From: Pseudomonadota bacterium | GTDB taxonomy: Bacteria; Desulfobacterota; Desulfovibrionia; Desulfovibrionales; Desulfovibrionaceae | NCBI GenBank assembly: GCA_018816865.1 | Contig: JAHIUW010000029.1 | Span: 1-64,000, forward strand | DNA: 64,000 nucleotides | Direction of reading: 5' to 3' | Shown here: positions 1 to 64,000 of the stretch, in pieces | How positions within the stretch are numbered: the stretch's first letter is position 1 | How the letters are laid out: each line of letters begins with the position of its first letter | Position numbers and translations under genes: made by a program | Notes under the pieces: model-generated | Seen by the model: only the letters and a program-made list of their open reading frames with translations | The model's database searches: none | What the model was told of the DNA's origin: nothing

Positions 1-23
1 AGTTGCTTGATTTCCTCTTCCAT
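1..23 (-). CDS. Start of a minus-strand gene, cut by the window edge (possible transposase)
   Basis: Only the first seven codons are present (MEEEIKQ). The start is set by GGAGGT four bases upstream of the ATG at base 23. Function cannot be read from seven residues. Its position just inside an IS21-like terminus suggests IstA; a phage integrase or other left-end prophage gene is also possible because no integrase is seen elsewhere in the window. Confidence 0.55.
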
Positions 24-94
24 GAACACCTCCGAAATGAATTTGGTGTTCACAGAATGACGTAGTGGCTATTCGATTGTCAGAGAACTTTTAT

Positions 95-135
95 CGATGT
101 GCTGGCACATTTTTTTGTTAGCGATGTGGTGGCAC
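95..135. repeat. Pair of 14-base direct repeats
   Basis: CGATGTGCTGGCAC at 95-108 and CGATGTGGTGGCAC at 122-135 differ at one base and are 27 bases apart, so they lie on similar faces of the helix. They fit transposase binding sites of an IS end or operator sites for the gene starting at base 23. Confidence 0.6.
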
Positions 136-141
136 TCAACA

Positions 142-334
142 TCTACTTGCTTACTGCTCGGGCTTCTCGGCTTCGCTTCCCCTCCTCCTCCTGGTCGGCC
201 CCTACTAGGCTGGCTATTCGCCGTGCCGTGCTTCGGGGCCTTCCAGGAGGCGTGGTCAAGCTGTTGAGGCAAGGATTACAGAAAACAATAACTGAGTCAA
301 CAAATATTCTCGAATTACATAATCAAGAGGACAT
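142..334. other. Gap without a convincing gene
   Basis: Short open frames exist on both strands but have unconvincing composition (Arg/Pro-rich or repeat-derived) and no good ribosome site. The right half (about 280-335) is AT-rich. The word TTACAGAAAAC at 276-286 matches, in inverted orientation, words beside the Cro-like gene start at 1,079-1,121. Confidence 0.5.
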
Positions 335-358
335 AAAAAAGCCGCCCGGGTGGGCGGC
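335..358 (-). terminator. Rho-independent terminator of the repressor gene
   Basis: GCCGCCC (341-347) pairs perfectly with GGGCGGC (352-358) around a four-base loop. An A-run at 335-340 becomes a U-run in the minus-strand transcript. It lies 28 bases beyond the repressor stop codon. Confidence 0.9.
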
Positions 359-386
359 AGGGCAGGCGGTAAGCCGATAATAATAG

Positions 387-1025
387 CTAAACTTCTTTAC
401 CGATCCAGATAACCTTGCCGATAATTTCCATGTTGGTGGATTCGTCCAGTGGGATGGCCATTCTCTCGTAGGTGGGGTTGTCGGACCTCAAGATCAGTTC
501 GCCCGGGTGTTTCTCCAAGCGCTTGATGGCTATGGTGTCCTCAATCCTCAAAACGTAGATTTTTCCGGGGTATACCTCCTTACCCTCGGACCCCTGGTTG
601 ATCAGGACGACATCTTTTTCCTCAATGGTCGGGGACATGGAGTCACCCACCACCTCCATCAGCACACAGTCCGAGGGCACGCATTTGGACCTCAACCAGG
701 CATACTGGAAGGCATAGAAGCCCGTGATGGTGTCGTTGACCTGTAGCCCTCCCGTTCCCGCCTGGGGACGGGCCAAGACTTTGGGAACGGGGTAGTATTC
801 GGAGTTCAGCTTTTCCAACTCCTCCGGGAGAAAGATCTTCGCGCCCAAAAATTCCACCCACCTCAGAAACTCATCCGCCTTTGGCACGCTTTCGTTCTTG
901 AGGGCTGTGTACAACTTGGACTTGCTCGACAATTGCAAGGCTTCCGCAAGTTTAGACGCTGAGGGGTACTTTTCGGAGGCTGCCTTTCTCCTGACCCAGT
1001 CGAGAAGTTTCTCGTATGTTTGCAT
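387..1025 (-). CDS. CI/LexA-type phage repressor (S24 peptidase)
   Basis: This is the lysogeny repressor: an N-terminal DNA-binding domain followed by a LexA-like self-cleaving domain. Counting from the longer start at 1,070, the AG cleavage site is Ala104-Gly105, the catalytic serine is Ser144 in GDSMSP and the lysine is Lys183 in AIKR, the normal order and spacing of the S24 family. I choose the ATG at 1,025 (212 residues) because GGAGGTAGGA precedes it directly, while the ATG at 1,070 has no clear ribosome site; 15 extra residues would be added by the latter. The DNA-binding part has the SASKLAEALQLSSKSKLYTALK helix-turn-helix pattern. It faces the Cro-like gene across a shared operator region and ends at its own terminator. 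RecA-stimulated self-cleavage leading to induction is the expected behaviour from the family. Confidence 0.92.
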   Translation of the reverse strand: MQTYEKLLDWVRRKAASEKYPSASKLAEALQLSSKSKLYTALKNESVPKADEFLRWVEFLGAKIFLPEELEKLNSEYYPVPKVLARPQAGTGGLQVNDTITGFYAFQYAWLRSKCVPSDCVLMEVVGDSMSPTIEEKDVVLINQGSEGKEVYPGKIYVLRIEDTIAIKRLEKHPGELILRSDNPTYERMAIPLDESTNMEIIGKVIWIGKEV

Positions 1026-1078
1026 TCCTACCTCCGAGATCAAGATACCCTCCGGTTCTGGCTTTGTCATCTTTGTCG

Positions 1079-1121
1079 CGTTTTCTGGAATTTAATTGAC
1101 CTGTATTCTTGTTTTCTGTAA
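1079..1121. promoter_or_regulatory. Probable repressor/Cro operator region
   Basis: Between the divergent repressor and Cro-like genes, GTTTTCTGGAA (1,079-1,089) and GTTTTCTGTAA (1,111-1,121) are near-identical direct repeats. TTGACC at 1,096-1,101 could be a -35 element for the rightward promoter, with a poor -10. A third copy (TTACAGAAAACAA from 276, inverted orientation) lies beyond the repressor terminator. Assignment to the repressor is inference from position and repetition. Confidence 0.5.
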
Positions 1122-1131
1122 GGTGGGGGAC

Positions 1132-1353
1132 ATGAGCATCAAGAATATCATCAATCGCTATCTGGACAAGTCCGGGGTTTCGGTCGCCGAACTCGCTGAG
1201 AAATCCGGTGTGCCTGCCTCAACGATCTACGCCCTGCGCAAAGCAGAGTCGTGTAATCTTTCGACGTGGCACAAGCTCATGGCGGTCATTGGCCCTGACG
1301 CGGCTACTCCCCTATGGAGCGGCGCGGCTGACGCTGATGACGATGCTGCTTGA
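1132..1353 (+). CDS. Small Cro-like helix-turn-helix protein
   Basis: A 73-residue protein whose first 45 residues form a Xre/Cro-type helix-turn-helix (VSVAELAEKSGVPASTIYAL). The last residues are acidic (DADDD). The start at 1,132 follows GGTGGGGG; a longer frame from 1,096 would overlap the promoter. Placed divergently from the CI-type repressor, it is the expected Cro counterpart, turning the repressor promoter off when lytic growth begins. Its tail overlaps the 3' end of a minus-strand small gene by 50 bases. Confidence 0.75.
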   Translation: MSIKNIINRYLDKSGVSVAELAEKSGVPASTIYALRKAESCNLSTWHKLMAVIGPDAATPLWSGAADADDDAA

Positions 1354-1516
1354 GGAGCCTGAGATGTTTCGGAGGCCTCCAGTTCAAGCAAACCCACCCT
1401 GGGAGAAAGCTCTTGGTTGGAACGGTGCACGTCGTCGTTGCCAGGAACCATCCCTCATCGTTGGGGTCGGGCATGACCGCCTGGGCCAGTGCGCAGTCCA
1501 AACAGTTGCGGCTCAC
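1304..1516 (-). CDS. Small four-cysteine protein, antisense to the early operon
   Basis: A 70-residue protein that starts MSRNCLDCALAQAVMPDP and has four cysteines at about residues 5, 8, 30 and 43, in a pattern suggesting a zinc or iron-sulphur knuckle. It starts at a GTG whose GTGA overlaps the stop of the upstream minus-strand gene, so the two are probably translated together. The basic C-terminus overlaps the Cro-like gene on the other strand. I do not recognise the family. Support is the protein-like composition, the coupled start and the lack of a competing plus-strand gene here. Confidence 0.5.
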   Translation of the reverse strand: MSRNCLDCALAQAVMPDPNDEGWFLATTTCTVPTKSFLPGWVCLNWRPPKHLRLLKQHRHQRQPRRSIGE

Positions 1517-1728
1517 AGCGGCAATTCAAGCTGGATCATACAGCGGTCTATCTCGTGGTGGCGGAGTGCCTGTTTCAAGGCTTCCGCCTTCATTTTTTGA
1601 AGAGGGCCGGGCGCTGCGGAATTGTGGCGATACCAGAGAACCCGGCCCTGGTGGATGATGCGGACAGTCAACAACAGGCCCTGATCTGTTTGGCGGCAAT
1701 GAACGCGGGCGTCTGCTGCGGTGTCCAT
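1513..1728 (-). CDS. Small unknown protein, first gene of a minus-strand pair
   Basis: A 71-residue protein with a beta-strand-like middle (GLLLTVRIIHQGRVLWYRH) and an amphipathic helix (KMKAEALKQALRHHEIDRC). The ATG at 1,728 is chosen; a TTG at 1,770 in frame would add 14 residues but has no ribosome site. Its stop overlaps the GTG start of the next minus-strand gene by four bases. The codon pattern looks coding and the plus strand here offers no convincing alternative. Its promoter would be back to back with that of the CII-like gene at 1,771. Function unknown. Confidence 0.45.
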   Translation of the reverse strand: MDTAADARVHCRQTDQGLLLTVRIIHQGRVLWYRHNSAAPGPLQKMKAEALKQALRHHEIDRCMIQLELPL

Positions 1729-1770
1729 GGGTACACCATGGACGAACCGCAAACGCAGGAGAAGGGACAA

Positions 1771-2397
1771 ATGAACAAGGTTTTGCCTATTCGCAAATCG
1801 GAAATCCCGGTGAAGAGCTGGGAGGTGTTCAACGCAGCCCGAAGCATCCTGGGCCTACCAGTATTGCAGGGAAGATTCGGAAACCGCAGCACAACACAGC
1901 TCTACCGCTGGGGGCGCAACCCGGAATTTTCGTCGGACTGGGAGCGCAACCCCATCGACTGGCTGCGGGGGATGCTCACCGATCTGGCCGAGGCCGGGGA
2001 GCAGGAGTTGGCCGCTGACGTTGTGCGGATCATCGCCGAGCCCCTGGGCCTGACATTGGTGCAGCCGGGCGAAACCCAGCCGGGCCACGGAGATAACATC
2101 CACGGCCAATTCACCGAGGTTTTCAAGGCGCTCAACCTGATGCTGCAGCTCGCCGAGAACCGAGAACATCCCAATCTCATCGACCGCAACGCGGACAAGG
2201 CCGGTGACGAGATCCGGCAATTCAAGACCATCTACCGCAACCTGTTCTGCGCCGAGCAGGACGTTTGCGGTTCACGTTTTTCCAGGGCGGAGATGTCCTC
2301 CCCTGGATTTTGGATGCGATTCCTGACGGGAGGCAACGACGACCATGGGAACGACACAAGACAGACGGACAGCGACGAGGGCCCAGAGGCTGCTTGA
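1771..2397 (+). CDS. CII-like phage regulatory protein (probable)
   Basis: A 208-residue protein placed as the first long gene of the early operon. Residues about 10-90 contain an atypical DNA-binding-like segment (STTQLYRWGRNP, then NPIDWLRGMLTDLAEAG). This resembles the regulators that sit after the repressor/Cro switch in P2-like and related prophages. The start at 1,771 follows GGAGAAGGGACAA; the same frame is open upstream to 1,489 but that part has no coding character. It overlaps the next gene by 53 bases in another frame. The family call rests on position and weak pattern similarity; activation or copy-control roles are both possible. Confidence 0.5.
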   Translation: MNKVLPIRKSEIPVKSWEVFNAARSILGLPVLQGRFGNRSTTQLYRWGRNPEFSSDWERNPIDWLRGMLTDLAEAGEQELAADVVRIIAEPLGLTLVQPGETQPGHGDNIHGQFTEVFKALNLMLQLAENREHPNLIDRNADKAGDEIRQFKTIYRNLFCAEQDVCGSRFSRAEMSSPGFWMRFLTGGNDDHGNDTRQTDSDEGPEAA

Positions 2398-2686
2398 CCG
2401 CTGCATGACCACGGCCGGGAACCTTTCCGCCGTGATGCGCGCCAAGTTCTGGGAGGCTGAATGCCGCGCGGTGGACAGGGAACTGGCCCTGGCCGAGGCG
2501 AGAGCCATGAAGGCCGAGAGCCGGACCCAAAACCTGTCTAAGCGTATGGACAGGGTGGTGGCTGAGAACGGGCTACTCCACACCAGGTCCGAGCACCTGG
2601 CCGAGGAAAACAGGCGGCTGCGAAACCAGCGCATTGTGGAGATCACCCGCGAAGAGTTGGACATGCCGACCAGTGCCACGGCCTGA
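2345..2686 (+). CDS. Coiled-coil phage protein, unknown function
   Basis: A 113-residue, mostly helical protein. From about residue 45 to 100 it is a heptad-like coiled coil (LAEARAMKAESRTQNLSKRM and following). GGGAGG lies about ten bases before the ATG. It begins inside the previous gene and overlaps the start of the next, typical of tightly packed phage early genes. No enzyme motif is visible; a DNA- or protein-binding adaptor is possible but not shown. Confidence 0.6.
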   Translation: MGTTQDRRTATRAQRLLDRCMTTAGNLSAVMRAKFWEAECRAVDRELALAEARAMKAESRTQNLSKRMDRVVAENGLLHTRSEHLAEENRRLRNQRIVEITREELDMPTSATA

Positions 2687-2861
2687 GACGAAATTTTGCC
2701 CGTGCGGGCGCGTGATCGTGCGCAGGCCCGACTACTCGGACGAGAGGTGGGCGCGGATCATGCACTGCTGCGGGGCCTGTTTTAGCGGACAATATCTGCA
2801 AGACAAACCGCGGAACCCCAGGCCCGGGACCACCCCGGGCACCAGGGCTCACGGGAATTAG
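2673..2861 (+). CDS. Small zinc-ribbon-like protein
   Basis: A 62-residue protein with two cysteine pairs, FCPCG near residue 8 and HCCGAC near residue 32, spaced as in a zinc ribbon. The tail is Pro/Gly/Arg-rich and probably disordered. The start is uncertain: a GTG at 2,673 removes most of the overlap with the upstream gene, while a TTG at 2,634 is also in frame; neither has a clear ribosome site. It lies just upstream of the replication gene, so a role in DNA binding is plausible but unproved. Confidence 0.5.
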   Translation: MPRPETKFCPCGRVIVRRPDYSDERWARIMHCCGACFSGQYLQDKPRNPRPGTTPGTRAHGN

Positions 2862-2906
2862 AGAAGGCAGGAATACAGCCCGGATAGGGCGGGAAGTCAA
2901 GGATAG

Positions 2907-3839
2907 ATGGCGAAAGCACCGGCATTTCAATTCTACGTCAAAGACTGGTTGGCAGACCCTGCCGTGCGGCTTTGCTCACACGCCACACGCGGGATCTGGA
3001 TCGACTGCCTTTGCCTCATGTGGGAATCGGAAGAGCGTGGAAAACTGACCGGAACACCCGAGCAATTGGCCCGGGTTTTGTCTCTTTCGTCCCCTGATTT
3101 TGAAATGTTTTTGGTGGAAGTTGAAGACACAAACGTTGCGACCGTAACGCGGCGTAACAAAAAAATAACGCTCGTCAATCGCAGAATGGAGCGTGAAGAA
3201 AGTGTAAGAATTTCAAACGCTGAGAGGCAAAAAAAGTACCGTAACGCCAAAAATAACGGCGATAGTAACACAGAAGTAACGCCTCTTTCTTCATCTTCAT
3301 CTTCATCTCCAAAGAAAACTACCTGTAGTCCTTCTTTTGAAAACGGCATTGGGAACCTGGAATTTGAGCAGTGGTTTGACGGCTACCCTGAAGGCCTGAA
3401 TTTCAAAAAAGACGCCCGCCATAAAACCCTGGCCTTTGAGCAGTGGAATATTGTTTGCCGAGAACTCGGAGGTCTGACCTACCAACTCGACAGGCTCAAC
3501 GAGTGGTCAGAGTCGTGGGATTGGCAGGCGGACGGCGGAAAATACATACCAACCCCGGCAAATTACATAAAAAAGCGCTACTGGCAAAGTCGCCCGACAA
3601 ATACACAAAAACCAGGACCGAGCGACGACGATTTGAAGGCAAAGGCCCGTCTTTTGTGGGAGCAGATTGTTGGCTCTTGCCTCAGCTCCGCGAATAAAAT
3701 GCCAACCGACGAGGTTGCACTGCGTGTTTTAACCCGGCTCGGCGGGAGGCAGAGGGTTGCTGACAACGGGGAATTTGACAACCGCATTCTCGGCAAGCGC
3801 TTTGTTGATGCCTACGTCGAGGACGGAGGTGGAGCATGA
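2907..3839 (+). CDS. DUF1376-type phage replication initiation protein
   Basis: A 310-residue protein. Residues 5-100 match the DUF1376 pattern (FQFYVKDWLADPAVRLCS, then GIWIDCLCLMWES), typical of the N-terminus of phage O-like replication proteins. A poly-serine linker (about residues 128-135) encoded by a TCTTCA microsatellite joins it to a C-terminal domain with Trp/Tyr-rich helices (FEQWFDGYPEGLNFKKDARH). The middle is more AT-rich than neighbouring genes, suggesting separate ancestry. The gene overlaps the next by four bases (ATGA). Origin binding and helicase recruitment are inferred from family position; no helicase or primase gene is visible nearby. Confidence 0.7.
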   Translation: MAKAPAFQFYVKDWLADPAVRLCSHATRGIWIDCLCLMWESEERGKLTGTPEQLARVLSLSSPDFEMFLVEVEDTNVATVTRRNKKITLVNRRMEREESVRISNAERQKKYRNAKNNGDSNTEVTPLSSSSSSSPKKTTCSPSFENGIGNLEFEQWFDGYPEGLNFKKDARHKTLAFEQWNIVCRELGGLTYQLDRLNEWSESWDWQADGGKYIPTPANYIKKRYWQSRPTNTQKPGPSDDDLKAKARLLWEQIVGSCLSSANKMPTDEVALRVLTRLGGRQRVADNGEFDNRILGKRFVDAYVEDGGGA

Positions 3840-4885
3840 GCAGCGTTGCAATCGTTCGGGACCGCAACCCCGGGGCCACGCGCCAAGATGTTCAAAACAT
3901 CGTTGCCAGGATGATGCGCAAGATTGGCGATCCGGAAGCCGGTGACCAGGAGAAGGTTAAGGAAAATTCCGATTTTTTCTATCCGAATATCCATTGTCTG
4001 ACCGTCGGGCAGATTAATAGCGCTGCGAAAGTTTATTTCGATGCTGACCCGAATACCCTTCCCACAGAAATTCAAATTCTCGTGGCCTATGGCCGCAATT
4101 TTGGCCGTGGTCGCCAACGCAAAGACTATGGCGAGGTGATGGCCATGTACTGCCGTGAACTCTACAAATCTGCGGCGGTCAATGCTTGTGTGAAGCCTGA
4201 GGTTGTAGGGGGGAGGTGCTCTGATGGGTCTCCCCGGACGAATCATGGGCAAGCAGGAGATCCTGGACAAACTCCTGGCCGAACGCAGGGTGGAGAAGCA
4301 AACGCGCGCGCCGAAACTCAAGGCCGTGCCCACGAAAAAACCCCAAGCCAAGATCGAACCCAAGGCCGTCACGCCGCCCAAGGCAAAGCCGCCGAAGAGC
4401 GCGCCAAAGCCTGTTGGCAGGCCAAAGGCCCCACAGCCGAAAAAGGCCGAGCCCTCATGGCTGGTCAGATCGACCGCCAACGACTGTCTGACGGACGCGA
4501 TGCGCGGGGTGCAGTGGCTGGCCGGGCGCTGCCTGCTCCTGGACATCCTGAGGACGTACAACAACCGCGCCAAGCGCCGGAATTTGCCGGAGCTGACCGA
4601 GAAACAGCTACAGGTGAGACTGCGCGCCATTGGTGCCCATATCCCCAGGCGATGCGGGACCGTCGCCGGCAGGTTCGGCCGGGTGGCCGAGCTGACGGAC
4701 GAGGCCCGGACATGGATGGCCCGGGTGTGGGAGAGACGATGAGCACTGAGCAATATTTGTTCGTGTTGCATGGTCTGCGTGACCTGTGGGGAGCCTGGCA
4801 CTGGCTGGGCGTTCGCCATGAAATACACCTATGGTTTCTGACTTTAGTTTGTGTCTACCTGCTTTGGAGGCTGGAAACAAAATGA
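3836..4885 (+). CDS. Unknown early protein; authentic part about 3,836-4,221, then an anomalous open frame
   Basis: The first about 120 residues look like a real folded protein (HCLTVGQINSAAKVYFDADP, AYGRNFGRGRQRKDYGEVMA). After base 4,208 the frame turns into a Gly/Arg/Ala/Pro-rich shadow of the next gene, runs on without a stop and finally enters the frame of the 48-residue membrane protein at 4,739. A run of six G at 4,208-4,213 precedes the switch. One extra G would give an ending VVGGEVL and a stop that overlaps the next ATG as TGATG; one fewer G would fuse it in frame to the next gene. So the ORF as written is probably a homopolymer sequencing error or a slippage site. Function unknown. 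Confidence 0.6.
   Translation: MSSVAIVRDRNPGATRQDVQNIVARMMRKIGDPEAGDQEKVKENSDFFYPNIHCLTVGQINSAAKVYFDADPNTLPTEIQILVAYGRNFGRGRQRKDYGEVMAMYCRELYKSAAVNACVKPEVVGGRCSDGSPRTNHGQAGDPGQTPGRTQGGEANARAETQGRAHEKTPSQDRTQGRHAAQGKAAEERAKACWQAKGPTAEKGRALMAGQIDRQRLSDGRDARGAVAGRALPAPGHPEDVQQPRQAPEFAGADRETATGETARHWCPYPQAMRDRRRQVRPGGRADGRGPDMDGPGVGETMSTEQYLFVLHGLRDLWGAWHWLGVRHEIHLWFLTLVCVYLLWRLETK
4224..4742 (+). CDS. Early phage protein with Lys/Pro-rich linker and C-terminal helical domain
   Basis: A 172-residue protein in three parts: a short helix (QEILDKLLAERRVEKQ), a Lys/Pro/Ala-rich linker (about residues 28-78), and a C-terminal domain (STANDCLTDAMRGVQWLAGR, then TYNNRAKRRNLPELTEKQLQ) that could be a winged helix. 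GGGAGGTGCTCTG before the ATG is a strong ribosome site, so this frame is translated even though the 3,836 frame stays open across it. The stop overlaps the next ATG (ATGA). Probably DNA-binding, not recognised. Confidence 0.65.
   Translation: MGLPGRIMGKQEILDKLLAERRVEKQTRAPKLKAVPTKKPQAKIEPKAVTPPKAKPPKSAPKPVGRPKAPQPKKAEPSWLVRSTANDCLTDAMRGVQWLAGRCLLLDILRTYNNRAKRRNLPELTEKQLQVRLRAIGAHIPRRCGTVAGRFGRVAELTDEARTWMARVWERR
4739..4885 (+). CDS. 48-residue membrane protein
   Basis: A short protein with one hydrophobic helix near the end (IHLWFLTLVCVYLLWRL). It starts at an ATG that overlaps the preceding stop (ATGA) after GGGAGAGACG, and its own stop overlaps the start of rusA in the same way, so it is embedded in a translationally coupled chain. 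It shares the reading frame of the anomalous 3,836 ORF, which may hide it from gene callers. Function unknown. Confidence 0.55.
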   Translation: MSTEQYLFVLHGLRDLWGAWHWLGVRHEIHLWFLTLVCVYLLWRLETK

Positions 4886-5253
4886 AGCTCACACTCCCCT
4901 GGCCCCCCTCCGGCAATATGTACTGGCGCCACGTCGGCAAGCATGTGTTGCTCTCGGCTGCCGCCAAGAAATACCGCAGTCTGATCAAGGCCGTTCTCTG
5001 GGAACACCGGGCCCGTGGCGAGTTCCGGCCTATGCGCGACGCTCGGTTGCGGATCGTGGCCACCTATCATCCGCCCACCCGGCGCAAGTGGGATCTGGAC
5101 AACCACTGGAAGCAGTTGGCCGATGCCCTGGAAAAGGGCGGAGCCTTCGACGACGACGGACAGATTGACGATCTGCGGCTGGTGCGCTCCGGGACCTGCA
5201 AGGGCGGGCGTGTGGTGGTTGAGATCGAAGAAATCATGGAGGAAGCAGCGTGA
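4882..5253 (+). CDS. rusA: RusA-like Holliday junction resolvase
   Basis: A 123-residue nuclease that cuts four-way DNA junctions during phage recombination or replication. The family signature is clear: LPWPPSGNMYWRH at the N-terminus, then the acidic cluster WDLDNHWKQLADALEKGGAF followed by DDDGQIDDLRL, which supplies the metal-binding aspartates. Length fits the family (about 120). The ATG at 4,882 is preceded by TTGGAGG; the open frame extends upstream to 4,831 but that part lies inside the preceding membrane-protein gene. Overlaps its neighbours by four bases on each side. Confidence 0.92.
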   Translation: MKLTLPWPPSGNMYWRHVGKHVLLSAAAKKYRSLIKAVLWEHRARGEFRPMRDARLRIVATYHPPTRRKWDLDNHWKQLADALEKGGAFDDDGQIDDLRLVRSGTCKGGRVVVEIEEIMEEAA

Positions 5254-5465
5254 AACCAATCACTCTCCCCACCGACAGAATCAAGGTCTGTGTGCACTGC
5301 GGGCTGCCCCTGGGCGAATGCCATTGCCTGGCCGGTATGGCTGACCCGCGCACAATAGTTGTGAGCCGCAAGAAGGCCGAACTCCTGCGGCCCGGTGGCC
5401 TGACCAGGGGCGAATTGCTTTTCAACCGCCTGATGGGTGGTGCTGTGGAGGTCTCGAGAGGATGA
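5250..5465 (+). CDS. Small CxxC zinc-binding-like protein
   Basis: A 71-residue protein starting at a GTG that overlaps the rusA stop (GTGA). CVHCGLPLGECHC (residues 14-26) carries four cysteines and one histidine, probably holding one zinc. The second half is basic and helical. Part of the coupled early chain, and overlaps the next start. Not recognised beyond the zinc motif. Confidence 0.6.
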   Translation: MKPITLPTDRIKVCVHCGLPLGECHCLAGMADPRTIVVSRKKAELLRPGGLTRGELLFNRLMGGAVEVSRG

Positions 5466-5677
5466 GCCGGACCAGGCGCGACCACAGTATCGCCGAGCAC
5501 CAATGGCTCGGGCTGGCGGACGAGAAGTTGGGCCGGGACAAGAAGCCCGGGAGCAAGCCCGCCGCATGGTTCAAGAGGGAACGCCGGAGAAGGAAGCGTA
5601 GGCGCGAGGCCCACGCCATGCGCTGCGGCCGAATCATCGAGAGGCGCAGGCGCAACAACGAATTTACCTGGAACTGA
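5462..5677 (+). CDS. Small highly basic phage protein
   Basis: A 71-residue protein with long Arg/Lys stretches (FKRERRRRKRRREAHAMR) and very few acidic residues after residue 25, suggesting nucleic-acid binding. It overlaps the preceding stop (ATGA) after GAGAGG. No family recognised; a transcription-anti-termination or DNA-compacting role would be guesswork. Confidence 0.55.
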   Translation: MSRTRRDHSIAEHQWLGLADEKLGRDKKPGSKPAAWFKRERRRRKRRREAHAMRCGRIIERRRRNNEFTWN

Positions 5678-5686
5678 GGAGGCCGC

Positions 5687-6088
5687 ATGAACATCCGCGA
5701 ACAGCTTGACCACATGGTGGAGCACGGGGCCGAGACCCTGGAGATCACCGCCGAGGCGTGGGAGGCCCTGGGCCGCGATCCCCTGGCCCAAGAGTTCATC
5801 ACCTACCCCAACCCCAAAGACAAGACGGACATGCGGCCGTTGTACCGCAAGCGCCGTTTGGTCATCCTCTGCGGCAAATTTGAGGCCCGGGGCACCATCA
5901 GCATCATCAGCCACATGCGGGCCGTGGACGGCATGGCCGCCCGCAACAAGGAACTGAGCGACGAGCGGGACCGGCTGCGGGCGGAGATGGACGCCTTCCG
6001 GGAAGAAAAGGAGGAGGCCGAGGCGTGGGAGAACGGGTCTGCCCAAGAGGCTTTCTTCAGATCGTTGTTTGCGGGAACACGTGGGTAA
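5687..6088 (+). CDS. Early phage protein with C-terminal coiled coil
   Basis: A 133-residue protein. The first 85 residues mix helices and a strand (RKRRLVILCGKFEARGTIS); residues 92-120 form a charged coiled coil (RNKELSDERDRLRAEMDAFR). GAGGAGG precedes the ATG. Located in the early operon between the basic protein and two small overlapping genes. No recognised function. Confidence 0.6.
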   Translation: MNIREQLDHMVEHGAETLEITAEAWEALGRDPLAQEFITYPNPKDKTDMRPLYRKRRLVILCGKFEARGTISIISHMRAVDGMAARNKELSDERDRLRAEMDAFREEKEEAEAWENGSAQEAFFRSLFAGTRG

Positions 6089-6100
6089 GGAGGTTGCGGT

Positions 6101-6385
6101 ATGAGAAAGCCACGTTTCAAAAACCGGAAAAAGCAAAATAAGGCCAAGAACCAACAGTATTATGCCAGGTGCCGCGCCCTTGAGAGGTACGGCATTGAAT
6201 TGACCCATGCCCTGCACGACAAGTTGGTGCAGCAGATACAGAGCGGCGAGGCCAAGTTGGTTGCGGTCCAGTCGAAGAGGGTGCGGCTGTATCGGGTGCG
6301 CTGCGGGGGCCAGAGGCCTGTAGTGGTCTACGACCGGGAGCGCGGGAACATCGTGACCTTTTTGACCGAGGAGATGGCGGCGTGA
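6101..6385 (+). CDS. Small basic protein, possible RelE/DUF4258-like fold
   Basis: A 94-residue protein with a very basic N-terminus (RKPRFKNRKKQNKAKNQQ). A C-terminal half has the strand pattern VRLYRVRCGGQRPVVVYDRE then GNIVTFL, which recalls small RelE-like or DUF4258 proteins that test a substrate peptide or RNA. The match is weak. AGGAGG precedes the ATG, and the stop overlaps the next GTG (GTGA). Confidence 0.55.
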   Translation: MRKPRFKNRKKQNKAKNQQYYARCRALERYGIELTHALHDKLVQQIQSGEAKLVAVQSKRVRLYRVRCGGQRPVVVYDRERGNIVTFLTEEMAA

Positions 6386-6645
6386 GCACCCCCAAGATCA
6401 CCATCATCTCATCCCGAAAGCCTGACATCAAGAAGGCCCTGGAGTCCGGGGAAGCCTCTTTGCTCAGGGCCCTGGCCAAGGACGCAGACGAGGGGAAGAT
6501 CGAGGGTGTGGCGGTCATTGCTCTTTGCGACGACGGCAGCATCGGCACCACGTATTCGGATGGATTCAAGAACAACGTGATCCTCGGGCTCGGCGGCATT
6601 GAGATGCTCCGGGCGCGGATTTACTCAGACGAATTGGAAAAATAG
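6382..6645 (+). CDS. Small phage protein, unknown
   Basis: An 87-residue protein starting at GTG, four-base overlap with the preceding gene. It contains VAVIALCDDGSIGTTYSDGF followed by a Gly-rich turn and a helix, a pattern seen in many small phage proteins described as YozE/DUF-like but with no known activity. Part of the early operon. No catalytic motif seen. Confidence 0.55.
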   Translation: MSTPKITIISSRKPDIKKALESGEASLLRALAKDADEGKIEGVAVIALCDDGSIGTTYSDGFKNNVILGLGGIEMLRARIYSDELEK

Positions 6646-6659
6646 GGAGGCAAAGCATC

Positions 6660-7061
6660 ATGAGACTCATCCCCATCGTCGAAATCATCCGTTTGGCAGA
6701 GGTCCCCGGCCTCGGAACCATGGGCGCGATGCGCGTCCAGAAGGTGCCCGTATGCCTGACCATGGAGCGTGAGGACCTGCTCAACGCACAGAACATGTCC
6801 AGCATCCCGGCCCAGCAATATCTCTGCAGGCGGGTCAACTCCCCCAAGTTCGGCAACACGTTCGAGGTCGTGGGCGTCCCCGGCCGCAGCGCCGTGCTCT
6901 TTCACAAGGGCAACACCCAGGAGGACAGTCACGGCTGCATCCTGCTGGGCAGCAAGTTCGCCGACAACGCCGTGGCCGAGTCCGCCCCGGCCTTCGAGAA
7001 GTTCTTGAAGCTCATGGATGGCCATGACGAGTTCCACCTGACCATCGTGGAGCACTACTAG
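6660..7061 (+). CDS. DUF5675 family protein (possible cell-wall enzyme)
   Basis: A 133-residue protein with the DUF5675 hallmark LFHKGNTQEDSHGCILLGSK at about residues 80-100. The family is found in phages and resembles L,D-transpeptidase-like folds, with a His and the SxGC cysteine as likely active residues. No lysozyme, amidase or transglycosylase is visible elsewhere in the phage, so this is a candidate lysin, although it sits at the end of the early operon rather than beside the holin. GGGAGG lies upstream of the ATG. Function beyond the family is inference. Confidence 0.7.
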   Translation: MRLIPIVEIIRLAEVPGLGTMGAMRVQKVPVCLTMEREDLLNAQNMSSIPAQQYLCRRVNSPKFGNTFEVVGVPGRSAVLFHKGNTQEDSHGCILLGSKFADNAVAESAPAFEKFLKLMDGHDEFHLTIVEHY

Positions 7062-7063
7062 CC

Positions 7064-7372
7064 ATGGGCAGCGCCGCTGAGGAGAGAGGTGTGCAGCCGG
7101 GGCAGGAGACAATGCCTGTGCCTGATACGCCCATCCGAGGCTGGGATTCCATCTGGCGGCTGTGTTTCCATGTCCGCGTGGTCGAGGCCGGGCGGATCGT
7201 TGAAAAACCGCTGATCTGCAAACGCAAGCTCGCAGGCTATGCCGAGGAGCTTAAGGCCACCGGCTGCGTCAACGTCGTCCCACACGGGCGGCGTAACAAC
7301 CCCACGGCGTTCGGCTGGCCGAAGCGGATTCAGGCGTGGATCCAGTTGAAGTTCGAGCGGGGAGGCTTGTGA
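7064..7372 (+). CDS. Hypothetical early phage protein
   Basis: A 102-residue protein two bases after the DUF5675 gene. The middle (WDSIWRLCFHVRVVEAGRIV) and a basic segment (VVPHGRRNNPTAFGWPKRIQ) look folded. No family recognised. An in-frame start at MPVPDTP (about residue 17) is possible. It is the last confident gene before the early terminator. Confidence 0.5.
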   Translation: MGSAAEERGVQPGQETMPVPDTPIRGWDSIWRLCFHVRVVEAGRIVEKPLICKRKLAGYAEELKATGCVNVVPHGRRNNPTAFGWPKRIQAWIQLKFERGGL

Positions 7373-7461
7373 TCAGGAGGCTAGAGGCAACGCGCGTGTC
7401 TCATCAACCCATAGCGGACGCGAGAACATCCGTGGGCGGTGAACCCTCGCACAGAGGATAG
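7369..7461 (+). CDS. Possible 30-residue ORF
   Basis: A GTG overlapping the previous stop (GTGA) has an excellent ribosome site (GGGGAGG five bases before). It would give a 30-residue Arg-rich peptide ending 30 bases before the early terminator. The peptide has no recognisable features and the ribosome site may be chance. Confidence 0.25.
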   Translation: MIRRLEATRVSHQPIADARTSVGGEPSHRG

Positions 7462-7490
7462 CCCGCCCCGCGTCCTACACCAAACTCCAG

Positions 7491-7520
7491 GCCCCCATCT
7501 CCAGGGGGCTTTCTTTTTTT
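7491..7520 (+). terminator. Strong terminator ending the early operon
   Basis: GCCCCC (7,491-7,496) pairs with GGGGGC (7,504-7,509) around a seven-base loop. It is followed by TTTCTTTTTTT. It separates the replication genes from the lysis and packaging genes, so an antiterminator or a new late promoter must act downstream. Confidence 0.9.
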
Positions 7521-7546
7521 CTCCACCTGCAATTTGCATCGCTCTT

Positions 7547-7593
7547 GTTTGCAGTCCCCACCGTGCAGCGCCGTTTGCAGTCCTCACGGTGCA
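7547..7593. repeat. Pair of 21-base direct repeats after the early terminator
   Basis: Copies at 7,547-7,567 and 7,573-7,593 differ at two positions and repeat with a 26-base period. Both contain GTTTGCAGTCC and end in a GTGCA. They lie 27 bases after the terminator T-run and just before TTGACG at 7,597, so they may be binding sites of a late-gene activator. Confidence 0.6.
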
Positions 7594-8056
7594 TTTTGAC
7601 GGCACCTCGCATCTATGTCTATGGCCGAGTCTGAGCACCGTGGGCGATCCTTCCCGCTCACACGCTACCGGGCCTAAGAGCCTGGAATACCTGACGTAGG
7701 CTGTGGCGGCCCACGTCAACCCTGGCGGCGGAACCTTCCCATCCTTCCCTCTGCCCCTCTGGTCAGACCTGGCCGCCCAGCCCCATCCCCGGCATCGGGG
7801 AACGCTCTTTGACCGAATCCGCGTGGCGCTTGGACCCCGAGCGCCGATAGCCCTGGCATGGCGCATGAGTCCAGGGCGAACGGATAAAAGGGCGCCTTTC
7901 CAAGGGGACTGTACCCCGAGCCGCGGGAATGCCGGGATAAGCCGCGGGATACAAGTGGATGACCCCGGACGAGCGCACGGCAGGCCCCATAATTCACGCG
8001 AGAGAGGTCAGAGAACAGCATTAACATGCCCGGCGTTTTGTTTACGGGGTTCAACT
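7594..8056. other. Long non-coding gap between early and late modules
   Basis: No convincing gene on either strand; the open frames have Arg/Pro/Gly-rich shadow composition. AGCCGCGGGA occurs twice about 22 bases apart (near 7,919 and 7,941), and GATAAAAGGGCGCCTTT near 7,891 is partly palindromic. Such a gap in a compact phage suggests the late promoter, a regulatory RNA or a packaging site; I cannot choose between these. Confidence 0.4.
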
Positions 8057-8461
8057 ATGCGCGTGGCGGCGTTTCTCCAGCATCATCTCAACGGCCTGCA
8101 CATCTACTGCAGGCTCAGGGACTGCGGAGTCGGACAGGAGGCCGCCACAAGGATATCAAGGCGCTGGGACAGTTTTACGCGCAAGGTCTTGTACTCCAGG
8201 GCCACGCGAGGAGGCAGGGAAGCCATGAAGACGCTGATCAAGTTTGCGAAATCGTTCTGCGGGGCCGCCGTGTACGCTGCCGTTACCCTGGTCCGCATCC
8301 CCATCCTTTTGCTGGCTTTAGCGGTGTTTGCCCTGGTCGGCTGCGGGCTCGGCGCCGCTTGGGGCTGGGCTGCTGCTGGTTGGGGCGCTTTGATTGGCGT
8401 GGTCGTCTGTTTCCTGGTCATGATGGCGTTCGTGGCAGAGATGCCCGGGCCGCAAGGGTAA
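8057..8461 (+). CDS. Two-helix membrane protein with basic N-terminal domain
   Basis: A 134-residue protein. Residues 1-56 are cytoplasmic and basic (FLQHHLNGLHIYCRLRDCGV, a pattern I have seen in small proteins of sulphate reducers). Residues about 66-95 and 100-128 are two hydrophobic helices. An internal ATG at 8,225 with AGGAGG upstream could make the membrane part alone (78 residues), so there may be two products. ACGGGGTTC precedes the first ATG. Just upstream of the holin, it may be part of the lysis module; an antiholin role is possible only by position. Confidence 0.55.
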   Translation: MRVAAFLQHHLNGLHIYCRLRDCGVGQEAATRISRRWDSFTRKVLYSRATRGGREAMKTLIKFAKSFCGAAVYAAVTLVRIPILLLALAVFALVGCGLGAAWGWAAAGWGALIGVVVCFLVMMAFVAEMPGPQG

Positions 8462-8473
8462 AAGGGGGCTGAG

Positions 8474-9124
8474 ATGATAGGCACAGCACTCGCAGCACTG
8501 GCCTCAGCCGCCGCTCCTGCCCTGGGCCGGTTGTTTGCCGGGGACCGTGGGGCAGCCATCGGCGAAGGCGTGGCCAGTATCGCCACGAGCCTGACCGGGC
8601 ACAACGACCAGGACGCGGCGGCTGAGGCCCTGGCCAAGGACCCGAAGGCCCTGCTTGAGTTCAACGCCCAGGTCCTTGACCTGGCCATGCGCGAGCTTGA
8701 GGAAGACACCAAGCGCCTGCAGATCGTCAACCAGACCGTCCTGGCGGAACTGCGCCTCGGGGAGAACGCCAAGAACGGATGGGAGTTCTTCCTGGCCATC
8801 TGGAAGTCAGGTTGGCGGCCATTTTGGGGCTGGGTGTCGGGAGCTGCCTTCGGCGTTCAGATTTTCGGAAACATGCTGATTCTTGGCATGACGCTGCTTG
8901 ACCCCCACGATTCAGTCCAAAGCAAGATCCCCGACCTGGCGGCCCTCAACTACAGCCTGACGGGTATTTGGCTGATGGCCATGGCCGTGCTGGGAGTGGC
9001 TGTCCACAAGCGCAGCAAGGATAAGGAGCTGACCGCCGGGATAGCCAGCGGCGGCCTGGACCTCTCCGGGGCCAAGGCCGCGCTCTCCGGGATCATGTCC
9101 ACGCTCGGAGGGAAAGGGCGATGA
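8474..9124 (+). CDS. Holin, GTA 3-TM family-like
   Basis: A 216-residue membrane protein. A Gly/Ala-rich N-terminus is followed by a helix with AVLDLAMRELEEDTKRLQIV-like heptads. Two clear membrane helices lie at about 117-142 and 160-178, and the segment WEFFLAIWKSGWRPFWGWVS is typical of the holin family found in gene-transfer agents and many phages (3TM holin). It would form pores that release the lysin at the end of infection. Strong ribosome site (AAAGGGGG); four-base overlap with the next gene, a probable spanin. Confidence 0.8.
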   Translation: MIGTALAALASAAAPALGRLFAGDRGAAIGEGVASIATSLTGHNDQDAAAEALAKDPKALLEFNAQVLDLAMRELEEDTKRLQIVNQTVLAELRLGENAKNGWEFFLAIWKSGWRPFWGWVSGAAFGVQIFGNMLILGMTLLDPHDSVQSKIPDLAALNYSLTGIWLMAMAVLGVAVHKRSKDKELTAGIASGGLDLSGAKAALSGIMSTLGGKGR

Positions 9125-9393
9125 CCCCCGCAGAAGTTACCCTCATTGCTGCAGCCGTTGGTTCACCAATGCTCACAGGCGGGGTCATTCTGTTTTTCAT
9201 GCGGAGGGCCTTTGGGGCAAGCGATGCAACCTTGAAGCGCGTTGAGAGGCGCATGGACTGTTTCGAGCAGAGCCAACACGCCTGCCAGTTGGCCAACGCC
9301 AAAGGCTTCGCCACCTGGGAGGCCCACAGGAAGCTCGATGACAAGGTTGACGCCCACGAGGGCAGAATTTCACGGCTGGAGGCGAAGGGATGA
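9121..9393 (+). CDS. Small membrane-anchored coiled-coil protein, possible inner-membrane spanin
   Basis: A 90-residue protein with one N-terminal membrane helix (about residues 7-27, ending FFMRRAFG) and a charged helical remainder (LKRVERRMDCFEQSQ and KLDDKVDAHEGRISRLEAKG). One TM plus periplasmic coiled coil next to a holin is the form of an i-spanin or XhlA-like lysis protein. No outer-membrane spanin lipoprotein is obvious beside it. Starts within the holin stop (ATGA). Confidence 0.6.
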   Translation: MTPAEVTLIAAAVGSPMLTGGVILFFMRRAFGASDATLKRVERRMDCFEQSQHACQLANAKGFATWEAHRKLDDKVDAHEGRISRLEAKG

Positions 9394-9551
9394 GCGCTAT
9401 CAATGAATTTATCGCCTACATCCTCGCCATGGACATCCTCAATATTTGCGGAGTGAGCCACCCATATTTGAACACCGTCGAAGGACCAAGGGTAACGGAG
9501 GCCGACTTAAACCCGAGCGGCGAGTACCCCGAAACGATGAGGCCGTATTGA
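9390..9551 (+). CDS. 53-residue phage protein
   Basis: A short protein beginning MSAINEFIAYILAMDILNIC, so helical and partly hydrophobic at the start, then polar and Pro-rich. It begins at an ATG that overlaps the previous stop after GCGAAGGG, and its stop overlaps the next ATG (TGATG). This unbroken chain of overlaps supports translation. Function unknown. Confidence 0.55.
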   Translation: MSAINEFIAYILAMDILNICGVSHPYLNTVEGPRVTEADLNPSGEYPETMRPY

Positions 9552-9925
9552 TGAGCGCAAGCCCCACCCGCGAAGAGATTGACGCCAGAGTCGGGAGGCA
9601 CCCGATGGAACTGGCCCTCGAAGCGCACGGGGTCACCGCGGAGTTCCTGGCCAAGCAGTTGGCTGACGAGCTGCAGGCCAAGGAGACCAAGATCGTCAAG
9701 GTCGATGGCAACGTGGACGGGCGCACCAAGCGTGGCGTTACCGTCCTCAGCAAGATCGTGCGTGGCAAGATCGTGGTGGCCACCGTCCTGGCCATCGACA
9801 TGCGCAGTTGGAACACCCAGCAGAAGGCCCGCATGGATGCACACAAGCTCTGTGGGCATTACCCGGCGGAGCGGTTGGATGTGACCATGAACGAGCACGA
9901 GAAGGCCCTGGAGGATCTGGAATAG
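9551..9925 (+). CDS. Probable terminase small subunit
   Basis: A 124-residue protein directly before the large terminase. It has an N-terminal helical part (MELALEAHGVTAEFLAKQLA) and a C-terminal AIDMRSWNTQQKARMDAHKL then GHYPAERLDV. The latter resembles the end of many phage small terminase subunits, which bind the packaging start site and hand DNA to the motor. The ATG at 9,551 (overlapping the previous stop) is chosen over an open extension to 9,446 that lies within the previous gene. Four bases separate it from the large subunit. Confidence 0.7.
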   Translation: MSASPTREEIDARVGRHPMELALEAHGVTAEFLAKQLADELQAKETKIVKVDGNVDGRTKRGVTVLSKIVRGKIVVATVLAIDMRSWNTQQKARMDAHKLCGHYPAERLDVTMNEHEKALEDLE

Positions 9926-9928
9926 GCC

Positions 9929-11452
9929 ATGGATGAACGCGAACGCATCATCAGGCAGCACCTGAAGGACGACCTGGGCCACTACGCCAGAAAGTGCTTG
10001 AAGATCCGCACCAAGTCGGGGCGGATTCTGCCGTTCGTTTTCAACCGGGCCCAGCGGCATCTTCACGCCCGCCTGGAGGAGCAGCGCAAGGTGCGCGGGC
10101 TCGTGCGTGCTTACGTACTCAAAGGGCGGCAACAGGGTTGTTCCACTTACGTTGGGAGTCGGTTCTTCCATCAGACCACACACCGTAAGGGTTGCAAGAC
10201 CATGATCCTGGCCCATGACACTGATGCCACCGACAACCTGTTTGCCATCGTGAACCGTTTTTATGACCACTGCCCGTCTGCGGTGCGCCCGAGCACGCGC
10301 TACAGTTCCAAGAAGGAGTTGGTTTTTGGGGCTCTGGACTCGGGGTACGCGCTGCAGACTGCCGGGTCCAAGGCCGGAGGTCGCTCAGACACCATTCAGT
10401 TGTTCCATGGGTCCGAGGTGGCGTTCTGGAAGCATGCCGCCGACATCGCATCCGGCGCCATGCAGACTATTCTCGACGCCGAGGGCACCGAGGTGATCCT
10501 GGAGAGCACGGCCAACGGCATGGGCAACTTCTTCCATGTGGGCTGGCAGGAGGCTGAAGCCGGGATCAGCGACTACGAGGCCATATTCATCCCCTGGTTC
10601 TGGCAACCTGAATACCGGCTGACAGTGCCTGAAGACTTCCACCTTGATCCGGAAGAGCAGGAACTGATGTACCTGTTCGACCTAACCATCGAGCAGATAG
10701 TCTGGCGGCGCAAAAAGATCATCGACATAAAAGACCCGTTCCTGTTCAAGCAGGAATACCCCATGACCGCCGAGGAGGCGTTCCAGGTCACTGGGCAGGT
10801 ATCGTTTATTACTGCCTCTATCGTGCTCAGAGCGCGCAAAGCTGATGTTCAGCCAAGCGGGCCTGTTGTCTGCGGTGTTGATCCGGCATGGTCCGAAGAA
10901 GGAGCTGACCGCACGGCGTTCATCTTTCGTCAGGGACGCAAGGCTTTCGGCCTGAAAACCTATAGTGGCAAAAACACCATGGAAGTAGCCGGCCTGTGTC
11001 GGCGTGTTTTGGAGGCCGATGCCCCGCGCGTGGACAGAATGTTCATCGATGTTGGAGGTATCGGCGCAGGGATCGTTGACAGGCTTACCGAAATGGGGTT
11101 CGGGGACCGTTTCACGGCGGTAAACTTCGGCAGTAGCGCCCTGCGTGAGGAACGCTACAAGAATAAGCGTGCAGAGATGTGGGGCGAGATGAAGGACTGG
11201 TTGAATGACGAGACGTTGCCCCACGACATCCCGGATGACAACGCCCTGCATGCCGATCTGGTTGGCCCGCAATTCACCTACGACAGTTCCAACAGGTTGG
11301 TATTGGAATCCAAGAAAGAAATGCGGGCCCGCGGGGTGCGCTCACCTGACGCCGGGGACGCCCTGGCCCTGACCTTTGCGGCTCCGGTGCGTGTTGGCAC
11401 CGGGCAAACTGCCCGACCAGTAAGAACCTTCATGCCCAAGGGGAGACGATGA
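9929..11452 (+). CDS. terL: Terminase large subunit
   Basis: A 507-residue DNA-packaging motor. The ATPase half has a deviant Walker A, KGRQQGCST (residues 65-73), and the Walker-B region around GTEVILESTANGMGNFF (about 189-205). The C-terminal RNase H-like nuclease shows the three acidic sites: GVDPAWSEEGADRTAF (about 310), FIDVGGIGAGIVD (about 372) and RSPDAGDALALTF near the end. Length and domain order fit the terminase 6-like family. Overlaps the portal gene start by four bases, the usual packaging-module order. Confidence 0.93.
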   Translation: MDERERIIRQHLKDDLGHYARKCLKIRTKSGRILPFVFNRAQRHLHARLEEQRKVRGLVRAYVLKGRQQGCSTYVGSRFFHQTTHRKGCKTMILAHDTDATDNLFAIVNRFYDHCPSAVRPSTRYSSKKELVFGALDSGYALQTAGSKAGGRSDTIQLFHGSEVAFWKHAADIASGAMQTILDAEGTEVILESTANGMGNFFHVGWQEAEAGISDYEAIFIPWFWQPEYRLTVPEDFHLDPEEQELMYLFDLTIEQIVWRRKKIIDIKDPFLFKQEYPMTAEEAFQVTGQVSFITASIVLRARKADVQPSGPVVCGVDPAWSEEGADRTAFIFRQGRKAFGLKTYSGKNTMEVAGLCRRVLEADAPRVDRMFIDVGGIGAGIVDRLTEMGFGDRFTAVNFGSSALREERYKNKRAEMWGEMKDWLNDETLPHDIPDDNALHADLVGPQFTYDSSNRLVLESKKEMRARGVRSPDAGDALALTFAAPVRVGTGQTARPVRTFMPKGRR

Positions 11453-13590
11453 CCACCGCAAAGCCCGTCACACCTCCGTTCAAGCGTCCGGATATTAAGC
11501 GCTTGCAGCACTGGGTCTATGAGGCCCACGCGGCGAGCGAAGACGAGCGTGCGGAGCGTTGGACCGATGCCAAGCTGGTAGACGGAGACCAGTGGAGCGA
11601 CACCGATTGGCGTACCGCCCAGGACGCAGGTGTCATGCCTATCACGGTCAATCACATATTTCCCATCGTCAATTTGCTGCGCGGGCATCAGATCATCAAC
11701 CGGGTGAACATCACGGCTAAGGGCGCCACCCAAAAGGATTCAGAGCTTTCAGAGATCATGACCGAGGCTCTAAAGTTCCTCATGCACCAGAACGAGGGCG
11801 ACTACATCCTGAGTGAGGCGTTTGCCGACCAGGTTGGGCCTGGCTGGGGGTGCTGCTTCCTGGGCACGAGTTGGGACGACCCTCGACGTGAACCCGTCCG
11901 CATTGAGTACAGGGACTGGAAGAACATCTTCTGGGATCCGTTCGGCTCGCCCTTCCTGGATACAAGGACGTGCCGATACGTATTCGAGCACAAGTGGATG
12001 GACCTGGACAGCCTGAAGGCTCTGTTCCCAGACAAGGCTGCTGAGATCGACAACCGATATGAGGCGATGAGCAGTGACAGCGCAGGGGCGTTGACGGACT
12101 TCTCCGAGGATGAGGCCACAGAGGTTGAGGATGAAAGGCGCATGAGCTCCACCTATTGGGTGCAGTCGGACCGCAAAAGGGTTCGCCCTGTGGAAATGTG
12201 GTACGTGGTGTACGAACCAGCCACATTTGCTGTGTTTGCTGACGGCAGGGTTATGGAACTCGACCTGAAGAAAGGTAATCCCCTGGAAATCATACAGGCC
12301 GTGAAGGCCGCCCAGCGCCTTCCGCGGGCCGTTGTCCGTAAGTTGCGTGTGTGCACCTTCCTGGGTGACACCGTGCTCCAGGACGTGCCGAGTCCATGCC
12401 CCCACGATCAATACCCATTCGTTCCCTTCGTGGGCTATGTGGATCGTCTCGGGTTCCCCTACGGTATGCCGCGCCAGGTTCGCGGACAGCAGGAAGAGGT
12501 CAACCGCCGCCGCTCCATGATGCTGGCCCACCTACAGAAGCGCAGAATCATCGTTGACAAGGAAGCGGTGGAGGACACCCAGGCCGCATACGAGGAGGCT
12601 AACAAACTCGATGGCATGATCGTGTTGAAAGATGGGGGGAAGCGGTTTGAGATGGATGAGCAGATGGGGCTGTCCGAGGGGCAGTTCAAAATCATGCAGG
12701 TCAGTTCCGCCGAGATCCAGCAGATTTCAGGCGCCAACGACGAACGCCTGGGCCAGGAAAGTCGCGCCATGAGCGGGGCCGCCATGGACAGCAGGGTGCG
12801 GCGCTCTGAAACTCTGACGGCCAGCCTCTTCGACAACTACCGCCGGGCATGTCATCGCCTGGGAGAACTTGCAGTGTCGGAGGTGCAGGGCACATGGACC
12901 TACGAGAAGGTCCTGCGTATCACCGACAGCCTGACCAAGGCAGATAGGTTTGTAACCTTGAACGAGAAAATCAAGGTCGGTGAAGGGGTATTTGAGGTTC
13001 GCAACAACGTCACCCAGGGCAAGTACGACGTCGTGGTCAGCGATGCCCCCAGGACGGACACCATTCGGGAGCAGAACGCGAACCTGCTCATGGAGACTAT
13101 CAAGAAGAGCCCGCCCGAGGTCATCCCGCAGCTCATGCTCCTGTGGTTCGAAATTTCCAACCTGCCCAACAAGGACGCCATCATGGCCAAGATCCGGCCA
13201 ATGTTTGGCGAGGCTCCGGACGCTCAGGATATGAGCCCCGAGGAAATCAAAGCCAAAGCCATGGCAGAGATCCAGCAGCAACAGGCCAAGGCCCAGGACA
13301 TAGACACTCACGAACATGCCATGCGCGCCCTGGATGTTGCAAAGCTCCAGGCCGAGATTGCAGAGATCATCTCCAGGGCCGAGAAGAACAAGTCCGACGC
13401 TGCGGCCAAGCCCGTCGAGGCCGGGGCAAAGGCCACGGACGCCGACACCAGGCGCGAGACGGCTAAGGTTGCGGCATTTAAAACAGGCGCGGAGGTTGGG
13501 TCCAAATGTCAGCCCCAGCCCACACCCCAATCCATGACGCCCCCGGCCGAAGTGAGCGAGGATCGGGACTGGAGGAGGATGTACTTGTGA
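11449..13590 (+). CDS. Portal protein, P22-like
   Basis: A 713-residue portal, the dodecameric ring through which DNA enters and leaves the head. The length and the segments RAERWTDAKLVDGDQWSD, GVMPITVNHIFPIVNLLRGH and EYRDWKNIFWDPFGSPFLD match the large P22-type portals of short-tailed phages. The C-terminal about 150 residues are helical and Gln/Ala/Lys-rich (QQQQAKAQDIDTHEHAM-like), fitting the barrel extension of P22 gp1. GGGGAGACG precedes the ATG. Confidence 0.9.
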   Translation: MTTAKPVTPPFKRPDIKRLQHWVYEAHAASEDERAERWTDAKLVDGDQWSDTDWRTAQDAGVMPITVNHIFPIVNLLRGHQIINRVNITAKGATQKDSELSEIMTEALKFLMHQNEGDYILSEAFADQVGPGWGCCFLGTSWDDPRREPVRIEYRDWKNIFWDPFGSPFLDTRTCRYVFEHKWMDLDSLKALFPDKAAEIDNRYEAMSSDSAGALTDFSEDEATEVEDERRMSSTYWVQSDRKRVRPVEMWYVVYEPATFAVFADGRVMELDLKKGNPLEIIQAVKAAQRLPRAVVRKLRVCTFLGDTVLQDVPSPCPHDQYPFVPFVGYVDRLGFPYGMPRQVRGQQEEVNRRRSMMLAHLQKRRIIVDKEAVEDTQAAYEEANKLDGMIVLKDGGKRFEMDEQMGLSEGQFKIMQVSSAEIQQISGANDERLGQESRAMSGAAMDSRVRRSETLTASLFDNYRRACHRLGELAVSEVQGTWTYEKVLRITDSLTKADRFVTLNEKIKVGEGVFEVRNNVTQGKYDVVVSDAPRTDTIREQNANLLMETIKKSPPEVIPQLMLLWFEISNLPNKDAIMAKIRPMFGEAPDAQDMSPEEIKAKAMAEIQQQQAKAQDIDTHEHAMRALDVAKLQAEIAEIISRAEKNKSDAAAKPVEAGAKATDADTRRETAKVAAFKTGAEVGSKCQPQPTPQSMTPPAEVSEDRDWRRMYL

Positions 13591-13769
13591 CCAGAGCTGA
13601 GGAGGCAGCCTTTGAGAAGAAGGCGGAGCAGCACTTCAAGGGATATCGCCCTGTGCCAGACGGACGCAACTTCCGCTTCTGGAAAAGTGAAACAGGGCAG
13701 GAACGTGAGAATTTTCGCAACGGCTTCGACCGTATCCAGTGGGACAAACCGCACGAGGCGCGAGTATGA
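13587..13769 (+). CDS. 60-residue head-module protein
   Basis: Starts at a GTG overlapping the portal stop (GTGA) with GGAGGAGG upstream. The sequence (EEAAFEKKAEQHFKGYRPVP then GRNFRFWKSETG) looks like a small folded or helical protein. A longer frame from 13,506 lies inside the portal gene and is rejected. Unknown function; possibly an accessory of capsid assembly by position. Confidence 0.55.
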   Translation: MTRAEEAAFEKKAEQHFKGYRPVPDGRNFRFWKSETGQERENFRNGFDRIQWDKPHEARV

Positions 13770-13876
13770 GCCGTGATCCGAGAGTCAGCCTGATGATCAA
13801 GGCGCTGATCCGCAGCTTGAAGATGCTGCTCAGTTTGTTGGAGAAAATTGATAAAGGGGAAGAGGTCAACCCCTAA
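13766..13876 (+). CDS. 36-residue helical peptide
   Basis: The ATG overlaps the preceding stop (ATGA). The peptide is mostly one amphipathic helix (MIKALIRSLKMLLSLLEKID). The overlap and helical pattern support translation. It ends 72 bases before a strong terminator. Function unknown. Confidence 0.45.
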   Translation: MSRDPRVSLMIKALIRSLKMLLSLLEKIDKGEEVNP

Positions 13877-13948
13877 CCCAGGAAAAAAAGAACGACATCC
13901 GTGACTGCGCCAGAGAGCCCCGTCACAGGATGACACCGACCGCGCACC

Positions 13949-14005
13949 AGCCCCGTCGGACGCAAAAGGATTGAATCCTCTGCGTCTGGCGGGGCTTTTG
14001 TTTTG
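13949..14005 (+). terminator. Long terminator hairpin between portal and scaffold genes
   Basis: AGCCCCG at 13,949 pairs with CGGGGCT ending at 13,996, and GACGCA with TGCGTC inside it. A GGATT/AATCC inner hairpin caps the stem. TTTTGTTTT follows. It separates packaging genes from the highly expressed scaffold and capsid genes, which implies a promoter or partial readthrough; no clear promoter is seen in 14,006-14,108. Confidence 0.85.
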
Positions 14006-14108
14006 ACGCCATCGGCGGGCGACACCGCCGAGCAAATAACTACGGCACCCCCGGAGCCGTAATCCACCGGGGACTCGTCCAGGTCAAGGACGAAAAAGGA
14101 GACCAGAC

Positions 14109-15326
14109 ATGAGCGTGGAAGAACAGAAGATCGAAGCGACACAGGCAGACGCAGGCGGCGGCCAGGAGGCCGTGGATACCACCGTCCAGGAGCAGGAGAC
14201 TGACGCCACCATCGACTCGGAAAGCGAGGACAGTGGCGACGATATCTCTTGGGCCATGGACGATGACGGAAGCCAGCAGGAAACCGTCGATGACGCCAAG
14301 GACAAGCCAGGGACGCAGGAAGAAGCGGAGCCGTCCCCTCCGGAAGGCGAAGCCGGGCAGGATCTGAAAAAGAAGGACGGCGAGGAAAAGGCAGAGAAAA
14401 AGCCCGGCGAGAAGGCGCCAGATGGAACGAAGCCACCTGAAGGGTACGTTCCACAGGCGGCCCTCCATGAAGAGCGGAACAAGCGCAAAGAGCTTGCCGC
14501 GCGAGTGGAGCAGCTTGAGGCCTCATTGGCAGAGCGCGAGGTTGCGCCTTCTGTGCAGCCCCGGCAAGAGCCGACTCAAACCCCGAGAAAGGTCTCAATC
14601 CCCGAGGATATTCGTGAGGACGTGGACGTATTTGTCCATGACTTCCCGGAGCTGGCCGGGGTCGTGCAAATGGACATCCGAGAGGGCGCTGATCTGCGCG
14701 AAGCTATCAGTGAGCTCGGTCCCAAAGACCCCAGCGTTCGGGCCATGGCCTACAACATCTCCAGCAAGATTGAGATGCACAAGGTCAGGGCAGCCCAACA
14801 GCAGCGCGAATCCGAGGCCAGACAGGCCAAAACCAACGCCTTCATCGACACCTGTTTGGACGAGATGGAAGCGGTCGCACCCGGGTTGTTCGACGAGAAC
14901 AGCCCGGTTGGGCCGGACCTGCTTGAGACTGCCAAGACCGCGGGGATTGACCCCACGGAAGTCGCGGTTCTCACGGACCCCAGGGCCATCATCACCATCC
15001 TCGACGGGAACGGCAAGGAGTCCAGGAAATACCTGGGCGCTGGCGCTGTCAGCGTCGTGAAGATGCTCTCCACGCTCAAGAACCTCAAAGCCGAGGGTGA
15101 GGGCAAATTCACCCAAACGGACATGGACAAGGCCGTGGCTGATGCTGTGGCCGAAGCTCTCAAGAAAACGAACGACCGGCCGGATGAGGATCGGTTCCGC
15201 GGCCTGGGTTCAGCCCCGGGCGCTTCTGATGTTCCGGAAGACCTCAAGAACGTTGAGGACATGACGGACGAGCAGTGGGACAGGCTGACGCGGGCCCAGA
15301 AGGATAAGTACCTCGGGATCGCCTAG
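14109..15326 (+). CDS. Scaffolding protein (probable)
   Basis: A 405-residue, highly acidic protein before the major capsid gene. The first 110 residues are low-complexity Glu/Asp/Gln-rich. Coiled-coil and helical segments follow (VPQAALHEERNKRKELAARV), and a conserved C-terminus (DEDRFRGLGSAPGASDVPED). Position, acidity and helical makeup fit the internal scaffold that guides procapsid assembly and then leaves. AAAAAGGAG precedes the ATG. No catalytic motif that would suggest a protease is seen. Confidence 0.75.
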   Translation: MSVEEQKIEATQADAGGGQEAVDTTVQEQETDATIDSESEDSGDDISWAMDDDGSQQETVDDAKDKPGTQEEAEPSPPEGEAGQDLKKKDGEEKAEKKPGEKAPDGTKPPEGYVPQAALHEERNKRKELAARVEQLEASLAEREVAPSVQPRQEPTQTPRKVSIPEDIREDVDVFVHDFPELAGVVQMDIREGADLREAISELGPKDPSVRAMAYNISSKIEMHKVRAAQQQRESEARQAKTNAFIDTCLDEMEAVAPGLFDENSPVGPDLLETAKTAGIDPTEVAVLTDPRAIITILDGNGKESRKYLGAGAVSVVKMLSTLKNLKAEGEGKFTQTDMDKAVADAVAEALKKTNDRPDEDRFRGLGSAPGASDVPEDLKNVEDMTDEQWDRLTRAQKDKYLGIA

Positions 15327-15364
15327 CCCCTACTGAGCCTTGACCGGCTAAAGGAGTAATAGCC

Positions 15365-16471
15365 ATGGGTTACACGGAATTTGGAGTCAACCACCCCAGC
15401 GCCCGCAAGGTGTGGGGCAAGGAGTTGATGAGCGAAGTCGCCAAGGCCATGTTCTACAACAAGTTCATGGGCCAGGACGAGAACGCCATCGTCAAGGTCC
15501 AGACCGAGCTCAACAAGGCCGCCGGTGACAAGATCACCGTGGACCTGGTTCGCAAGCTCAATGGTTGGGGTGCTGAAGGCGACACCACCCTGGAAGGCAC
15601 CGACTACATGGAAGCGTTGGACTTCTTCAACGACTCTGTGCTCATCAACCAACTCCGCAAAGGTACGCAGTCCAAGGGCAAGATGTCCGAGCAGCGCGTG
15701 CCCCACAACGTCCGGATCAAGGGCCGCGATGCCCTCAAGATCTGGTGGGCCGAGGTCTACGACGAACTGATCATGATGTACTTGGCCGGTGCCCGCGGCG
15801 TGGACACCTCCTTCAAGGCCTCCTTGGCTTTCACTGGCTTTGCCGGGAACGCCCTGAGTACCCCGGACAACCTGATCTACTCGGGCGACGCCACCAGCAG
15901 CGACGACCTGGACTCCAGCGACAAGATGAGCCTGAGCATGGTTGAACGCGGTCTGGCCATGGCCGAGACCATGGACCCCATGATTCGTCCCATCCTGATC
16001 AACGGCGAGAAGAAGTTTGTGCTGCTCATGCACACCTTTGACGCTTTCAACCTGCGCACCAGCACCAGCGAAAACGACTGGCTGCAGATCCAGAAGGAAG
16101 CTGGTGACCGCGGCAAAAAGAACAAGGTCTACTCCAACGCGCTGGGCGAATACGCCGACGTGATCCTGCACAAGAGCCGCAACGTGGTTCGCTTCGACGA
16201 CTACGGTTCCACCGCCAACCTGCCCGCTTCCCGCAGCCTGTTCCTGGGCGCCCACGCTGGCATCATCGCCTGGGGCAAGGCCGGTGGCCCCAGCAAGATG
16301 GATTGGAACGAGAAGCTGTTCGACATGGGTAACTCCCTGGGCATCTCGGCCGGCTCCATCTTCGGCACCAAGCGCTCCACCTACGTGGACGAGAACGGTG
16401 AGAACGGCGTCGACTTCGGTTCCATCGCCATCGATTCCTACTGCAAGGACCCCAACGCCGCTGCGGCGTAG
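15365..16471 (+). CDS. Major capsid protein, N4-gp56-like family
   Basis: A 368-residue protein with the family's features: HPSARKVWGKELMSEVAKAM near the start, the long GDTTLEGTDYMEALDFFND segment and RRVPHNVRIKGRDALKIWW-type basic stretch, with codon use strongly biased towards C-ending codons, as expected for a very abundant protein. HK97-type fold by family. AAAGGAGTAATAGCC precedes the ATG. A GC-rich stem-loop follows the stop codon by 14 bases. Confidence 0.9.
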   Translation: MGYTEFGVNHPSARKVWGKELMSEVAKAMFYNKFMGQDENAIVKVQTELNKAAGDKITVDLVRKLNGWGAEGDTTLEGTDYMEALDFFNDSVLINQLRKGTQSKGKMSEQRVPHNVRIKGRDALKIWWAEVYDELIMMYLAGARGVDTSFKASLAFTGFAGNALSTPDNLIYSGDATSSDDLDSSDKMSLSMVERGLAMAETMDPMIRPILINGEKKFVLLMHTFDAFNLRTSTSENDWLQIQKEAGDRGKKNKVYSNALGEYADVILHKSRNVVRFDDYGSTANLPASRSLFLGAHAGIIAWGKAGGPSKMDWNEKLFDMGNSLGISAGSIFGTKRSTYVDENGENGVDFGSIAIDSYCKDPNAAAA

Positions 16472-16485
16472 ATGAACCATGAACC

Positions 16486-16513
16486 CGGGCCGGAGGCGTG
16501 ATTCTCCGGCCCG
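16486..16513 (+). other. GC-rich mRNA stem-loop after the capsid gene
   Basis: CGGGCCGGAG (16,486-16,495) pairs perfectly with CTCCGGCCCG (16,504-16,513) around an eight-base loop. No U-run follows, so it looks more like an mRNA stabiliser or partial attenuator between capsid and the next gene than a full terminator. Confidence 0.7.
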
Positions 16514-16536
16514 GTTCCCAAAGGGAGAACCAAGCT

Positions 16537-17064
16537 ATGAAGCGCATTCTGATTTGTCTCATGACCATTCTGGCCTTGATGCTCGGAACGGCTGTCAGCT
16601 CCAATGCGGCAGCCGTAACCGTGCAGACTGGCGCTGTGATCTCCGACATGTCCTTTACTTCCGGTGTTCCGGCAGGCGTGGTGCTTTGCCGCAGCGCCAC
16701 CTACACGGCCGCCGCAGCCCTGGACGCGAACTCCGTGATCGAGATGGTGCCCATCCCCAAAGGGGCCATGGTCCTGGATGTTGTCCTCCATGTGAGCGCC
16801 CTCGGAGTCGACCGCACCGTTGACGTTGGCGACGGCGACAATGTGGACCGTTTCTTTGACGGCATTGTCGCCACCTCGGCCACCAACTCATCTTTCTTGG
16901 ACGACGCGGCCAGCACGGCCCTGCACTACATCTACACGGCCAAAGACACCATCGACGCCAAGATCCTTGGGGGGACCTTCCCCATCGCGGCCGTCGTGTC
17001 CGTGGACGTCTACTACAAGATGGTTGACGGGTTCATCACCGACGAGTCCGACGCTTTCGACTGA
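16537..17064 (+). CDS. Head or capsid-associated protein with a Sec-type signal peptide
   Basis: A 175-residue protein. The body (IEMVPIPKGAMVLDVVLHVS, VDVGDGDNVDRFFDGIVATS, YIYTAKDTIDAKILGGTFPI) resembles the small decoration or minor head proteins that follow capsid genes in many phages. Unusually, it opens with a textbook signal peptide: MKR, a hydrophobic core (ILICLMTILALMLG), and an AxA-like cut site (SSNAAA, near residue 24-26). AAGGGAGA precedes the ATG at 16,537; an upstream start at 16,498 would bury the signal. Flanked by two stem-loops. Either it is exported, or the hydrophobic head serves as a membrane anchor in the virion. Confidence 0.7.
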   Translation: MKRILICLMTILALMLGTAVSSNAAAVTVQTGAVISDMSFTSGVPAGVVLCRSATYTAAAALDANSVIEMVPIPKGAMVLDVVLHVSALGVDRTVDVGDGDNVDRFFDGIVATSATNSSFLDDAASTALHYIYTAKDTIDAKILGGTFPIAAVVSVDVYYKMVDGFITDESDAFD

Positions 17065-17090
17065 TGGCGCCGACCATAGAGAACCGTTTC

Positions 17091-17117
17091 CCGGGGCGGA
17101 ACATCCGCCCCGGTTTT
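17091..17117 (+). terminator. Stem-loop terminator after the signal-peptide gene
   Basis: CCGGGGCGGA (17,091-17,100) pairs perfectly with TCCGCCCCGG (17,104-17,113) and is followed by TTTT. The short U-run suggests partial termination, which would lower tail gene expression relative to capsid. Confidence 0.75.
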
Positions 17118-17137
17118 AACCCCAAGGAGAGGATGGA

Positions 17138-17596
17138 ATGTCCAACGTGAAGATCAAGTACATCGGCAAGAAGAAAGATCTGGTGCTCGACCGCCCGGAC
17201 CTCACGAAGAAGTACGAGTTCCTGCCCCAGAGGGGGATGGTCTGCGACGTGAGCTACACCGACGCCAAGAAACTTTTGGCCCGCAGCCCCGGTTCCTTCC
17301 GCCTCCACGAAGGCGAGATTATCACCGACGAGAGTAGCCAGTTTTCCGGGGCCATAGCTGAGAATGCTGTGGCCCTTAAGCAGACAAAGGAAGGCACCGA
17401 CACCCCGCAGGGCGGCGAGACCCTGGCCGGAACCGAGGGCAACGACACCCTACCCGCCGACTCCGACGCCATTTCGCCCGAGGAGGCCATGGCCGAGATG
17501 GAAGCCGGCGGCTACAAACTGCCCGCCAACGTCAAGAAGGCTGAGACCATCATGGCCCACTACGAGAAGTTCAAGGCCGAGCAGGCCGAGGGTTAA
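17138..17596 (+). CDS. Structural-module protein, unknown
   Basis: A 152-residue protein. The N-terminal 65 residues are beta-rich (VKIKYIGKKKDLVLDRPDLT, FLPQRGMVCDVSYTDAKKLL) and the rest acidic and probably flexible, ending with a helix. Such small proteins commonly sit between capsid and connector genes. AAGGAGAGG precedes the ATG. No specific function recognised. Confidence 0.6.
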   Translation: MSNVKIKYIGKKKDLVLDRPDLTKKYEFLPQRGMVCDVSYTDAKKLLARSPGSFRLHEGEIITDESSQFSGAIAENAVALKQTKEGTDTPQGGETLAGTEGNDTLPADSDAISPEEAMAEMEAGGYKLPANVKKAETIMAHYEKFKAEQAEG

Positions 17597-17599
17597 GCC

Positions 17600-18460
17600 G
17601 TGACCGAAGCCCAGCTCATCCAGGCCATCCGCAACGGGATCATCGAACCGCAGCCGAAGACCGTCTCCAACGCCAGCATCAGCACCTGGATTGCGGATGC
17701 CGTGCGGGCGCTTGGCCTGGAGATCAAGGGCCGGGACAGCAGGTACTTCGAGAAGAGCGCCCTGCTGTCCTCCTACACCAACGTGTTCGCCCGCCCCAGC
17801 GATTGCCAGACGATCCTGCGCGTGTGGGACATCAGAACCAGGGCCAAGGCCATCACCGGCGCCACCAACGCCAGCCCCATCGTGATCACGGCTGTCGGGC
17901 ATGGACTGAGTACCGACGACATCGTGTTTATCGCCGGGGTGCTCGGCAACACCGCGGCCAACGGGACATGGAAGATCACCGTGGTCAGTGATGACTCGTT
18001 CAGCCTGACGGGCAGCGCCGGGCTCGGCGAAGGCTACGACTACACCAGCGGCGGGCTTGTGGCGAAATGGCCGGGCAGTGGAGACGACCAGCACATCCCC
18101 CTGGCCCAGATCCCGCCCAGCCATTCCAGCTTGGATGACGACTCGCGCTGGTTCGTGCGGTCCAAGCAGATCGTGGTGGATGACATCGGGTTCGAGAACG
18201 ACCTGCTTCTGGAGCACACCTACAGCCCCAGCAGCATCGACGACATCCCCGAGGAGTACCACGCCGGGCTCGTGGCCTGGCCGGTCATGAACCTGATCCG
18301 CATTCCCAAGCCCGAAGACTCCAACTACGAGGACGTGCTCAAACAGCGCCAGTACTACGCCGCCGAATGGAAGCGGGTGCTCGGCGCTATCCAGGGCATC
18401 ACCATGGCCACCCACCTGAACCACCAGTTGCCCAAGACGGGCGGCATCGGGGCATTGTGA
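17600..18460 (+). CDS. Phage structural protein with E1_FCCH-like inserted domain
   Basis: A 286-residue protein starting at GTG three bases after the previous stop. Residues about 1-75 and 165-286 form the body, which looks like a head-tail connector (SSYTNVFARPSDCQTILRVW, EYHAGLVAWPVMNLIRIPKP). Between them, about residues 86-155, lies ITGATNASPIVITAVGHGLS to FSLTG, the signature of the ubiquitin-activating-E1 FCCH-like beta domain that many phages insert in virion proteins. The stop overlaps the next ATG (TGATG). A connector or tail-attachment role is inferred from position. Confidence 0.65.
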   Translation: MTEAQLIQAIRNGIIEPQPKTVSNASISTWIADAVRALGLEIKGRDSRYFEKSALLSSYTNVFARPSDCQTILRVWDIRTRAKAITGATNASPIVITAVGHGLSTDDIVFIAGVLGNTAANGTWKITVVSDDSFSLTGSAGLGEGYDYTSGGLVAKWPGSGDDQHIPLAQIPPSHSSLDDDSRWFVRSKQIVVDDIGFENDLLLEHTYSPSSIDDIPEEYHAGLVAWPVMNLIRIPKPEDSNYEDVLKQRQYYAAEWKRVLGAIQGITMATHLNHQLPKTGGIGAL

Positions 18461-19101
18461 TGAGCGACCACGTACTTCCCGGCACCCAGTCCATGAGTTC
18501 CATGACCCTGGGGGATCTGTTCACCAGGGTCCGCTCGAACCTCAACGAGGTGTCCGCCGCGTTCTGGACGAACGACGACCTGATGTATTGGGCCAACCTC
18601 GGGGCCAAGGACATTGCCACACAGACCCTGTGCATGGGCACCACGGCGGAGATCACGCTTGTGGCCGGGCAGCTTGAATATCCGCTGAGTTTGTCACTCA
18701 GATATGCCGTGGATGTGGCCGCAATCTACAATTCAGCAAAGGGATTGAAAAAGGGCGGCCCGTGGCGCGTCGGCAACACGGATGCGGAGTTCGCCGGGGA
18801 GCCCGTCGAATACTACCTGTTTGACGGGCATATAGGTGTCTACCCGGTTCCGGCCGAGGGCGACGACTCCGTGGACAAGAAGGTCAAGGTCTACCTGGCC
18901 GAACTGCCCACGGCCATGACCGCCGTCACGGACCTGATCCCATTGCCGGAGATTTACGAATCGTCCCTGATCGAGTTCGTGACCGCCCGCGCCAAGTACA
19001 AGGACCGCAAATACAGCGAGGGAGACCGGCACATGTCGCTGTTTGACGCCGTGATCCAGCGCTACCGCATTGATTTCGGCGAGTCCGAGGTGGACGACTG
19101 A
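18460..19101 (+). CDS. Head-tail connector or tail-completion protein (probable)
   Basis: A 213-residue protein beginning at the ATG of a TGATG overlap. The pattern TLGDLFTRVRSNLNEVSAAF, WTNDDLMYWANLGAKDIATQ then LYP-like strands and PLPEIYESSLIEFVTARAKY is typical of the small helical connector (gp6/gp4-like adaptor) proteins that bind under the portal. The upstream extension in this frame lies in the preceding gene. The next gene starts within its stop. Confidence 0.65.
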   Translation: MSDHVLPGTQSMSSMTLGDLFTRVRSNLNEVSAAFWTNDDLMYWANLGAKDIATQTLCMGTTAEITLVAGQLEYPLSLSLRYAVDVAAIYNSAKGLKKGGPWRVGNTDAEFAGEPVEYYLFDGHIGVYPVPAEGDDSVDKKVKVYLAELPTAMTAVTDLIPLPEIYESSLIEFVTARAKYKDRKYSEGDRHMSLFDAVIQRYRIDFGESEVDD

Positions 19102-21674
19102 TGCCCGACGTGCAGGACAAGGCCAAGCAGCATCTGTTTGGCGGTGCGTGGGAGCCCTCCAAGCCGCCCAGCCTGATCGGCCCGGACAACTACTGCGAGT
19201 TGCGCAACGTCCGTTATGGCGATCCGTCGCTCAAAGGGGTGCTGGGCTACACGCGCATCAACGAGGACGTGCTGCCGGACGAGTTCACGATGATCCGCAA
19301 CGGCTTCCAACTGCGCACCGCCAATGGGGACGAGTATATCTTTGTCCAGGCCTGGAACGCGGGCCTGACCGCATCCAAGGTGTTTGTGATGCAGGCCGCA
19401 GCGCCGGTGCCCGCAGAGTTCACGGCTGTGGCCGTGCACACCGATGCCGCCGGGGCCGGGGTGGGGCGCTTCTCCGAAGTGGCCGGTGGGCAGATGGTCT
19501 ACTCCAACGGGGTGGAAACCCTGATTTGGGCCGGTGACAAGTTCCGTTGCGCCGCCGTGTTTGTGGTCAAGGACTCCAGCCTGACATCGCCCAAGGACAG
19601 GACCGAGGCCGCCAACAACACCCTGGTCGGCAGCAAGGATCTCATCGCCCTCAACGCCGCGACCTATCCCATCATGCTGGTATTCAGCACCAGACCGCTC
19701 CAGGGCATTGGCTTGAGCGTGGAGACCGCGAACAGCACCGCCTCGACCCTGAGTGCCAAATACTGGTCCGGGACCGCATGGACCGATGCGAGCGGCCTGA
19801 GCGATGGCACCACGTCCGCAGGCGTGGCCCTGGCCCAGGACGGAGACGTGAGCTGGACCAGCACTGTGGGTACGGCTAAGCCTAAGCATTTTGAAGGGCT
19901 CTATTTCTACGCCTACATGATCACCTTGTCCGCAGGTTCGGCCAGCATCTCGCACGTCACCACGGACATGCCTATGCAGCCCCTGGTGGATGTTTGGGAT
20001 GGAGTCTACCGGACCTGTACGCAGTTCCAGGCCTCGCGCTCCTCGAAGTATGAGGACTACACCCTGGAGGTCAACGAGGAGAGTTCGGTCTACTATCCCA
20101 TCTGCGCGCTGATCGGGGGGCTGACCAGCTCCGACCATCTGATTCTGCAGTTCCCGGAACGGATGAGCGGCTTCAGGGTCAAGATGAACGCCGACAACCG
20201 CAACGCCACGGCATCGGTGATGACGGTCAAGTACTGGGATGGCGACTCTTTTGAAGCCGTCACAGGCCTGAGCGACGGTACGGCGGTGGGCGGGGCGACC
20301 CTGGGGCAGACAGGTGTGGTGAGCTGGAATCCTCCGGATGAGGGCAGCGAACATGCCCAGCATCTGTTTGGCAGCACCGGTTACTGCTACAAGCTGACAT
20401 TCTCCGGGACCCTGACCGCAGACACCGAGAACGACGGCACCAGCGTTGACCTTGTAAACGGCATCCCGGCCCAGCTCAGTGTCCCGGCCTATACCTTCGC
20501 CGCCGACTACAAGGGCGCGCTGATGCTGTTCGACCGGCCCGATAGCACGGAGCGCAATCGCCTGGACTACTCCATGCCCAACGCCCCGGATGTTTTCAAC
20601 GGCGACCTCTCCTCCATGCTCGGCGAACAGACCATGTATGTGGGTGGCGCCGCCGAACTGCGCGGTGCGGTGAGCATCTTCAACCGCTTCGGCTCGAACA
20701 TCTACGACACCCTCCTTGCGCTGAAGGATAGTGAGACTCACCTACTGAACGGCGAGAGCCCGGAAAACTACCAGCTCTACACCATCTCCAAGACCGTCGG
20801 ATGCCCTGCGCCGCTGACCCTGGTGGCGGCCGAGGCCGGGTTTGAACTGACTGAGGGTGTGACCCGCAATGTGGCCATGTGGCTGTCGTTCTCTGGCCCC
20901 TACATGTTTGACGGCGCGGTCCTGTACCCGCTCAAGGGCCTGGAGATCTACTTCGACCCGAGCGAGACCGACAAGTGCGTGAATTTCGGGGCCATCGCCA
21001 ACGCCAGGGGTTGGTACGACGCGCTCTACAAGGAGTACAACTTGCTGCTGCCCACGGCTCAGAGCACGGAGTGCGACCTCTGGGTGGTCTATGACCTGGT
21101 GCGCAAGAAGTGGCTTCGCAAGGACCCGGTAGCCACAGGCGCGCTGATGCTCCAATGCGGGTTCACCGTGTTGGACAACCATGGCCGCAGGCACTGCTAC
21201 GGCGGTGTCGATACCGGGCGGCTGCTGCGGTTGGACTACGGCACCAGCTTTGACGGGGCATACATCTGGCAGATCTGCGAGACCGGCGATTTCTGGCCGG
21301 ACAACAACGTCTACATGGAGACGTTGCTCCGGCACATGAAGATCATCGCCCGCAAGATCAGCGAGGAGCATACCCTTTCCGTCATCCACATCCCCAATAC
21401 CGTTGATTCCGGCCTGCCGTGGTTCGAGGACTCCGAGGAGAGTTGGTTCGAGGATTCCGAGGACAGTTGGTTCACCACGGTACCCGGCGAACAGATCAGG
21501 TTGAGCCTGGGCCTGGATGGGACGGCCGGGGTTATCGCAGAGGGCAACCAGGAGCTGAACCTGCAGGCCAGGTCACACCGTTTCCGTTTCAGCTTGAAGA
21601 CCAAAGACACGCCGATGGGGTTCCAGCCAATCGCCTTCGGATATCTCTACCAGGAAGTGAGGGTAAGCAGATGA
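19101..21674 (+). CDS. Large tail tube/nozzle-like protein with duplicated beta domains
   Basis: An 857-residue beta-rich protein. An N-terminal part (CELRNVRYGDPSLKGVLGYT) looks like the start of the tail tubular/nozzle proteins of podoviruses. Residues about 190-290 and 340-450 are two related beta modules, each with a KYWSGTAWTDASGLSDGT or KYWDGDSFEAVTGLSDGT core followed by VSW and a late aromatic strand, so they arose by duplication. Near residue 775 a short acidic repeat WFEDSE(E/D)S occurs, two full copies plus a partial one. TGATG overlap at the start, ATGA at the end. Tail role is from position and architecture. Confidence 0.65.
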   Translation: MPDVQDKAKQHLFGGAWEPSKPPSLIGPDNYCELRNVRYGDPSLKGVLGYTRINEDVLPDEFTMIRNGFQLRTANGDEYIFVQAWNAGLTASKVFVMQAAAPVPAEFTAVAVHTDAAGAGVGRFSEVAGGQMVYSNGVETLIWAGDKFRCAAVFVVKDSSLTSPKDRTEAANNTLVGSKDLIALNAATYPIMLVFSTRPLQGIGLSVETANSTASTLSAKYWSGTAWTDASGLSDGTTSAGVALAQDGDVSWTSTVGTAKPKHFEGLYFYAYMITLSAGSASISHVTTDMPMQPLVDVWDGVYRTCTQFQASRSSKYEDYTLEVNEESSVYYPICALIGGLTSSDHLILQFPERMSGFRVKMNADNRNATASVMTVKYWDGDSFEAVTGLSDGTAVGGATLGQTGVVSWNPPDEGSEHAQHLFGSTGYCYKLTFSGTLTADTENDGTSVDLVNGIPAQLSVPAYTFAADYKGALMLFDRPDSTERNRLDYSMPNAPDVFNGDLSSMLGEQTMYVGGAAELRGAVSIFNRFGSNIYDTLLALKDSETHLLNGESPENYQLYTISKTVGCPAPLTLVAAEAGFELTEGVTRNVAMWLSFSGPYMFDGAVLYPLKGLEIYFDPSETDKCVNFGAIANARGWYDALYKEYNLLLPTAQSTECDLWVVYDLVRKKWLRKDPVATGALMLQCGFTVLDNHGRRHCYGGVDTGRLLRLDYGTSFDGAYIWQICETGDFWPDNNVYMETLLRHMKIIARKISEEHTLSVIHIPNTVDSGLPWFEDSEESWFEDSEDSWFTTVPGEQIRLSLGLDGTAGVIAEGNQELNLQARSHRFRFSLKTKDTPMGFQPIAFGYLYQEVRVSR

Positions 21675-22258
21675 GTAAACTTTACCGCATGGGCGCGTTG
21701 ACCGGGGGAACCGACAACGCCCTGGACAAGATAGCCGGGGACAACTTGAACGACGGCGACGGGGCCCTGGTCTTCACTGACAGCGGGCTCTATGTCTACC
21801 TGCTCAAGGCCGACAGCGGGCTGGCCGAAGACTCCCCGGCCGTGATCAGCCCGGACGCGAACGCCGGTGACAAGCGGTGGATTTGGGCCGCAAAGTGCGA
21901 CACGACCGATCTTGCCCTGTTCGCCCAGTTTGCGGCGGCTGGCGTCTGGACCGCCCAGCAGCGCCCGGCCAGGGCCACGGATACCGGGGCGACATCCTAC
22001 GCCTGGAACGTGGCCGCAGCGCAGATCCTCGAGCTGACCCTCACTGACGACTGCACCATAGCCAACCCGACGAACATGGTGGCCGGGACCGACTATCTGC
22101 TGGTCCTGGACCCTGATGGGCACGCTGTTACCGCATGGGGCGACTTGTGGGACTGGGGGAGCGCCGGGGAGCCGGACCTCAGTGTGCGCACCATGATCCA
22201 TTGCTACTACGATGGCACGAATCTGCTGGCCGGGACTGGCTGGGAGGCTGCAGCATGA
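21671..22258 (+). CDS. Tail-associated protein, unknown
   Basis: A 195-residue protein that follows the large tail protein with an ATGA overlap. It starts SKLYRMGALTGGTDNALDKI and continues with beta-like segments; the end (WDWGSAGEPDLSVRTMIHCY, YDGTNLLAGTGW) resembles the receptor-end repeats of fibres. It may link the fibre to the tail. The open frame upstream to 21,419 lies in the previous gene and is rejected. Confidence 0.6.
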   Translation: MSKLYRMGALTGGTDNALDKIAGDNLNDGDGALVFTDSGLYVYLLKADSGLAEDSPAVISPDANAGDKRWIWAAKCDTTDLALFAQFAAAGVWTAQQRPARATDTGATSYAWNVAAAQILELTLTDDCTIANPTNMVAGTDYLLVLDPDGHAVTAWGDLWDWGSAGEPDLSVRTMIHCYYDGTNLLAGTGWEAAA

Positions 22259-24522
22259 TGTGGCCCATGCTCTGTCGTTCCCTGCCATCGGGCTTCCGCT
22301 ACCCGTACAACATTGAGCATTCACTCCAGTTTGTGGATGGTATATCGTACCTGTCACGCACGTTAGTTGGTAACGGGGACTGCTACACTACAAAGCAAGC
22401 AACCATATCACTTTGGTTCCGCGTGTACCAAGTGGCGTCTGTTGACTATCCATTGTTTGCTGGTGGTGTCGATAAATCTAACATGTCACTTTTGCATATT
22501 GTCTCGACGGCCCAACTCCAAGGGTACAATATGAGCTCTGGTACAATTCAGGGGCAGAAGATATCTAATGCGCTCTTGCGTGACCCCACTGGCTGGCAGC
22601 ATGGGTTGATGGTATATGACTCCAACCTCTCTACGGCTGCTGACAGGATGCAGATATTCATCAATGGGCAGCGAGTTACGGACCTTGCAACGTCACTGGA
22701 CCCCGGTAGTCTGGCCGCATTCCGTGCGTTACACGCAGCAGGTAATAGCGTGTTTCTCGGAAGACGTTGGCTTGCGTCTGGCTATGGTACAGCTTCGCAG
22801 TGCGCCATGGCTGAGGTACATGTTGTCGATGGTTTGGCTCTTACTGTGGATGATGTAACAGATCAGCAGGACGGAATCTGTGTACCGAGAATGTACACGG
22901 GTGGACACGGGACAGAAGGAGGGTACTACAAGTTCGCTAATGCGAGCAACCTGGGGGAGGACTCTAGCGGTAACGGTAATGACTTGTCTGTTGTTGGCAC
23001 TGGTGTCACGCAGTCGAACGATACGCCGACGAGCACACAGTCACTTGGTAATCCACTCGTACCCATAGGCACTGTAACAGCTAACGGTAGAGCGCTGACT
23101 TCCAGCGGTGCAGGCTACGGTGGTCCGGCACTCACAGCTGCAATTACTAAGGGGAAGCAGTACACAGAAATTCAAGCTATTTCAAATTACAGTGCTGATT
23201 ATGCCTGTTGTGGTATTATCGAAGACGGCTTCTCTGGTACTTGGCCCGGAACTACTGCAGGAAGTTGGGGTTACGCCGGGTGGGACGGGACTGTAGCAAA
23301 CAATAACGCCTCTATCGCAACGGGCCTTGCCACATGGGGCAGCACTAATCAGGACGTGATCGGTATTGCTGTGGATATGGACGCCCTTACAGTAGTGTTT
23401 ACTAAAAATGGAGTATCCCAAGGGGAATACCCTATAGTAGGAGATTCATTCCGGGTAGCTGTAGGTGATGGTGATGTTACATCGTATACCAACTACCACC
23501 TTCGCACAGAAGATGAAATGGAGTATAAGCCTTCTGGGTTTGAAGTCACTACCAACCAACTGCAAGGTTCTCCCGAGGTGTGGCCCGGTGACGGCATCGC
23601 AGCCTTCAAGTGGGTTGGCACAGGGGTGGCCCATGACGTTGACACAGGCAAGGACTTCCAGCCGGACTTCCTGCTGTACAACCCGCTGGTCGCACAAGGC
23701 GCGGACTACTACCGAGGCATCTGCGACTCGTTGCGGCCTGGGTACTGGCTGAACACATGTGCTGCTACCGCGCAAGCGGCTGGCGGGGTTACGTTTGGGC
23801 CCGGTACTATTGGGGTGGACGCCAGCAATATGCTCAACCACCTGGGCACGACCTGCCACGGCTTGGCCCTCAAGCGTGGGCGCAAGTACGGGTTCGACAT
23901 GGCCCAGTTCAACAGCAACGGGAGTACCCCGGTTGTTGTGAATCATGACCTTGGTGGCAGCCCCGACATGATTCTGTTCAGGTGGTTGTCTGGTGCATCT
24001 GGTGCCGCTCCAGATTGGTATGTGTGGCACAAAGACCTCGCATCCGGGTATTTGCTTAAGCTCAACTCAACCGCCGCAGCCTTCGACGGTACAGGCATCG
24101 TCACCAATGTTGGTGCAGCGTCGGTTACGTTCAATATGGCCGCGGGCACTGACTTGTTTCAGGCGTACTTCTTCAAGAGTATTCCTGGGTTCAGTAAGTT
24201 CTTGATTAGGGCTGGGAACGCCAATGCCGATGGTGTGTTCGATAACTTTAGGTTCAATCCTGGGGCAGTGCTTAATAAGGCCACAAACCTGACTGGAAGC
24301 TGGATTCTCCAAAGCACCGCGCTTGACCCACAGAACAAGGCGACTAAGACCACGATATATCCGAGCCAGGTTGACGCCCCTTATACGGGGGCGACATATC
24401 TCGCTGATTTTGTGGCTCAGGGAAGGAAGGTCAGGGACGCCTCCAACGTAATTAACGGTGCCTACAACTATCTGGTGTGTGCCTGGGCCAAGCAGCCCGG
24501 TGCCTACTCCAACGCAGTCTAA
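22255..24522 (+). CDS. Tail fibre / receptor-binding protein, mosaic
   Basis: A 755-residue fibre-like protein. The N-terminal third has a LamG/concanavalin-like fold pattern (SLQFVDGISYLSRT, ISLWFRVYQVASVDYPLFAG, DRMQIFINGQRVTDL). The next part (KGKQYTEIQAISNYSADYAC, GIAVDMDALTVVFTKNG) looks SPRY-like. The C-terminal third (WPGDGIAAFKWVGTGVAHDV, DFLLYNPLVAQGADYYRG, SPDMILFRWLSGASGAAPDW) is a repeat domain common in fibres. From about 22,300 to 23,560 the sequence is clearly more AT-rich, with rare A/T-ending codons, then returns abruptly to phage-like composition, so that segment was probably acquired separately. Likely binds the host surface. Confidence 0.7.
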   Translation: MMWPMLCRSLPSGFRYPYNIEHSLQFVDGISYLSRTLVGNGDCYTTKQATISLWFRVYQVASVDYPLFAGGVDKSNMSLLHIVSTAQLQGYNMSSGTIQGQKISNALLRDPTGWQHGLMVYDSNLSTAADRMQIFINGQRVTDLATSLDPGSLAAFRALHAAGNSVFLGRRWLASGYGTASQCAMAEVHVVDGLALTVDDVTDQQDGICVPRMYTGGHGTEGGYYKFANASNLGEDSSGNGNDLSVVGTGVTQSNDTPTSTQSLGNPLVPIGTVTANGRALTSSGAGYGGPALTAAITKGKQYTEIQAISNYSADYACCGIIEDGFSGTWPGTTAGSWGYAGWDGTVANNNASIATGLATWGSTNQDVIGIAVDMDALTVVFTKNGVSQGEYPIVGDSFRVAVGDGDVTSYTNYHLRTEDEMEYKPSGFEVTTNQLQGSPEVWPGDGIAAFKWVGTGVAHDVDTGKDFQPDFLLYNPLVAQGADYYRGICDSLRPGYWLNTCAATAQAAGGVTFGPGTIGVDASNMLNHLGTTCHGLALKRGRKYGFDMAQFNSNGSTPVVVNHDLGGSPDMILFRWLSGASGAAPDWYVWHKDLASGYLLKLNSTAAAFDGTGIVTNVGAASVTFNMAAGTDLFQAYFFKSIPGFSKFLIRAGNANADGVFDNFRFNPGAVLNKATNLTGSWILQSTALDPQNKATKTTIYPSQVDAPYTGATYLADFVAQGRKVRDASNVINGAYNYLVCAWAKQPGAYSNAV

Positions 24523-24561
24523 CGCGAGGTAATCAGACATGGAACTGAGCGGAGACAACCC

Positions 24562-24873
24562 ATGACCAACGATTGGACCAAGGCCCTGGAAGAAGCCACT
24601 GCTGCCCCTCGTTCCGATGCGGACGTTGAAGCGGCCATCGAGGCCGAGGTGCAGCGGCGCGTGAAGGCCTTTGAGCTGCCGGATCTCCCAACTGAGGATC
24701 AGATTCGGGAATTGCTTGAAAAGGGAAAACAGAGAGTCAACGTGCAGGGCCTGGACCCAGCTCTGGCCCGCGAGGTCGCGGCCAGGATCAGCACGGCCCG
24801 GGGCGGCAATATTTCCAAGCACCAGCGGCGGGGCTTGAGGATCTGCAACGGAAACGGAGGCAGAGGGCGATGA
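24562..24873 (+). CDS. Small helical late protein
   Basis: A 103-residue charged protein. Helical throughout the first two thirds (DVEAAIEAEVQRRVKAFELP, EDQIRELLEKGKQRVNVQGL), then a Gly/Arg-rich tail. GCGGAGAC precedes the ATG. An eight-codon reading frame (MELSGDNP) starts at 24,539 with its own GAGGTAATC and overlaps this ATG, a possible coupling leader. First of a run of probable ejection or internal virion genes. No function recognised. Confidence 0.55.
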   Translation: MTNDWTKALEEATAAPRSDADVEAAIEAEVQRRVKAFELPDLPTEDQIRELLEKGKQRVNVQGLDPALAREVAARISTARGGNISKHQRRGLRICNGNGGRGR

Positions 24874-25295
24874 GCGAAGCATTCGGCGAGTCGGGCATGG
24901 ACTACACCCAACTGCCCAAATACCAGAGGTTGTTGCAGAAGCTGATGACCGCCTCCCCGAATCAGCGGGCGGTGGTCAACACGGCATGGGCGGATCGGGC
25001 CATGGCCGGGGAGCAGGCCCAGAAGGAGATGCAGGCCATGGAAGCCGGGTGGCGCCAGAAGGCCAGGGACAAGAGCCTGGACCTCGCGCAGCGCAGGCTT
25101 GACCTTTCCCAGAGCATCTTTGACGAGCGCAACGATATGGTCGGCGACCAGAACGCTGAGGCCAACAGGGTGGCCGCGGTCGGCGTCGGCACACATGGGG
25201 TGCTTGGCTCGATGCAGGGTGACTTGGACCGGCAGCGGGCCAGACGCCTGGAACTGCTGGCCGCCAAGTTCGGCGGCGAGGGAGGTGTGGCATGA
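24870..25295 (+). CDS. Helical virion-associated protein (probable internal protein)
   Basis: A 141-residue helical protein with a long coiled-coil-like stretch (MQAMEAGWRQKARDKSLDLA, QRRLDLSQSIFDERNDMVGD). Overlaps both neighbours by four bases. Its place between the fibre gene and the large ejection proteins, and its all-helical makeup, suit an internal virion protein. No family recognised. Confidence 0.55.
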   Translation: MSEAFGESGMDYTQLPKYQRLLQKLMTASPNQRAVVNTAWADRAMAGEQAQKEMQAMEAGWRQKARDKSLDLAQRRLDLSQSIFDERNDMVGDQNAEANRVAAVGVGTHGVLGSMQGDLDRQRARRLELLAAKFGGEGGVA

Positions 25296-25951
25296 TTACA
25301 CAGATCGCCGGCGTGACGGGCCGCAAACGCAGGGACGGACGCAAGGAAGAGGTTGAGACCAAGGCCCCCTATCTGCTCTCCGCCTATGCGAACAAGGATG
25401 CCCGCGATGCACAGGCTAGGAGCCTGGCCTTGCAGGAGCAGGGCCTGGAACAGAGTGCGGACAATGCCCGTGAGGCCCTGGAGGCCGACAAGGAGCAGGC
25501 CGCAGCTTCGCGCAAGCTGTCCATCGCCGGGCTGAGCACCGAGATGGGCACGGGCCTGGGCAGCTATCTGAACTCCGAGACGCCCCAGGCCGAGAAGGTG
25601 GGCACGGACGCGGCCAAAAACGCCCTGATCGGTGGCACCGAGGACGCGGCTAAGGCGGGCCTGGGCGACTTTTTCAACGACCCATCGGCAACGATGAGCG
25701 ACACCGACTCCTGGACCAAGGCCCTGACCGACAAGGGCAGCTACCTGGGGGCGTTCAACGCGCCGCTGGGGGCGCAGCTCGCCAAGACCCTGACCGGCTC
25801 CAAGGACAATGATTGGGTGACGGGGGCCCTGGGCGGGGCCGGGGCGGCGGTGCTCACCGACGCCTTTATGAACCCGGCGAGTGACTTTTACAGCTCGGCC
25901 CTGAACGCCATCACCGGCGGCGGTGTCGGCGCGGCCTTCAGCTTCTTCTAA
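25292..25951 (+). CDS. Probable internal virion / ejection protein
   Basis: A 219-residue protein. A helical first half (KDARDAQARSLALQEQGLEQ, QAAASRKLSIAGLS) leads to a Gly/Ala/Thr-rich, membrane-compatible C-terminus (GALGGAGAAVLTDAFMNPAS, ITGGGVGAAFSFF). Small Gly/Ala-rich proteins of this kind in podoviruses are ejected with DNA and help form the channel in the cell envelope. The inference is from position and composition only. Confidence 0.55.
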   Translation: MITQIAGVTGRKRRDGRKEEVETKAPYLLSAYANKDARDAQARSLALQEQGLEQSADNAREALEADKEQAAASRKLSIAGLSTEMGTGLGSYLNSETPQAEKVGTDAAKNALIGGTEDAAKAGLGDFFNDPSATMSDTDSWTKALTDKGSYLGAFNAPLGAQLAKTLTGSKDNDWVTGALGGAGAAVLTDAFMNPASDFYSSALNAITGGGVGAAFSFF

Positions 25952-25963
25952 GGAGAGATAACC

Positions 25964-27499
25964 ATGGCAGCATTCGGAAACTCACCCATCGCCCGGCATT
26001 TCAACACTGGCTTCGCTCTTCCCAACCCGCAGGCCAGCGGGGCCACGGGCCGGAAGATCGGCGGATTGTTGCCCGTGACCACGGCCAAGCGGGCATTGAT
26101 GCAGGGGCAGTTGCCCAGCCTGGGCGCAGGAATCGGCGGGAGTGGAACGGCCGTGGCGGCCATCGACGCCCTGGGGCCGACCAAGGACTATGGCGTGGGC
26201 ACCGTTGTGGACAGCCCCGGCCCTGTGAACGTGGGCGGCGGCAAGGGGCCCATGGGCACCGGCGCGGCCCCTGGAGGCCTGGGAAGCAGCAACAGCAATG
26301 TTGAGAGTAGTAGGGATTCCGGGAGAGTGGCGTCCGTGACCGATGGCGTCAATGTCACCAGCGGCGGCAAGATGAGCCTTGGGAATGCTTTTGCAACCGC
26401 GTCGCCAACGGTTGGCAAGGCCGCCCTTGATACTGGGATGCAGATGTCCAGCGTTCCGAGCGCCAGCTTCGGGGATATTGCCACCGCCTTTGGGGCGAAT
26501 CTTGCGGCTGGTGGGGTGAAGAGCTTGGCGGATAGAACCCTTGGATTTATTGCTGATAAGACGGCGCAGGCCGTTCACGATTATGGGCTGAAGAGCAGGG
26601 CAGATGAAACTGATTTTGCCAACCCGACAGAAGTAGGGACACTGGCCCCAGAAATTGGGAAAACACCCACGATGTATGGTGATCTCTCCGCCCGTTTGCT
26701 CTCCCCGATCACGGATGCCTGGAGCCAGAGCAAGCATATGTTCGGGTTTGATCCGGCCTATGTGGATGCCCTGGAGGCCCTTGGGTACAACCCGGACATG
26801 GCGACCAGGGCCGAGATGTCTTCAGCGAATAAGCTGACTTCGACAGGGAATAAGGTGACTTCCGGTGTGCAGATGTCGATGGAGAGAACAGCGCATGACA
26901 AAGCACTGAACGCTCTCAACTCCAGAAATTCCAGTTTCGGCAAAGGCAGGGGCGGAATCGAAGGACCTGGGGCTGGCGGGTATGCGGACAACGACACCGA
27001 CAACGCTTCAAACGACACGGGCTTTGGCCCTGAGCAGCAAGAAGCGGACAACCCAGGCTTCAATGGACCGAATTACAGCAACAACAACGACAATGGGCCC
27101 GACAACGGGCCGGACGATGGTGGTTCCATCATTTGCACGGAGTTACATGAGCAGGGCCTCATGAGCGACGCCGATTTAAGGCTCGGCTATAGACACATGC
27201 GCAAGCACATCGGCCTGTCCACGGTGCGCGGATATCATGTGTGGGCGCGGCCTGTGGTGCGATGGATGAAGAAGTCCAAGATCATGACCGCAGTGTGGCG
27301 TTGGATATGGATGCACCGGCATAACGAGGTGCGCCGGGCCATGGGCAAGACCAAGAAAGTCGACCTGATCGGCGTGGGCATCCGCTTTGTGGGCGAAGGC
27401 CTTTCCTGGGTGATTGGCCAATGTTGCGCCACGGACCCCGTGAACAGTCAGTGGAACCGCAAGCCCTGGTCCTGGTCCCGCCGGGAGAGGACGGCCTAA
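25964..27499 (+). CDS. Gly-rich virion protein with conserved C-terminal domain
   Basis: A 511-residue protein. The first about 380 residues are Gly/Ala/Ser- and then Asn/Asp-rich (YADNDTDNASNDTGFGPEQQ, NNNDNGPDNGPDDGG). The last 120 residues form a compact Trp/His/Met-rich domain (CTELHEQGLMSDADLRLGYR, GYHVWARPVVRWMKKSKIMT, MHRHNEVRRAM) that recurs at the end of phage proteins in this position. AAGGAGAGATAACC before the ATG is a strong ribosome site. The stop overlaps, tail to tail, that of the minus-strand lipoprotein gene. A role in ejection or at the tail tip is possible. Confidence 0.6.
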   Translation: MAAFGNSPIARHFNTGFALPNPQASGATGRKIGGLLPVTTAKRALMQGQLPSLGAGIGGSGTAVAAIDALGPTKDYGVGTVVDSPGPVNVGGGKGPMGTGAAPGGLGSSNSNVESSRDSGRVASVTDGVNVTSGGKMSLGNAFATASPTVGKAALDTGMQMSSVPSASFGDIATAFGANLAAGGVKSLADRTLGFIADKTAQAVHDYGLKSRADETDFANPTEVGTLAPEIGKTPTMYGDLSARLLSPITDAWSQSKHMFGFDPAYVDALEALGYNPDMATRAEMSSANKLTSTGNKVTSGVQMSMERTAHDKALNALNSRNSSFGKGRGGIEGPGAGGYADNDTDNASNDTGFGPEQQEADNPGFNGPNYSNNNDNGPDNGPDDGGSIICTELHEQGLMSDADLRLGYRHMRKHIGLSTVRGYHVWARPVVRWMKKSKIMTAVWRWIWMHRHNEVRRAMGKTKKVDLIGVGIRFVGEGLSWVIGQCCATDPVNSQWNRKPWSWSRRERTA

Positions 27500-28074
27500 T
27501 GGATTTGAACCTGGCGCATCATCTCTTGCAGGGCCGGGTAGGCACCTTCGTGGGCATATCCAGCGCCCCAATAAAGGATGGTGATTTGCTTATCTTTGGA
27601 TGCTTCGAGCAAATACCCGCTGTACTCAAATCCTGTACCTTGGCATTGCGCGTTGAAAACATTTGGGGAGACAAGCTTGGAGCTTTTGAACGGCAACTCA
27701 GCCTTGTCACACAAAGCCTTTCCGGCTTCTTGTTCACTGTAGTCCCCAGAATAGACCATGTTGGCGAAGCTCTCTGTGGTCGTTTTGGGCGGATAGACAA
27801 AGGCCACAACAGCCCTAGAATGCTCGGAGACCTCGCCATAAATAACGGCGATGGCGGTAAGGTTCATGCCAGATTTGTCCCGCATGGTTTCAATCTGTGC
27901 ACCCTTCCACGCCCCGAGCAGCGGGAACTCAACGCCGGAGTTCAGGACGTGGACCCATTTCTGGCCGTCGCGGGTGATGACTTCGGCTGTGCCCGCCTTG
28001 GAAGGTGTTGCACCTTTGCTGGCGCAACCGGCCAGGACCACAACGAAAACGATCAGGACCAAGAGTTTCTTCAT
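27496..28074 (-). CDS. Prophage-encoded lipoprotein (probable lysogenic conversion gene)
   Basis: A 192-residue protein with a lipoprotein signal: MKK, a hydrophobic core, and the lipobox LAGC with the modified cysteine at residue 17. The mature part (VITRDGQKWVHVLNSGVEFP, AVVAFVYPPKTTTESFANMV, GYAHEGAYPALQEMMRQVQI) looks like a soluble periplasmic domain. Start chosen at 28,074, where AAAGGAG lies upstream; the frame stays open to 28,206 but has no signal there. It runs against the late operon as a separate unit between the relE terminator and a tail-to-tail overlap with the 511-residue gene. Superinfection exclusion by masking an envelope receptor is a reasonable guess, not shown. Confidence 0.75.
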   Translation of the reverse strand: MKKLLVLIVFVVVLAGCASKGATPSKAGTAEVITRDGQKWVHVLNSGVEFPLLGAWKGAQIETMRDKSGMNLTAIAVIYGEVSEHSRAVVAFVYPPKTTTESFANMVYSGDYSEQEAGKALCDKAELPFKSSKLVSPNVFNAQCQGTGFEYSGYLLEASKDKQITILYWGAGYAHEGAYPALQEMMRQVQIH

Positions 28075-28098
28075 GCCGCATAACTCCTTTTGGGAGTA

Positions 28099-28128
28099 GC
28101 GATAGCAGAGATCAGGAATAACGGGCAA
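28099..28128 (-). promoter_or_regulatory. Possible promoter of the lipoprotein gene
   Basis: On the minus strand TTGCCC (28,128-28,123), an 18-base spacer and TATCGC (28,104-28,099) lie 25 bases before the lipoprotein start. A weak match, but it falls between an upstream terminator and the gene. Confidence 0.35.
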
Positions 28129-28163
28129 GGGGTAATCGGTCGGTCGATTTCCCTTAGCCCCAA

Positions 28164-28189
28164 CAAACAAAAACGGCCCACCAGGGCCG
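28164..28189 (-). terminator. Terminator of the toxin pair
   Basis: On the minus strand CGGCCC, loop TGGT, GGGCCG, then TTTTTGTTTG. It lies about 90 bases after the RelE-like stop and isolates that operon from the lipoprotein gene. Confidence 0.85.
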
Positions 28190-28279
28190 GGATCTGTGAC
28201 AAGCAAATAGGAATGGATGTTGGTTTGAAACCGGGGGGGCCTAGTGGTCCCCTCGGTCGGGTGGGTTCTTTGGATTGGA

Positions 28280-28654
28280 CTATGAGTTCAATTCCTTGAC
28301 CACGTTCTGGATTGTTTTGTTGGCAGCTTGGCGGACTTTTTTTTCGTCTGCGAATTGCCCTTTCACATAGAGGAATAAAGGCACAAGTTTCATTTTGTCC
28401 GGGTAGACGAAAAAAAGAAGTCTGAGCCCGCCGCTTTTCCCAATACCGTAGGCTTTTAAAGGCAGTCTGACTTTCCGGATGGTGATTCTTTGGAAGCTCG
28501 GGAAGACATCACCCTGATCAGGGTTTTGGCAGAGACCGTCTACAAACGCATCCACATCCCCGTTGCAATCAGGGAACTTCTTAAGGGCGCGTTTTTTGGA
28601 TGCCGCGAAGGCTTCTGTTGGGACGAGAGTCAGTGGGCCACGGACTGAGATCAC
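28280..28654 (-). CDS. RelE/ParE-superfamily toxin-like protein
   Basis: A 124-residue protein with the usual RelE-like order: an N-terminal helix pair (AFAASKKRALKKFPDCNGDV), nP..GD segment (QNPDQGDVFPSFQ), strands ITIRKVRLPL, the hallmark GIGKSGGLRLLFFVYPD (about residues 72-88) and a last strand LVPLFLYVKGQFADEK. RelE-type toxins cut mRNA on the ribosome; ParE-type ones block gyrase; the sequence alone does not decide. The GTG start overlaps the stop of the upstream membrane-protein gene (GTGA), so synthesis is coupled. No recognisable antitoxin lies on either side, which is unusual. Followed by a strong terminator. Confidence 0.75.
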   Translation of the reverse strand: MISVRGPLTLVPTEAFAASKKRALKKFPDCNGDVDAFVDGLCQNPDQGDVFPSFQRITIRKVRLPLKAYGIGKSGGLRLLFFVYPDKMKLVPLFLYVKGQFADEKKVRQAANKTIQNVVKELNS

Positions 28655-29082
28655 AGCGCGGCGGCGAGGTCATTTGTAAGGGACTGAAACTCAGCATTAC
28701 AGGCGAGCTCGATGTCTTCGACAAGATCATCAAGCATCACATATTGAAGCGAAAGAAGATGAGTGATTGGGGCGGCCCACCTGATACTGATGGTCGTATC
28801 AAGTGTTTCCTTAAGGGTAGCGCGGAGAACGATAGGATCGTTCTTAATCCTATCGATGGGGCAAGCCTCCCCCTCACAGGGCCCACTACACGAGGCAAAA
28901 AGCACACGGGCAAGCTTGACGTATTGCGTCAAGATAAGATGACCGAAGCACGTCAGTAGGAAGCTCGCGAAAAGGGTCAGCGGAAAGAAGAAGGTCCTAA
29001 GATACCTCGAAAGGAAAGTGAGGTTCAAAGAAGACCCCAAATCTGCAACCCGCTTAAATTGATCATAAGTTGCGACGCTCAT
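28651..29082 (-). CDS. Membrane protein paired with the RelE-like toxin
   Basis: A 143-residue protein. The N-terminal 20 residues are polar, residues about 23-50 are hydrophobic with several Phe/Leu (TFFFPLTLFASFLLTCFGHL), and a Cys-rich loop (FASCSGPCEGEACPIDRIKN) follows. The rest is helical and acidic near the end (YVMLDDLVEDIELACNAEFQ). AAGAGGTG precedes the ATG. It occupies the place where an antitoxin would normally stand, directly upstream and coupled to the RelE-like gene, but has no helix-turn-helix, ribbon-helix-helix or other antitoxin pattern. It may anchor, restrain or sense for the toxin; function unknown. Confidence 0.65.
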   Translation of the reverse strand: MSVATYDQFKRVADLGSSLNLTFLSRYLRTFFFPLTLFASFLLTCFGHLILTQYVKLARVLFASCSGPCEGEACPIDRIKNDPIVLRATLKETLDTTISIRWAAPITHLLSLQYVMLDDLVEDIELACNAEFQSLTNDLAAAL

Positions 29083-29101
29083 GATTTCACCTCTTGTGAT
29101 C

Positions 29102-29129
29102 TATATAACACACTTGCTCAAAAAAACAA
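29102..29129 (-). promoter_or_regulatory. Promoter of the membrane protein/toxin operon
   Basis: Minus-strand TTGTTT (29,129-29,124), a 16-base spacer and TATATA (29,107-29,102) lie 20 bases before the gene start. The region is locally AT-rich. A sigma-70-like promoter facing against the late operon fits expression in the lysogen. Confidence 0.55.
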
Positions 29130-29295
29130 CGCCAGATGTGCTGTTTTTGCCCACCTGAACGAGTCGTGCAAGTCCTGAACCAAGGTTGTGATTGATCTCA
29201 CAATCTCCCCCTTGTGCGCCCCTTCTACATGTTTCTGAAAAGCCTTGTCAACCAACTCCATTTCTCTTCGCTTGTCCCAAGCCAGGAGGTCACCC

Positions 29296-30846
29296 ATGTC
29301 GTCGGTCGCGGATCAATACAATCGAATCGGCAACACCGTTGAGCGGGCGTTCGGCGCACTCGGACGGGACCGGGCGAACAGGGCCGAGATGGGCCTGGCC
29401 GAGAAGCGTCTGGACGCGGATATGGCGGAGCGCGCCCTTGGGATGCCCGCCAAGCAGCTCGGAGCGGTGAAGGCCAAGCAGGAGTTGGAATACCTGAACG
29501 CCCCTCTCTCCGTCTGGGATGCCATCCCCAACGCGGACACGCACAGCCTGGAGCATGCGACATGGGAGAAGGAGGGTCGTGGCCCGAACCTCCTGGACCA
29601 GACGCAGCAGCTTATCGGCGCGAAGCTGGACACCAACCCCAAGAGCCAGACGTTCAAGCGGTTCGTGAAGCCCGACGGCACGGTCATGACCCGCGGCGAG
29701 TTCAGCCGCCACGCCCCGGACGTGTCCGCCATGTACTTTCTGTCCACCGACCCCGTGCGGGCCATGCGCATGCAGGATGAGAAGTTGCAGGAAGTGGAGC
29801 TGATGGGCGGGGCCGGTGCCGACCGTGCACGGGCACAGCGGGCGCAGATCCAGCCGTATTTGTCGGACCCGGCCACGCAGTTGCAGATGCTGCGGAGCTA
29901 CCGGGATAACATCTCTAGGTTCGACGGCAACCCGCAGGTGGAGAAGGCCTTGAAGCGCGCGGACCGCAAGATCGAATTGCTGCAGAAGCAGCTTGAGAAA
30001 CACGAGGACCGCAATTTCCAGCGTGGGATGAAGGCCGAGGACCGGGAATGGCAGACGCGCAAGATGCGTGAGCAGGAGGACCGGAAGGACAGGCGCGAGG
30101 GATTGAAGCAGGACAAGGAGCCCAACATGGGCGGCCTGTACATCTTCCCGGACGGCTCCAGGGCCACGACCCCCAGCGAGTTCAAGGCCTTGTGGGGCCT
30201 GCATGCCGGGACCGGCGAGACTGACCAATATGGCAATTCCATTGCCCAGCCATTCAACCAGCAGACCATGCAGTCCCTGGGTATCAAGTTCATCCCTCAT
30301 GGCATCGGCCAGGACACGGCTGCGGCGGCCGCCGGCCCCGGCCAGAGCGCGGGCGGGCCTTCGGCGCGGTTCCGGCTCGGAGAGCAGGGCCAGATGGCCA
30401 GAGTTCCGGAACAGAGAGCACAGGCCCAGGGCGGAATGCTTCAGCCTGGGAATATTGACCTGACCAACAGGCCGGTTGTCCAAAATCAGGACGGTTCGAT
30501 CAGCACCGTGCGGTCCATGGGCATCAATGTGGATGGCAAAGAGGTTCTGATTCCCACGGTGAGCGACGACGGGCGGGTGATGTCTGGACAGGAGGCTGTG
30601 CAGCAGTTCCGTCAGACCGGGCGGCACCTTGGGGTTTTCGACTCCCCGGAGGCGGCCAATACCTACGCCCGGCAGCTCCACGAACAGCAGGCCAAGGCCT
30701 ATAACCAGAAGCGCGGACCCCAGCCCAGCGCCGCCCCGATGCTCGACGATCAGGGAATGGTGAACGTGGGTGGCCAGCAATACCGGCCCGACCAGAACGG
30801 CGTCGTGGTGATCGACGGCAAGCGCTATCAGATCAAGCCCCGTTAG
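29296..30846 (+). CDS. Large helical virion/ejection protein
   Basis: A 516-residue protein. N-terminal helices ([20 protein letters not shown]), then a charged coiled-coil region (about 215-285, [20 protein letters not shown]) and a C-terminal module beginning [20 protein letters not shown] and ending with [20 protein letters not shown]. That C-terminal module is common in phage proteins located next to ejection genes. AGGAGGTC precedes the ATG at 29,296; the open frame upstream (from 29,245) lacks coding character. Ten bases before the giant gene, so the two are made together. Confidence 0.65.
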
Positions 30847-30855
30847 GAGGTCCCC

Positions 30856-33800
30856 TTGCCCCAGCAGATTGAATTGATCCCCCTGGATGAAGAGCAGCCC
30901 AGAGTGCCTGCGGCCGGACGGCAGATCATGCTTGTACCCCTGGACGACGACCAGCCCGAGGAGAAGCCCAGCTTCGTTGAGCGGTTCGTGATGCCCGGGG
31001 TGGAAGCGGCCCAGGCCGCTCAACCTGTGGCAGCTCCAAAGCAGGATGACGACCTGTGGGATATGGGCTCTCTCAAGGCCAGCTTTCAACCTTATGCCGA
31101 TGCAGCCCGTGGTCTGGCCGCTGGTTCCGCTTCTGTGGGTGAATCCGTAGGCTCCGGCATCCAATACCTCGGGAACAGGTTTGGAGCGGACGGCATGGCC
31201 GGGGCCGGAAAGGACTTGGCCGACTACTACAGCAAGCAGGGTGAAGCCTTCGCTCCGCCTGAGAGGATTCAGGGAAACGTCTTGGATAACCCGAGGCTGC
31301 TTGGTGATCCATCGTGGTGGGCCTACAACACCGCGCAGATGGTGCCGTCACTCGCGGCGGCGATGCTCCCCGGTGCTGGTGCCGGAAAGGCCGTCCAGAT
31401 AGGCGGGAAGGCGTTGCAACTGACACCCCAGGTCATTGCCAGGGCGGCGGCGTTCGCCCAGGCCGTCGGAGCTGGTACTGCCGGCGGCGCATTGGAGGGG
31501 GCCAGCACATACCGCGAAGTTCTCAACAATGGCGGCGGCGAGGAAGAGGCCGCAAGAGCCGCCGAGATTATGGGGCTTGGGTCAACGGTGCTCAATGCCG
31601 CATCCTTCGGGACCATGCTTGGCAAGGCTGGGACAGGGGCGGCGGCCAAGGTCGGGAAACATGTCTTGTCCGCAGCCACGGAAGGTGTTTCCGAGGCCGC
31701 TGAGGAGCCGTGGGAAGAGTATGCAAAGAGCTTCGCGCACTACCTGGAGACAGGGGACTTTGATCCGAAGACGTGGACCAAGATGGTGGACGCCGCAAAG
31801 ACACGCGGCCTGAACGTCTTGGGACCTGCTGCCTTGACCGGTGGTGCCGGGTCCATGATCGCTGGTGGCTCTGAATCCGATGGCCAGACTGAACAGATTG
31901 CCCCCCAATCCAATCCCCAGGGCCGACCCGTTGACCTGATCCCCCTCGAGGATACCGAGGCTGAACCCCTGACCCTTGGCGAGGAGCAACTCGTCCAGCG
32001 CGGTGACGCGGCTTTCCCGAAGCAGCAGGACCAGTTCCTTGAGCGGGCCGGGCAGGAGCGCGAGGTGCCCCTGGACCTGACGCGGATCGAGCAGCGTGGG
32101 TATCCGGACGCTGTGGAATTTGACCTGGATCAGGCCGGACGTGAGGCGGCCAGGGCCAGATATCTGGAGAGCGGCCAGGAACAGGCGGCCACGCCGCAGC
32201 CCGTGGGGCCGGAAGGGGAGCGCGCGGCGGACTTGCTGCGCGGCCTGAACCGGAACCTTCCTGTGCCGTTCGAGGCGCGTCCGGACGGGACGCCCATCGC
32301 CATGGGAGAGGCCCAGGGAACGCCGATTGAGCTGGTGCCGATGGACGAGGCCCAGCCTGTTGTCGCTGATGAAACACAGGCAAAGCCTGTTGTGATTGGC
32401 GAGAAGCCAGCTCAGCAAACACAAGAATTTCAATCCGTGCAGGTCGAGAACATGCCGGGGCCGGACTTCGAGCAGTTGGATGGCTTTCTCAGGCGGACGC
32501 CGGAGATGGTCCCTGGTCGGGTCGTGGACGCGCCTATGGCACGGGAACAGAAGCAGGAGAACCAGGAGCGCTTGCCCCAAGAAGCTCTCAGGCCAATGGC
32601 CCAGCGCATCGTCAATGCCGAAAACAGTTTCATCACCTCGGTGATGGAGCAATTCGGCAAGTCCCGTGAACAGGCTGAAAACGTCCTGGGTGAGTTCAAA
32701 AAAGCCAAGGTAGTGAAGATTGATCCGGTGGGTGGCCAATACCAGTTGAAGGACGGCCGCCTGTGGGAGCAGGAAGTCATTGACAGAGCTGCGGGTGCCA
32801 AGGTCGAGCAAACTGCCGGGGCGTATGGCATCGAATCGCACGATGCCTTTGTTGAGCGCATGCGGTCCGGCGAAGTCACTCCGAATGAAATCCGTGGGAC
32901 CCTGGAGAGAGCCATTGAGCAAGAGGCCAATATCAAGGCCGAACTATCCAAGCTGACCAAGGACAAGCTGCTCAAGATGATGGGGGGTATCACGGCCTCA
33001 AGGTACAAGAGCGAGAGGAAAGAGATTGTTGTCAGGGCCGCCTATGACGATATGCTCATGGACTTTGCTATGGGTGGCGGTTTGTCCTTCATGGTGACTG
33101 GCAAAGCCAGTGACTCCAGGGCCAAGGCCCTGCGCGAGAAAGTCCTTGCCTACACTAAGGACGATATCAAGGCCTACGCCGAGCGCGTCCAAAAAGCCCG
33201 GGACGACTACGCCGAAAGGGTCAGGGCGTTCAAGAAGGCCCAGGACAACCCGGAGACCTTGCAAGAGTTCAAGGACTTTGTGGGTGCCCAGGGTGAGGGC
33301 AAGCTGACCGTAGAACAGCGTGCCAAATACGATGCCTTGCGTGCTGAGGAAGCGCGCCGGGTTCAGCAAGCCGAAGTGGAGCGCAAGGGCACCGTATCCC
33401 AAGTCCGCGGCATGGACGACGTGGATATGGAACTTGTTGAAACCAAGCATACCCGCGACGGTCATGACCTGTTTGTGGTGCGCCTGTCCGACCGGGTGGA
33501 CAAGGACAAGTACCGAGAACTTTTGACCAAGGCCAAGCGCCTTGGCGGTTATTATTCCCGCTACGCCAAAGGCGGTGCAATCCCCGGGTTCCAGTTCAAG
33601 ACCAGGGCTCAGGCCGATGACTTCATGGCCCTCAAGGAGCAATCAGTTTCCGTGGCCGAGCAGCAGGCCGAGCGCAAGGAAGAGAAGAGAACCAAGGCCA
33701 GATCAAAGTTGCGCGAAGCGGCCGACGCGATGGACGCCAAAGCTGATGAGGCATTGGGAGCCGACCGCAAGACCAACACCGTGAAGAGGGCGCGCGAGGC

Positions 33801-36800
33801 TGGATACGCCGAGGAGCAGGCCCAGAAGCAGAAGGCTATGGCCGCAACCATGCGCCGCATCGCCGACGCCGTTGAAAGCGGAGAGGCCCCGGCCCTGGCT
33901 GGGCTTACCCAGAAAGTGCAGATGGAGAGGCTTGAGTCACTGTTGCGCCGCGGACAATTTGAACGAGTGCGGTCTGAGAATTTGCCCCACGAGGAAGGTA
34001 GGGAGATCGTCGCGGCCGACATTGAACACGTCAAGATGCCGGTGCCGTCTATCTGGCGGGAAAACATAGAAAGCCTCGCCCGGGACTTGAGCGAAATGCC
34101 TGGGGGCAAGGCGCTAGCCAAACAGGTGCGGGCCAGGATCAGCCGCGGTTCTGGAGACAGTTACGTTTTCAACGGCACGGGGGATGAGGAGCTTGCAAGA
34201 AAGATCAGGGACAAGCTCAAGGCCAACGGGGTTACCCACCAGTGGTGGACGATCATAGAGACCATTCCGGACGTAGACCGCCTCGCCCGCATGGGCATCA
34301 CCAAGGAGTTCCAGCTCCGCGACGCACTGCGGCAGTATTTCAGCCTGCGCAAAGCCAAGGCCAAAGCCGACCCGCTCAAGGCCATGGAGCGGGATCTTAT
34401 CGGCAAGAAGATCCCCGGGTTCTTCCCGACTCCGGCCAGGATCGTGGGCAGGATGATCGAGGAGGCGGGCATCGAGCCCGGCATGAAGGTCCTTGAGCCG
34501 AGCGCCGGAAAGGGCAGTATCGCCGACAAGATCAGGGAGGCAGAGCCCGGGGCTGATCTGGACACGGTGGAACAGAACCACAGTCTGCGCGGAATCCTTG
34601 AGGCCAAGGGGCACAGGCTTGTCGGGTCCGATTTCCTTGAGCACCAGGAGAACTACGACCGCATCGTCATGAATCCGCCCTTCGAGAATCATCAGGATAT
34701 CGAACATGTCCGGCATGCCTACGACCTGCTGAAACCGGGCGGGCGCATTGTCTCCATCATGAGTTCGGGGCCGTTTTTCCGTAGTCAGAGGGCAGACGTT
34801 GAGTTCCGCTCGTGGCTTGAGAATATCGGCGCGACCTATGAACAGTTGCCGGAAGGCACGTTTAAGGACTCCGACGTTCCCACGGGCACCTCCACCTACA
34901 TGGTGACCATCGACAAGTCTGACGGAGACGTGGTAGAATCCAACCAGAAGAGGACAGACTATGAAGATGACACCCGCCGAAAAGAGACAACTTCGCCAAG
35001 CCGTGGTCAGGTTGAGCCGCAAGGTCAACAAGGCCGCCAGGACGCTGCGCAGTCGCAAGCCGAAAGACTCCGCCGAGAAATAGTCGAGGCGGCCCAGGTC
35101 GAGCATTTTTTCGAGGACGGCAAGACCGTTTTCGATTCCTTCGCATTCTTCAACAAGCTCCAGGAAGTCGTTGAATCCGGACAGATGACCCTTGATGAGG
35201 CCATGGTTTTCGTGCGCGATACTGAAAAGCGTGTCGAGAACCTGATGCAGGATGTTGACGAGGTGCCGTTTGGTGGTTCCGAGGGAGATGTCTGGATTAA
35301 GGACAAGATCATCGAGGCCATGGACGCCGCTGCCGTTGAGGGCATCCAGCGTGATACCGCCATTGACGAGTACGCGCGTGTCCTTGGTGCCCTGCGCCAA
35401 GGACGCGGATTATCCTATAAATCCATCTCCGAGAATTATGGCCGTGACGTGGCCCGGGACCTGCGCGACAGGTTTGGCCCCGGGATCTTCAAGCGTGACG
35501 GCTGGGGTGCGGACGAGATTGCCGGGGAGCTTGGATTTATCGACGACTCCGGGCGCGCCGATGGGCATGCCCTGATCGAATACCTACAGGACAAGGCCAA
35601 GACCAAGGGCCAGATCGACGAGGATCATCCGGAACCTTCGGTAAGATTCTCGCGCCGTAGGACTTCGTTCTATTCAGCCCTTGGTCGTGCAGTCGAGTCC
35701 ATGGACTTCAAGGCCATGCCCGCCACGGCCCTCGCCAGTCGGATTAAGAAGACCTCTGGCATCAAACAGGAGGAACTGGACGACCTGGGCCTGCTGGAAT
35801 GGCTGAGCACCGTGGATGGCAAGGTCACCAAGGAGCAGGTACTGGCTTACATCGAGGCCGGTGGCCCGCAGTTGGAAGAGGTGGTGAAGAGGGAAGGGGG
35901 CAACACTTGGCGCGGGGGAGCCGCTCGTGCAAACCGAGTACGGGAAGCGTTGATGGAGTTTTTTCCGGGGGATACCCGTTTACCGAACAGAGAATCCGCT
36001 CTGGAAAGAGTGGAGCTCGAGGATCGCCCAAAGATAAACCGGCTATACGATGAGCTGGACGCGGCGAGTGATCTCATGATGATCCCTCCGGACGCCATGG
36101 ATGACACCAAGTTCTCCCAATACCAGCTCCCCGGCGGCGAGAACTACCGCGAGGTATTGCTGAAGCTGCCCCTCACCGGCCAAGCCGTTTACGACAATCT
36201 CGCCATGAAGATGTTCGGGAAGTCATTCAAGGCCCTCGACTTCGCACAGTCGCGCCAAGTGACCAACGCGAGGAGAAACAGCAAACCATACCATGGCCAG
36301 CATTGGGTGGAAGAGAACGTCCTGGCCCATGTTCGTCTCAACGACCGCGTGGGTGCTGATGGCGGGAAGGTCCTGTTCATCGAGGAGATTCAGAGCGATT
36401 GGCACCAGGAAGGCAGGAATAAGGGGTATAACGGCGCTGGTGCCGAGATTCTTAAAGAGTATGAAGCCCTGGCGATGAAGAATATCCACGCGGGGCTGAC
36501 TGAACAGGAAAAGTCAAGACTCCTTGAATTGAGGCCGCTGGTTGCTGGGAAAGGGGCTGGTGGTGTCCCCAATGCCCCGTTCAAGAAGTCCTGGTATCTG
36601 CTAGCCTTCAAGCGTGTCCTGCGCATGGCCGCCGAGCAGGGCTACGATTCTGTGGCCTGGACTCCTGGAGAGGTGCAGGCCGAGCGGTACGATCTGAGCA
36701 AACAGATCAACATGGCTTCGGCCATTGCCAACGGGGATGGGACATACAACCTCGTCGTTGAGGACAAAAGCGGTAACGAGGTGTCCCCGTACTCCCGTTC

Positions 36801-39800
36801 AGGGAAAACAGTCACCCCGCAGGAAATGGAAGACACCATCGGGAAGGATTTGACCGCAAAGATTATCGCGGGGGCGGACGCCGCCAAGGGCAAACCCTGG
36901 CCGAAAACCTCCCCCATTAATCCGGCTTTCTTCACCCTGCGCGGCCTCGACCTCAAGGTTGGCGGCGATGGCATGAAGGGCTTCTACGACAATATCCTGC
37001 CCAAGGAGGTCGGCAAGTACGTTAAGAAACTCGATAAGGATACAAAGGTCGGGACGACTGAAGTTCCGGTAGTTGCCGTGGGGGATCAAGCACCCCAAGA
37101 GGCACGAACTCGGGGTCTGGATTCTGATTACAAGGACGTCTGGTCGGTGCCCATCACAGACAAGATGCGCTTGGCTGTCCTGCAGGGGCAACCCCTGTAT
37201 TCCCGCCGCGGCCAGCGCAACACCAAGGGCATCAGCGTCAATGATGTCTCCCAGGTTGTGGACAGGCAACAGGCCATGTCCGACAACGCCCCGGAGATCA
37301 AAATCATCCAAGCCATGAACAACCTGCCTGTGCATGTGCGGGAGGAATATGAACGCCGTGGCGGTGGTTTCCCAGAGTCCGCCTATGATGAGCAGACAGG
37401 AATTGTCTACTTCATAGCCAACAACATTGAATCCATGGACCGGGCCTATGCGCTGTGGTTGCATGAAGCTGGGCTGCACAACGGGGTGCGGGGACTATTC
37501 CCGAGTGACACACATTACCGAAACATGATGGATCATGTGTACCGGAGCGCTCCGAGGAATAGCCTGCGCGAGATAGAAAAGCTGTATGGCTTCAACCCCG
37601 GGAAGGTTGAAGACCGCTGGCAGGCTGCCGAGGAACACCTGGCGCGCATCGCCGAGAAGGTGCGCATGCGCGAGGTGCTGGCCCCAAGGGAGCGGAACAT
37701 CTGGCAGAGGTTCGTAATTGCGCTGCAGCGCTTCATGCGCCGCATCTTCAAGGGTGGTACGCTGGCGGACTCCGACATTGTAGATATCGTTCTGGACGCC
37801 GTGCGCTGGACGGTGACCGGGAAGCCGACTGGCGGGGCAAGAGTGGCCTATCAGAGAGCAACTGGGGAGGCCCAGGCTAGGCCCACGAGCACTAGCAGGT
37901 TCTCGCGCAGCAGCCGCAAACGCGGCCCCGGATCTTCCGCCGTACCCGAGACCGAATGGACCCAGGATAGCGCCGGGCAACAGGTCGCCGCGGACATGCG
38001 GGCATGGAAGAAGCAGGTGGATGAGGCGCTGGCCGGCACATTGCCTTCGCGGCAGATTCTACAGGTTGGAACGACTCCGGATGTGTTGCAAAAACTTGGA
38101 GCCAAAGGCCTGCCCATGGCCATGCGCCAGAGTGACTTGCGCAAGATTGTGCAGACCAAGCACGACATCCCGGCAGAGATCATAAAAGACCTCCCCTTGC
38201 ACATGTGGCAGCCGTTGGCCGTGTTTGATTCATCCACGACATCCAACAGCTTCGCGGTGCTGACCGAGTTGGAGCACAACGGTGAGGGCCTTGTTGCGAT
38301 GGTGCACCTCGACGTGGACGACATGGGCAACTTGATGATGAACAAAGTTGCCAGCGTACATGATCGCAGCGGAAAGGACGCCGGGTCGCCTGGTTGGCAG
38401 TGGGTGGTGAATCAGATCAGGGAGGGGAGGCTTAGATACTATGACAAAAAAAGAAGCTCTCGCTGGCTGAAGGACAGGTCCGGGCTGCAATTGCCCGGGG
38501 TTCTCCAGCCGGAGAGCTATCGTGGGAAGAGAATACTCACGGAAAAGGATATCGTCAAGCCCCAGGGTGCAACGCTGTTTTCGCGGTCGAGTGAGGCCCC
38601 GGAGATGAAGGGCGGTGTCCCGACCAGGGAACAGGACCCGAGCTTCTGGGCCACCGTGCGCGAGATGAAGCGCCAGGGCGCGCTCAAGCCCAAGGACATC
38701 CGCATGCTGGAGCGCATCTTCCGGCAGCCTTACTGGATTGCAAAGGAGCACGAGAAGTTTGCTCCGTTCATCAAGATCGAACAGGACCGCGAGGCGGCCC
38801 GCACCGATGCCCAGTTGAGGTCATGGGAAGAGGTGAATGATCATCTTAAGGCCCTGGACAAGGACGGCAAGAAAACCCTGAGCCAGGTGATCTGGCACAT
38901 CGAGGGCAAGAAGCTCAAAGAGGTGGAGGCCGGAAAGTTCCTCAAGGACGGCGTGGACGAGAATGGGCACCAGAAGTACAGGACCAACCCCAAGCACTAT
39001 GAGCAGCTTTTCCAGACCCTGACCAAGCACGGGATCCCCGAGGACGTGGCCACCGCCGTTGCCGCCGTGCGCCGGACCCTGGACCGGGATATGCTGGCCG
39101 CATACAACAGGCTGCGCCGGATGCGCGAAAGCCATGAGGATGCCGGATACATCGAGGAATACCGGACCATGATGGGCCAGGTGCACAACTACTTCCCGCA
39201 TGTGCGCCGGGGAACCCACTACGTCCGCATCTTCGACAAGAAGACCGGAGAGACCTTGTATCGGGAGCACTTCAGCGCCCTGCCCACGATGAAGAAGTTT
39301 GTGGGCGCGACGGTCATGCGCAAGGCCCTGGCCGAGGTGCGCAAGAACAACCCCGATGCGGACCTGTCCTGGGACTGGGGCAAGAACGAAGGCCTGCCCG
39401 AGGACGTTTACGGCTACACTATCCCTGTGGATGCCATGGAGCAGATCATCAACGCGGCCATCGACCGCCAGGGCGGGGACAAGGAGAGCCGCGCCAAGGT
39501 CAAGAGCCTGATGCATGAGGCTGTGTCCGACGTGCTCAAGACCAGGGGTTGGAGCCGACACACGATCAAGCGCCAGGGCATCCCCGGGCACGAAATGAAC
39601 GACATCGCCGGAGTGCTGTTCGACTACAAGTCGGGGCTCTATGGCTGGCTGACCAAGATGGATGCGGCCAAGGCCTTCACCGGAGAACTCTACAAGATCG
39701 ACGCCAAGAAACAACCGCGGCTGTATGGCTATTCCGCCCGCTATGTGCAGGACATGCTCCAGAATGCGGACCGGGTGGACCAGATCGTGTCCATGGTCAA

Positions 39801-41298
39801 GGCCGGGGCGTTCGTCAAGTTCCTGGGCGGCAACCTGAAAACCGCGACCCTGAACCTGACCCAAAACCTTGTGGCCGGAGTGCCGAGACTGTACGCGGAT
39901 ACCAGCGCCAAGACCGCTGCGGGGTACTTTAAAGCTGCCGTGGATGACCTGGCCGCACAGGCCAAGGTGAAGACGCTCCAATCCGACGAGACCAAGCTCC
40001 TGGAAGACCTCTACTACTCCGGCGTGACCGCCGACCAGTACATGAGAGAGCTGCAGGGTGAGATGCGCGGCGTTGGCGGCGTGGCCGGTGCCGGGCTGCG
40101 CAAACTGAATCATGGCCTGGGCCTGCCTATGAGCATGGCCGAACGCTACAACCGCTGCTCTTTGGCCCTGGCCGCATACCGGGCCGCCCGGGACGGCAAG
40201 GTGACGGCGGCGGATACGCTGCAAAAGGCCGGGAAGAAGAAGGGCGAGGCCTGGGGCTACGATGAGGCCAAGAGCTTTGCCGAGGGCATCGTCTACGATT
40301 CCCACTTCATGTACGGCAAAGCCAACCGGCCCGAGTTGTTCCGTGGCGGGACAGGCAACAAGATCATGAGCGCGGCCTACACCTTCCGGACCTTCTCCCA
40401 TGGGTTGCTTTCGTTGTGGCGGCACCTGCTGACCCAGAAGGGTTGGGCCGGGCGCAGGGCGTTTGCCATGTCCCTGGCTGCGAACACCGCCCTTGGGGGG
40501 CTGACCTCCTTACCCCTGTACGCGCTTGTCGTGGGCCTGATTCGCCAGCTCTTCGGCGAGGACCCTGCGGAAGAAGCCATGAAGCTGACGGACAACCAGA
40601 CCATGCGCGACATCATTATGTATGGAATTACAGCGCCTGCGGGTGTGACCATCTCCGGATCCCTCGGCATGGAGTTGCCCATGTTCGACCGGGTTGCCGT
40701 GGACAAGCCCATTGATGAGCAGATCAAGGGGAAGGCCCTGGAACTGATCGGTGTGCCGTGGGCCCTGTTCGAGGATGTGGTTGATTTCGCCGGACACACT
40801 GCCGAGGGCAAGTTTGCCCGGGCCACCGAGGACCTGGCCCCGGCCTTCCTTGCGAACATCATGAAGGCGTATCGGCTGCACAGCGAGGGAGCCTATTCCG
40901 CCAGCGGCAGGCCGATCAATATCCCCGGAGAGAGCGGGCCGATGAAGCTGACCACGGGCGAGGCCATTGCCCAGGGCATCGGGTTTTATCCCCTGAACCG
41001 GGCCAAGAGCTACGACCTGTACAAGACGGTCGAGGAATTGAAGGTCTACCGGCTCAACAAGCAGGACGAGTTGGTGCGCGAGTACCTTGAGGCCGTGCGC
41101 GAGAAGGACGGTGAGGCGCGGGCCAAGGTATTGAGCGAGTGGCGAGAATGGAACAGGAAAATGAAGGATGACGGCAGACCCGAGTTCATGATCAAGCCGT
41201 TGCCGGAGTTGTCCAGGCGGCGCGAGAAGGCCAACCAACCGTCGAGGCAGATGAGGCCCCGGGCGGAGAAGCTCAAGAGCGCTTACGGGCTCAACTAG
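30856..41298 (+). CDS. Giant multi-domain polyvalent protein (3,480 residues), probably ejected into the host
   Basis: Starts at TTG after TAGGAGGTCCCC. Visible parts: a repeated N-terminal motif IELIPLDEEQP (residues 5, 24, 359, 491); a Gly/Ala-rich membrane-compatible stretch (about 165-300); a polyvalent-associated segment (TKHTRDGHDLFVVRLSDRVD, about 863-925); an N6-adenine methylase domain (about 1,185-1,345; LEPSAGKG about 1,213-1,220, NPPF 1,273-1,276); a segment with FIEEIQSDWHQEGRNKGY (about 1,835-1,855); a zincin-like peptidase with HEAGLH (2,203-2,208); a barnase/EndoU/colicin-like nuclease pattern (about 2,390-2,560, LRKIVQTKHDIPAEIIKDLP); and a long helical C-terminal region with a membrane-like segment (about 3,202-3,234). 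The motif (L/R)(F/Y)SR recurs at 1,597, 2,114, 2,348 and 2,574, between domains. Known polyvalent proteins of phages carry effectors delivered with DNA. It is close in size to N4 virion RNA polymerase but shows none of its polymerase motifs. Confidence 0.85.
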   Translation: MPQQIELIPLDEEQPRVPAAGRQIMLVPLDDDQPEEKPSFVERFVMPGVEAAQAAQPVAAPKQDDDLWDMGSLKASFQPYADAARGLAAGSASVGESVGSGIQYLGNRFGADGMAGAGKDLADYYSKQGEAFAPPERIQGNVLDNPRLLGDPSWWAYNTAQMVPSLAAAMLPGAGAGKAVQIGGKALQLTPQVIARAAAFAQAVGAGTAGGALEGASTYREVLNNGGGEEEAARAAEIMGLGSTVLNAASFGTMLGKAGTGAAAKVGKHVLSAATEGVSEAAEEPWEEYAKSFAHYLETGDFDPKTWTKMVDAAKTRGLNVLGPAALTGGAGSMIAGGSESDGQTEQIAPQSNPQGRPVDLIPLEDTEAEPLTLGEEQLVQRGDAAFPKQQDQFLERAGQEREVPLDLTRIEQRGYPDAVEFDLDQAGREAARARYLESGQEQAATPQPVGPEGERAADLLRGLNRNLPVPFEARPDGTPIAMGEAQGTPIELVPMDEAQPVVADETQAKPVVIGEKPAQQTQEFQSVQVENMPGPDFEQLDGFLRRTPEMVPGRVVDAPMAREQKQENQERLPQEALRPMAQRIVNAENSFITSVMEQFGKSREQAENVLGEFKKAKVVKIDPVGGQYQLKDGRLWEQEVIDRAAGAKVEQTAGAYGIESHDAFVERMRSGEVTPNEIRGTLERAIEQEANIKAELSKLTKDKLLKMMGGITASRYKSERKEIVVRAAYDDMLMDFAMGGGLSFMVTGKASDSRAKALREKVLAYTKDDIKAYAERVQKARDDYAERVRAFKKAQDNPETLQEFKDFVGAQGEGKLTVEQRAKYDALRAEEARRVQQAEVERKGTVSQVRGMDDVDMELVETKHTRDGHDLFVVRLSDRVDKDKYRELLTKAKRLGGYYSRYAKGGAIPGFQFKTRAQADDFMALKEQSVSVAEQQAERKEEKRTKARSKLREAADAMDAKADEALGADRKTNTVKRAREAGYAEEQAQKQKAMAATMRRIADAVESGEAPALAGLTQKVQMERLESLLRRGQFERVRSENLPHEEGREIVAADIEHVKMPVPSIWRENIESLARDLSEMPGGKALAKQVRARISRGSGDSYVFNGTGDEELARKIRDKLKANGVTHQWWTIIETIPDVDRLARMGITKEFQLRDALRQYFSLRKAKAKADPLKAMERDLIGKKIPGFFPTPARIVGRMIEEAGIEPGMKVLEPSAGKGSIADKIREAEPGADLDTVEQNHSLRGILEAKGHRLVGSDFLEHQENYDRIVMNPPFENHQDIEHVRHAYDLLKPGGRIVSIMSSGPFFRSQRADVEFRSWLENIGATYEQLPEGTFKDSDVPTGTSTYMVTIDKSDGDVVESNQKRTDYEDDTRRKETTSPSRGQVEPQGQQGRQDAAQSQAERLRREIVEAAQVEHFFEDGKTVFDSFAFFNKLQEVVESGQMTLDEAMVFVRDTEKRVENLMQDVDEVPFGGSEGDVWIKDKIIEAMDAAAVEGIQRDTAIDEYARVLGALRQGRGLSYKSISENYGRDVARDLRDRFGPGIFKRDGWGADEIAGELGFIDDSGRADGHALIEYLQDKAKTKGQIDEDHPEPSVRFSRRRTSFYSALGRAVESMDFKAMPATALASRIKKTSGIKQEELDDLGLLEWLSTVDGKVTKEQVLAYIEAGGPQLEEVVKREGGNTWRGGAARANRVREALMEFFPGDTRLPNRESALERVELEDRPKINRLYDELDAASDLMMIPPDAMDDTKFSQYQLPGGENYREVLLKLPLTGQAVYDNLAMKMFGKSFKALDFAQSRQVTNARRNSKPYHGQHWVEENVLAHVRLNDRVGADGGKVLFIEEIQSDWHQEGRNKGYNGAGAEILKEYEALAMKNIHAGLTEQEKSRLLELRPLVAGKGAGGVPNAPFKKSWYLLAFKRVLRMAAEQGYDSVAWTPGEVQAERYDLSKQINMASAIANGDGTYNLVVEDKSGNEVSPYSRSGKTVTPQEMEDTIGKDLTAKIIAGADAAKGKPWPKTSPINPAFFTLRGLDLKVGGDGMKGFYDNILPKEVGKYVKKLDKDTKVGTTEVPVVAVGDQAPQEARTRGLDSDYKDVWSVPITDKMRLAVLQGQPLYSRRGQRNTKGISVNDVSQVVDRQQAMSDNAPEIKIIQAMNNLPVHVREEYERRGGGFPESAYDEQTGIVYFIANNIESMDRAYALWLHEAGLHNGVRGLFPSDTHYRNMMDHVYRSAPRNSLREIEKLYGFNPGKVEDRWQAAEEHLARIAEKVRMREVLAPRERNIWQRFVIALQRFMRRIFKGGTLADSDIVDIVLDAVRWTVTGKPTGGARVAYQRATGEAQARPTSTSRFSRSSRKRGPGSSAVPETEWTQDSAGQQVAADMRAWKKQVDEALAGTLPSRQILQVGTTPDVLQKLGAKGLPMAMRQSDLRKIVQTKHDIPAEIIKDLPLHMWQPLAVFDSSTTSNSFAVLTELEHNGEGLVAMVHLDVDDMGNLMMNKVASVHDRSGKDAGSPGWQWVVNQIREGRLRYYDKKRSSRWLKDRSGLQLPGVLQPESYRGKRILTEKDIVKPQGATLFSRSSEAPEMKGGVPTREQDPSFWATVREMKRQGALKPKDIRMLERIFRQPYWIAKEHEKFAPFIKIEQDREAARTDAQLRSWEEVNDHLKALDKDGKKTLSQVIWHIEGKKLKEVEAGKFLKDGVDENGHQKYRTNPKHYEQLFQTLTKHGIPEDVATAVAAVRRTLDRDMLAAYNRLRRMRESHEDAGYIEEYRTMMGQVHNYFPHVRRGTHYVRIFDKKTGETLYREHFSALPTMKKFVGATVMRKALAEVRKNNPDADLSWDWGKNEGLPEDVYGYTIPVDAMEQIINAAIDRQGGDKESRAKVKSLMHEAVSDVLKTRGWSRHTIKRQGIPGHEMNDIAGVLFDYKSGLYGWLTKMDAAKAFTGELYKIDAKKQPRLYGYSARYVQDMLQNADRVDQIVSMVKAGAFVKFLGGNLKTATLNLTQNLVAGVPRLYADTSAKTAAGYFKAAVDDLAAQAKVKTLQSDETKLLEDLYYSGVTADQYMRELQGEMRGVGGVAGAGLRKLNHGLGLPMSMAERYNRCSLALAAYRAARDGKVTAADTLQKAGKKKGEAWGYDEAKSFAEGIVYDSHFMYGKANRPELFRGGTGNKIMSAAYTFRTFSHGLLSLWRHLLTQKGWAGRRAFAMSLAANTALGGLTSLPLYALVVGLIRQLFGEDPAEEAMKLTDNQTMRDIIMYGITAPAGVTISGSLGMELPMFDRVAVDKPIDEQIKGKALELIGVPWALFEDVVDFAGHTAEGKFARATEDLAPAFLANIMKAYRLHSEGAYSASGRPINIPGESGPMKLTTGEAIAQGIGFYPLNRAKSYDLYKTVEELKVYRLNKQDELVREYLEAVREKDGEARAKVLSEWREWNRKMKDDGRPEFMIKPLPELSRRREKANQPSRQMRPRAEKLKSAYGLN

Positions 41299-41522
41299 AG
41301 GGACATGACGACCATCCAGGAAAAGACCGTGAGGCCTATCCCAATAAGGATGCCTAACGGCTTCATAATGATGGCGGCACCGAAGAGATAGGTGAGGAGC
41401 GCGGGCATTACCCCGATCCATCCGCCGAACAGAACGAAGCACAGGATGATTGCCCCCACAATATATACTGGGGACATATACAAATCGTGCAACGAGAAAC
41501 GGATTGGCCTTGGATCAAACAT
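41295..41522 (-). CDS. 75-residue membrane protein at the prophage right edge
   Basis: Two or three hydrophobic helices (YIVGAIILCFVLFGGWIGVM, LGILIGIGLTVFSWMVVMSL) and few charges. The ATG at 41,522 has GGGGAAGG upstream; a longer start would include a low-complexity region. Its stop overlaps the stop of the giant gene tail to tail. Lying between the last phage gene and the tRNA, it may be a phage exclusion protein or a chromosomal remnant. No family recognised. Confidence 0.55.
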   Translation of the reverse strand: MFDPRPIRFSLHDLYMSPVYIVGAIILCFVLFGGWIGVMPALLTYLFGAAIIMKPLGILIGIGLTVFSWMVVMSL

Positions 41523-41602
41523 GCCTTCCCCATACACCACTTTTGCCCCTGTTGGTAAGGGAAAAGTGATGGTGTTTTGCCCCTTGGGAAGGGGTCTGCG
41601 AC

Positions 41603-41648
41603 CGGGCGCAAATCGGGCGCAAATCGGTCGCACGGTGCGCCCGATTTT
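41603..41648. repeat. Arm-site-like repeats near the prophage right end
   Basis: CGGGCGCAAAT occurs twice in tandem (41,603-41,613 and 41,614-41,624), is followed by CGGTCGCA, and an inverted copy GTGCGCCCGATTTT lies at 41,635-41,648. Clusters of short direct and inverted copies about 80-120 bases from a tRNA 3' end are typical of integrase arm-binding sites in an attachment region. The core crossover site and the other end are not visible. Confidence 0.5.
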
Positions 41649-41672
41649 GGTAGTTTCTGGTAGATTTTGACA

Positions 41673-41717
41673 GAATAGAAAAAGGGCTGATATGGTCGCA
41701 AAACCGTATCAGCCCTT
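41673..41717 (-). terminator. Terminator of the tRNA-Asn gene
   Basis: On the minus strand AAGGGCTGATACGGT (41,717-41,703) pairs with ACCATATCAGCCCTT (41,695-41,681), 15 pairs with one G-U. TTTCT follows. It lies just after the tRNA 3' end, and can also work in the plus direction for late phage transcription. Confidence 0.85.
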
Positions 41718-41725
41718 GATTTCCT

Positions 41726-41801
41726 TGGCTCCCCAGCACGGACTTGAACCGCGAACCTAGTGATTAACAGTCACCCGCTCTGCCAATTGAGCTACTGGGG
41801 A
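41726..41801 (-). tRNA. tRNA-Asn (anticodon GUU)
   Basis: A complete cloverleaf on the minus strand: acceptor TCCCCAG/CTGGGGA, D-arm GCTC...AGC with AATTGGCAG, anticodon stem GGTGA/TCACT around CTGTTAA (anticodon GTT), T-arm CGCGG/CCGTG around TTCAAGT, discriminator G and an encoded CCA. Length 76 bases including CCA. The prophage lies on its 3' side, the usual arrangement for integration into a tRNA gene. Confidence 0.97.
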
Positions 41802-41836
41802 TCGCTTGTCGTGAGTTTCCTCGGCGACGGAAAGAC

Positions 41837-41865
41837 CTTTTAGGCAGATACCAAATCTTCGTCAA
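41837..41865 (-). promoter_or_regulatory. Promoter of the tRNA-Asn gene
   Basis: On the minus strand TTGACG (41,865-41,860), a 17-base spacer and TAAAAG (41,842-41,837), about 30 bases before the tRNA 5' end. Good sigma-70 spacing. Confidence 0.75.
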
Positions 41866-41934
41866 GGGCAAAGTGTGAGTTCCCGAAAAAAACCAAAAAA
41901 AGCGATTCCAGGGGGGAAGAGACCCCCTCCGTCC

Positions 41935-41963
41935 TTGACGCCCCCCGGTAATCTGAATAAAGC
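41935..41963 (+). promoter_or_regulatory. Promoter of the lysS-envelope operon
   Basis: TTGACG (41,935-41,940), a 17-base spacer and TAAAGC (41,958-41,963), 44 bases before the lysS start. A GGGGG/CCCCC inverted repeat around 41,911-41,928 lies just upstream. The operon downstream has no other clear promoter before lpxI. Confidence 0.65.
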
Positions 41964-42007
41964 TCTCAGGTTCTTCTTACGTAGAAAGATTTGATGGAGA
42001 AAGAGCG

Positions 42008-43606
42008 TTGAGCAAGAAGGGCAAGAACCCTACAGACAGGCAGGTCAAGCTTCCGGTCAAGTCGCCGTATGTCGAGCGTTTTCAGCCCATGCTACGGGCT
42101 TTGCAAGACAGCGGTGAATTGAACGAGGTTATGAAGAACCGCGTAGGCAAGGCGTGCACCTTGTTGGACGAGGGTATTTCGCTGTTCCCCAATGATTTCC
42201 GTCAGGACACTCACGTTGCCGATCTTTTCGAGGCATATGAGTCCGTTGACGGTGAGCAGTTGGAGGCACTGGACGTTTCGTTCAGCCTGGCGGGTCGTAT
42301 TGTGTCCCACCGATCCTTTGGCAAGGTGATCTTCTTCCATCTCAAGGACGTCAGCGGCAGGATGCAAATCTATGTGGCGCGGGACGACCTGGGGATTGAG
42401 GCCTATCAGACCTTCAAGAAGTACGACATCGGCGATATCGTCGGTGTGATCGGCGGGTTGTTCCGGACCAAGACTGGCGAACTTACGGTCAAGGCGACCA
42501 GTGTGCGTTTGCTGACCAAGTCCATGCGTCCCCTGCCCGAAAAATACCACGGCCTGAAGGATGTGGAGACCCGCTATCGCCAGCGCTACGTGGACCTGAT
42601 CGTCACGGAGCGCACCAAGGATATTTTCATCAAGCGCACCAAGATCGTGCGTGAGTTCCGCACGTTTATGGAGTCGAGGGGCTTCATGGAAGTCGAAACC
42701 CCCATGCTGCAGCCCCTGGCCGGTGGCGCCACGGCGCGGCCGTTTGAGACGCATCATAATGCCTTGGACATCAAACTCTACATGCGCATCGCCCCGGAGC
42801 TGTATCTGAAGCGGCTTATCGTGGGCGGGTTCGAGCGGGTCTTCGAGATCAACCGCAGCTTCCGCAACGAAGGCACCAGCACCCAGCACAACCCTGAATT
42901 CACCATGTGCGAGTTCTACTGGGCCTATGCGACCTTCGAGGACCTGATGGACCTGACCGAGGAGCTGTTCGCCCATATCGCCCAGGAGGTCTGTGGTTCC
43001 ACCGTGGTTCCCTATCAGGGCACGGAGGTCGATCTGACTCCGGGCAAATGGACCCGCATGGGCTTCCATGAATCCCTGGAAAAGATCGGCGGTATCGAGC
43101 CGGAATGGTATCAGGACTACGACAAGGCCGTGGCCTTGGTGAAGAAGGAGGGCGAGAAGGTCGTGGACGGCGAGGTGCTGGGCAAGGTCCAGGCCAAGCT
43201 GTTTGACATGTTCGTGGAGCCCAAGCTGATCCAGCCGCACTTTATCTATCATTATCCCACTGATATTTCTCCCTTGTCGCGTCGTAACGACTTGAACCCC
43301 GAGATCACCGACCGCTTTGAACTGTTCATGTCCGGTCGCGAACTGGCCAACGCCTTTTCGGAATTGAACGACCCGGTGGACCAGCGGGTGCGCTTCGAGG
43401 CCCAGGTCGCCGAGAAGGAGGCCGGGGATGACGAGGCCCACGCCATGGACGACGATTACGTGCGGGCGTTGGAATATGGCATGCCGCCCACTGCGGGCCA
43501 GGGAATCGGCATTGATCGTCTCGTGATGCTGTTGACCGATTCGGCCAGCATCCGCGAGGTGATTCTCTTTCCGCTGCTTAAGCCGGAGGGCTCCGCCGGA
43601 TCATGA
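42008..43606 (+). CDS. lysS: Lysyl-tRNA synthetase, class II
   Basis: A 532-residue enzyme that charges tRNA-Lys. After an about 60-residue extension come the OB-fold anticodon-binding domain (LAGRIVSHRSFGKVIFFHLK) and the class II core. The core shows motif 2 in FEINRSFRNEGTSTQHNPEF and motif 3 at the end in GQGIGIDRLVMLL. Slightly longer than the usual about 500 because of the N-terminus. Starts at TTG after TGGAGAAAG. The stop overlaps the next ATG (ATGA), so it heads a translationally linked chain with lipoprotein export genes. Confidence 0.97.
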   Translation: MSKKGKNPTDRQVKLPVKSPYVERFQPMLRALQDSGELNEVMKNRVGKACTLLDEGISLFPNDFRQDTHVADLFEAYESVDGEQLEALDVSFSLAGRIVSHRSFGKVIFFHLKDVSGRMQIYVARDDLGIEAYQTFKKYDIGDIVGVIGGLFRTKTGELTVKATSVRLLTKSMRPLPEKYHGLKDVETRYRQRYVDLIVTERTKDIFIKRTKIVREFRTFMESRGFMEVETPMLQPLAGGATARPFETHHNALDIKLYMRIAPELYLKRLIVGGFERVFEINRSFRNEGTSTQHNPEFTMCEFYWAYATFEDLMDLTEELFAHIAQEVCGSTVVPYQGTEVDLTPGKWTRMGFHESLEKIGGIEPEWYQDYDKAVALVKKEGEKVVDGEVLGKVQAKLFDMFVEPKLIQPHFIYHYPTDISPLSRRNDLNPEITDRFELFMSGRELANAFSELNDPVDQRVRFEAQVAEKEAGDDEAHAMDDDYVRALEYGMPPTAGQGIGIDRLVMLLTDSASIREVILFPLLKPEGSAGS

Positions 43607-44844
43607 GCTTCGAGAGATTCATCGCCATGCGCTACCTGTTTGCCCGGCGCAAACAGGCATTCATCTCGGTCATTTCCCTGATTTCCATCGTGGGAGTGGC
43701 CATCGGTGTGGCGTCGCTCATTGTAGTGCTTGGGGTCATGAATGGCATGAGCACCGATTTGAGGGACAAGATTCTGGGAGTGAATGCGCATCTGCTCGTG
43801 GGAAGCGTGGATTCTTCCATCGAAGAGTATCGGACGTTGGTTGATACGGCGCTGAAAGTGAAGGGCGTGACGGGGGTCATGCCCTTTGTGTATTCCGAGG
43901 TCATGTTGTCCACCCGTCATGGGGTCAAGGGCGTCGTGCTGCGGGGGATCGATCCTGCGGACGCGGCCCAGGTACTGACCTTGGACAAGGACATGGTGGA
44001 AGGGCAGCTTGCTGATCTGGCAGGAGGCTATGGCCCGGCAGGCGGCCCCCCAGGTATTGTCGTGGGCAAGGAACTTGCCCAGCGGCTGGGAGTTCGCAGG
44101 GGCAGCCTGTTGAATATCCTCACCCCCTCCGGCATGACCACCGCCGCTGGGTTCAAACCCAAGATTCAGACCGTGCGTGTCGTGGCCGTGTTCAAGACCG
44201 GGATGTACGAGTATGATTCGTCCCTGGCGTACGTCAGTATCTCCTCCGCACAAAATCTCCTTGGGTTCAAGTCCGATTCCGTGAGTGGCCTTGAGTTGAA
44301 GGTTGACGACGTGGATCATGCCGATGAGATCGGCCTGGCACTCAAGGAAGAGATTGGTGGGTTCCCGCTGTACGTGCGGAACTGGAAGGAGATGAACGAG
44401 AATCTCTATGCGGCGCTTGCCCTGGAGAAACTGGCCATTTCAATCATCCTGGTCATGATCGTGCTTGTGGGTTCGTTTTCCATCGTGACCACCCTGGTGA
44501 TGTTGGTTATGGAAAAAACCAGGGATATCGCCATCTTGATGTCCATGGGAGCCACGCGCAAGAGCATCCGCGCCATCTTTATGCTTCAGGGAGTGATCAT
44601 CGGCATGGCCGGAACGGCGGCTGGATTTGCCCTGGGGCTGACGCTGTGCTTTCTGCTGAAGAGATTTCAATTCATCACCCTGCCCAAGGGCATCTATTCC
44701 TTGGACTACCTGCCTGTGCTGCTGGAGTGGCCCGACCTGGTGGCTATCGGCGTATCAGCCCTTGTGCTCTGCTTTCTGGCCACCGTGTACCCTGCCCGTC
44801 AGGCCTCGCGGCTGACCCCGGTGGAGGCGCTCCGCTATGAGTAA
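43603..44844 (+). CDS. lolC: Lipoprotein-releasing ABC permease (LolC/LolE family)
   Basis: A 413-residue FtsX-type permease. N-terminal cytoplasmic helix and first membrane helix (FISVISLISIVGVAIGVASL), a large periplasmic domain to about residue 270, and three C-terminal helices (ISIILVMIVLVGSFSIVTTL; GVIIGMAGTAAGFALGLTLC; LVAIGVSALVLCFLATVYPA) form the LolC/E topology. With LolD it lifts mature lipoproteins out of the inner membrane. Only one permease gene is present here, so it probably works as a homodimer (LolF-like). Coupled to lysS upstream and overlapping lolD downstream. Confidence 0.93.
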   Translation: MSFERFIAMRYLFARRKQAFISVISLISIVGVAIGVASLIVVLGVMNGMSTDLRDKILGVNAHLLVGSVDSSIEEYRTLVDTALKVKGVTGVMPFVYSEVMLSTRHGVKGVVLRGIDPADAAQVLTLDKDMVEGQLADLAGGYGPAGGPPGIVVGKELAQRLGVRRGSLLNILTPSGMTTAAGFKPKIQTVRVVAVFKTGMYEYDSSLAYVSISSAQNLLGFKSDSVSGLELKVDDVDHADEIGLALKEEIGGFPLYVRNWKEMNENLYAALALEKLAISIILVMIVLVGSFSIVTTLVMLVMEKTRDIAILMSMGATRKSIRAIFMLQGVIIGMAGTAAGFALGLTLCFLLKRFQFITLPKGIYSLDYLPVLLEWPDLVAIGVSALVLCFLATVYPARQASRLTPVEALRYE

Positions 44845-45526
44845 TTTCCCGTTGTATGATTTGCGGGGTGTTGGTAAGGAGTACCCCGGGCCGACCGGAA
44901 CGATAGAGATTCTTAAAGGGTTGGATCTGCGCGTGGAAGAGGGGCAGAGCGTAGCCGTGCTGGGGGCATCGGGCTCGGGCAAGTCCACGCTGCTGCATGT
45001 GCTGGGAACCTTGGACACGGCAACTTGCGGCGATGTCTTCTTCCGCGGCGAGGATTTGAACGCCCTTGACGAAGAGGCCAGGGCCAGGCTCCGCAACAGG
45101 GAAGTCGGCTTTGTCTTTCAGTTTCATCACCTGCTTCCGGAGTTCACGACTCTGGAGAATATCGCCATGCCCGGCCTGATCTCCGGGATGCCCAGGGCCG
45201 AGGCCCTGGCAAGGGCCGCCGAGGTCCTGAAATTGACCGGTCTGGATCAACGCTCGTCGCACAAGGTCACCACCTTGTCCGGAGGCGAACGCCAGCGGGC
45301 GGCCATTGCCAGGGCGATCCTGCTCAGGCCCCGGGTGCTGCTGGCCGACGAGCCGACAGGAAATTTGGATGAGAAGACTGGAGCGCGGATCGCTCGTCTT
45401 CTCTTTGATTTGAATGAAGAATTGGGGATGGCTATGGTGGTTGTTACCCACAATGTTGAACTGGCCCGCCAGATGGGCCGGCGCCTTGAGCTACGTTCCG
45501 GAGAACTCTATGAGCATACGAGCTAA
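44837..45526 (+). CDS. lolD: Lipoprotein-releasing ABC ATPase
   Basis: A 229-residue ABC ATPase. Walker A GASGSGKST (residues 43-51), Q-loop FQFHHLLPEF, signature LSGGERQRAAIARA, Walker B RVLLADEPTGNLD and the switch histidine in VVVTHN are all intact. It overlaps the permease by eight bases and bamA by 17. Drives lipoprotein release to the periplasmic carrier. Confidence 0.95.
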   Translation: MSNFPLYDLRGVGKEYPGPTGTIEILKGLDLRVEEGQSVAVLGASGSGKSTLLHVLGTLDTATCGDVFFRGEDLNALDEEARARLRNREVGFVFQFHHLLPEFTTLENIAMPGLISGMPRAEALARAAEVLKLTGLDQRSSHKVTTLSGGERQRAAIARAILLRPRVLLADEPTGNLDEKTGARIARLLFDLNEELGMAMVVVTHNVELARQMGRRLELRSGELYEHTS

Positions 45527-48197
45527 TCGATTCGGACTGATGGGCCTGCTGGCGGTCGTCCTGGTGTGTCTTGCCGCCGGGGCCTCAGTTGCTCAGGGCC
45601 AACCCGACAGCGGGAAGATTCAGTTGCTGGTCCTGCCCTTCGAGGTCAATGCCGATCCTGAGCTGGACTACTTGAAGGACAGCCTTCCCGAACTGCTGGG
45701 CGAGCGCCTCGAAAGCGCGGGCTTTTCCATTGTGGACCAGAAGACCGTCAGTGGACTGCTTCAGGAACACCAGATCGAATTCTTGGACATTGCCACGGCT
45801 AAGGATCTTGCGCTGTTGACCAACTCCACCTGGGCCGTTTACGGCAGTTTCAGCCAAGTGGGCGAGACCATCAGCCTGGATGTTCGGCTGGTGGAGGCCT
45901 TTGGTGTGCAGCCGGCCAAGCCGGTGTTCGTGGTTCAGGAAGGCCTGATCAACGCCGTGCCCGCCATCGAGGATTTGGCTGAAAAGATTCGCATGGAGCT
46001 GTTGCGCAAGGAGCGCATTGAAGTCATCGATGTCCAGGGCACCAATGTCCTGGACAAGGAAGTCGTCTTGATGCGCTTGCGCGTCTCCAAGGGCGACGTC
46101 TATGACCCCAAGACCTTGAATGCCGAACTCAAGAATATCTATGACCTTGGCTATTTCGATGATGTGAGTATCGATGTTGACGACCTGCCCGAGGGCGTGA
46201 AGGTCACGTTTGTGGTCAAGGAAAAACCGCGCATCACGGTGGTCGATGTCCTTGGCGTCGAGGAGCTTGATCGGGACGATATCATGGAGCTGCTGAACTC
46301 CAAGGCCGGATCGGTTGTGAACCCCAAAATCCTGGCCGACGACCTGGCCAAGGTCAAGGCTGAGTATCGTAAGGAAGGCTATTACAACGCCAAGGTCAGC
46401 CATCAGCTGGAGGAAGCCGAAAACGGCCTGGCCCGGCTGAATATCGTGATTGAGGAAGGCAAGAAGCTCTTTATCGAGAATATCCGGATCGTGGGTGCCC
46501 AGAACCTTGACGAAGACGACCTCAAGGACCAGTTGGCCTTGTCAGAGCATGGGTTCCTGTCCTGGCTGACCGGGGACGGCGTACTCCAGGAGAATATGCT
46601 GGATCGTGACTCCGCAGCCCTGCAGGCCTATTACGGCGATAATGGATTTCTGGAGGCCAAGGTCGGACAGCCCAAGGTGGAATACCTGGAGGAGGGCATC
46701 ACCGTCACCTTTGAGGTGGAGGAGGGCCGTCGCTACAAGATCGGGACCATCAGCTACGAAGGTGATCTGCTGGAGACTCCGGAGGAACTGGGGGAGCGGA
46801 TCAAGACCGACGACCTGCGCGAAGATGACGAGTATGTGAGCCGCGCGCAGTTGCGCGCCGACGCCCAAGCCCTGACCAAGTATTATTCCGATTTCGGCTA
46901 CGCCTTTGCCGAGGTCGACTCCCGCGCCGTCCCGAATACTGAGACACTGACCGCTGATGTCGTGTTCGAATTGCACAAGCGTCAGAAAATCTACATCCGT
47001 CGCGTGATGATCGAGGGCAACTCCAGGACCCGCGACAACGTCATCCGCCGCGAAATGCGCCTGACCGATGGTGATCTGTTCAGTGGGTCCAAGCTGGGCC
47101 GTTCGACCCAGCGCCTGAACAACCTGGGCTTTTTTGAGCAAGCCGACGTGGAAACCGTGCCCACCGACGATCCCGGCCAGATGGACTTGAAGGTCAAGGT
47201 CAAGGAGACCACCACCGGTGAGCTGTCCGGCGGTGTGGGCTGGTCCAGCTCCGACGGCATCTACTTTCTGGCTACGGTGGCCGAACGCAATCTGTTCGGC
47301 AAGGGCTACTACGCAGCCCTGGAGGGCGCCTGGGGTGGCGACACGACCCGCTACACCGCCAGCTTTGTGAACCCTCATCTCTATGATTCCCCCTGGAAGT
47401 TCGGCATCGATATCTATGATTGGGAAGACGACTATGACGACTACGACATCTCGCGGGTGGGCGCTCGCCTGCGGACCGGTCATCCCCTTGGCGAATACAC
47501 CTACTGGAATGTCTACTACGAGTTGGAAAACTACACAGTGACCTCCGTCGACGATGACGCCACCGATTCCATCAAGGATATCGAGGGAGATAACTGGAAG
47601 AGCATGGTCAGCAATGAGCTGGTTCGCAATACCCTGAACCGTCGCCTGAACCCGTCCGAAGGCATGAAGAGCAAGATCACGGTCGAGTATTCCGGAGGCG
47701 TCATCGGCGGCAGCGACGATTACATCAAGTATGTGGCCGATCACAGCCAGTATTGGCCCCTGTGGTTGGATCATGTCTTCCATGCCCACGCCCAGATTGG
47801 GTATGTGATGGAGCAGTTCAACGGCAACGACGTGCCGGTGCATGAGAATTTTTATCTCGGCGGCATTGACGACGTCCGTGGCTACAAGAACAACTACATC
47901 TCCCCGCGTGAGGACGGCGACAAGGTCGGTGGCAACAAGGTCTTCTTTGCCAACTTTGAATACCTGTTCCCCATCATGGAAGAAATGGGCGTCATGGGCC
48001 TGGCTTTCTTTGACGCTGGAGAGGTTTGGGAAAAGGGGGACGAACTCGATTTCGACCTCAAGAAGAGTGTGGGTTGCGGCATCCGTTGGTACTCGCCCAT
48101 GGGTCCGCTGCGCCTTGAGTACGGCTATGCGCTGGATACCATCGAGGACCAGGGTAGTAAAAGTCGTTTGGAATTCTCCATCGGCCAGTTCTTTTAA
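45510..48197 (+). CDS. bamA: Outer-membrane protein assembly factor BamA with extra N-terminal domain
   Basis: An 895-residue protein. Signal peptide (LMGLLAVVLVCLAAGASVAQ), then an about 140-residue domain not found in the E. coli protein (LLVLPFEVNADPELDYLKDS, WAVYGSFSQVGETISLDVRL) resembling TolB-N/CsgG-like folds. Five POTRA domains follow from about residue 168 (RIEVIDVQGTNVLDKEVVLM) and the beta-barrel from about 570, with the conserved DDVRGYKNN loop (about 787) and a C-terminal phenylalanine. It folds beta-barrel proteins in the outer membrane. Start at 45,510 chosen for CGGAGA; the frame stays open upstream inside lolD. Confidence 0.95.
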   Translation: MSIRANRFGLMGLLAVVLVCLAAGASVAQGQPDSGKIQLLVLPFEVNADPELDYLKDSLPELLGERLESAGFSIVDQKTVSGLLQEHQIEFLDIATAKDLALLTNSTWAVYGSFSQVGETISLDVRLVEAFGVQPAKPVFVVQEGLINAVPAIEDLAEKIRMELLRKERIEVIDVQGTNVLDKEVVLMRLRVSKGDVYDPKTLNAELKNIYDLGYFDDVSIDVDDLPEGVKVTFVVKEKPRITVVDVLGVEELDRDDIMELLNSKAGSVVNPKILADDLAKVKAEYRKEGYYNAKVSHQLEEAENGLARLNIVIEEGKKLFIENIRIVGAQNLDEDDLKDQLALSEHGFLSWLTGDGVLQENMLDRDSAALQAYYGDNGFLEAKVGQPKVEYLEEGITVTFEVEEGRRYKIGTISYEGDLLETPEELGERIKTDDLREDDEYVSRAQLRADAQALTKYYSDFGYAFAEVDSRAVPNTETLTADVVFELHKRQKIYIRRVMIEGNSRTRDNVIRREMRLTDGDLFSGSKLGRSTQRLNNLGFFEQADVETVPTDDPGQMDLKVKVKETTTGELSGGVGWSSSDGIYFLATVAERNLFGKGYYAALEGAWGGDTTRYTASFVNPHLYDSPWKFGIDIYDWEDDYDDYDISRVGARLRTGHPLGEYTYWNVYYELENYTVTSVDDDATDSIKDIEGDNWKSMVSNELVRNTLNRRLNPSEGMKSKITVEYSGGVIGGSDDYIKYVADHSQYWPLWLDHVFHAHAQIGYVMEQFNGNDVPVHENFYLGGIDDVRGYKNNYISPREDGDKVGGNKVFFANFEYLFPIMEEMGVMGLAFFDAGEVWEKGDELDFDLKKSVGCGIRWYSPMGPLRLEYGYALDTIEDQGSKSRLEFSIGQFF

Positions 48198-48248
48198 GCC
48201 GATGTGATTGGAAACCATCAAGTAAAGTTCAACAAAAAAGAGGAATCG

Positions 48249-48770
48249 ATGCATAAGTTACTGTTCGCTATTCTTGCCCTGCTGATGCTTGTCCCGGCCG
48301 CCCAGGCCGCCTCCGACGGCCCCGTTGGCATTGTGAACGTGCCCCAGGTGATCCGCGAATGCGAAGCCGGCAAACAGGTGCGTGACAAACTCGCCGCGGC
48401 TTTCAAGGGCACCCAGGTCGAGATGGACAGGCAGAAGACCGAGCTTGAAAAGCTCCGTGACGACCTCCAGAAGCAGAACATGGTCCTGACTACGGAGGCC
48501 AAGGCCGACAAGGAAATCGAGTTCAAGCGCAAGGTGCGTGACTATCAGGATGCCCTGCGTGACTTCCAGCGCAAGTTCAAGGCTGAGGAGTCCACGCTGT
48601 CCAAACCCGTGCTGGATGTCATCGTGGAGACCCTCAAGGCCTACGGCAAAAAGAATGGCCTGGGGCTGATCCTGGATGCCCAGGCAGGTGTCATCTACGC
48701 CGACGACAAGGCCGACATCACCAAGGATATCATAGCCGAGGTCAACAAGGCCTGGAAGGCGAAGAAGTAA
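48249..48770 (+). CDS. skp: Periplasmic chaperone Skp/OmpH
   Basis: A 173-residue protein with a signal peptide ending AQA (residue about 20). It then has the Skp pattern: a short strand ([14 protein letters not shown]), long paired helices ([40 protein letters not shown]) forming the tentacles, and a C-terminal strand-helix ([20 protein letters not shown]). It holds unfolded outer-membrane proteins on their way to BamA. GAGGAATCG before the ATG at 48,249; the upstream open frame is not coding. Confidence 0.92.
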
Positions 48771-48792
48771 AAGCGGGACGACGGCGACGCTG

Positions 48793-49830
48793 ATGAAAAT
48801 GAAATTGTCTGAACTGGCTGGAAAGCTGGGGCTTACCCTGATGGGGCAGGACCGTGACGTGTCCGGAGTCGGGACCCTGGAGTCCGCCGGCCCCGAGGAC
48901 GTCACCTTCCTGGGCAATCCCAAGTACGAGGGACTGCTGGCCGGATGCAAGGCCGCAGCCGTGATCTGCACCCAGGAGCACGCCGCGCAAGTGGCCTCGG
49001 CCCTGGTCAGCGTCAATCCCTATCTGGACTTTGCCCGACTGCTGGCCCTGATCACCCCGCAGCAGGGATGCCTGTGCGGCGTGAGCGACGAGGCCTCTGT
49101 GCATCCCGAAGCAAGTGTCGACGCGAGCGCCGATGTCTATCCCTTTGCCTTTGTGGCCAGGGGTGCGAGCATCGGCCCCCGGTCGAGGGTCTTTCCTGGC
49201 TGCTACGTGGGCGAGGATTGCATCGTGGGAGCGGACTGCACACTGTATCCCAATGTCACGCTCATGGCTGGCACGGTGCTCGGCGAGCGGGTGATGATCC
49301 ATTCCGGGGCCGTGCTCGGCAGTGACGGGTTCGGCTACGTCGAGACACCGCTGGGCCGCGAGAAGATCCCCCAGGTGGGGGCGGTCCTGGTGGCTGATGA
49401 CGTCGAGATCGGCGCCAATACCACCATTGATCGCGCCATGCTGGAAAAGACCATCATCGGCAGCGGCACCAAGATCGACAACCTTGTGCAAATCGGCCAC
49501 AATTGTACCTTCGGCCGCAACTGCACCATCGTCTCCCAGGTGGGGGTGGCGGGCAGTTGCACTGTGGGCAACAATGTGATCATCGCGGGCAAGGCCGGTC
49601 TCAACGATCATCTGGACATCGGCGACGATGTGCTCATCGGACCCAAGTGCGGGGTGCGGTTGTCCATTCCGGCGGGCAAGCGCATGGGCGGGCATCCGGC
49701 CATGGAATACACGACCTACATGCGTCATATGTCCCTGGCTCCCCAGATTCCCGATCTGTTCAAGCGGGTCAAGAAACTCGAAAAGGAACTGGCCGCCCTG
49801 CGAGCGGTGGCAGAAGAGGGAGACAAGTGA
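48793..49830 (+). CDS. lpxD: UDP-3-O-(3-hydroxymyristoyl)glucosamine N-acyltransferase
   Basis: A 345-residue enzyme of lipid A synthesis that adds the N-linked acyl chain. N-terminal uridine-binding domain ([20 protein letters not shown]), then left-handed beta-helix hexapeptide repeats from about residue 100 to 280 ([20 protein letters not shown]) with the catalytic-histidine region [12 protein letters not shown], and a C-terminal coiled helix. Two in-frame ATGs (48,793, 48,799); the first is used here. The stop overlaps fabZ (TGATG). Confidence 0.96.
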
Positions 49831-50294
49831 TGAGTGAACTCCCGATAAATGCGGATATTCAAAAGATTTTTGAGCTGCTTCCGCATCGCTATCCCTTTCT
49901 GATGGTGGATAGGGTGACGGAAGTCATTGCCGGGAAATCCCTGCAGGGTTTCAAGAACGTTACCGTGAACGAGCCCTTCTTCCAGGGGCATTTTCCGGGC
50001 CTGCCCGTGATGCCCGGCGTACTGATGTGCGAGGCCCTGGCCCAGGCGGGCGGATTGCTGGCACTGCTTTCCGACCCGGAGATGGCCAAGAGTGACAAGG
50101 TCTTTCTGTTCACGGGCATCGACAAGGTGCGCTTCCGGCGCCAGGTGGTTCCCGGAGACAGGCTGGATCTGGAAGTGTTCGACATGAGGCGCAAGCTGAA
50201 CCTGATCAAGATGAGCGGCAAGGCCATGGTCAACGGCGAAATCGCCTGCCAGGGCATCATGTCCGCCGTTCTTGTCAATCGAGAGGATATGTAG
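49830..50294 (+). CDS. fabZ: 3-hydroxyacyl-ACP dehydratase FabZ
   Basis: A 154-residue hot-dog-fold enzyme. LLPHRYPFLMVDRVTE leads to the active-site helix with His and Glu in GHFPGLPVMPGVLMCEALAQ. It removes water from 3-hydroxyacyl-ACP, competing with LpxA/LpxD for the same substrate, which explains its place in the lipid A operon. Linked to lpxD and lpxA by direct abutment. Confidence 0.96.
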   Translation: MSELPINADIQKIFELLPHRYPFLMVDRVTEVIAGKSLQGFKNVTVNEPFFQGHFPGLPVMPGVLMCEALAQAGGLLALLSDPEMAKSDKVFLFTGIDKVRFRRQVVPGDRLDLEVFDMRRKLNLIKMSGKAMVNGEIACQGIMSAVLVNREDM

Positions 50295-51107
50295 TTGGCC
50301 AACCAGATTCATCCCACCGCAGTGGTGGACCCGGGTGCTGCGCTTGGAGAGAACATCACCGTCGGTCCGTATGTCATCATTGAGGGTGATACCGTGATCG
50401 GCGACGGCACTCGCATCGACGCCTTTGCGCAGATCAAGCGCTACACGACCATGGGGGCGAACAACGTCATCCATTCCAACGCCCTGATCGGCGGCGAACC
50501 CCAGGATATCAAATTCAAGGATTCCGAGACACGGGTCGTGATGGGTGATGGCAACATCATCCGCGAGTTCGTGACCGTGCATCGCGGGACCCTCGAGGGG
50601 CGCGGCGAGACCAGGATCGGCTCGCACTGCATGATCATGGCCTATGCCCACGTGGCCCATGACTGTATCCTGCACGACCATGCCATCCTGGTGAACTGTG
50701 TCATGCTGGCTGGTCATGTGGATATCGGCACTCATGCCGTGGTCAGCGGGATGACGGGTGTCCACCAGTTTACGCGTATCGGAGACTACGCCTTCATTGG
50801 CGGGATGTCCGGCGTATCCCTGGATGTGCCGCCTTACACCCATGCCACGGGCGTACGCGGAGCATTGCGGGGCCTGAACGTGATCGGGCTGCGGCGTTCC
50901 GGCATGGATCGTGCCGCGGTCAAGGCCCTGAAGCAGGCCTACACCACGATTTTCCGTTCGGGCATGGGGCGCAAGGAAGCCCTGGCCGAGGCCGAAGAAG
51001 TCCTCGGGCACGTCCCGGAAGTCATGAAGATGGTCGAGTTCATCCGCAGCAGTGAGCGCGGGGTGCATAGCGACATCGGCATGCGCAACGGCGACAAAGA
51101 CAGTTAA
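50295..51107 (+). CDS. lpxA: UDP-N-acetylglucosamine acyltransferase
   Basis: A 270-residue enzyme of the first lipid A step. Hexapeptide repeats (IHPTAVVDPGAALGENITVG) with the catalytic-His segment MIMAYAHVAHDCILHDHAIL and the RGLNVIGLRRSGM hinge before the helical C-terminus. Starts at TTG immediately after the fabZ stop, with GAGAGGAT upstream. A GC-rich hairpin follows the stop. Confidence 0.96.
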   Translation: MANQIHPTAVVDPGAALGENITVGPYVIIEGDTVIGDGTRIDAFAQIKRYTTMGANNVIHSNALIGGEPQDIKFKDSETRVVMGDGNIIREFVTVHRGTLEGRGETRIGSHCMIMAYAHVAHDCILHDHAILVNCVMLAGHVDIGTHAVVSGMTGVHQFTRIGDYAFIGGMSGVSLDVPPYTHATGVRGALRGLNVIGLRRSGMDRAAVKALKQAYTTIFRSGMGRKEALAEAEEVLGHVPEVMKMVEFIRSSERGVHSDIGMRNGDKDS

Positions 51108-51112
51108 CCTTC

Positions 51113-51136
51113 AGGCCGGGCTCAACCCCGGCCTTT
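51113..51136 (+). other. Stem-loop between lpxA and lpxI
   Basis: AGGCCGGG (51,113-51,120) pairs with CCCGGCCT (51,127-51,134) around CTCAAC, then TTGATT. It may lower transcription or stabilise upstream mRNA, and it lies so close to lpxI that it could affect its translation start. Confidence 0.55.
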
Positions 51137-51149
51137 GATTGTGATGCCC

Positions 51150-51977
51150 ATGACCAAGACACTCGGAATCATCGCCGGAGGACGGCAGTTCCCCTTCATG
51201 GTGGCCCAGCGCGCCCGTGAGGCTGGGATGCGCGTGGTGGCCGTCGGCTTTTCCGGAAACACCGATCCGGCTCTGGCCGAGGTTGTGGATGTTTTCGAGA
51301 TGCTGCATCTGGGGCAGCTGTCCAGGTGTATCAAGTTCATGAAGGCTAACGCGGCGGACTCGGTGATCTTTGCCGGGGCCATCAATAAGCCCAAGGCCAT
51401 GGACATCCGCCCCGATCTGCTTGTGGCCAAGCTGCTGTTCAAGTTGAAGGACAAAGGCGACAATGCCATCCTGTCCCGCGTCTTGGACGAGTTCGAGTCC
51501 CAGGGGCTGAATGTGGGCGACCCCCTGGAGTTCGTGCCCGGTTTGGCCACTCCCCAAGGTCCCCTGACCGCAAAGTCCCCGTCCAAGGCTGATTTCGATG
51601 ATCTGCGCTTTGCCTGGCCCCGGGCCAAGGCCATCGGCGAACTGGACATCGGCCAGGCCCTGCTGGTCAAGGCCGGAATCGTCCTGGCCGTGGAGGGTCC
51701 CGAGGGCACCGACGCCGCCATCCGGCGGGCGGGGGAGCTGTCCTCCAAGGGCTGTGTGCTGTGCAAGGTCTACAAGCCCGGTCAGGACATGCGCATCGAT
51801 CGGCCCGCCATGGGGCTGAACACCGTGCGTACCATGATCGAGGCGGGCGGAACCTGCATCGGCATCGAGGCTGGGCGGTCCATCTTCTTTGAACAGGCCG
51901 AAGCCCTGGCCCTGGCCGAACAGCATGGTATCTCCATCATTGGGCTGTCCCCGGAGATTCTTGGCATTCAGAGCTAG
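51150..51977 (+). CDS. lpxI: UDP-2,3-diacylglucosamine pyrophosphatase LpxI
   Basis: A 275-residue protein of the former DUF1009 family, which makes lipid X in bacteria that lack LpxH. Recognised by LGIIAGGRQFPFMVAQRARE, GDNAILSRVLDEFESQGLNV, GQALLVKAGIVLAVEGPEGT and GIEAGRSIFFEQ near the end. The start is uncertain: ATGs at 51,144 and 51,150 and a GTG at 51,141 lie together and none has a good ribosome site because of the hairpin upstream. lpxB is not in the window. Followed by a strong terminator. Confidence 0.93.
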   Translation: MTKTLGIIAGGRQFPFMVAQRAREAGMRVVAVGFSGNTDPALAEVVDVFEMLHLGQLSRCIKFMKANAADSVIFAGAINKPKAMDIRPDLLVAKLLFKLKDKGDNAILSRVLDEFESQGLNVGDPLEFVPGLATPQGPLTAKSPSKADFDDLRFAWPRAKAIGELDIGQALLVKAGIVLAVEGPEGTDAAIRRAGELSSKGCVLCKVYKPGQDMRIDRPAMGLNTVRTMIEAGGTCIGIEAGRSIFFEQAEALALAEQHGISIIGLSPEILGIQS

Positions 51978-52000
51978 ACTGCGTTTGTCTTGCAATGCTT

Positions 52001-52037
52001 AACGCCAGCCGGGAGTGATCCCGACCGGCGTTTTTTT
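52001..52037 (+). terminator. Terminator of the lysS-lpxI operon
   Basis: AACGCC (52,001) pairs with GGCGTT and GGGA with TCCC around GTGA in the centre; TTTTTTT follows (52,031-52,037). It lies 24 bases after lpxI and is partly symmetrical, so it may also end the minus-strand genes. Confidence 0.85.
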
Positions 52038-52100
52038 GTTGAGCGGACTCCAGCAGAAGTCTTCTATGGCAAGGCTGGCGCTGGTGCCCCCTCATCGCGA

Positions 52101-52811
52101 TTAGAATTTCATCCTGGCCGTGGTCAGTCCATGCACGGGCAGGATGATGCCCTCCATGCCCTTGATCTTCTGAATGTTGTCATAGGCCGCGAAGGCGTCG
52201 CAGTGCACGCCGGGGCAAATGGCCGGGCCGTTGGCCGGGAAATTCTTCTCGTTGCAGCAGCACCCGGGCATGATCACCGGCTGGGTGGCCGTCTCGATGA
52301 TCACCGTCTGGCAGCCGGGAGAGTGGCCGGGCGTCAGTACGCAGCGGATGCCGGGTACGGGCTCGGCGTCGCCGTTCAGGGTTTCGAATTCGAGATCCTC
52401 GATGAAGTATTCGTCGTAGCGGTGGTCCAGAGGGTGCGGGTTCCTGCAGAAATCCAACTCGGTCTGCTGCACAATGTGTCTGGCCTTGGGGAACAGCCGG
52501 TTGTTGCCGCAGTGGTCGTCGTGCAGATGGGTGTTGATGACGATGTCCACGTCCTCCGGGGCCACGCCCTCGGCTTCAAGGGCCTCGGTCAGGGGGGCTA
52601 CCGTCAGGCCTGTCTCTTCGGCGAAGCCCGCCGGTTCCATGGCCTCGTCCTCGTCCAATCCTGTATCGATGAGGATCGTGTGACCCTCGCCGCGTACGAG
52701 TAGGCTGTAGATGGGCAACCAGATGGGTTGGCCGTAGCCTTGCTGGTAGGTCATGATTCCCTGGTCGGGATTGCGGACACCGGTGAGCAGTGGTGTGACT
52801 GTGTAAGGCAC
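52101..52811 (-). CDS. Metallo-beta-lactamase-fold hydrolase (lactonase-like)
   Basis: A 236-residue cytoplasmic hydrolase. The metal site motif HLHDDHCG (about residue 95-102), a second His in TPGHSPGCQ and a late His in LPVHG follow the order of the N-acyl-homoserine-lactonase branch of the superfamily. A cysteine cluster MPGCCCNEKN around residue 183 is unusual. Starts at GTG with AAAGGAGACC upstream. Substrate unknown. Nineteen bases from the nitroreductase gene on the same strand, so probably co-transcribed. Confidence 0.85.
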   Translation of the reverse strand: MPYTVTPLLTGVRNPDQGIMTYQQGYGQPIWLPIYSLLVRGEGHTILIDTGLDEDEAMEPAGFAEETGLTVAPLTEALEAEGVAPEDVDIVINTHLHDDHCGNNRLFPKARHIVQQTELDFCRNPHPLDHRYDEYFIEDLEFETLNGDAEPVPGIRCVLTPGHSPGCQTVIIETATQPVIMPGCCCNEKNFPANGPAICPGVHCDAFAAYDNIQKIKGMEGIILPVHGLTTARMKF

Positions 52812-52829
52812 GTCTGGTCTCCTTTGCGA

Positions 52830-53435
52830 TTAGGGCAGGATGTCGAAGGCGGTTCCGAAGGGTCCTTTGAAAACGAATTCGGACAACGACCTGCGTTGAC
52901 GCCCAGTGGTCTCCATGACTTTGAGTTCATTGGGCAGGGTGTCCGGGTCACCGGGGTAGCCCAGGGCGATGGCCGCCACGGGTTCGTAGTTCTCGGGGAT
53001 GGAAAAACTTTCGCGGGCCTTGTCCTGGCTGAATCCCGCCATCTGGTGCACGAGGATGCCCCTGGAGACGGCCTGCACGGTGAACTGGGCTATGGCCTGG
53101 CCCACGTCATGCATGGCATGGCGGTTGGGCTTGTCACTCTGGCTGAAGGTTGTGCGCGCAATGGACAGCATCAGCACGGGGGCGCTGTCTGCCCACTTCT
53201 GGTTGCCGGGAAGCAGGCACTCGAACAGCCGAGCATACTGTTTGTCATCGGCCTTTTGGGCCATGATGAAGAACCAGGGCTGGTCGTTGTAGCACGATGG
53301 TGCCCAGCGCGCGGCCTCGAATAGGGACAGCAGGTCTTCGCGGGGCACGGGGCGGCTGGCGAAGGCCCTGGGACTCCAGCGGTCACGTAGCGGTTCGAGG
53401 ACCGGATGGTCGGTCGCTGCGGCCTTGACGTGCAT
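52830..53435 (-). CDS. Nitroreductase-family flavoprotein
   Basis: A 201-residue FMN-binding oxidoreductase. RWSPRAFASRPVPREDLLSL and FEAARWAPSCYNDQPWFFIM at the N-terminus are the family's FMN-phosphate and substrate regions. DVGQAIAQFTVQAVSRGILV and AAIALGYPGDPDTLP complete the pattern. Short members reduce quinones, nitro compounds or enones with NAD(P)H. Strong AGGAGG before the ATG. First gene of the two-gene minus-strand unit. Confidence 0.9.
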   Translation of the reverse strand: MHVKAAATDHPVLEPLRDRWSPRAFASRPVPREDLLSLFEAARWAPSCYNDQPWFFIMAQKADDKQYARLFECLLPGNQKWADSAPVLMLSIARTTFSQSDKPNRHAMHDVGQAIAQFTVQAVSRGILVHQMAGFSQDKARESFSIPENYEPVAAIALGYPGDPDTLPNELKVMETTGRQRRSLSEFVFKGPFGTAFDILP

Positions 53436-53644
53436 GATGTCCTCCTGTCGCCCTGGATGGTTCGCGGTTTGGGGTCGTGGCTAGTGTAGACGCGGGAGGA
53501 GCGAAGTCAACCCAGCTGTTTACTTGGGATTGGCCGTGGCAGCCTGGGATTCCGATTATTCCGAGGCTTCAGTGTTTGATGTTCGGGCCGAACTGTTTTA
53601 CGGTGCTTCGTTACGCCCCATCTAACATTGATGAGAGAGACTCT

Positions 53645-54775
53645 ATGAGCCATGTACTCGGCCTGAAGTTCAACGACTACGGCCAGATATATTATTTTAA
53701 TTCCGGTGCATTCGTGGTTTGCAAGTCAGACCGCGTCATCGTCAAGACGGAGCAGGGCATGGGTCTGGGCTCCGTGGTGACCGTCTCCGAGGATCGCCCC
53801 GAAAGCGTCGGCGAAGAGGAATTGAAGACCATCTTCAGGCTGGCCACTGAGGAGGACCTGGCAACCGAGGCTGAGAACCTTGAATTGGCCAGGGAAGCCT
53901 ACAGGTTATGCCGAGACTGCGTCCGACAGCTCGAGCTGGAGATGAAGCTCGTGGACGTGGAGGTCTTTTTTGACCGCGGCAAGATGATCTTTTACTTCAC
54001 TGCCCCGGGCCGGATCGATTTCCGGGAGTTGGTCAAGGAACTGGTCAAGACCTACCGTACCCGCATTGAGCTCAGGCAGATCGGAGTGCGCCACGAGACC
54101 CAGATGCTGGGAGCCGTGGGCAATTGCGGCATGGTGGCCTGCTGTCGGCGGTTCATGCGCAAGTTCAATCCCGTGACCATCAAGATGGCCAAGGAACAGA
54201 ACCTGTTCCTGAATCCCACCAAGATTTCCGGTATCTGCGGACGCCTTTTGTGCTGCCTGTCCTTTGAGGAAGAGAACTATCAGATCTTCTACAAGCGCTG
54301 TCCCAGAATCGGCAAGCGCATGGATACCGACCAGGGGTTGATGAAGGTCATGCGGGCCAATTTCTTCCGCAACAGCGTGACCGTGTTCAGCGAGCTCGGG
54401 GAGGAACTGGATTTCACCCTGGACGAGTGGGATGCCCTGAACCCCAGGCGTTACGACCCCAGCATCCCGCGGCCCGAACCCGCTGCGCCGATCGAACCCA
54501 AGAGTCCCCCGCGCCGGGGCGGCAGACCCGCACCCCCCAGGGGGGCTGGAAAACCGCGTCCTGTGCGAGAGGAAAAGCCTCAGCCGCCGGACGAGGTGCA
54601 ACCCGCGTTGGTCGAGGAAGTGCCCGTCGCTGACTCCGTGGCCGAAACGGCCACTCCCGAGCAGGCTCCGGCGACCCCGGACAGCGTGCGTGACGCGGAC
54701 GGTGCTTCCAAGGATCACAAACCCCGCCGCCGTAAGCGGCGCCGTCGGCCCAAAAGGCCTAAGACAGAAGAATAG
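53645..54775 (+). CDS. ricT: RicT / PSP1-domain protein
   Basis: A 376-residue protein of the YaaT family. In Bacillus, RicT joins RicA and RicF to bind [4Fe-4S] clusters and help RNase Y mature mRNA. The conserved PSP1 region (about 100-240) has IELRQIGVRHETQMLGAVGN, CGMVACCRRFMRKF and GRLLCCLSFEEENY, holding several cysteines. The last about 100 residues are Pro/Arg/Lys-rich and end in a strongly basic tail, longer than usual. Start at 53,645 follows GAGAGAC; a weak promoter (TTGATG 53,576, TACGGT 53,599) lies upstream. Located directly before metG. Confidence 0.88.
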   Translation: MSHVLGLKFNDYGQIYYFNSGAFVVCKSDRVIVKTEQGMGLGSVVTVSEDRPESVGEEELKTIFRLATEEDLATEAENLELAREAYRLCRDCVRQLELEMKLVDVEVFFDRGKMIFYFTAPGRIDFRELVKELVKTYRTRIELRQIGVRHETQMLGAVGNCGMVACCRRFMRKFNPVTIKMAKEQNLFLNPTKISGICGRLLCCLSFEEENYQIFYKRCPRIGKRMDTDQGLMKVMRANFFRNSVTVFSELGEELDFTLDEWDALNPRRYDPSIPRPEPAAPIEPKSPPRRGGRPAPPRGAGKPRPVREEKPQPPDEVQPALVEEVPVADSVAETATPEQAPATPDSVRDADGASKDHKPRRRKRRRRPKRPKTEE

Positions 54776-54808
54776 AGGCCGCGACGCGGCATGAAAAGGA
54801 GAGCGGCC

Positions 54809-56779
54809 TTGGATCGGTTTTTCATCACCACGCCCATCTATTACGTCAATGCCAAGCCCCACCTGGGGCATGCCTATACGACCATTGTGGCGGACAGCAT
54901 CGCCCGCTATCACCGCCTTGCCGGTCACGAAACATTTTTCCTGACCGGCACCGACGAACATGGCGACAAGATCGTCGAGGCCGCGGCAAAGGCGGGCAGC
55001 AGCCCGCAGCAGTATGTGGACACCATCAGCGAGCAGTTCCGCTCCCTGTTGCCCGAGCTGCAAATTTCCAACGATGATTTCATCCGCACCACCGAGGAGC
55101 GTCACAAGCAGGTGGTCCGGGACATCCTGCAGCGGGTGTACGACGCGGGTGACATCTACCTCTCCGAGTACGAAGGCCGCTACTGCACCGGTTGCGAACA
55201 GTTCCTGACGGACAAGGATCTGGATGCGAATGGCCTGTGTCCGGATCATAAGGTCGCGCCCACGGTCATCAAGGAGAAGAACTATTTCTTCCGCATGTCC
55301 AAGTACCAGGACTGGTTGAAGCAGCACATCCAGGACAATCCCGAGTTCATCCGCCCCGAGCACTATCGCAACGAGGTCCTGTCCATGCTGGACATGGGTG
55401 TGCTCGATGACCTGTGCATCTCCCGTCCCAAGTCCAGACTGGACTGGGGCATCGAGCTGCCTTTCGACTCCGGGTACGTGACCTACGTCTGGTTCGACGC
55501 GCTGATCAACTACATCACGGGCCTGGGGGGACCGGACAGCGAGAATTTCTCCAAGTTCTGGCCGCGCGCCAACCATCTGGTCGCCAAAGACATCCTGAAG
55601 CCTCACGCCATCTTTTGGCCCACGATGCTCAAGGCCGCCGGGTTCGAGCCTTATCAGAATCTGAATGTTCACGGCTACTGGCTGATGCAGGACACCAAGA
55701 TGTCCAAGTCCCTGGGCAATGTGGTCGAGCCGCTGGCCATGCGGGACACCTATGGGCTGGACGCTTTCCGTTATTTTCTGCTGCGCGAGATGCGCTTCGG
55801 CCGTGACGCCTCGTTTTCCGAACGGGCCCTGGTGGGACGGCTGAACGCCGACTTGGCCAACGACCTGGGCAATCTGTTCTCGCGCGTCTTGTCCATGACG
55901 CACAAATACTTCGGCGGCGAGGTCCCGGCCATGGGGCAGCGCAGCCACGCCGAGGATGTGGAGATTTTGGATCTGGCCCTGAACAGCTTTGCGAACTATC
56001 AGCAGTTGTTCCCCCGCTTCCAGTTTGGTCGGGCCCTGGAGGCCCTGTGGGAGCTTGTACGCGGGCTGAACAAATATGTGGATGTCACCGCCCCCTGGAC
56101 CCTGTTCAAGAACGGCGAGACCGAGCGTCTGGCCATGGTCATCGGGACGTTGCTGGGGTTGATGCGCAAGATCGCCCTGCATATCTGGCCGGTGATGCCG
56201 CAGACCGCCGAGACCATGTTTGCCCAACTGGGTGGGGAGTTCGACCCCTCGGCCATTGATCTGGGCAAGGAGGCCGAGGCCTTCGGTGACTTTCTGCAGA
56301 CCGGCACGAGGCTGGCCAAGGCCTCCAACCTCTTCCCGCGCGTGGAGTTTAAGGAGGTCGAGTCCGGGGGACAGGCGGAGCCCAGGCAGGACAACCCCAA
56401 GAAGGACAAACAGCCCAAGCAGCCCAAGACGCAGCAGCCCGCACCCGAGGTCGGCATTGCCGAATTCGCGGATTTCCAGAAGCTGGACCTGCGTCTGGGG
56501 ACCGTGCTCAGTGCCGAGCCTCATCCGGAGGCGGACAGGCTGTATGTGGTCAAGATCGACCTGGGTGAGCCGCAGCCGCGCCAGGTGGTGGCGGGCCTGC
56601 GTGAACACCTGGAGGTTGAATTCCTCGTCGGGCGGCAGGTGGTCGTGGTGGCCAACCTGGCGCCGCGCAAGCTGCGGGGGGTCGAGTCCCAGGGAATGAT
56701 CATGGCTGTGAAGGACAAGGATGGCCTGCAATTGTTGACTGCGACTGGCTTGGTGGAGAACGGCAGCAAGGTTTCGTAA
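54809..56779 (+). CDS. metG: Methionyl-tRNA synthetase
   Basis: A 656-residue class I synthetase. FFITTPIYYVNAKPHLGHAY carries the HIGH-type motif, a zinc knuckle follows (YCTGCEQFLTDKDLDANGLC), then the TKMSKSLGN motif (about residue 297), and a C-terminal EMAP/Trbp111-like tRNA-binding domain from about 550 (FQKLDLRLGTVLSAEPHPEA). The TTG at 54,809 is preferred because AAAAGGAGAGCGGCC precedes it and the product then starts MDRFFITTP as in related enzymes. An ATG at 54,791 would add six residues. A long charged linker (QDNPKKDKQPKQPKTQQ) joins the domains. Confidence 0.96.
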   Translation: MDRFFITTPIYYVNAKPHLGHAYTTIVADSIARYHRLAGHETFFLTGTDEHGDKIVEAAAKAGSSPQQYVDTISEQFRSLLPELQISNDDFIRTTEERHKQVVRDILQRVYDAGDIYLSEYEGRYCTGCEQFLTDKDLDANGLCPDHKVAPTVIKEKNYFFRMSKYQDWLKQHIQDNPEFIRPEHYRNEVLSMLDMGVLDDLCISRPKSRLDWGIELPFDSGYVTYVWFDALINYITGLGGPDSENFSKFWPRANHLVAKDILKPHAIFWPTMLKAAGFEPYQNLNVHGYWLMQDTKMSKSLGNVVEPLAMRDTYGLDAFRYFLLREMRFGRDASFSERALVGRLNADLANDLGNLFSRVLSMTHKYFGGEVPAMGQRSHAEDVEILDLALNSFANYQQLFPRFQFGRALEALWELVRGLNKYVDVTAPWTLFKNGETERLAMVIGTLLGLMRKIALHIWPVMPQTAETMFAQLGGEFDPSAIDLGKEAEAFGDFLQTGTRLAKASNLFPRVEFKEVESGGQAEPRQDNPKKDKQPKQPKTQQPAPEVGIAEFADFQKLDLRLGTVLSAEPHPEADRLYVVKIDLGEPQPRQVVAGLREHLEVEFLVGRQVVVVANLAPRKLRGVESQGMIMAVKDKDGLQLLTATGLVENGSKVS

Positions 56780-56784
56780 GTTCG

Positions 56785-56802
56785 GGGGCGTTTTGACGCC
56801 CC
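56785..56802 (+). other. Stem-loop after metG
   Basis: GGGGCG (56,785-56,790), loop TTTTGA, CGCCCC (56,797-56,802), with no U-run. Probably an mRNA end stabiliser or weak attenuator before the glycosyltransferase gene, which starts 23 bases later. Confidence 0.45.
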
Positions 56803-56824
56803 GTTGCATTGCAGGGCGTGGCGC

Positions 56825-57850
56825 ATGCGGATTCTGAACATCGACGGCGGATATTTCATCCGGGTTCTGCGGGAGATGGGGCACGAGGTGCTCAGCGTGG
56901 GCCGCGAGGGATGCTGTGACCTTGTGCTGGATGAGGTCGCGTCGTTGCGCAGGCTCATGGAATTTCTGGAGTCCAGGGCATTTCGCCCTGACCTGGTGCT
57001 CTGGGCCGACAACTGCCGGCCTCCTTCGGTGATTGGGTTCGAGTCCCTGCCCGCGCCCTGCATCGGATTTTCCATCGATCAGTACTGCAATCCGTGGCAC
57101 CTCCCTTTTTCCGCGGCCTTCGACTTGATGCTGGTGGCCCAGAAGGATTATCGGGATATGTTCCAGCACCGTGACTTGCCACGTCCGGTGCAGTGGTTCC
57201 CGCTGTTCTGCAACCTTGCCAAGGACGTTGACCTTGGTGCGGAGCGGGATATCCCCGTCTCCTTCGTGGGCACCCTGAGCGGTTCCATCAATAAGGGGCG
57301 CATGGATTTTTTGAATGCCTTCAAGCGGTTTCAACCCGTGTTCCTGCACCAGGGCCTGTATCCGCCCGTGTATGGGCGCAGCCGGATTGTGGTCAATCAG
57401 TCCGCAGCGGGGGAAATCAATTTCAGGACCTTTGAGGCCGCTGCCTGCGGGGCGGCGGTGCTGACCGAAGACATTGCCAACGGACAGGCGGAGATCTTCA
57501 CCCCCGGCGAGACCGTGCTGACCTATCCTCGTGGGGATGCCGAGGCCGCCGCCCGCGTGGCCCGCGAATGGCTGGCTCGCCCGGAGGACTTGGCCCGTGT
57601 GGCCCGCGCCGGACGCGATCTGGTGCTTGCCGAACACAGCGACAGGGTGCGGGCCCAGGAGATCATCCGCCATGCCGAGCGCTTGACGAGCAAACATTCC
57701 TGGAAGTGGCGATTCGAGAACCAGGGGATTGTGCGGGGCGAATTGGCCAAGATGTTCACCATGCTGGGCTCGGACTGGGAGTTGCCCATTCCACTCGCCC
57801 TGCGGGACTGTTACGTCCGTCTGGCCGGGCGGTATCTGTCCGCGCAATGA
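56825..57850 (+). CDS. CgeB-like glycosyltransferase (GT-B fold)
   Basis: A 341-residue protein. An N-terminal half like DUF3880 (FRPDLVLWADNCRPPSVIGF) and the C-terminal nucleotide-sugar half with NQSAAGEINFRTFEAAACGA and the loop AVLTEDIANGQAEIFTPGET follow the pattern of CgeB/spore-maturation-type glycosyltransferases in anaerobes, often acting on flagellin or surface glycans. The ATG at 56,825 is used; a TTG at 56,804 would add seven residues. No other glycan genes lie beside it. Confidence 0.8.
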   Translation: MRILNIDGGYFIRVLREMGHEVLSVGREGCCDLVLDEVASLRRLMEFLESRAFRPDLVLWADNCRPPSVIGFESLPAPCIGFSIDQYCNPWHLPFSAAFDLMLVAQKDYRDMFQHRDLPRPVQWFPLFCNLAKDVDLGAERDIPVSFVGTLSGSINKGRMDFLNAFKRFQPVFLHQGLYPPVYGRSRIVVNQSAAGEINFRTFEAAACGAAVLTEDIANGQAEIFTPGETVLTYPRGDAEAAARVAREWLARPEDLARVARAGRDLVLAEHSDRVRAQEIIRHAERLTSKHSWKWRFENQGIVRGELAKMFTMLGSDWELPIPLALRDCYVRLAGRYLSAQ

Positions 57851-58033
57851 TTGGTCCGGACGGCTGGGTTCTAGGGGTCTTTTCGCTGGACTCTCGGCCC
57901 GGCCTGAATTATAAAACCCGCAGCTTTTTTTATGGGAAACGCCTGCCCTGATCCTCCCTTCTCAGGCCGATCCCGTAGCGTGTCCCGCCCAATCCGGGGG
58001 CGCGTTGCGATAACCCGAACACCCATCGAGCAC

Positions 58034-61264
<3,231 letters not shown>

Positions 61265-61331
61265 CACCTGGCGCAACTCAATCAGCCGGATCAACCTTCA
61301 TCCAGCCGCGCCGACGTGGCGGGGAAGAGAT

Positions 61332-62747
61332 ATGAAACGTGAATTCTGTGGCCTGTTCGGCATTTACAACAATCCCGAAGCCGCACATATGACCTACCTT
61401 GGCCTCTACGCCCAGCAGCACCGGGGCCAGGAAAGCGCCGGCATCGTCACCTGGGATGCTGGCAAGCAATTCATCCGCGAACAGAAGGGCATGGGCCTGG
61501 TGGCGGACGTGTTCAACGAGCGCCACCTGCAAAAGGAATTGAAGGGCGACATCGCCGTGGGCCACGTGCGCTATTCCACCACCGGGGCCTCGCTGATCCG
61601 CAATGCCCAGCCCTTTCTGGTGAGCTTCGGCGACCTGCAGCTGGCCATCGCCCACAACGGCAACCTGTCCAACTCCTCCATGCTGCGCGCTGAGCTGGAA
61701 CATGCCGGGACCATCTTCCAGACCACCATGGACACCGAGATCATCGTGCATCTCATTGCGCGCCATATGTCCAAGGAGGGCATGTGTATCGAGGATGCCG
61801 TGGCCGCCGCCTGTCGCCGGGTGGAGGGCGCGTTCTCGCTGCTCATCCTGGCCAATGACAAGCTCATCGCCCTGAAGGACCCCAACGGCTTCAGGCCCCT
61901 GGCCTTCGGACGCATGGGCGATTCCTACGTCTTCGCCAGCGAGACCTGCGCCTTTGACCTGCTGGAGGCCGAGTTCCTGCGGCCGGTGGAGCCTGGCGAG
62001 ATGGTGGTCATCGACCGCGAGGGGGTGCGAAGCCTGCGCTACTGCGAGCCCAACGGCCGCAGCCAGTGCATCTTCGAGCTGATCTATTTCGCCCGCCCGG
62101 ATTCCAACATCTTCGATCAGAACGTCTACCAGTGTCGCAAGGCCATGGGCGCAGCCCTGGCGCGTGAGTGCCCGGTGGACGCCGATTTCGTGATGCCCTT
62201 CCCCGACTCGGGCAACTACGCCAGCGTGGGCTATGCCCAGGAATCGGGTCTGCCCCTGGAGTTGTGCATGATCCGCAATCACTACGTGGGGCGGACCTTC
62301 ATCAAACCCTCCCAGGGCGAACGCGACTTCTCCACCAACATGAAGCTGAACCCCGTGCGCAGCATGGTGGAAGGCAAGTCCATCCTGGTGGTGGAAGACT
62401 CCATCGTGCGCGGGACCACCATCCGCACGCGCATCAAAAAACTCAGGGACCTGGGCGCGCGCGAGATCCACATGCGCGTCTCCTGTCCGCCCATTAAGTA
62501 CGGCTGCTACTACGGCATCGACTTTCCCTCCCAGGACCAGTTGATTGCCGCGCAGATGAGTGTCCAGGAGATCGCCGAGGTGATCGGCCTGGACAGCCTG
62601 CACTACCTGAGCATCGAGGGGCTCTTGTCCTCGGTGCAGAATCCCAAGGATTTCTGCCTGGCCTGTTTCAATGGCGAGTATCCTGTGGCACCTTGCCTTG
62701 GTGTGAACAAGGAATGCCTGGAAACGATCCAAGGCATGAAGTCCTAG
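61332..62747 (+). CDS. purF: Amidophosphoribosyltransferase
   Basis: A 471-residue first enzyme of purine synthesis. The glutaminase nucleophile is Cys6 after a five-residue propeptide (MKREF-CGLFGIYNN). AQQHRGQESAGIVTWD and FSLLILANDKLIALKDPNGF mark the glutaminase domain; the PRPP loop is VVEDSIVRGTTIRTRI. Cysteines in CPPIKYGCYYGIDF and FCLACFNGEYP fit the [4Fe-4S] type of the enzyme. GGGGAAGAGAT precedes the ATG. Confidence 0.96.
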   Translation: MKREFCGLFGIYNNPEAAHMTYLGLYAQQHRGQESAGIVTWDAGKQFIREQKGMGLVADVFNERHLQKELKGDIAVGHVRYSTTGASLIRNAQPFLVSFGDLQLAIAHNGNLSNSSMLRAELEHAGTIFQTTMDTEIIVHLIARHMSKEGMCIEDAVAAACRRVEGAFSLLILANDKLIALKDPNGFRPLAFGRMGDSYVFASETCAFDLLEAEFLRPVEPGEMVVIDREGVRSLRYCEPNGRSQCIFELIYFARPDSNIFDQNVYQCRKAMGAALARECPVDADFVMPFPDSGNYASVGYAQESGLPLELCMIRNHYVGRTFIKPSQGERDFSTNMKLNPVRSMVEGKSILVVEDSIVRGTTIRTRIKKLRDLGAREIHMRVSCPPIKYGCYYGIDFPSQDQLIAAQMSVQEIAEVIGLDSLHYLSIEGLLSSVQNPKDFCLACFNGEYPVAPCLGVNKECLETIQGMKS

Positions 62748-62758
62748 GAGGATCGAGC

Positions 62759-63751
62759 ATGGGACCCAAAGCCCGGGAGCGGGATTGGCTGGCATTGGCC
62801 CGTGAGACCATCGATGTCGAAGCCCAGGGGCTGGTGCACGTCCGGGATCGGTTGGATGACGGCTTTGTCATGGCCTTGGAGATGCTGGCCGACTGCAAGG
62901 GTCGGGTCGTGGTCACGGGCATCGGCAAGTCCGGGCTCGTGGGCCGCAAGATTGCGGCCACCCTGTCCAGTACGGGCACCCCTTCTTTTTTTCTGCACCC
63001 CGTGGAAGGGGCCCACGGCGACCTGGGCATGCTCAGACCCGAGGATGTGGCCCTGGCCATCTCCAACAGCGGTGAGACAGACGAGCTGAATGCCATTCTG
63101 CCTGCCATGAAGGCCGCCGGGGTTCGGCTCATCGTCATGACCGGCTGCCGTGATTCGACCATCGGCCGACTGGCCGACGTGGTCATCGATGCCGGAGTGG
63201 AGCGCGAGGCCTGCACCCTGAATCTCGCACCCACGGCCAGCACCACGGCGACCCTGGCCTTGGGCGACGCCCTGGCCGTGTGCCTCATCGAATGGAAATC
63301 CTTCAAGGCCGAAGATTTCAGGCGCTGCCACCCGGGCGGCGCCCTGGGCCAGCGCCTGCGTCTGTCCGTGGCCGACCTGATGCATGTCGGGGACATCCCC
63401 GTGGCCCGGGAGAGCCTCCCCTTTGCCCAGGCCTTGGTCGCTTTGAGCCAAGGAGGGCTGGGAGCCCTGGCCCTGACCGACGGCGACGGGCGGCTGACGG
63501 GTATCCTGACCGATGGCGATGTGCGCCGCTCCCTGTGCGGTCCTCGTCCCGACCTTGAGGCCCAGGCCTCCGTGTTCATGACCAGGAAGCCCTCCTGCGC
63601 CGGGCCGGATTCCACGGCCGCCGAGGTCCTGGACCTGATGGAGGAAAAGGCCATCACCGTGGTGCCCATCGTGGACGGCGAGGGCCGGTTGACGGGCATG
63701 ATCCATTTGCACGACCTGCTGGGCAAGGGACTGCTCAAATTTTCCAGCTGA
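62759..63751 (+). CDS. kdsD: D-arabinose 5-phosphate isomerase
   Basis: A 330-residue KpsF/GutQ-family enzyme that makes the precursor of Kdo for lipopolysaccharide. N-terminal SIS domain (VVVTGIGKSGLVGRKIAATL, FFLHPVEGAHGDLGMLRPED, ISNSGETDE) followed by two CBS domains from about residue 205. Strong AGGAGG upstream of the ATG; 11 bases after purF, so co-transcribed. Links this stretch to the lipid A genes functionally. Confidence 0.93.
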   Translation: MGPKARERDWLALARETIDVEAQGLVHVRDRLDDGFVMALEMLADCKGRVVVTGIGKSGLVGRKIAATLSSTGTPSFFLHPVEGAHGDLGMLRPEDVALAISNSGETDELNAILPAMKAAGVRLIVMTGCRDSTIGRLADVVIDAGVEREACTLNLAPTASTTATLALGDALAVCLIEWKSFKAEDFRRCHPGGALGQRLRLSVADLMHVGDIPVARESLPFAQALVALSQGGLGALALTDGDGRLTGILTDGDVRRSLCGPRPDLEAQASVFMTRKPSCAGPDSTAAEVLDLMEEKAITVVPIVDGEGRLTGMIHLHDLLGKGLLKFSS

Positions 63752-63772
63752 CGGGAACCCTCGGAGACAGTG

Positions 63773-64000
63773 ATGAGCCTCAAAAACGACTCGCGCGAAC
63801 AGGTGTTCTGGGGGTGCCGGCCGGATGTCTGGGCCGGCCTTCTCATTTTGGGCATCACGGCCCTGCGCCTCTGGTTCGTACTCTCCGGGCAACTGGATCT
63901 GGTCCAGGACGAGGCCCAGTACTGGGACTGGTCGCGCACCTTGCAGCTGTCCTATTTCACCAAGGGCCCGCTCATCGCCTATATCATCGGCGCGGGGTCC
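63773..64000 (+). CDS. GT39/ArnT-like membrane glycosyltransferase, 3' end outside the window
   Basis: The first 76 codons are present. An N-terminal membrane helix (AGLLILGITALRLWFVLSG) is followed by the luminal-loop signature DEAQYWDWSRTLQLSYFTKG with the acidic DE and the KGPLIAY segment, typical of polyprenyl-phosphate-dependent GT39/ArnT transferases. GGAGACAGTG precedes the ATG. The substrate cannot be seen. Confidence 0.8.
   Translation, partial: MSLKNDSREQVFWGCRPDVWAGLLILGITALRLWFVLSGQLDLVQDEAQYWDWSRTLQLSYFTKGPLIAYIIGAGS

Follow-up and report, generated by a model that had tools for sequence, protein, structure and literature searches.

What is the role of a single phage protein of 3,480 residues in which several unrelated enzyme domains are joined, and how could these enzymes be separated from each other? 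This question is raised by one gene in the stretch of DNA that we analysed, which has a length of 64,000 nucleotides and is called the window in the following. The separation problem was raised in 2017 for polyvalent proteins, and the passages of that source concerned with it propose no site (PMC5512222).

A giant gene at the end of a prophage

The preliminary description of the locus reported a single open frame with a TTG start and a strong ribosome site, and both are indeed present, with 3,480 codons and an AGGAGG sequence (Table 1). As antisense frames of up to 1,313 residues exist in the same window, the length of the frame alone is little proof of the gene; that it is real follows from the homology along the whole frame. 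In Pfam, MuF_C matches residues 2429-2535 (E 2.1e-20) and MTS residues 1210-1302 (E 2.3e-5), a PHROG methyltransferase family covers residues 652-1387 (E 7.9e-233), and the NCBIfam model NF032893 residues 2779-3440 (E 1.1e-54). Segments of the giant also match 17 ORFs in 16 other loci, and a viral contig encodes the same protein; this match extends from residue 1 to 3480, and its best segment is 100% identical. The motifs that had been quoted before are all at their places, with LEPSAGKG at residue 1213, NPPF at 1273, FIEEIQSDWHQEGR at 1841 and HEAGLH at 2203. Of the Gly/Ala-rich and membrane-compatible stretches described earlier, the composition holds (28-31% in residues 1-400), whereas the membrane part is weak, as a hydropathy scan with a 19-residue window found one hydrophobic stretch only (3211-3229).

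Among the virion genes of a temperate podovirus-type prophage, which is integrated beside a tRNA-Asn gene, the giant gene comes last. This follows from the gene order, in which terminase, P22-type portal, capsid, tail-type genes and a 533-residue gene precede the giant, from the tRNA-Asn about 430 bases 3' of it (41726-41801, minus strand) and the host genes beyond, the first of which encodes a class II (D/K/N) tRNA synthetase, and from the viral contig with the same protein. A search of the window for att-type direct repeats (at least 14 bases) of the tRNA-Asn region found only one, at 44751, inside the host genes. The window begins at base 1 of its contig, so that the left end of the prophage may lie outside it. 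A lysis gene was not identified 3' of the giant, unlike in phage H66. The upstream 533-residue gene probably encodes a partner virion or ejection protein: its residues 392-524 are 50% identical to the front of the open frame of another giant (L043), a match that suggests a functional link between the two proteins. Among the further searches, PF18796 (LPD1) had no match in the own genome, which is uninformative, as 14 controls were equally blank; a contig scan with the whole giant as query gave 7 pattern matches and no confirmed relative, and the N-terminal 338 residues had no match in phage records.

Table 1. Coordinates of the giant gene, its putative modules and neighbouring features in the window
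Feature	Position	Strand	Description
P22-type portal	11449..13590	+	homologous to H66 portal
Capsid protein, Pfam Phage_capsid_3	15365..16471	+	homologous to H66_0045
Upstream 533-residue gene	29245..30846	+	residues 392-524 match front of L043 giant frame
Ribosome site AGGAGG	30845..30850	+	read from sequence; five bases 5' of TTG
Giant polyvalent protein gene	30856..41298	+	3,480 aa, TTG start; ORF with Pfam, PHROG and NCBIfam matches
Region with four acidic repeats [IV]x[LMIV][IV]P[LM][DE][DE]	30868..32367	+	repeats at residues 5, 24, 359, 491
N-terminal Gly/Ala-rich region, residues 57-337	31024..31866	+	53% identical to giant of related genome (L040)
Residues 659-1091, common to H66_0060	32830..34128	+	38% identity
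Adenine N6-methyltransferase-like domain, residues 1142-1383	34279..35004	+	TP 1192-1193, LEPSAGKG 1213, NPPF 1273
EEIQSD domain, residues about 1597-2118	35644..37209	+	GNAT-like predicted fold, unnamed family
Junction motif FSR, residue 1598	35647..35655	+	module edge
Zincin-like domain, residues 2113-2334	37192..37857	+	HExxxH 2203-2208, third ligand candidate E2260
Junction motif YSR, residue 2115	37198..37206	+	module edge
Junction motif FSR, residue 2349	37900..37908	+	module edge
MuF_C / PBECR RNase-like domain, residues 2368-2575	37957..38580	+	H2436, N2496, S2500 conserved
Junction motif FSR, residue 2575	38578..38586	+	module edge
C-terminal tail-700 (PLxRFG-named) domain, residues 2610-3478	38683..41289	+	NCBIfam NF032893, local profile

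Methylase, zincin-like, MuF_C and C-terminal domains

That the protein carries a methylase, as had been read from the sequence, is supported by Pfam MTS, by the PHROG family and by the motifs, since the TP (in FFPTPA from residue 1189), SAM and NPP[YF] elements of the gamma-class adenine methylases (EcoKI/TaqI-like) are all present. At the DNA level, 132 phage records match part of residues 1-2667, and the 20 listed match at the methylase; the stretch of residues 640-1390 has a match in 6 of 149 genomes, the own genome included, and in the PDB sequence search the methylase had a single, weak match (E 0.0036). This methylase has no detectable helicase partner, which had escaped the earlier description: Pfam finds no helicase family in the whole protein at E <= 1, and the same library does find helicases in two of the related loci (L127, L111). 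The methylase-helicase dyad of DarB, in which an SF2 helicase lies C-terminal to the methylase, is not seen in the giant.

The zincin reading turned out to be weaker than the others. HEAGLH is where it had been reported, but its form is HExxxH and not HExxH, and what carries the reading are the invariant residues. In 12 of 12 diverse rows, window included, H2203, E2204, H2208, G2210, E2260 and A2263 are the sole invariant positions, so that the H, E, H, E set (H93, E94, H98 and E150 in alignment numbering) combines an HEXXXH helix with a glutamate in the next conserved helix in all rows, as in the polyvalent HEXXXH zincins; the row of L127 is one residue shorter here and shows the canonical HExxH. 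The HEXXXH form has been described for one set of polyvalent metallopeptidases (PMC5512222, in the part concerned with these). In the structure model (pLDDT 80.8), a helix is followed by three short strands, by the HExxxH helix and, further on, by a helix that carries E2260. The fold matches of this model are weak (Z up to 5.8, Foldseek E 0.25 at best) and include several metallopeptidases, and for none of the 7 members of the domain that were searched did Pfam give a convincing match (best E 0.0053). Matches from the PDB sequence search were discarded as unconvincing, such as talin with E 0.0018 over 49 positions. A zincin identity is likely, mainly on account of the conserved residues.

For the nuclease-like segment, which had been placed at about residues 2,390-2,560 and compared to PBECR, the Pfam MuF_C match falls inside the proposed range. 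PF18819 reaches 73.2 bits with a cut-off of 27.6, and the alignment conserves H2436 in 23, N2496 in 24, S2500 in 24 and T2562 in 21 of 24 rows. PBECR RNases are described with a His plus Ser/Thr arrangement (PMC5512222, in the section on this family). The His/Ser pattern of the giant is in line with it, with the RNase role being a putative one.

The C-terminal domain exceeds the cut-off of NF032893 (186.1 bits vs 100) and matches 70 phage records. Sequence matches to the PDB were rejected for this domain as unconvincing, and gp50 is absent among them.

A GNAT-like domain of an unnamed family

Between the methylase and the zincin-like domain lies a 520-residue domain, the core of which is FIEEIQSDWHQEGR and which we call the EEIQSD domain. 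The earlier description had overlooked that FIEEIQSDWHQEGR is part of a separate domain, the predicted fold of which is GNAT-like. A scan of viral contigs yielded at least 600 pattern matches, among which at least 581 places encode relatives of the domain; 80 of these were retained for analysis. Together with the earlier loci, these 80 loci contain the domain in ORFs of about 600 to 4,389 residues, and three ORFs (in L036, L099 and L103) have two matches to it. From 113 domain matches in 84 ORFs, 57 passed the filters for length, coverage and redundancy, and after removal of two L036 rows the final alignment had 56 rows, consisting of the window and 55 relatives. In bacteria of the same phylum the domain was found in 3 of 395 genomes, one of which is the own genome and one marginal (E 9.4e-4). 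A query with residues 1600-2600 matched 20 of 149 genomes including the own one, and none of the matches listed outside the own genome starts before residue 2101; they all fall in the zincin or MuF_C part.

Across the 56 rows there are 24 invariant columns, including N1763, Y1764, E1766, H1816, N1821, H1825, R1827, E1844, Q1846, S1847 and D1848, and the residues named here sit on three successive predicted strands or in adjoining turns. No convincing Pfam or NCBIfam model was obtained for the domain in these rows, as two Pfam families and one NCBIfam family appeared at E <= 0.01, each in 1 of 56. PHROG 7348, which is labelled 'endolysin', matches 53 of the 56 rows; as only one part of this 2,564-position model is touched, the label was probably carried over from another domain and would be misleading here. 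A PDB sequence search with a 58-row alignment gave no match, and no description of the domain or of the junction linker treated below was found among the matches listed in a literature search. The EEIQSD family is new here, an unnamed, common and strongly conserved phage module.

The structure model of the domain (pLDDT 84.7, pTM 0.79) was compared with known structures. The best row was the C-terminal part of isocitrate lyase 2 (Z 10.1, rmsd 3.8, 144 residues), followed by Rv1916 (Z 9.7) and by TacT3, AtaT, KacT, NatD and Elp3 at Z 8.8-9.3. About 43 of the 50 best rows we take, from their titles, to be GNAT acetyltransferases, GNAT toxins, Elp3 or complexes with one of them. It is possible, although we do not consider it probable, that the domain, instead of being an acetyltransferase, is another kind of enzyme with a comparable alpha/beta layout. 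Against this stand the GNATs among the best rows, of which most of each target domain is covered (131 of 163 residues of TacT3, Z 9.3), Z values above the 7-8 that are typical of unmatched models, and the viral library, in which 27 matches at E <= 0.001 are named as uncharacterised, polyvalent or after other domains and are followed from E 0.016 by several N-acetyltransferases, mixed with uncharacterised proteins. Such a different enzyme would, however, agree with the fact that no GNAT family model appears in any of the 56 rows at E <= 0.01. It would also agree with Foldseek, which lists GNATs first, with a best E of 0.012 and a TM-score by query length of at most 0.12 among the matches listed; at E <= 0.001, Foldseek has no PDB match for the EEIQSD or the zincin-like model. 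Moreover, the model is larger than 400 residues, beyond which the aligner warns that a single-domain match may come out weak or be missed.

The acetyl-CoA signature of GNATs is R/QxxGxG/A. In the EEIQSD rows it is kept in part, with R1854 in 50, G1857 in 55 and the final G/A in 13 of 56, which speaks for the different enzyme as well; the GNAT fold is seen in the prediction (Z 10.1) and the R/QxxGxG/A signature as a whole is not. Compared with TacT, AtaT, KacT, NatD and Elp3, the predicted core fold is alike, while the EEIQSD domain lacks family-model similarity to GNATs and has long inserts and an invariant ExQSD. As the fold is a predicted one, the signature is half kept and no family model applies, the domain would best be called GNAT-like and not a GNAT member. 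Phage Mu Mom was considered as a relative and dismissed, being without sequence support (probability 0.1%). According to PMC7824862, the targets of phage GNATs include RNA polymerase (for Rac) and DNA adenine (for Mom), and two RimI-like GNAT families are mentioned for polyvalent proteins in PMC5512222, of one of which the EEIQSD domain may be a divergent form.

Mosaic relatives and a motif at module borders

The borders of the modules (methylase, EEIQSD, zincin-like, MuF_C and tail-700) were taken from local profiles made for this work, in which the EEIQSD domain runs from residue 1597 to 2124. The relatives are mosaics of the same blocks, and MuF_C alone is 62% identical in one of them (L041). 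The order methylase, zincin-like, MuF_C, tail-700 recurs in L039, L132, L141 and L147, of which the last two are similar to each other; the gap between methylase and zincin-like domain has 12 residues in L141 and 8 in L147 versus 730 in the window, where the GNAT-like domain lies between. Other orders are methylase, GNAT-like, zincin, LPD38 (L127) and methylase, zincin, GNAT-like, tail-700 (L086). All five modules occur together only in the window protein, 1 of 138 ORFs with at least 600 residues and at least one module, a set in which one protein is sometimes counted more than once, where loci overlap, and in which many ORFs are cut by locus ends; to this extent the earlier expectation that the exact domain mix is probably new fits. 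The class assignment of the preliminary description also stands, as Pfam (methylase, MuF_C), NCBIfam (tail-700) and our alignments (zincin-like and EEIQSD modules) place more than two disparate domains in one phage polypeptide, one of the marks of a polyvalent protein. The giant is a good member of this known class, with a domain mix that was seen nowhere else in this search.

Short [FY]SR motifs mark several of the module edges. Four of the six in the giant lie there (Table 1) and the other two, at residues 900 and 1979, elsewhere. With F and Y merged, [FY]SR is the top tripeptide of the giant (6 seen vs 0.76 expected, P 1.4e-4), an excess that within this protein alone is not significant once corrected for the thousands of tripeptides. 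The border test used other proteins only: 110 non-redundant ORFs besides the window were chosen and 108 entered, with related sequences among them not being independent, and zones of 45 residues at module edges made up 5.0% of the residues. These zones contain 16 of 72 occurrences of [FY]SR (P 4.3e-7) and 38 of 156 of [FY]S[RK] (P 3.0e-16), where the motif was widened after the relatives were inspected and some border cases are the FYS start of the EEIQSD domain itself. Without FYS and FFS, 30 of 138 are at borders (P 8.7e-12), and 14 of 79 when only the zincin and MuF_C borders count (P 2.9e-6). For [FY]SR, the zincin borders alone give 4 of 26 (P 0.0083) and the MuF_C borders alone 3 of 30, which is not significant (P 0.079). 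The controls [FY]xR (50 of 985) and RS[FY] (1 of 51) are flat and [WLIVM]SR is barely enriched (16 of 201, P 0.046), but a mild enrichment of SR in any context (60 of 734, P 1.7e-4) weakens the motif. In an open tripeptide scan that treated Y as F and K as R, the motif ranks 7th of 3,529 for all borders and 5th of 2,293 for the zincin and MuF_C borders; PL[FY] and L[FY]Q rank beside it, some of them from the last strand of the GNAT-like domain, GQPLF. In 59 giants, FSR is over-represented (36 vs 17.3 by shuffling) and YSR is not (17 vs 14.7), and the control [FY]RS is over-represented too (58 vs 31.2).

The codons differ among the four junction sites of the giant, which leans towards selection on the protein sequence, despite the fact that two sites share TTCTCGCGC. 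The concentration of [FY]S[RK] at borders suggests hinges or cut sites; it would be compatible with cleavage, with a hinge that helps the chain to thread through the tail, and with a seam left by recombination. N4 vRNAP, for comparison, is described in the text on its architecture as a beads-on-a-string chain suited to threading (PMC12633501).

A likely virion protein and its known counterparts

One link to a virion is H66_0060, the record of which reads 'verified by mass spectrometry as part ...'. Its gene follows the portal, capsid and tail genes of phage H66 and precedes holin and endolysin. It shares with the window protein residues 659-1091 (38%), the methylase at 1142-1354 (52%) and residues 2775-3455 (23.8% identity), and three further window proteins of portal, capsid and tail type match H66 proteins with a mass-spectrometry note (E 1e-42, 4e-12 and 5e-7). 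According to the section of PMC5217972 on this gene, the same very large protein occurs in phiC725A, H66 and LKA5, is structural in H66 and has the SAM site of a methylase, and an internal virion protein that corresponds to the C-terminal part of gp50 is matched by phiC725A_54. A literature search for H66 with mass spectrometry found none. In view of the virion annotation of H66_0060, the shared segments and the gene position, the giant is likely packaged in the virion, and the expectation that it is a virion component is in this respect a probable one, through the H66_0060 record and the cited section of PMC5217972.

Compared with H66_0060 and phiC725A_54 (F116-like podoviruses, Hollowayvirus), the likeness consists in gene position, residues 659-1091, methylase and C-terminal domain. 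For the GNAT-like, zincin-like and MuF_C domains of the window protein, BLAST found no counterpart in H66_0060, which contains the motifs HELQH and HEMVH between its methylase and its C-terminal part. A 5,007-residue relative in Erwinia phage Pavtok, 25% identical over the C-terminal domain, is annotated with methylase, helicase and transglycosylase and lies directly before the lysis genes. The polyvalent proteins, as far as they are treated in PMC5512222 (Iyer et al. 2017), likewise combine several unrelated enzyme domains, including adenine methylase, HEXXXH metallopeptidase and PBECR, and are predicted there to be ejected with the DNA; the window protein differs from their usual methylases in being without a SWI2/SNF2 helicase and in having the large EEIQSD domain between methylase and zincin. 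DarB of phage P1, in the same source a virion-borne adenine methylase, resembles the giant through a DarB-like PHROG model (residues 2976-3473, E 2.7e-26), and in contrast to DarB no helicase was detected in the window protein. The N4 virion RNA polymerase gp50 is, in the description given in PMC12633501, a multidomain protein of about 3,500 residues that is ejected with the DNA, and thus similar in size, whereas the Pfam scan of the window protein contains no RNA polymerase family.

A probable multi-enzyme effector and its alternatives

We consider it probable that the giant is a phage polyvalent protein, which a temperate podovirus would synthesise while its virions are assembled, pack into the head and eject together with its DNA as a multi-enzyme effector. 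In favour of this are the gene position and the H66_0060 record, the recurring module order, the conserved residues, the predicted fold of the EEIQSD domain and the junction motif. The N-terminal and C-terminal regions would then serve packaging and passage. Inside the host, the methylase would modify adenines of the incoming phage DNA, the GNAT-like domain may acylate a host component such as a protein, a tRNA or another amine, and the MuF_C/PBECR domain would cut RNA, while the HExxxH zincin-like domain could separate the units at the short [FY]S[RK] linkers. The giant would possibly be released piecewise by its own zincin. The vRNAP of N4 is packaged unprocessed, as noted in a passage of PMC5512222, which speaks against an obligatory processing before packaging. 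Points that count against the effector reading are that H66_0060 matches the giant in part, that the methylase has no helicase partner, that Foldseek gave weak results for both structure models, and that no lysis gene was identified 3' of the giant.

That the giant has mainly a structural part in ejection or piloting, being channel-like or tape-like, with enzyme domains that are decayed or only aid DNA entry, seems unlikely to us. The 70 phage records matched by the tail-700 domain and the recording of H66_0060 as a virion protein would agree with this role, but in the zincin-like, MuF_C and GNAT-like modules of diverse phages the residues of catalytic type vary little or not at all, and the methylase stretch also has DNA-level matches in phage records. 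Least probable, and hardly to be expected, is a giant that stays unpackaged, is produced late and then acts inside the cell on the host or on rival phages: a late operon position alone is no proof of packaging, but the mass-spectrometry annotation of H66_0060 and the matching gene position argue against it.

The multi-enzyme effector could be taken one step further, to a proposal that we regard as speculative and rather doubtful: polyvalent proteins would be ejected polyproteins, the shared linkers of which, [FY]S[RK] with an L[FY]Q variant, would mark the module borders in unrelated phages and be cut after ejection by the embedded HExxxH zincin, freeing the enzymes including an unnamed acyltransferase. 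If true, a freed acyltransferase of a large unnamed family would reprogram the host or modify the phage DNA. For the EEIQSD domain, the likely fold and the set of invariant residues make a first assay possible. The junction motif is new here and worth testing, and it suggests a concrete, testable answer to the question of how unrelated enzymes in one ejected chain could separate.

Borders and copies of modules in related giants

A second motif, L[FY]Q, is likewise present at the module borders of the locus L076 (for example EVLFQSD) and of further viral contigs, and 38 of its 73 occurrences fall within the 45-residue border zones, which make up 5.0% of the residues of the giant proteins. The giant of L043, another related locus, carries a zincin, a MuF_C domain and a second zincin consecutively (residues 1813-2468), a run that is a local duplication; two MuF_C copies are found in L042. 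As to the unnamed EEIQSD family, the protein of Dolichospermum phage Dfl-JY45 (L036), annotated solely as hypothetical, contains two such domains flanking a zincin-like domain, together with four ART-PolyVal stretches. In an uncultured phage (L037), an EEIQSD protein is encoded two genes downstream of a gene annotated as "head to tail connecting protein".

Start and surroundings of the giant

In the giant of the window, an acidic repeat of the type IELIPLDEEQP occurs four times, and the copies are possibly docking or packaging tags; the partial homologue H66_0060, in contrast, starts with a repeated PWEEF motif. Two ORFs oppose the late operon, one lipoprotein-like and the other RelE-like in appearance, and they are perhaps moron genes. 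A match to the front of the L043 giant's open frame gives the C-terminal 130 residues of the upstream gene product ([17 protein letters not shown]) the appearance of a mobile domain.

Positions of the features discussed
Feature	Location	Position	Strand	Size or residues
Two opposed ORFs	window	27496-28654	minus	
Gene upstream of giant	window	29245-30846		
Acidic repeats of giant	window	30868-32367		residues 5, 24, 359, 491
EEIQSD protein	L036	6847-14067		2,400 residues
EEIQSD protein	L037	9266-11809		847 residues
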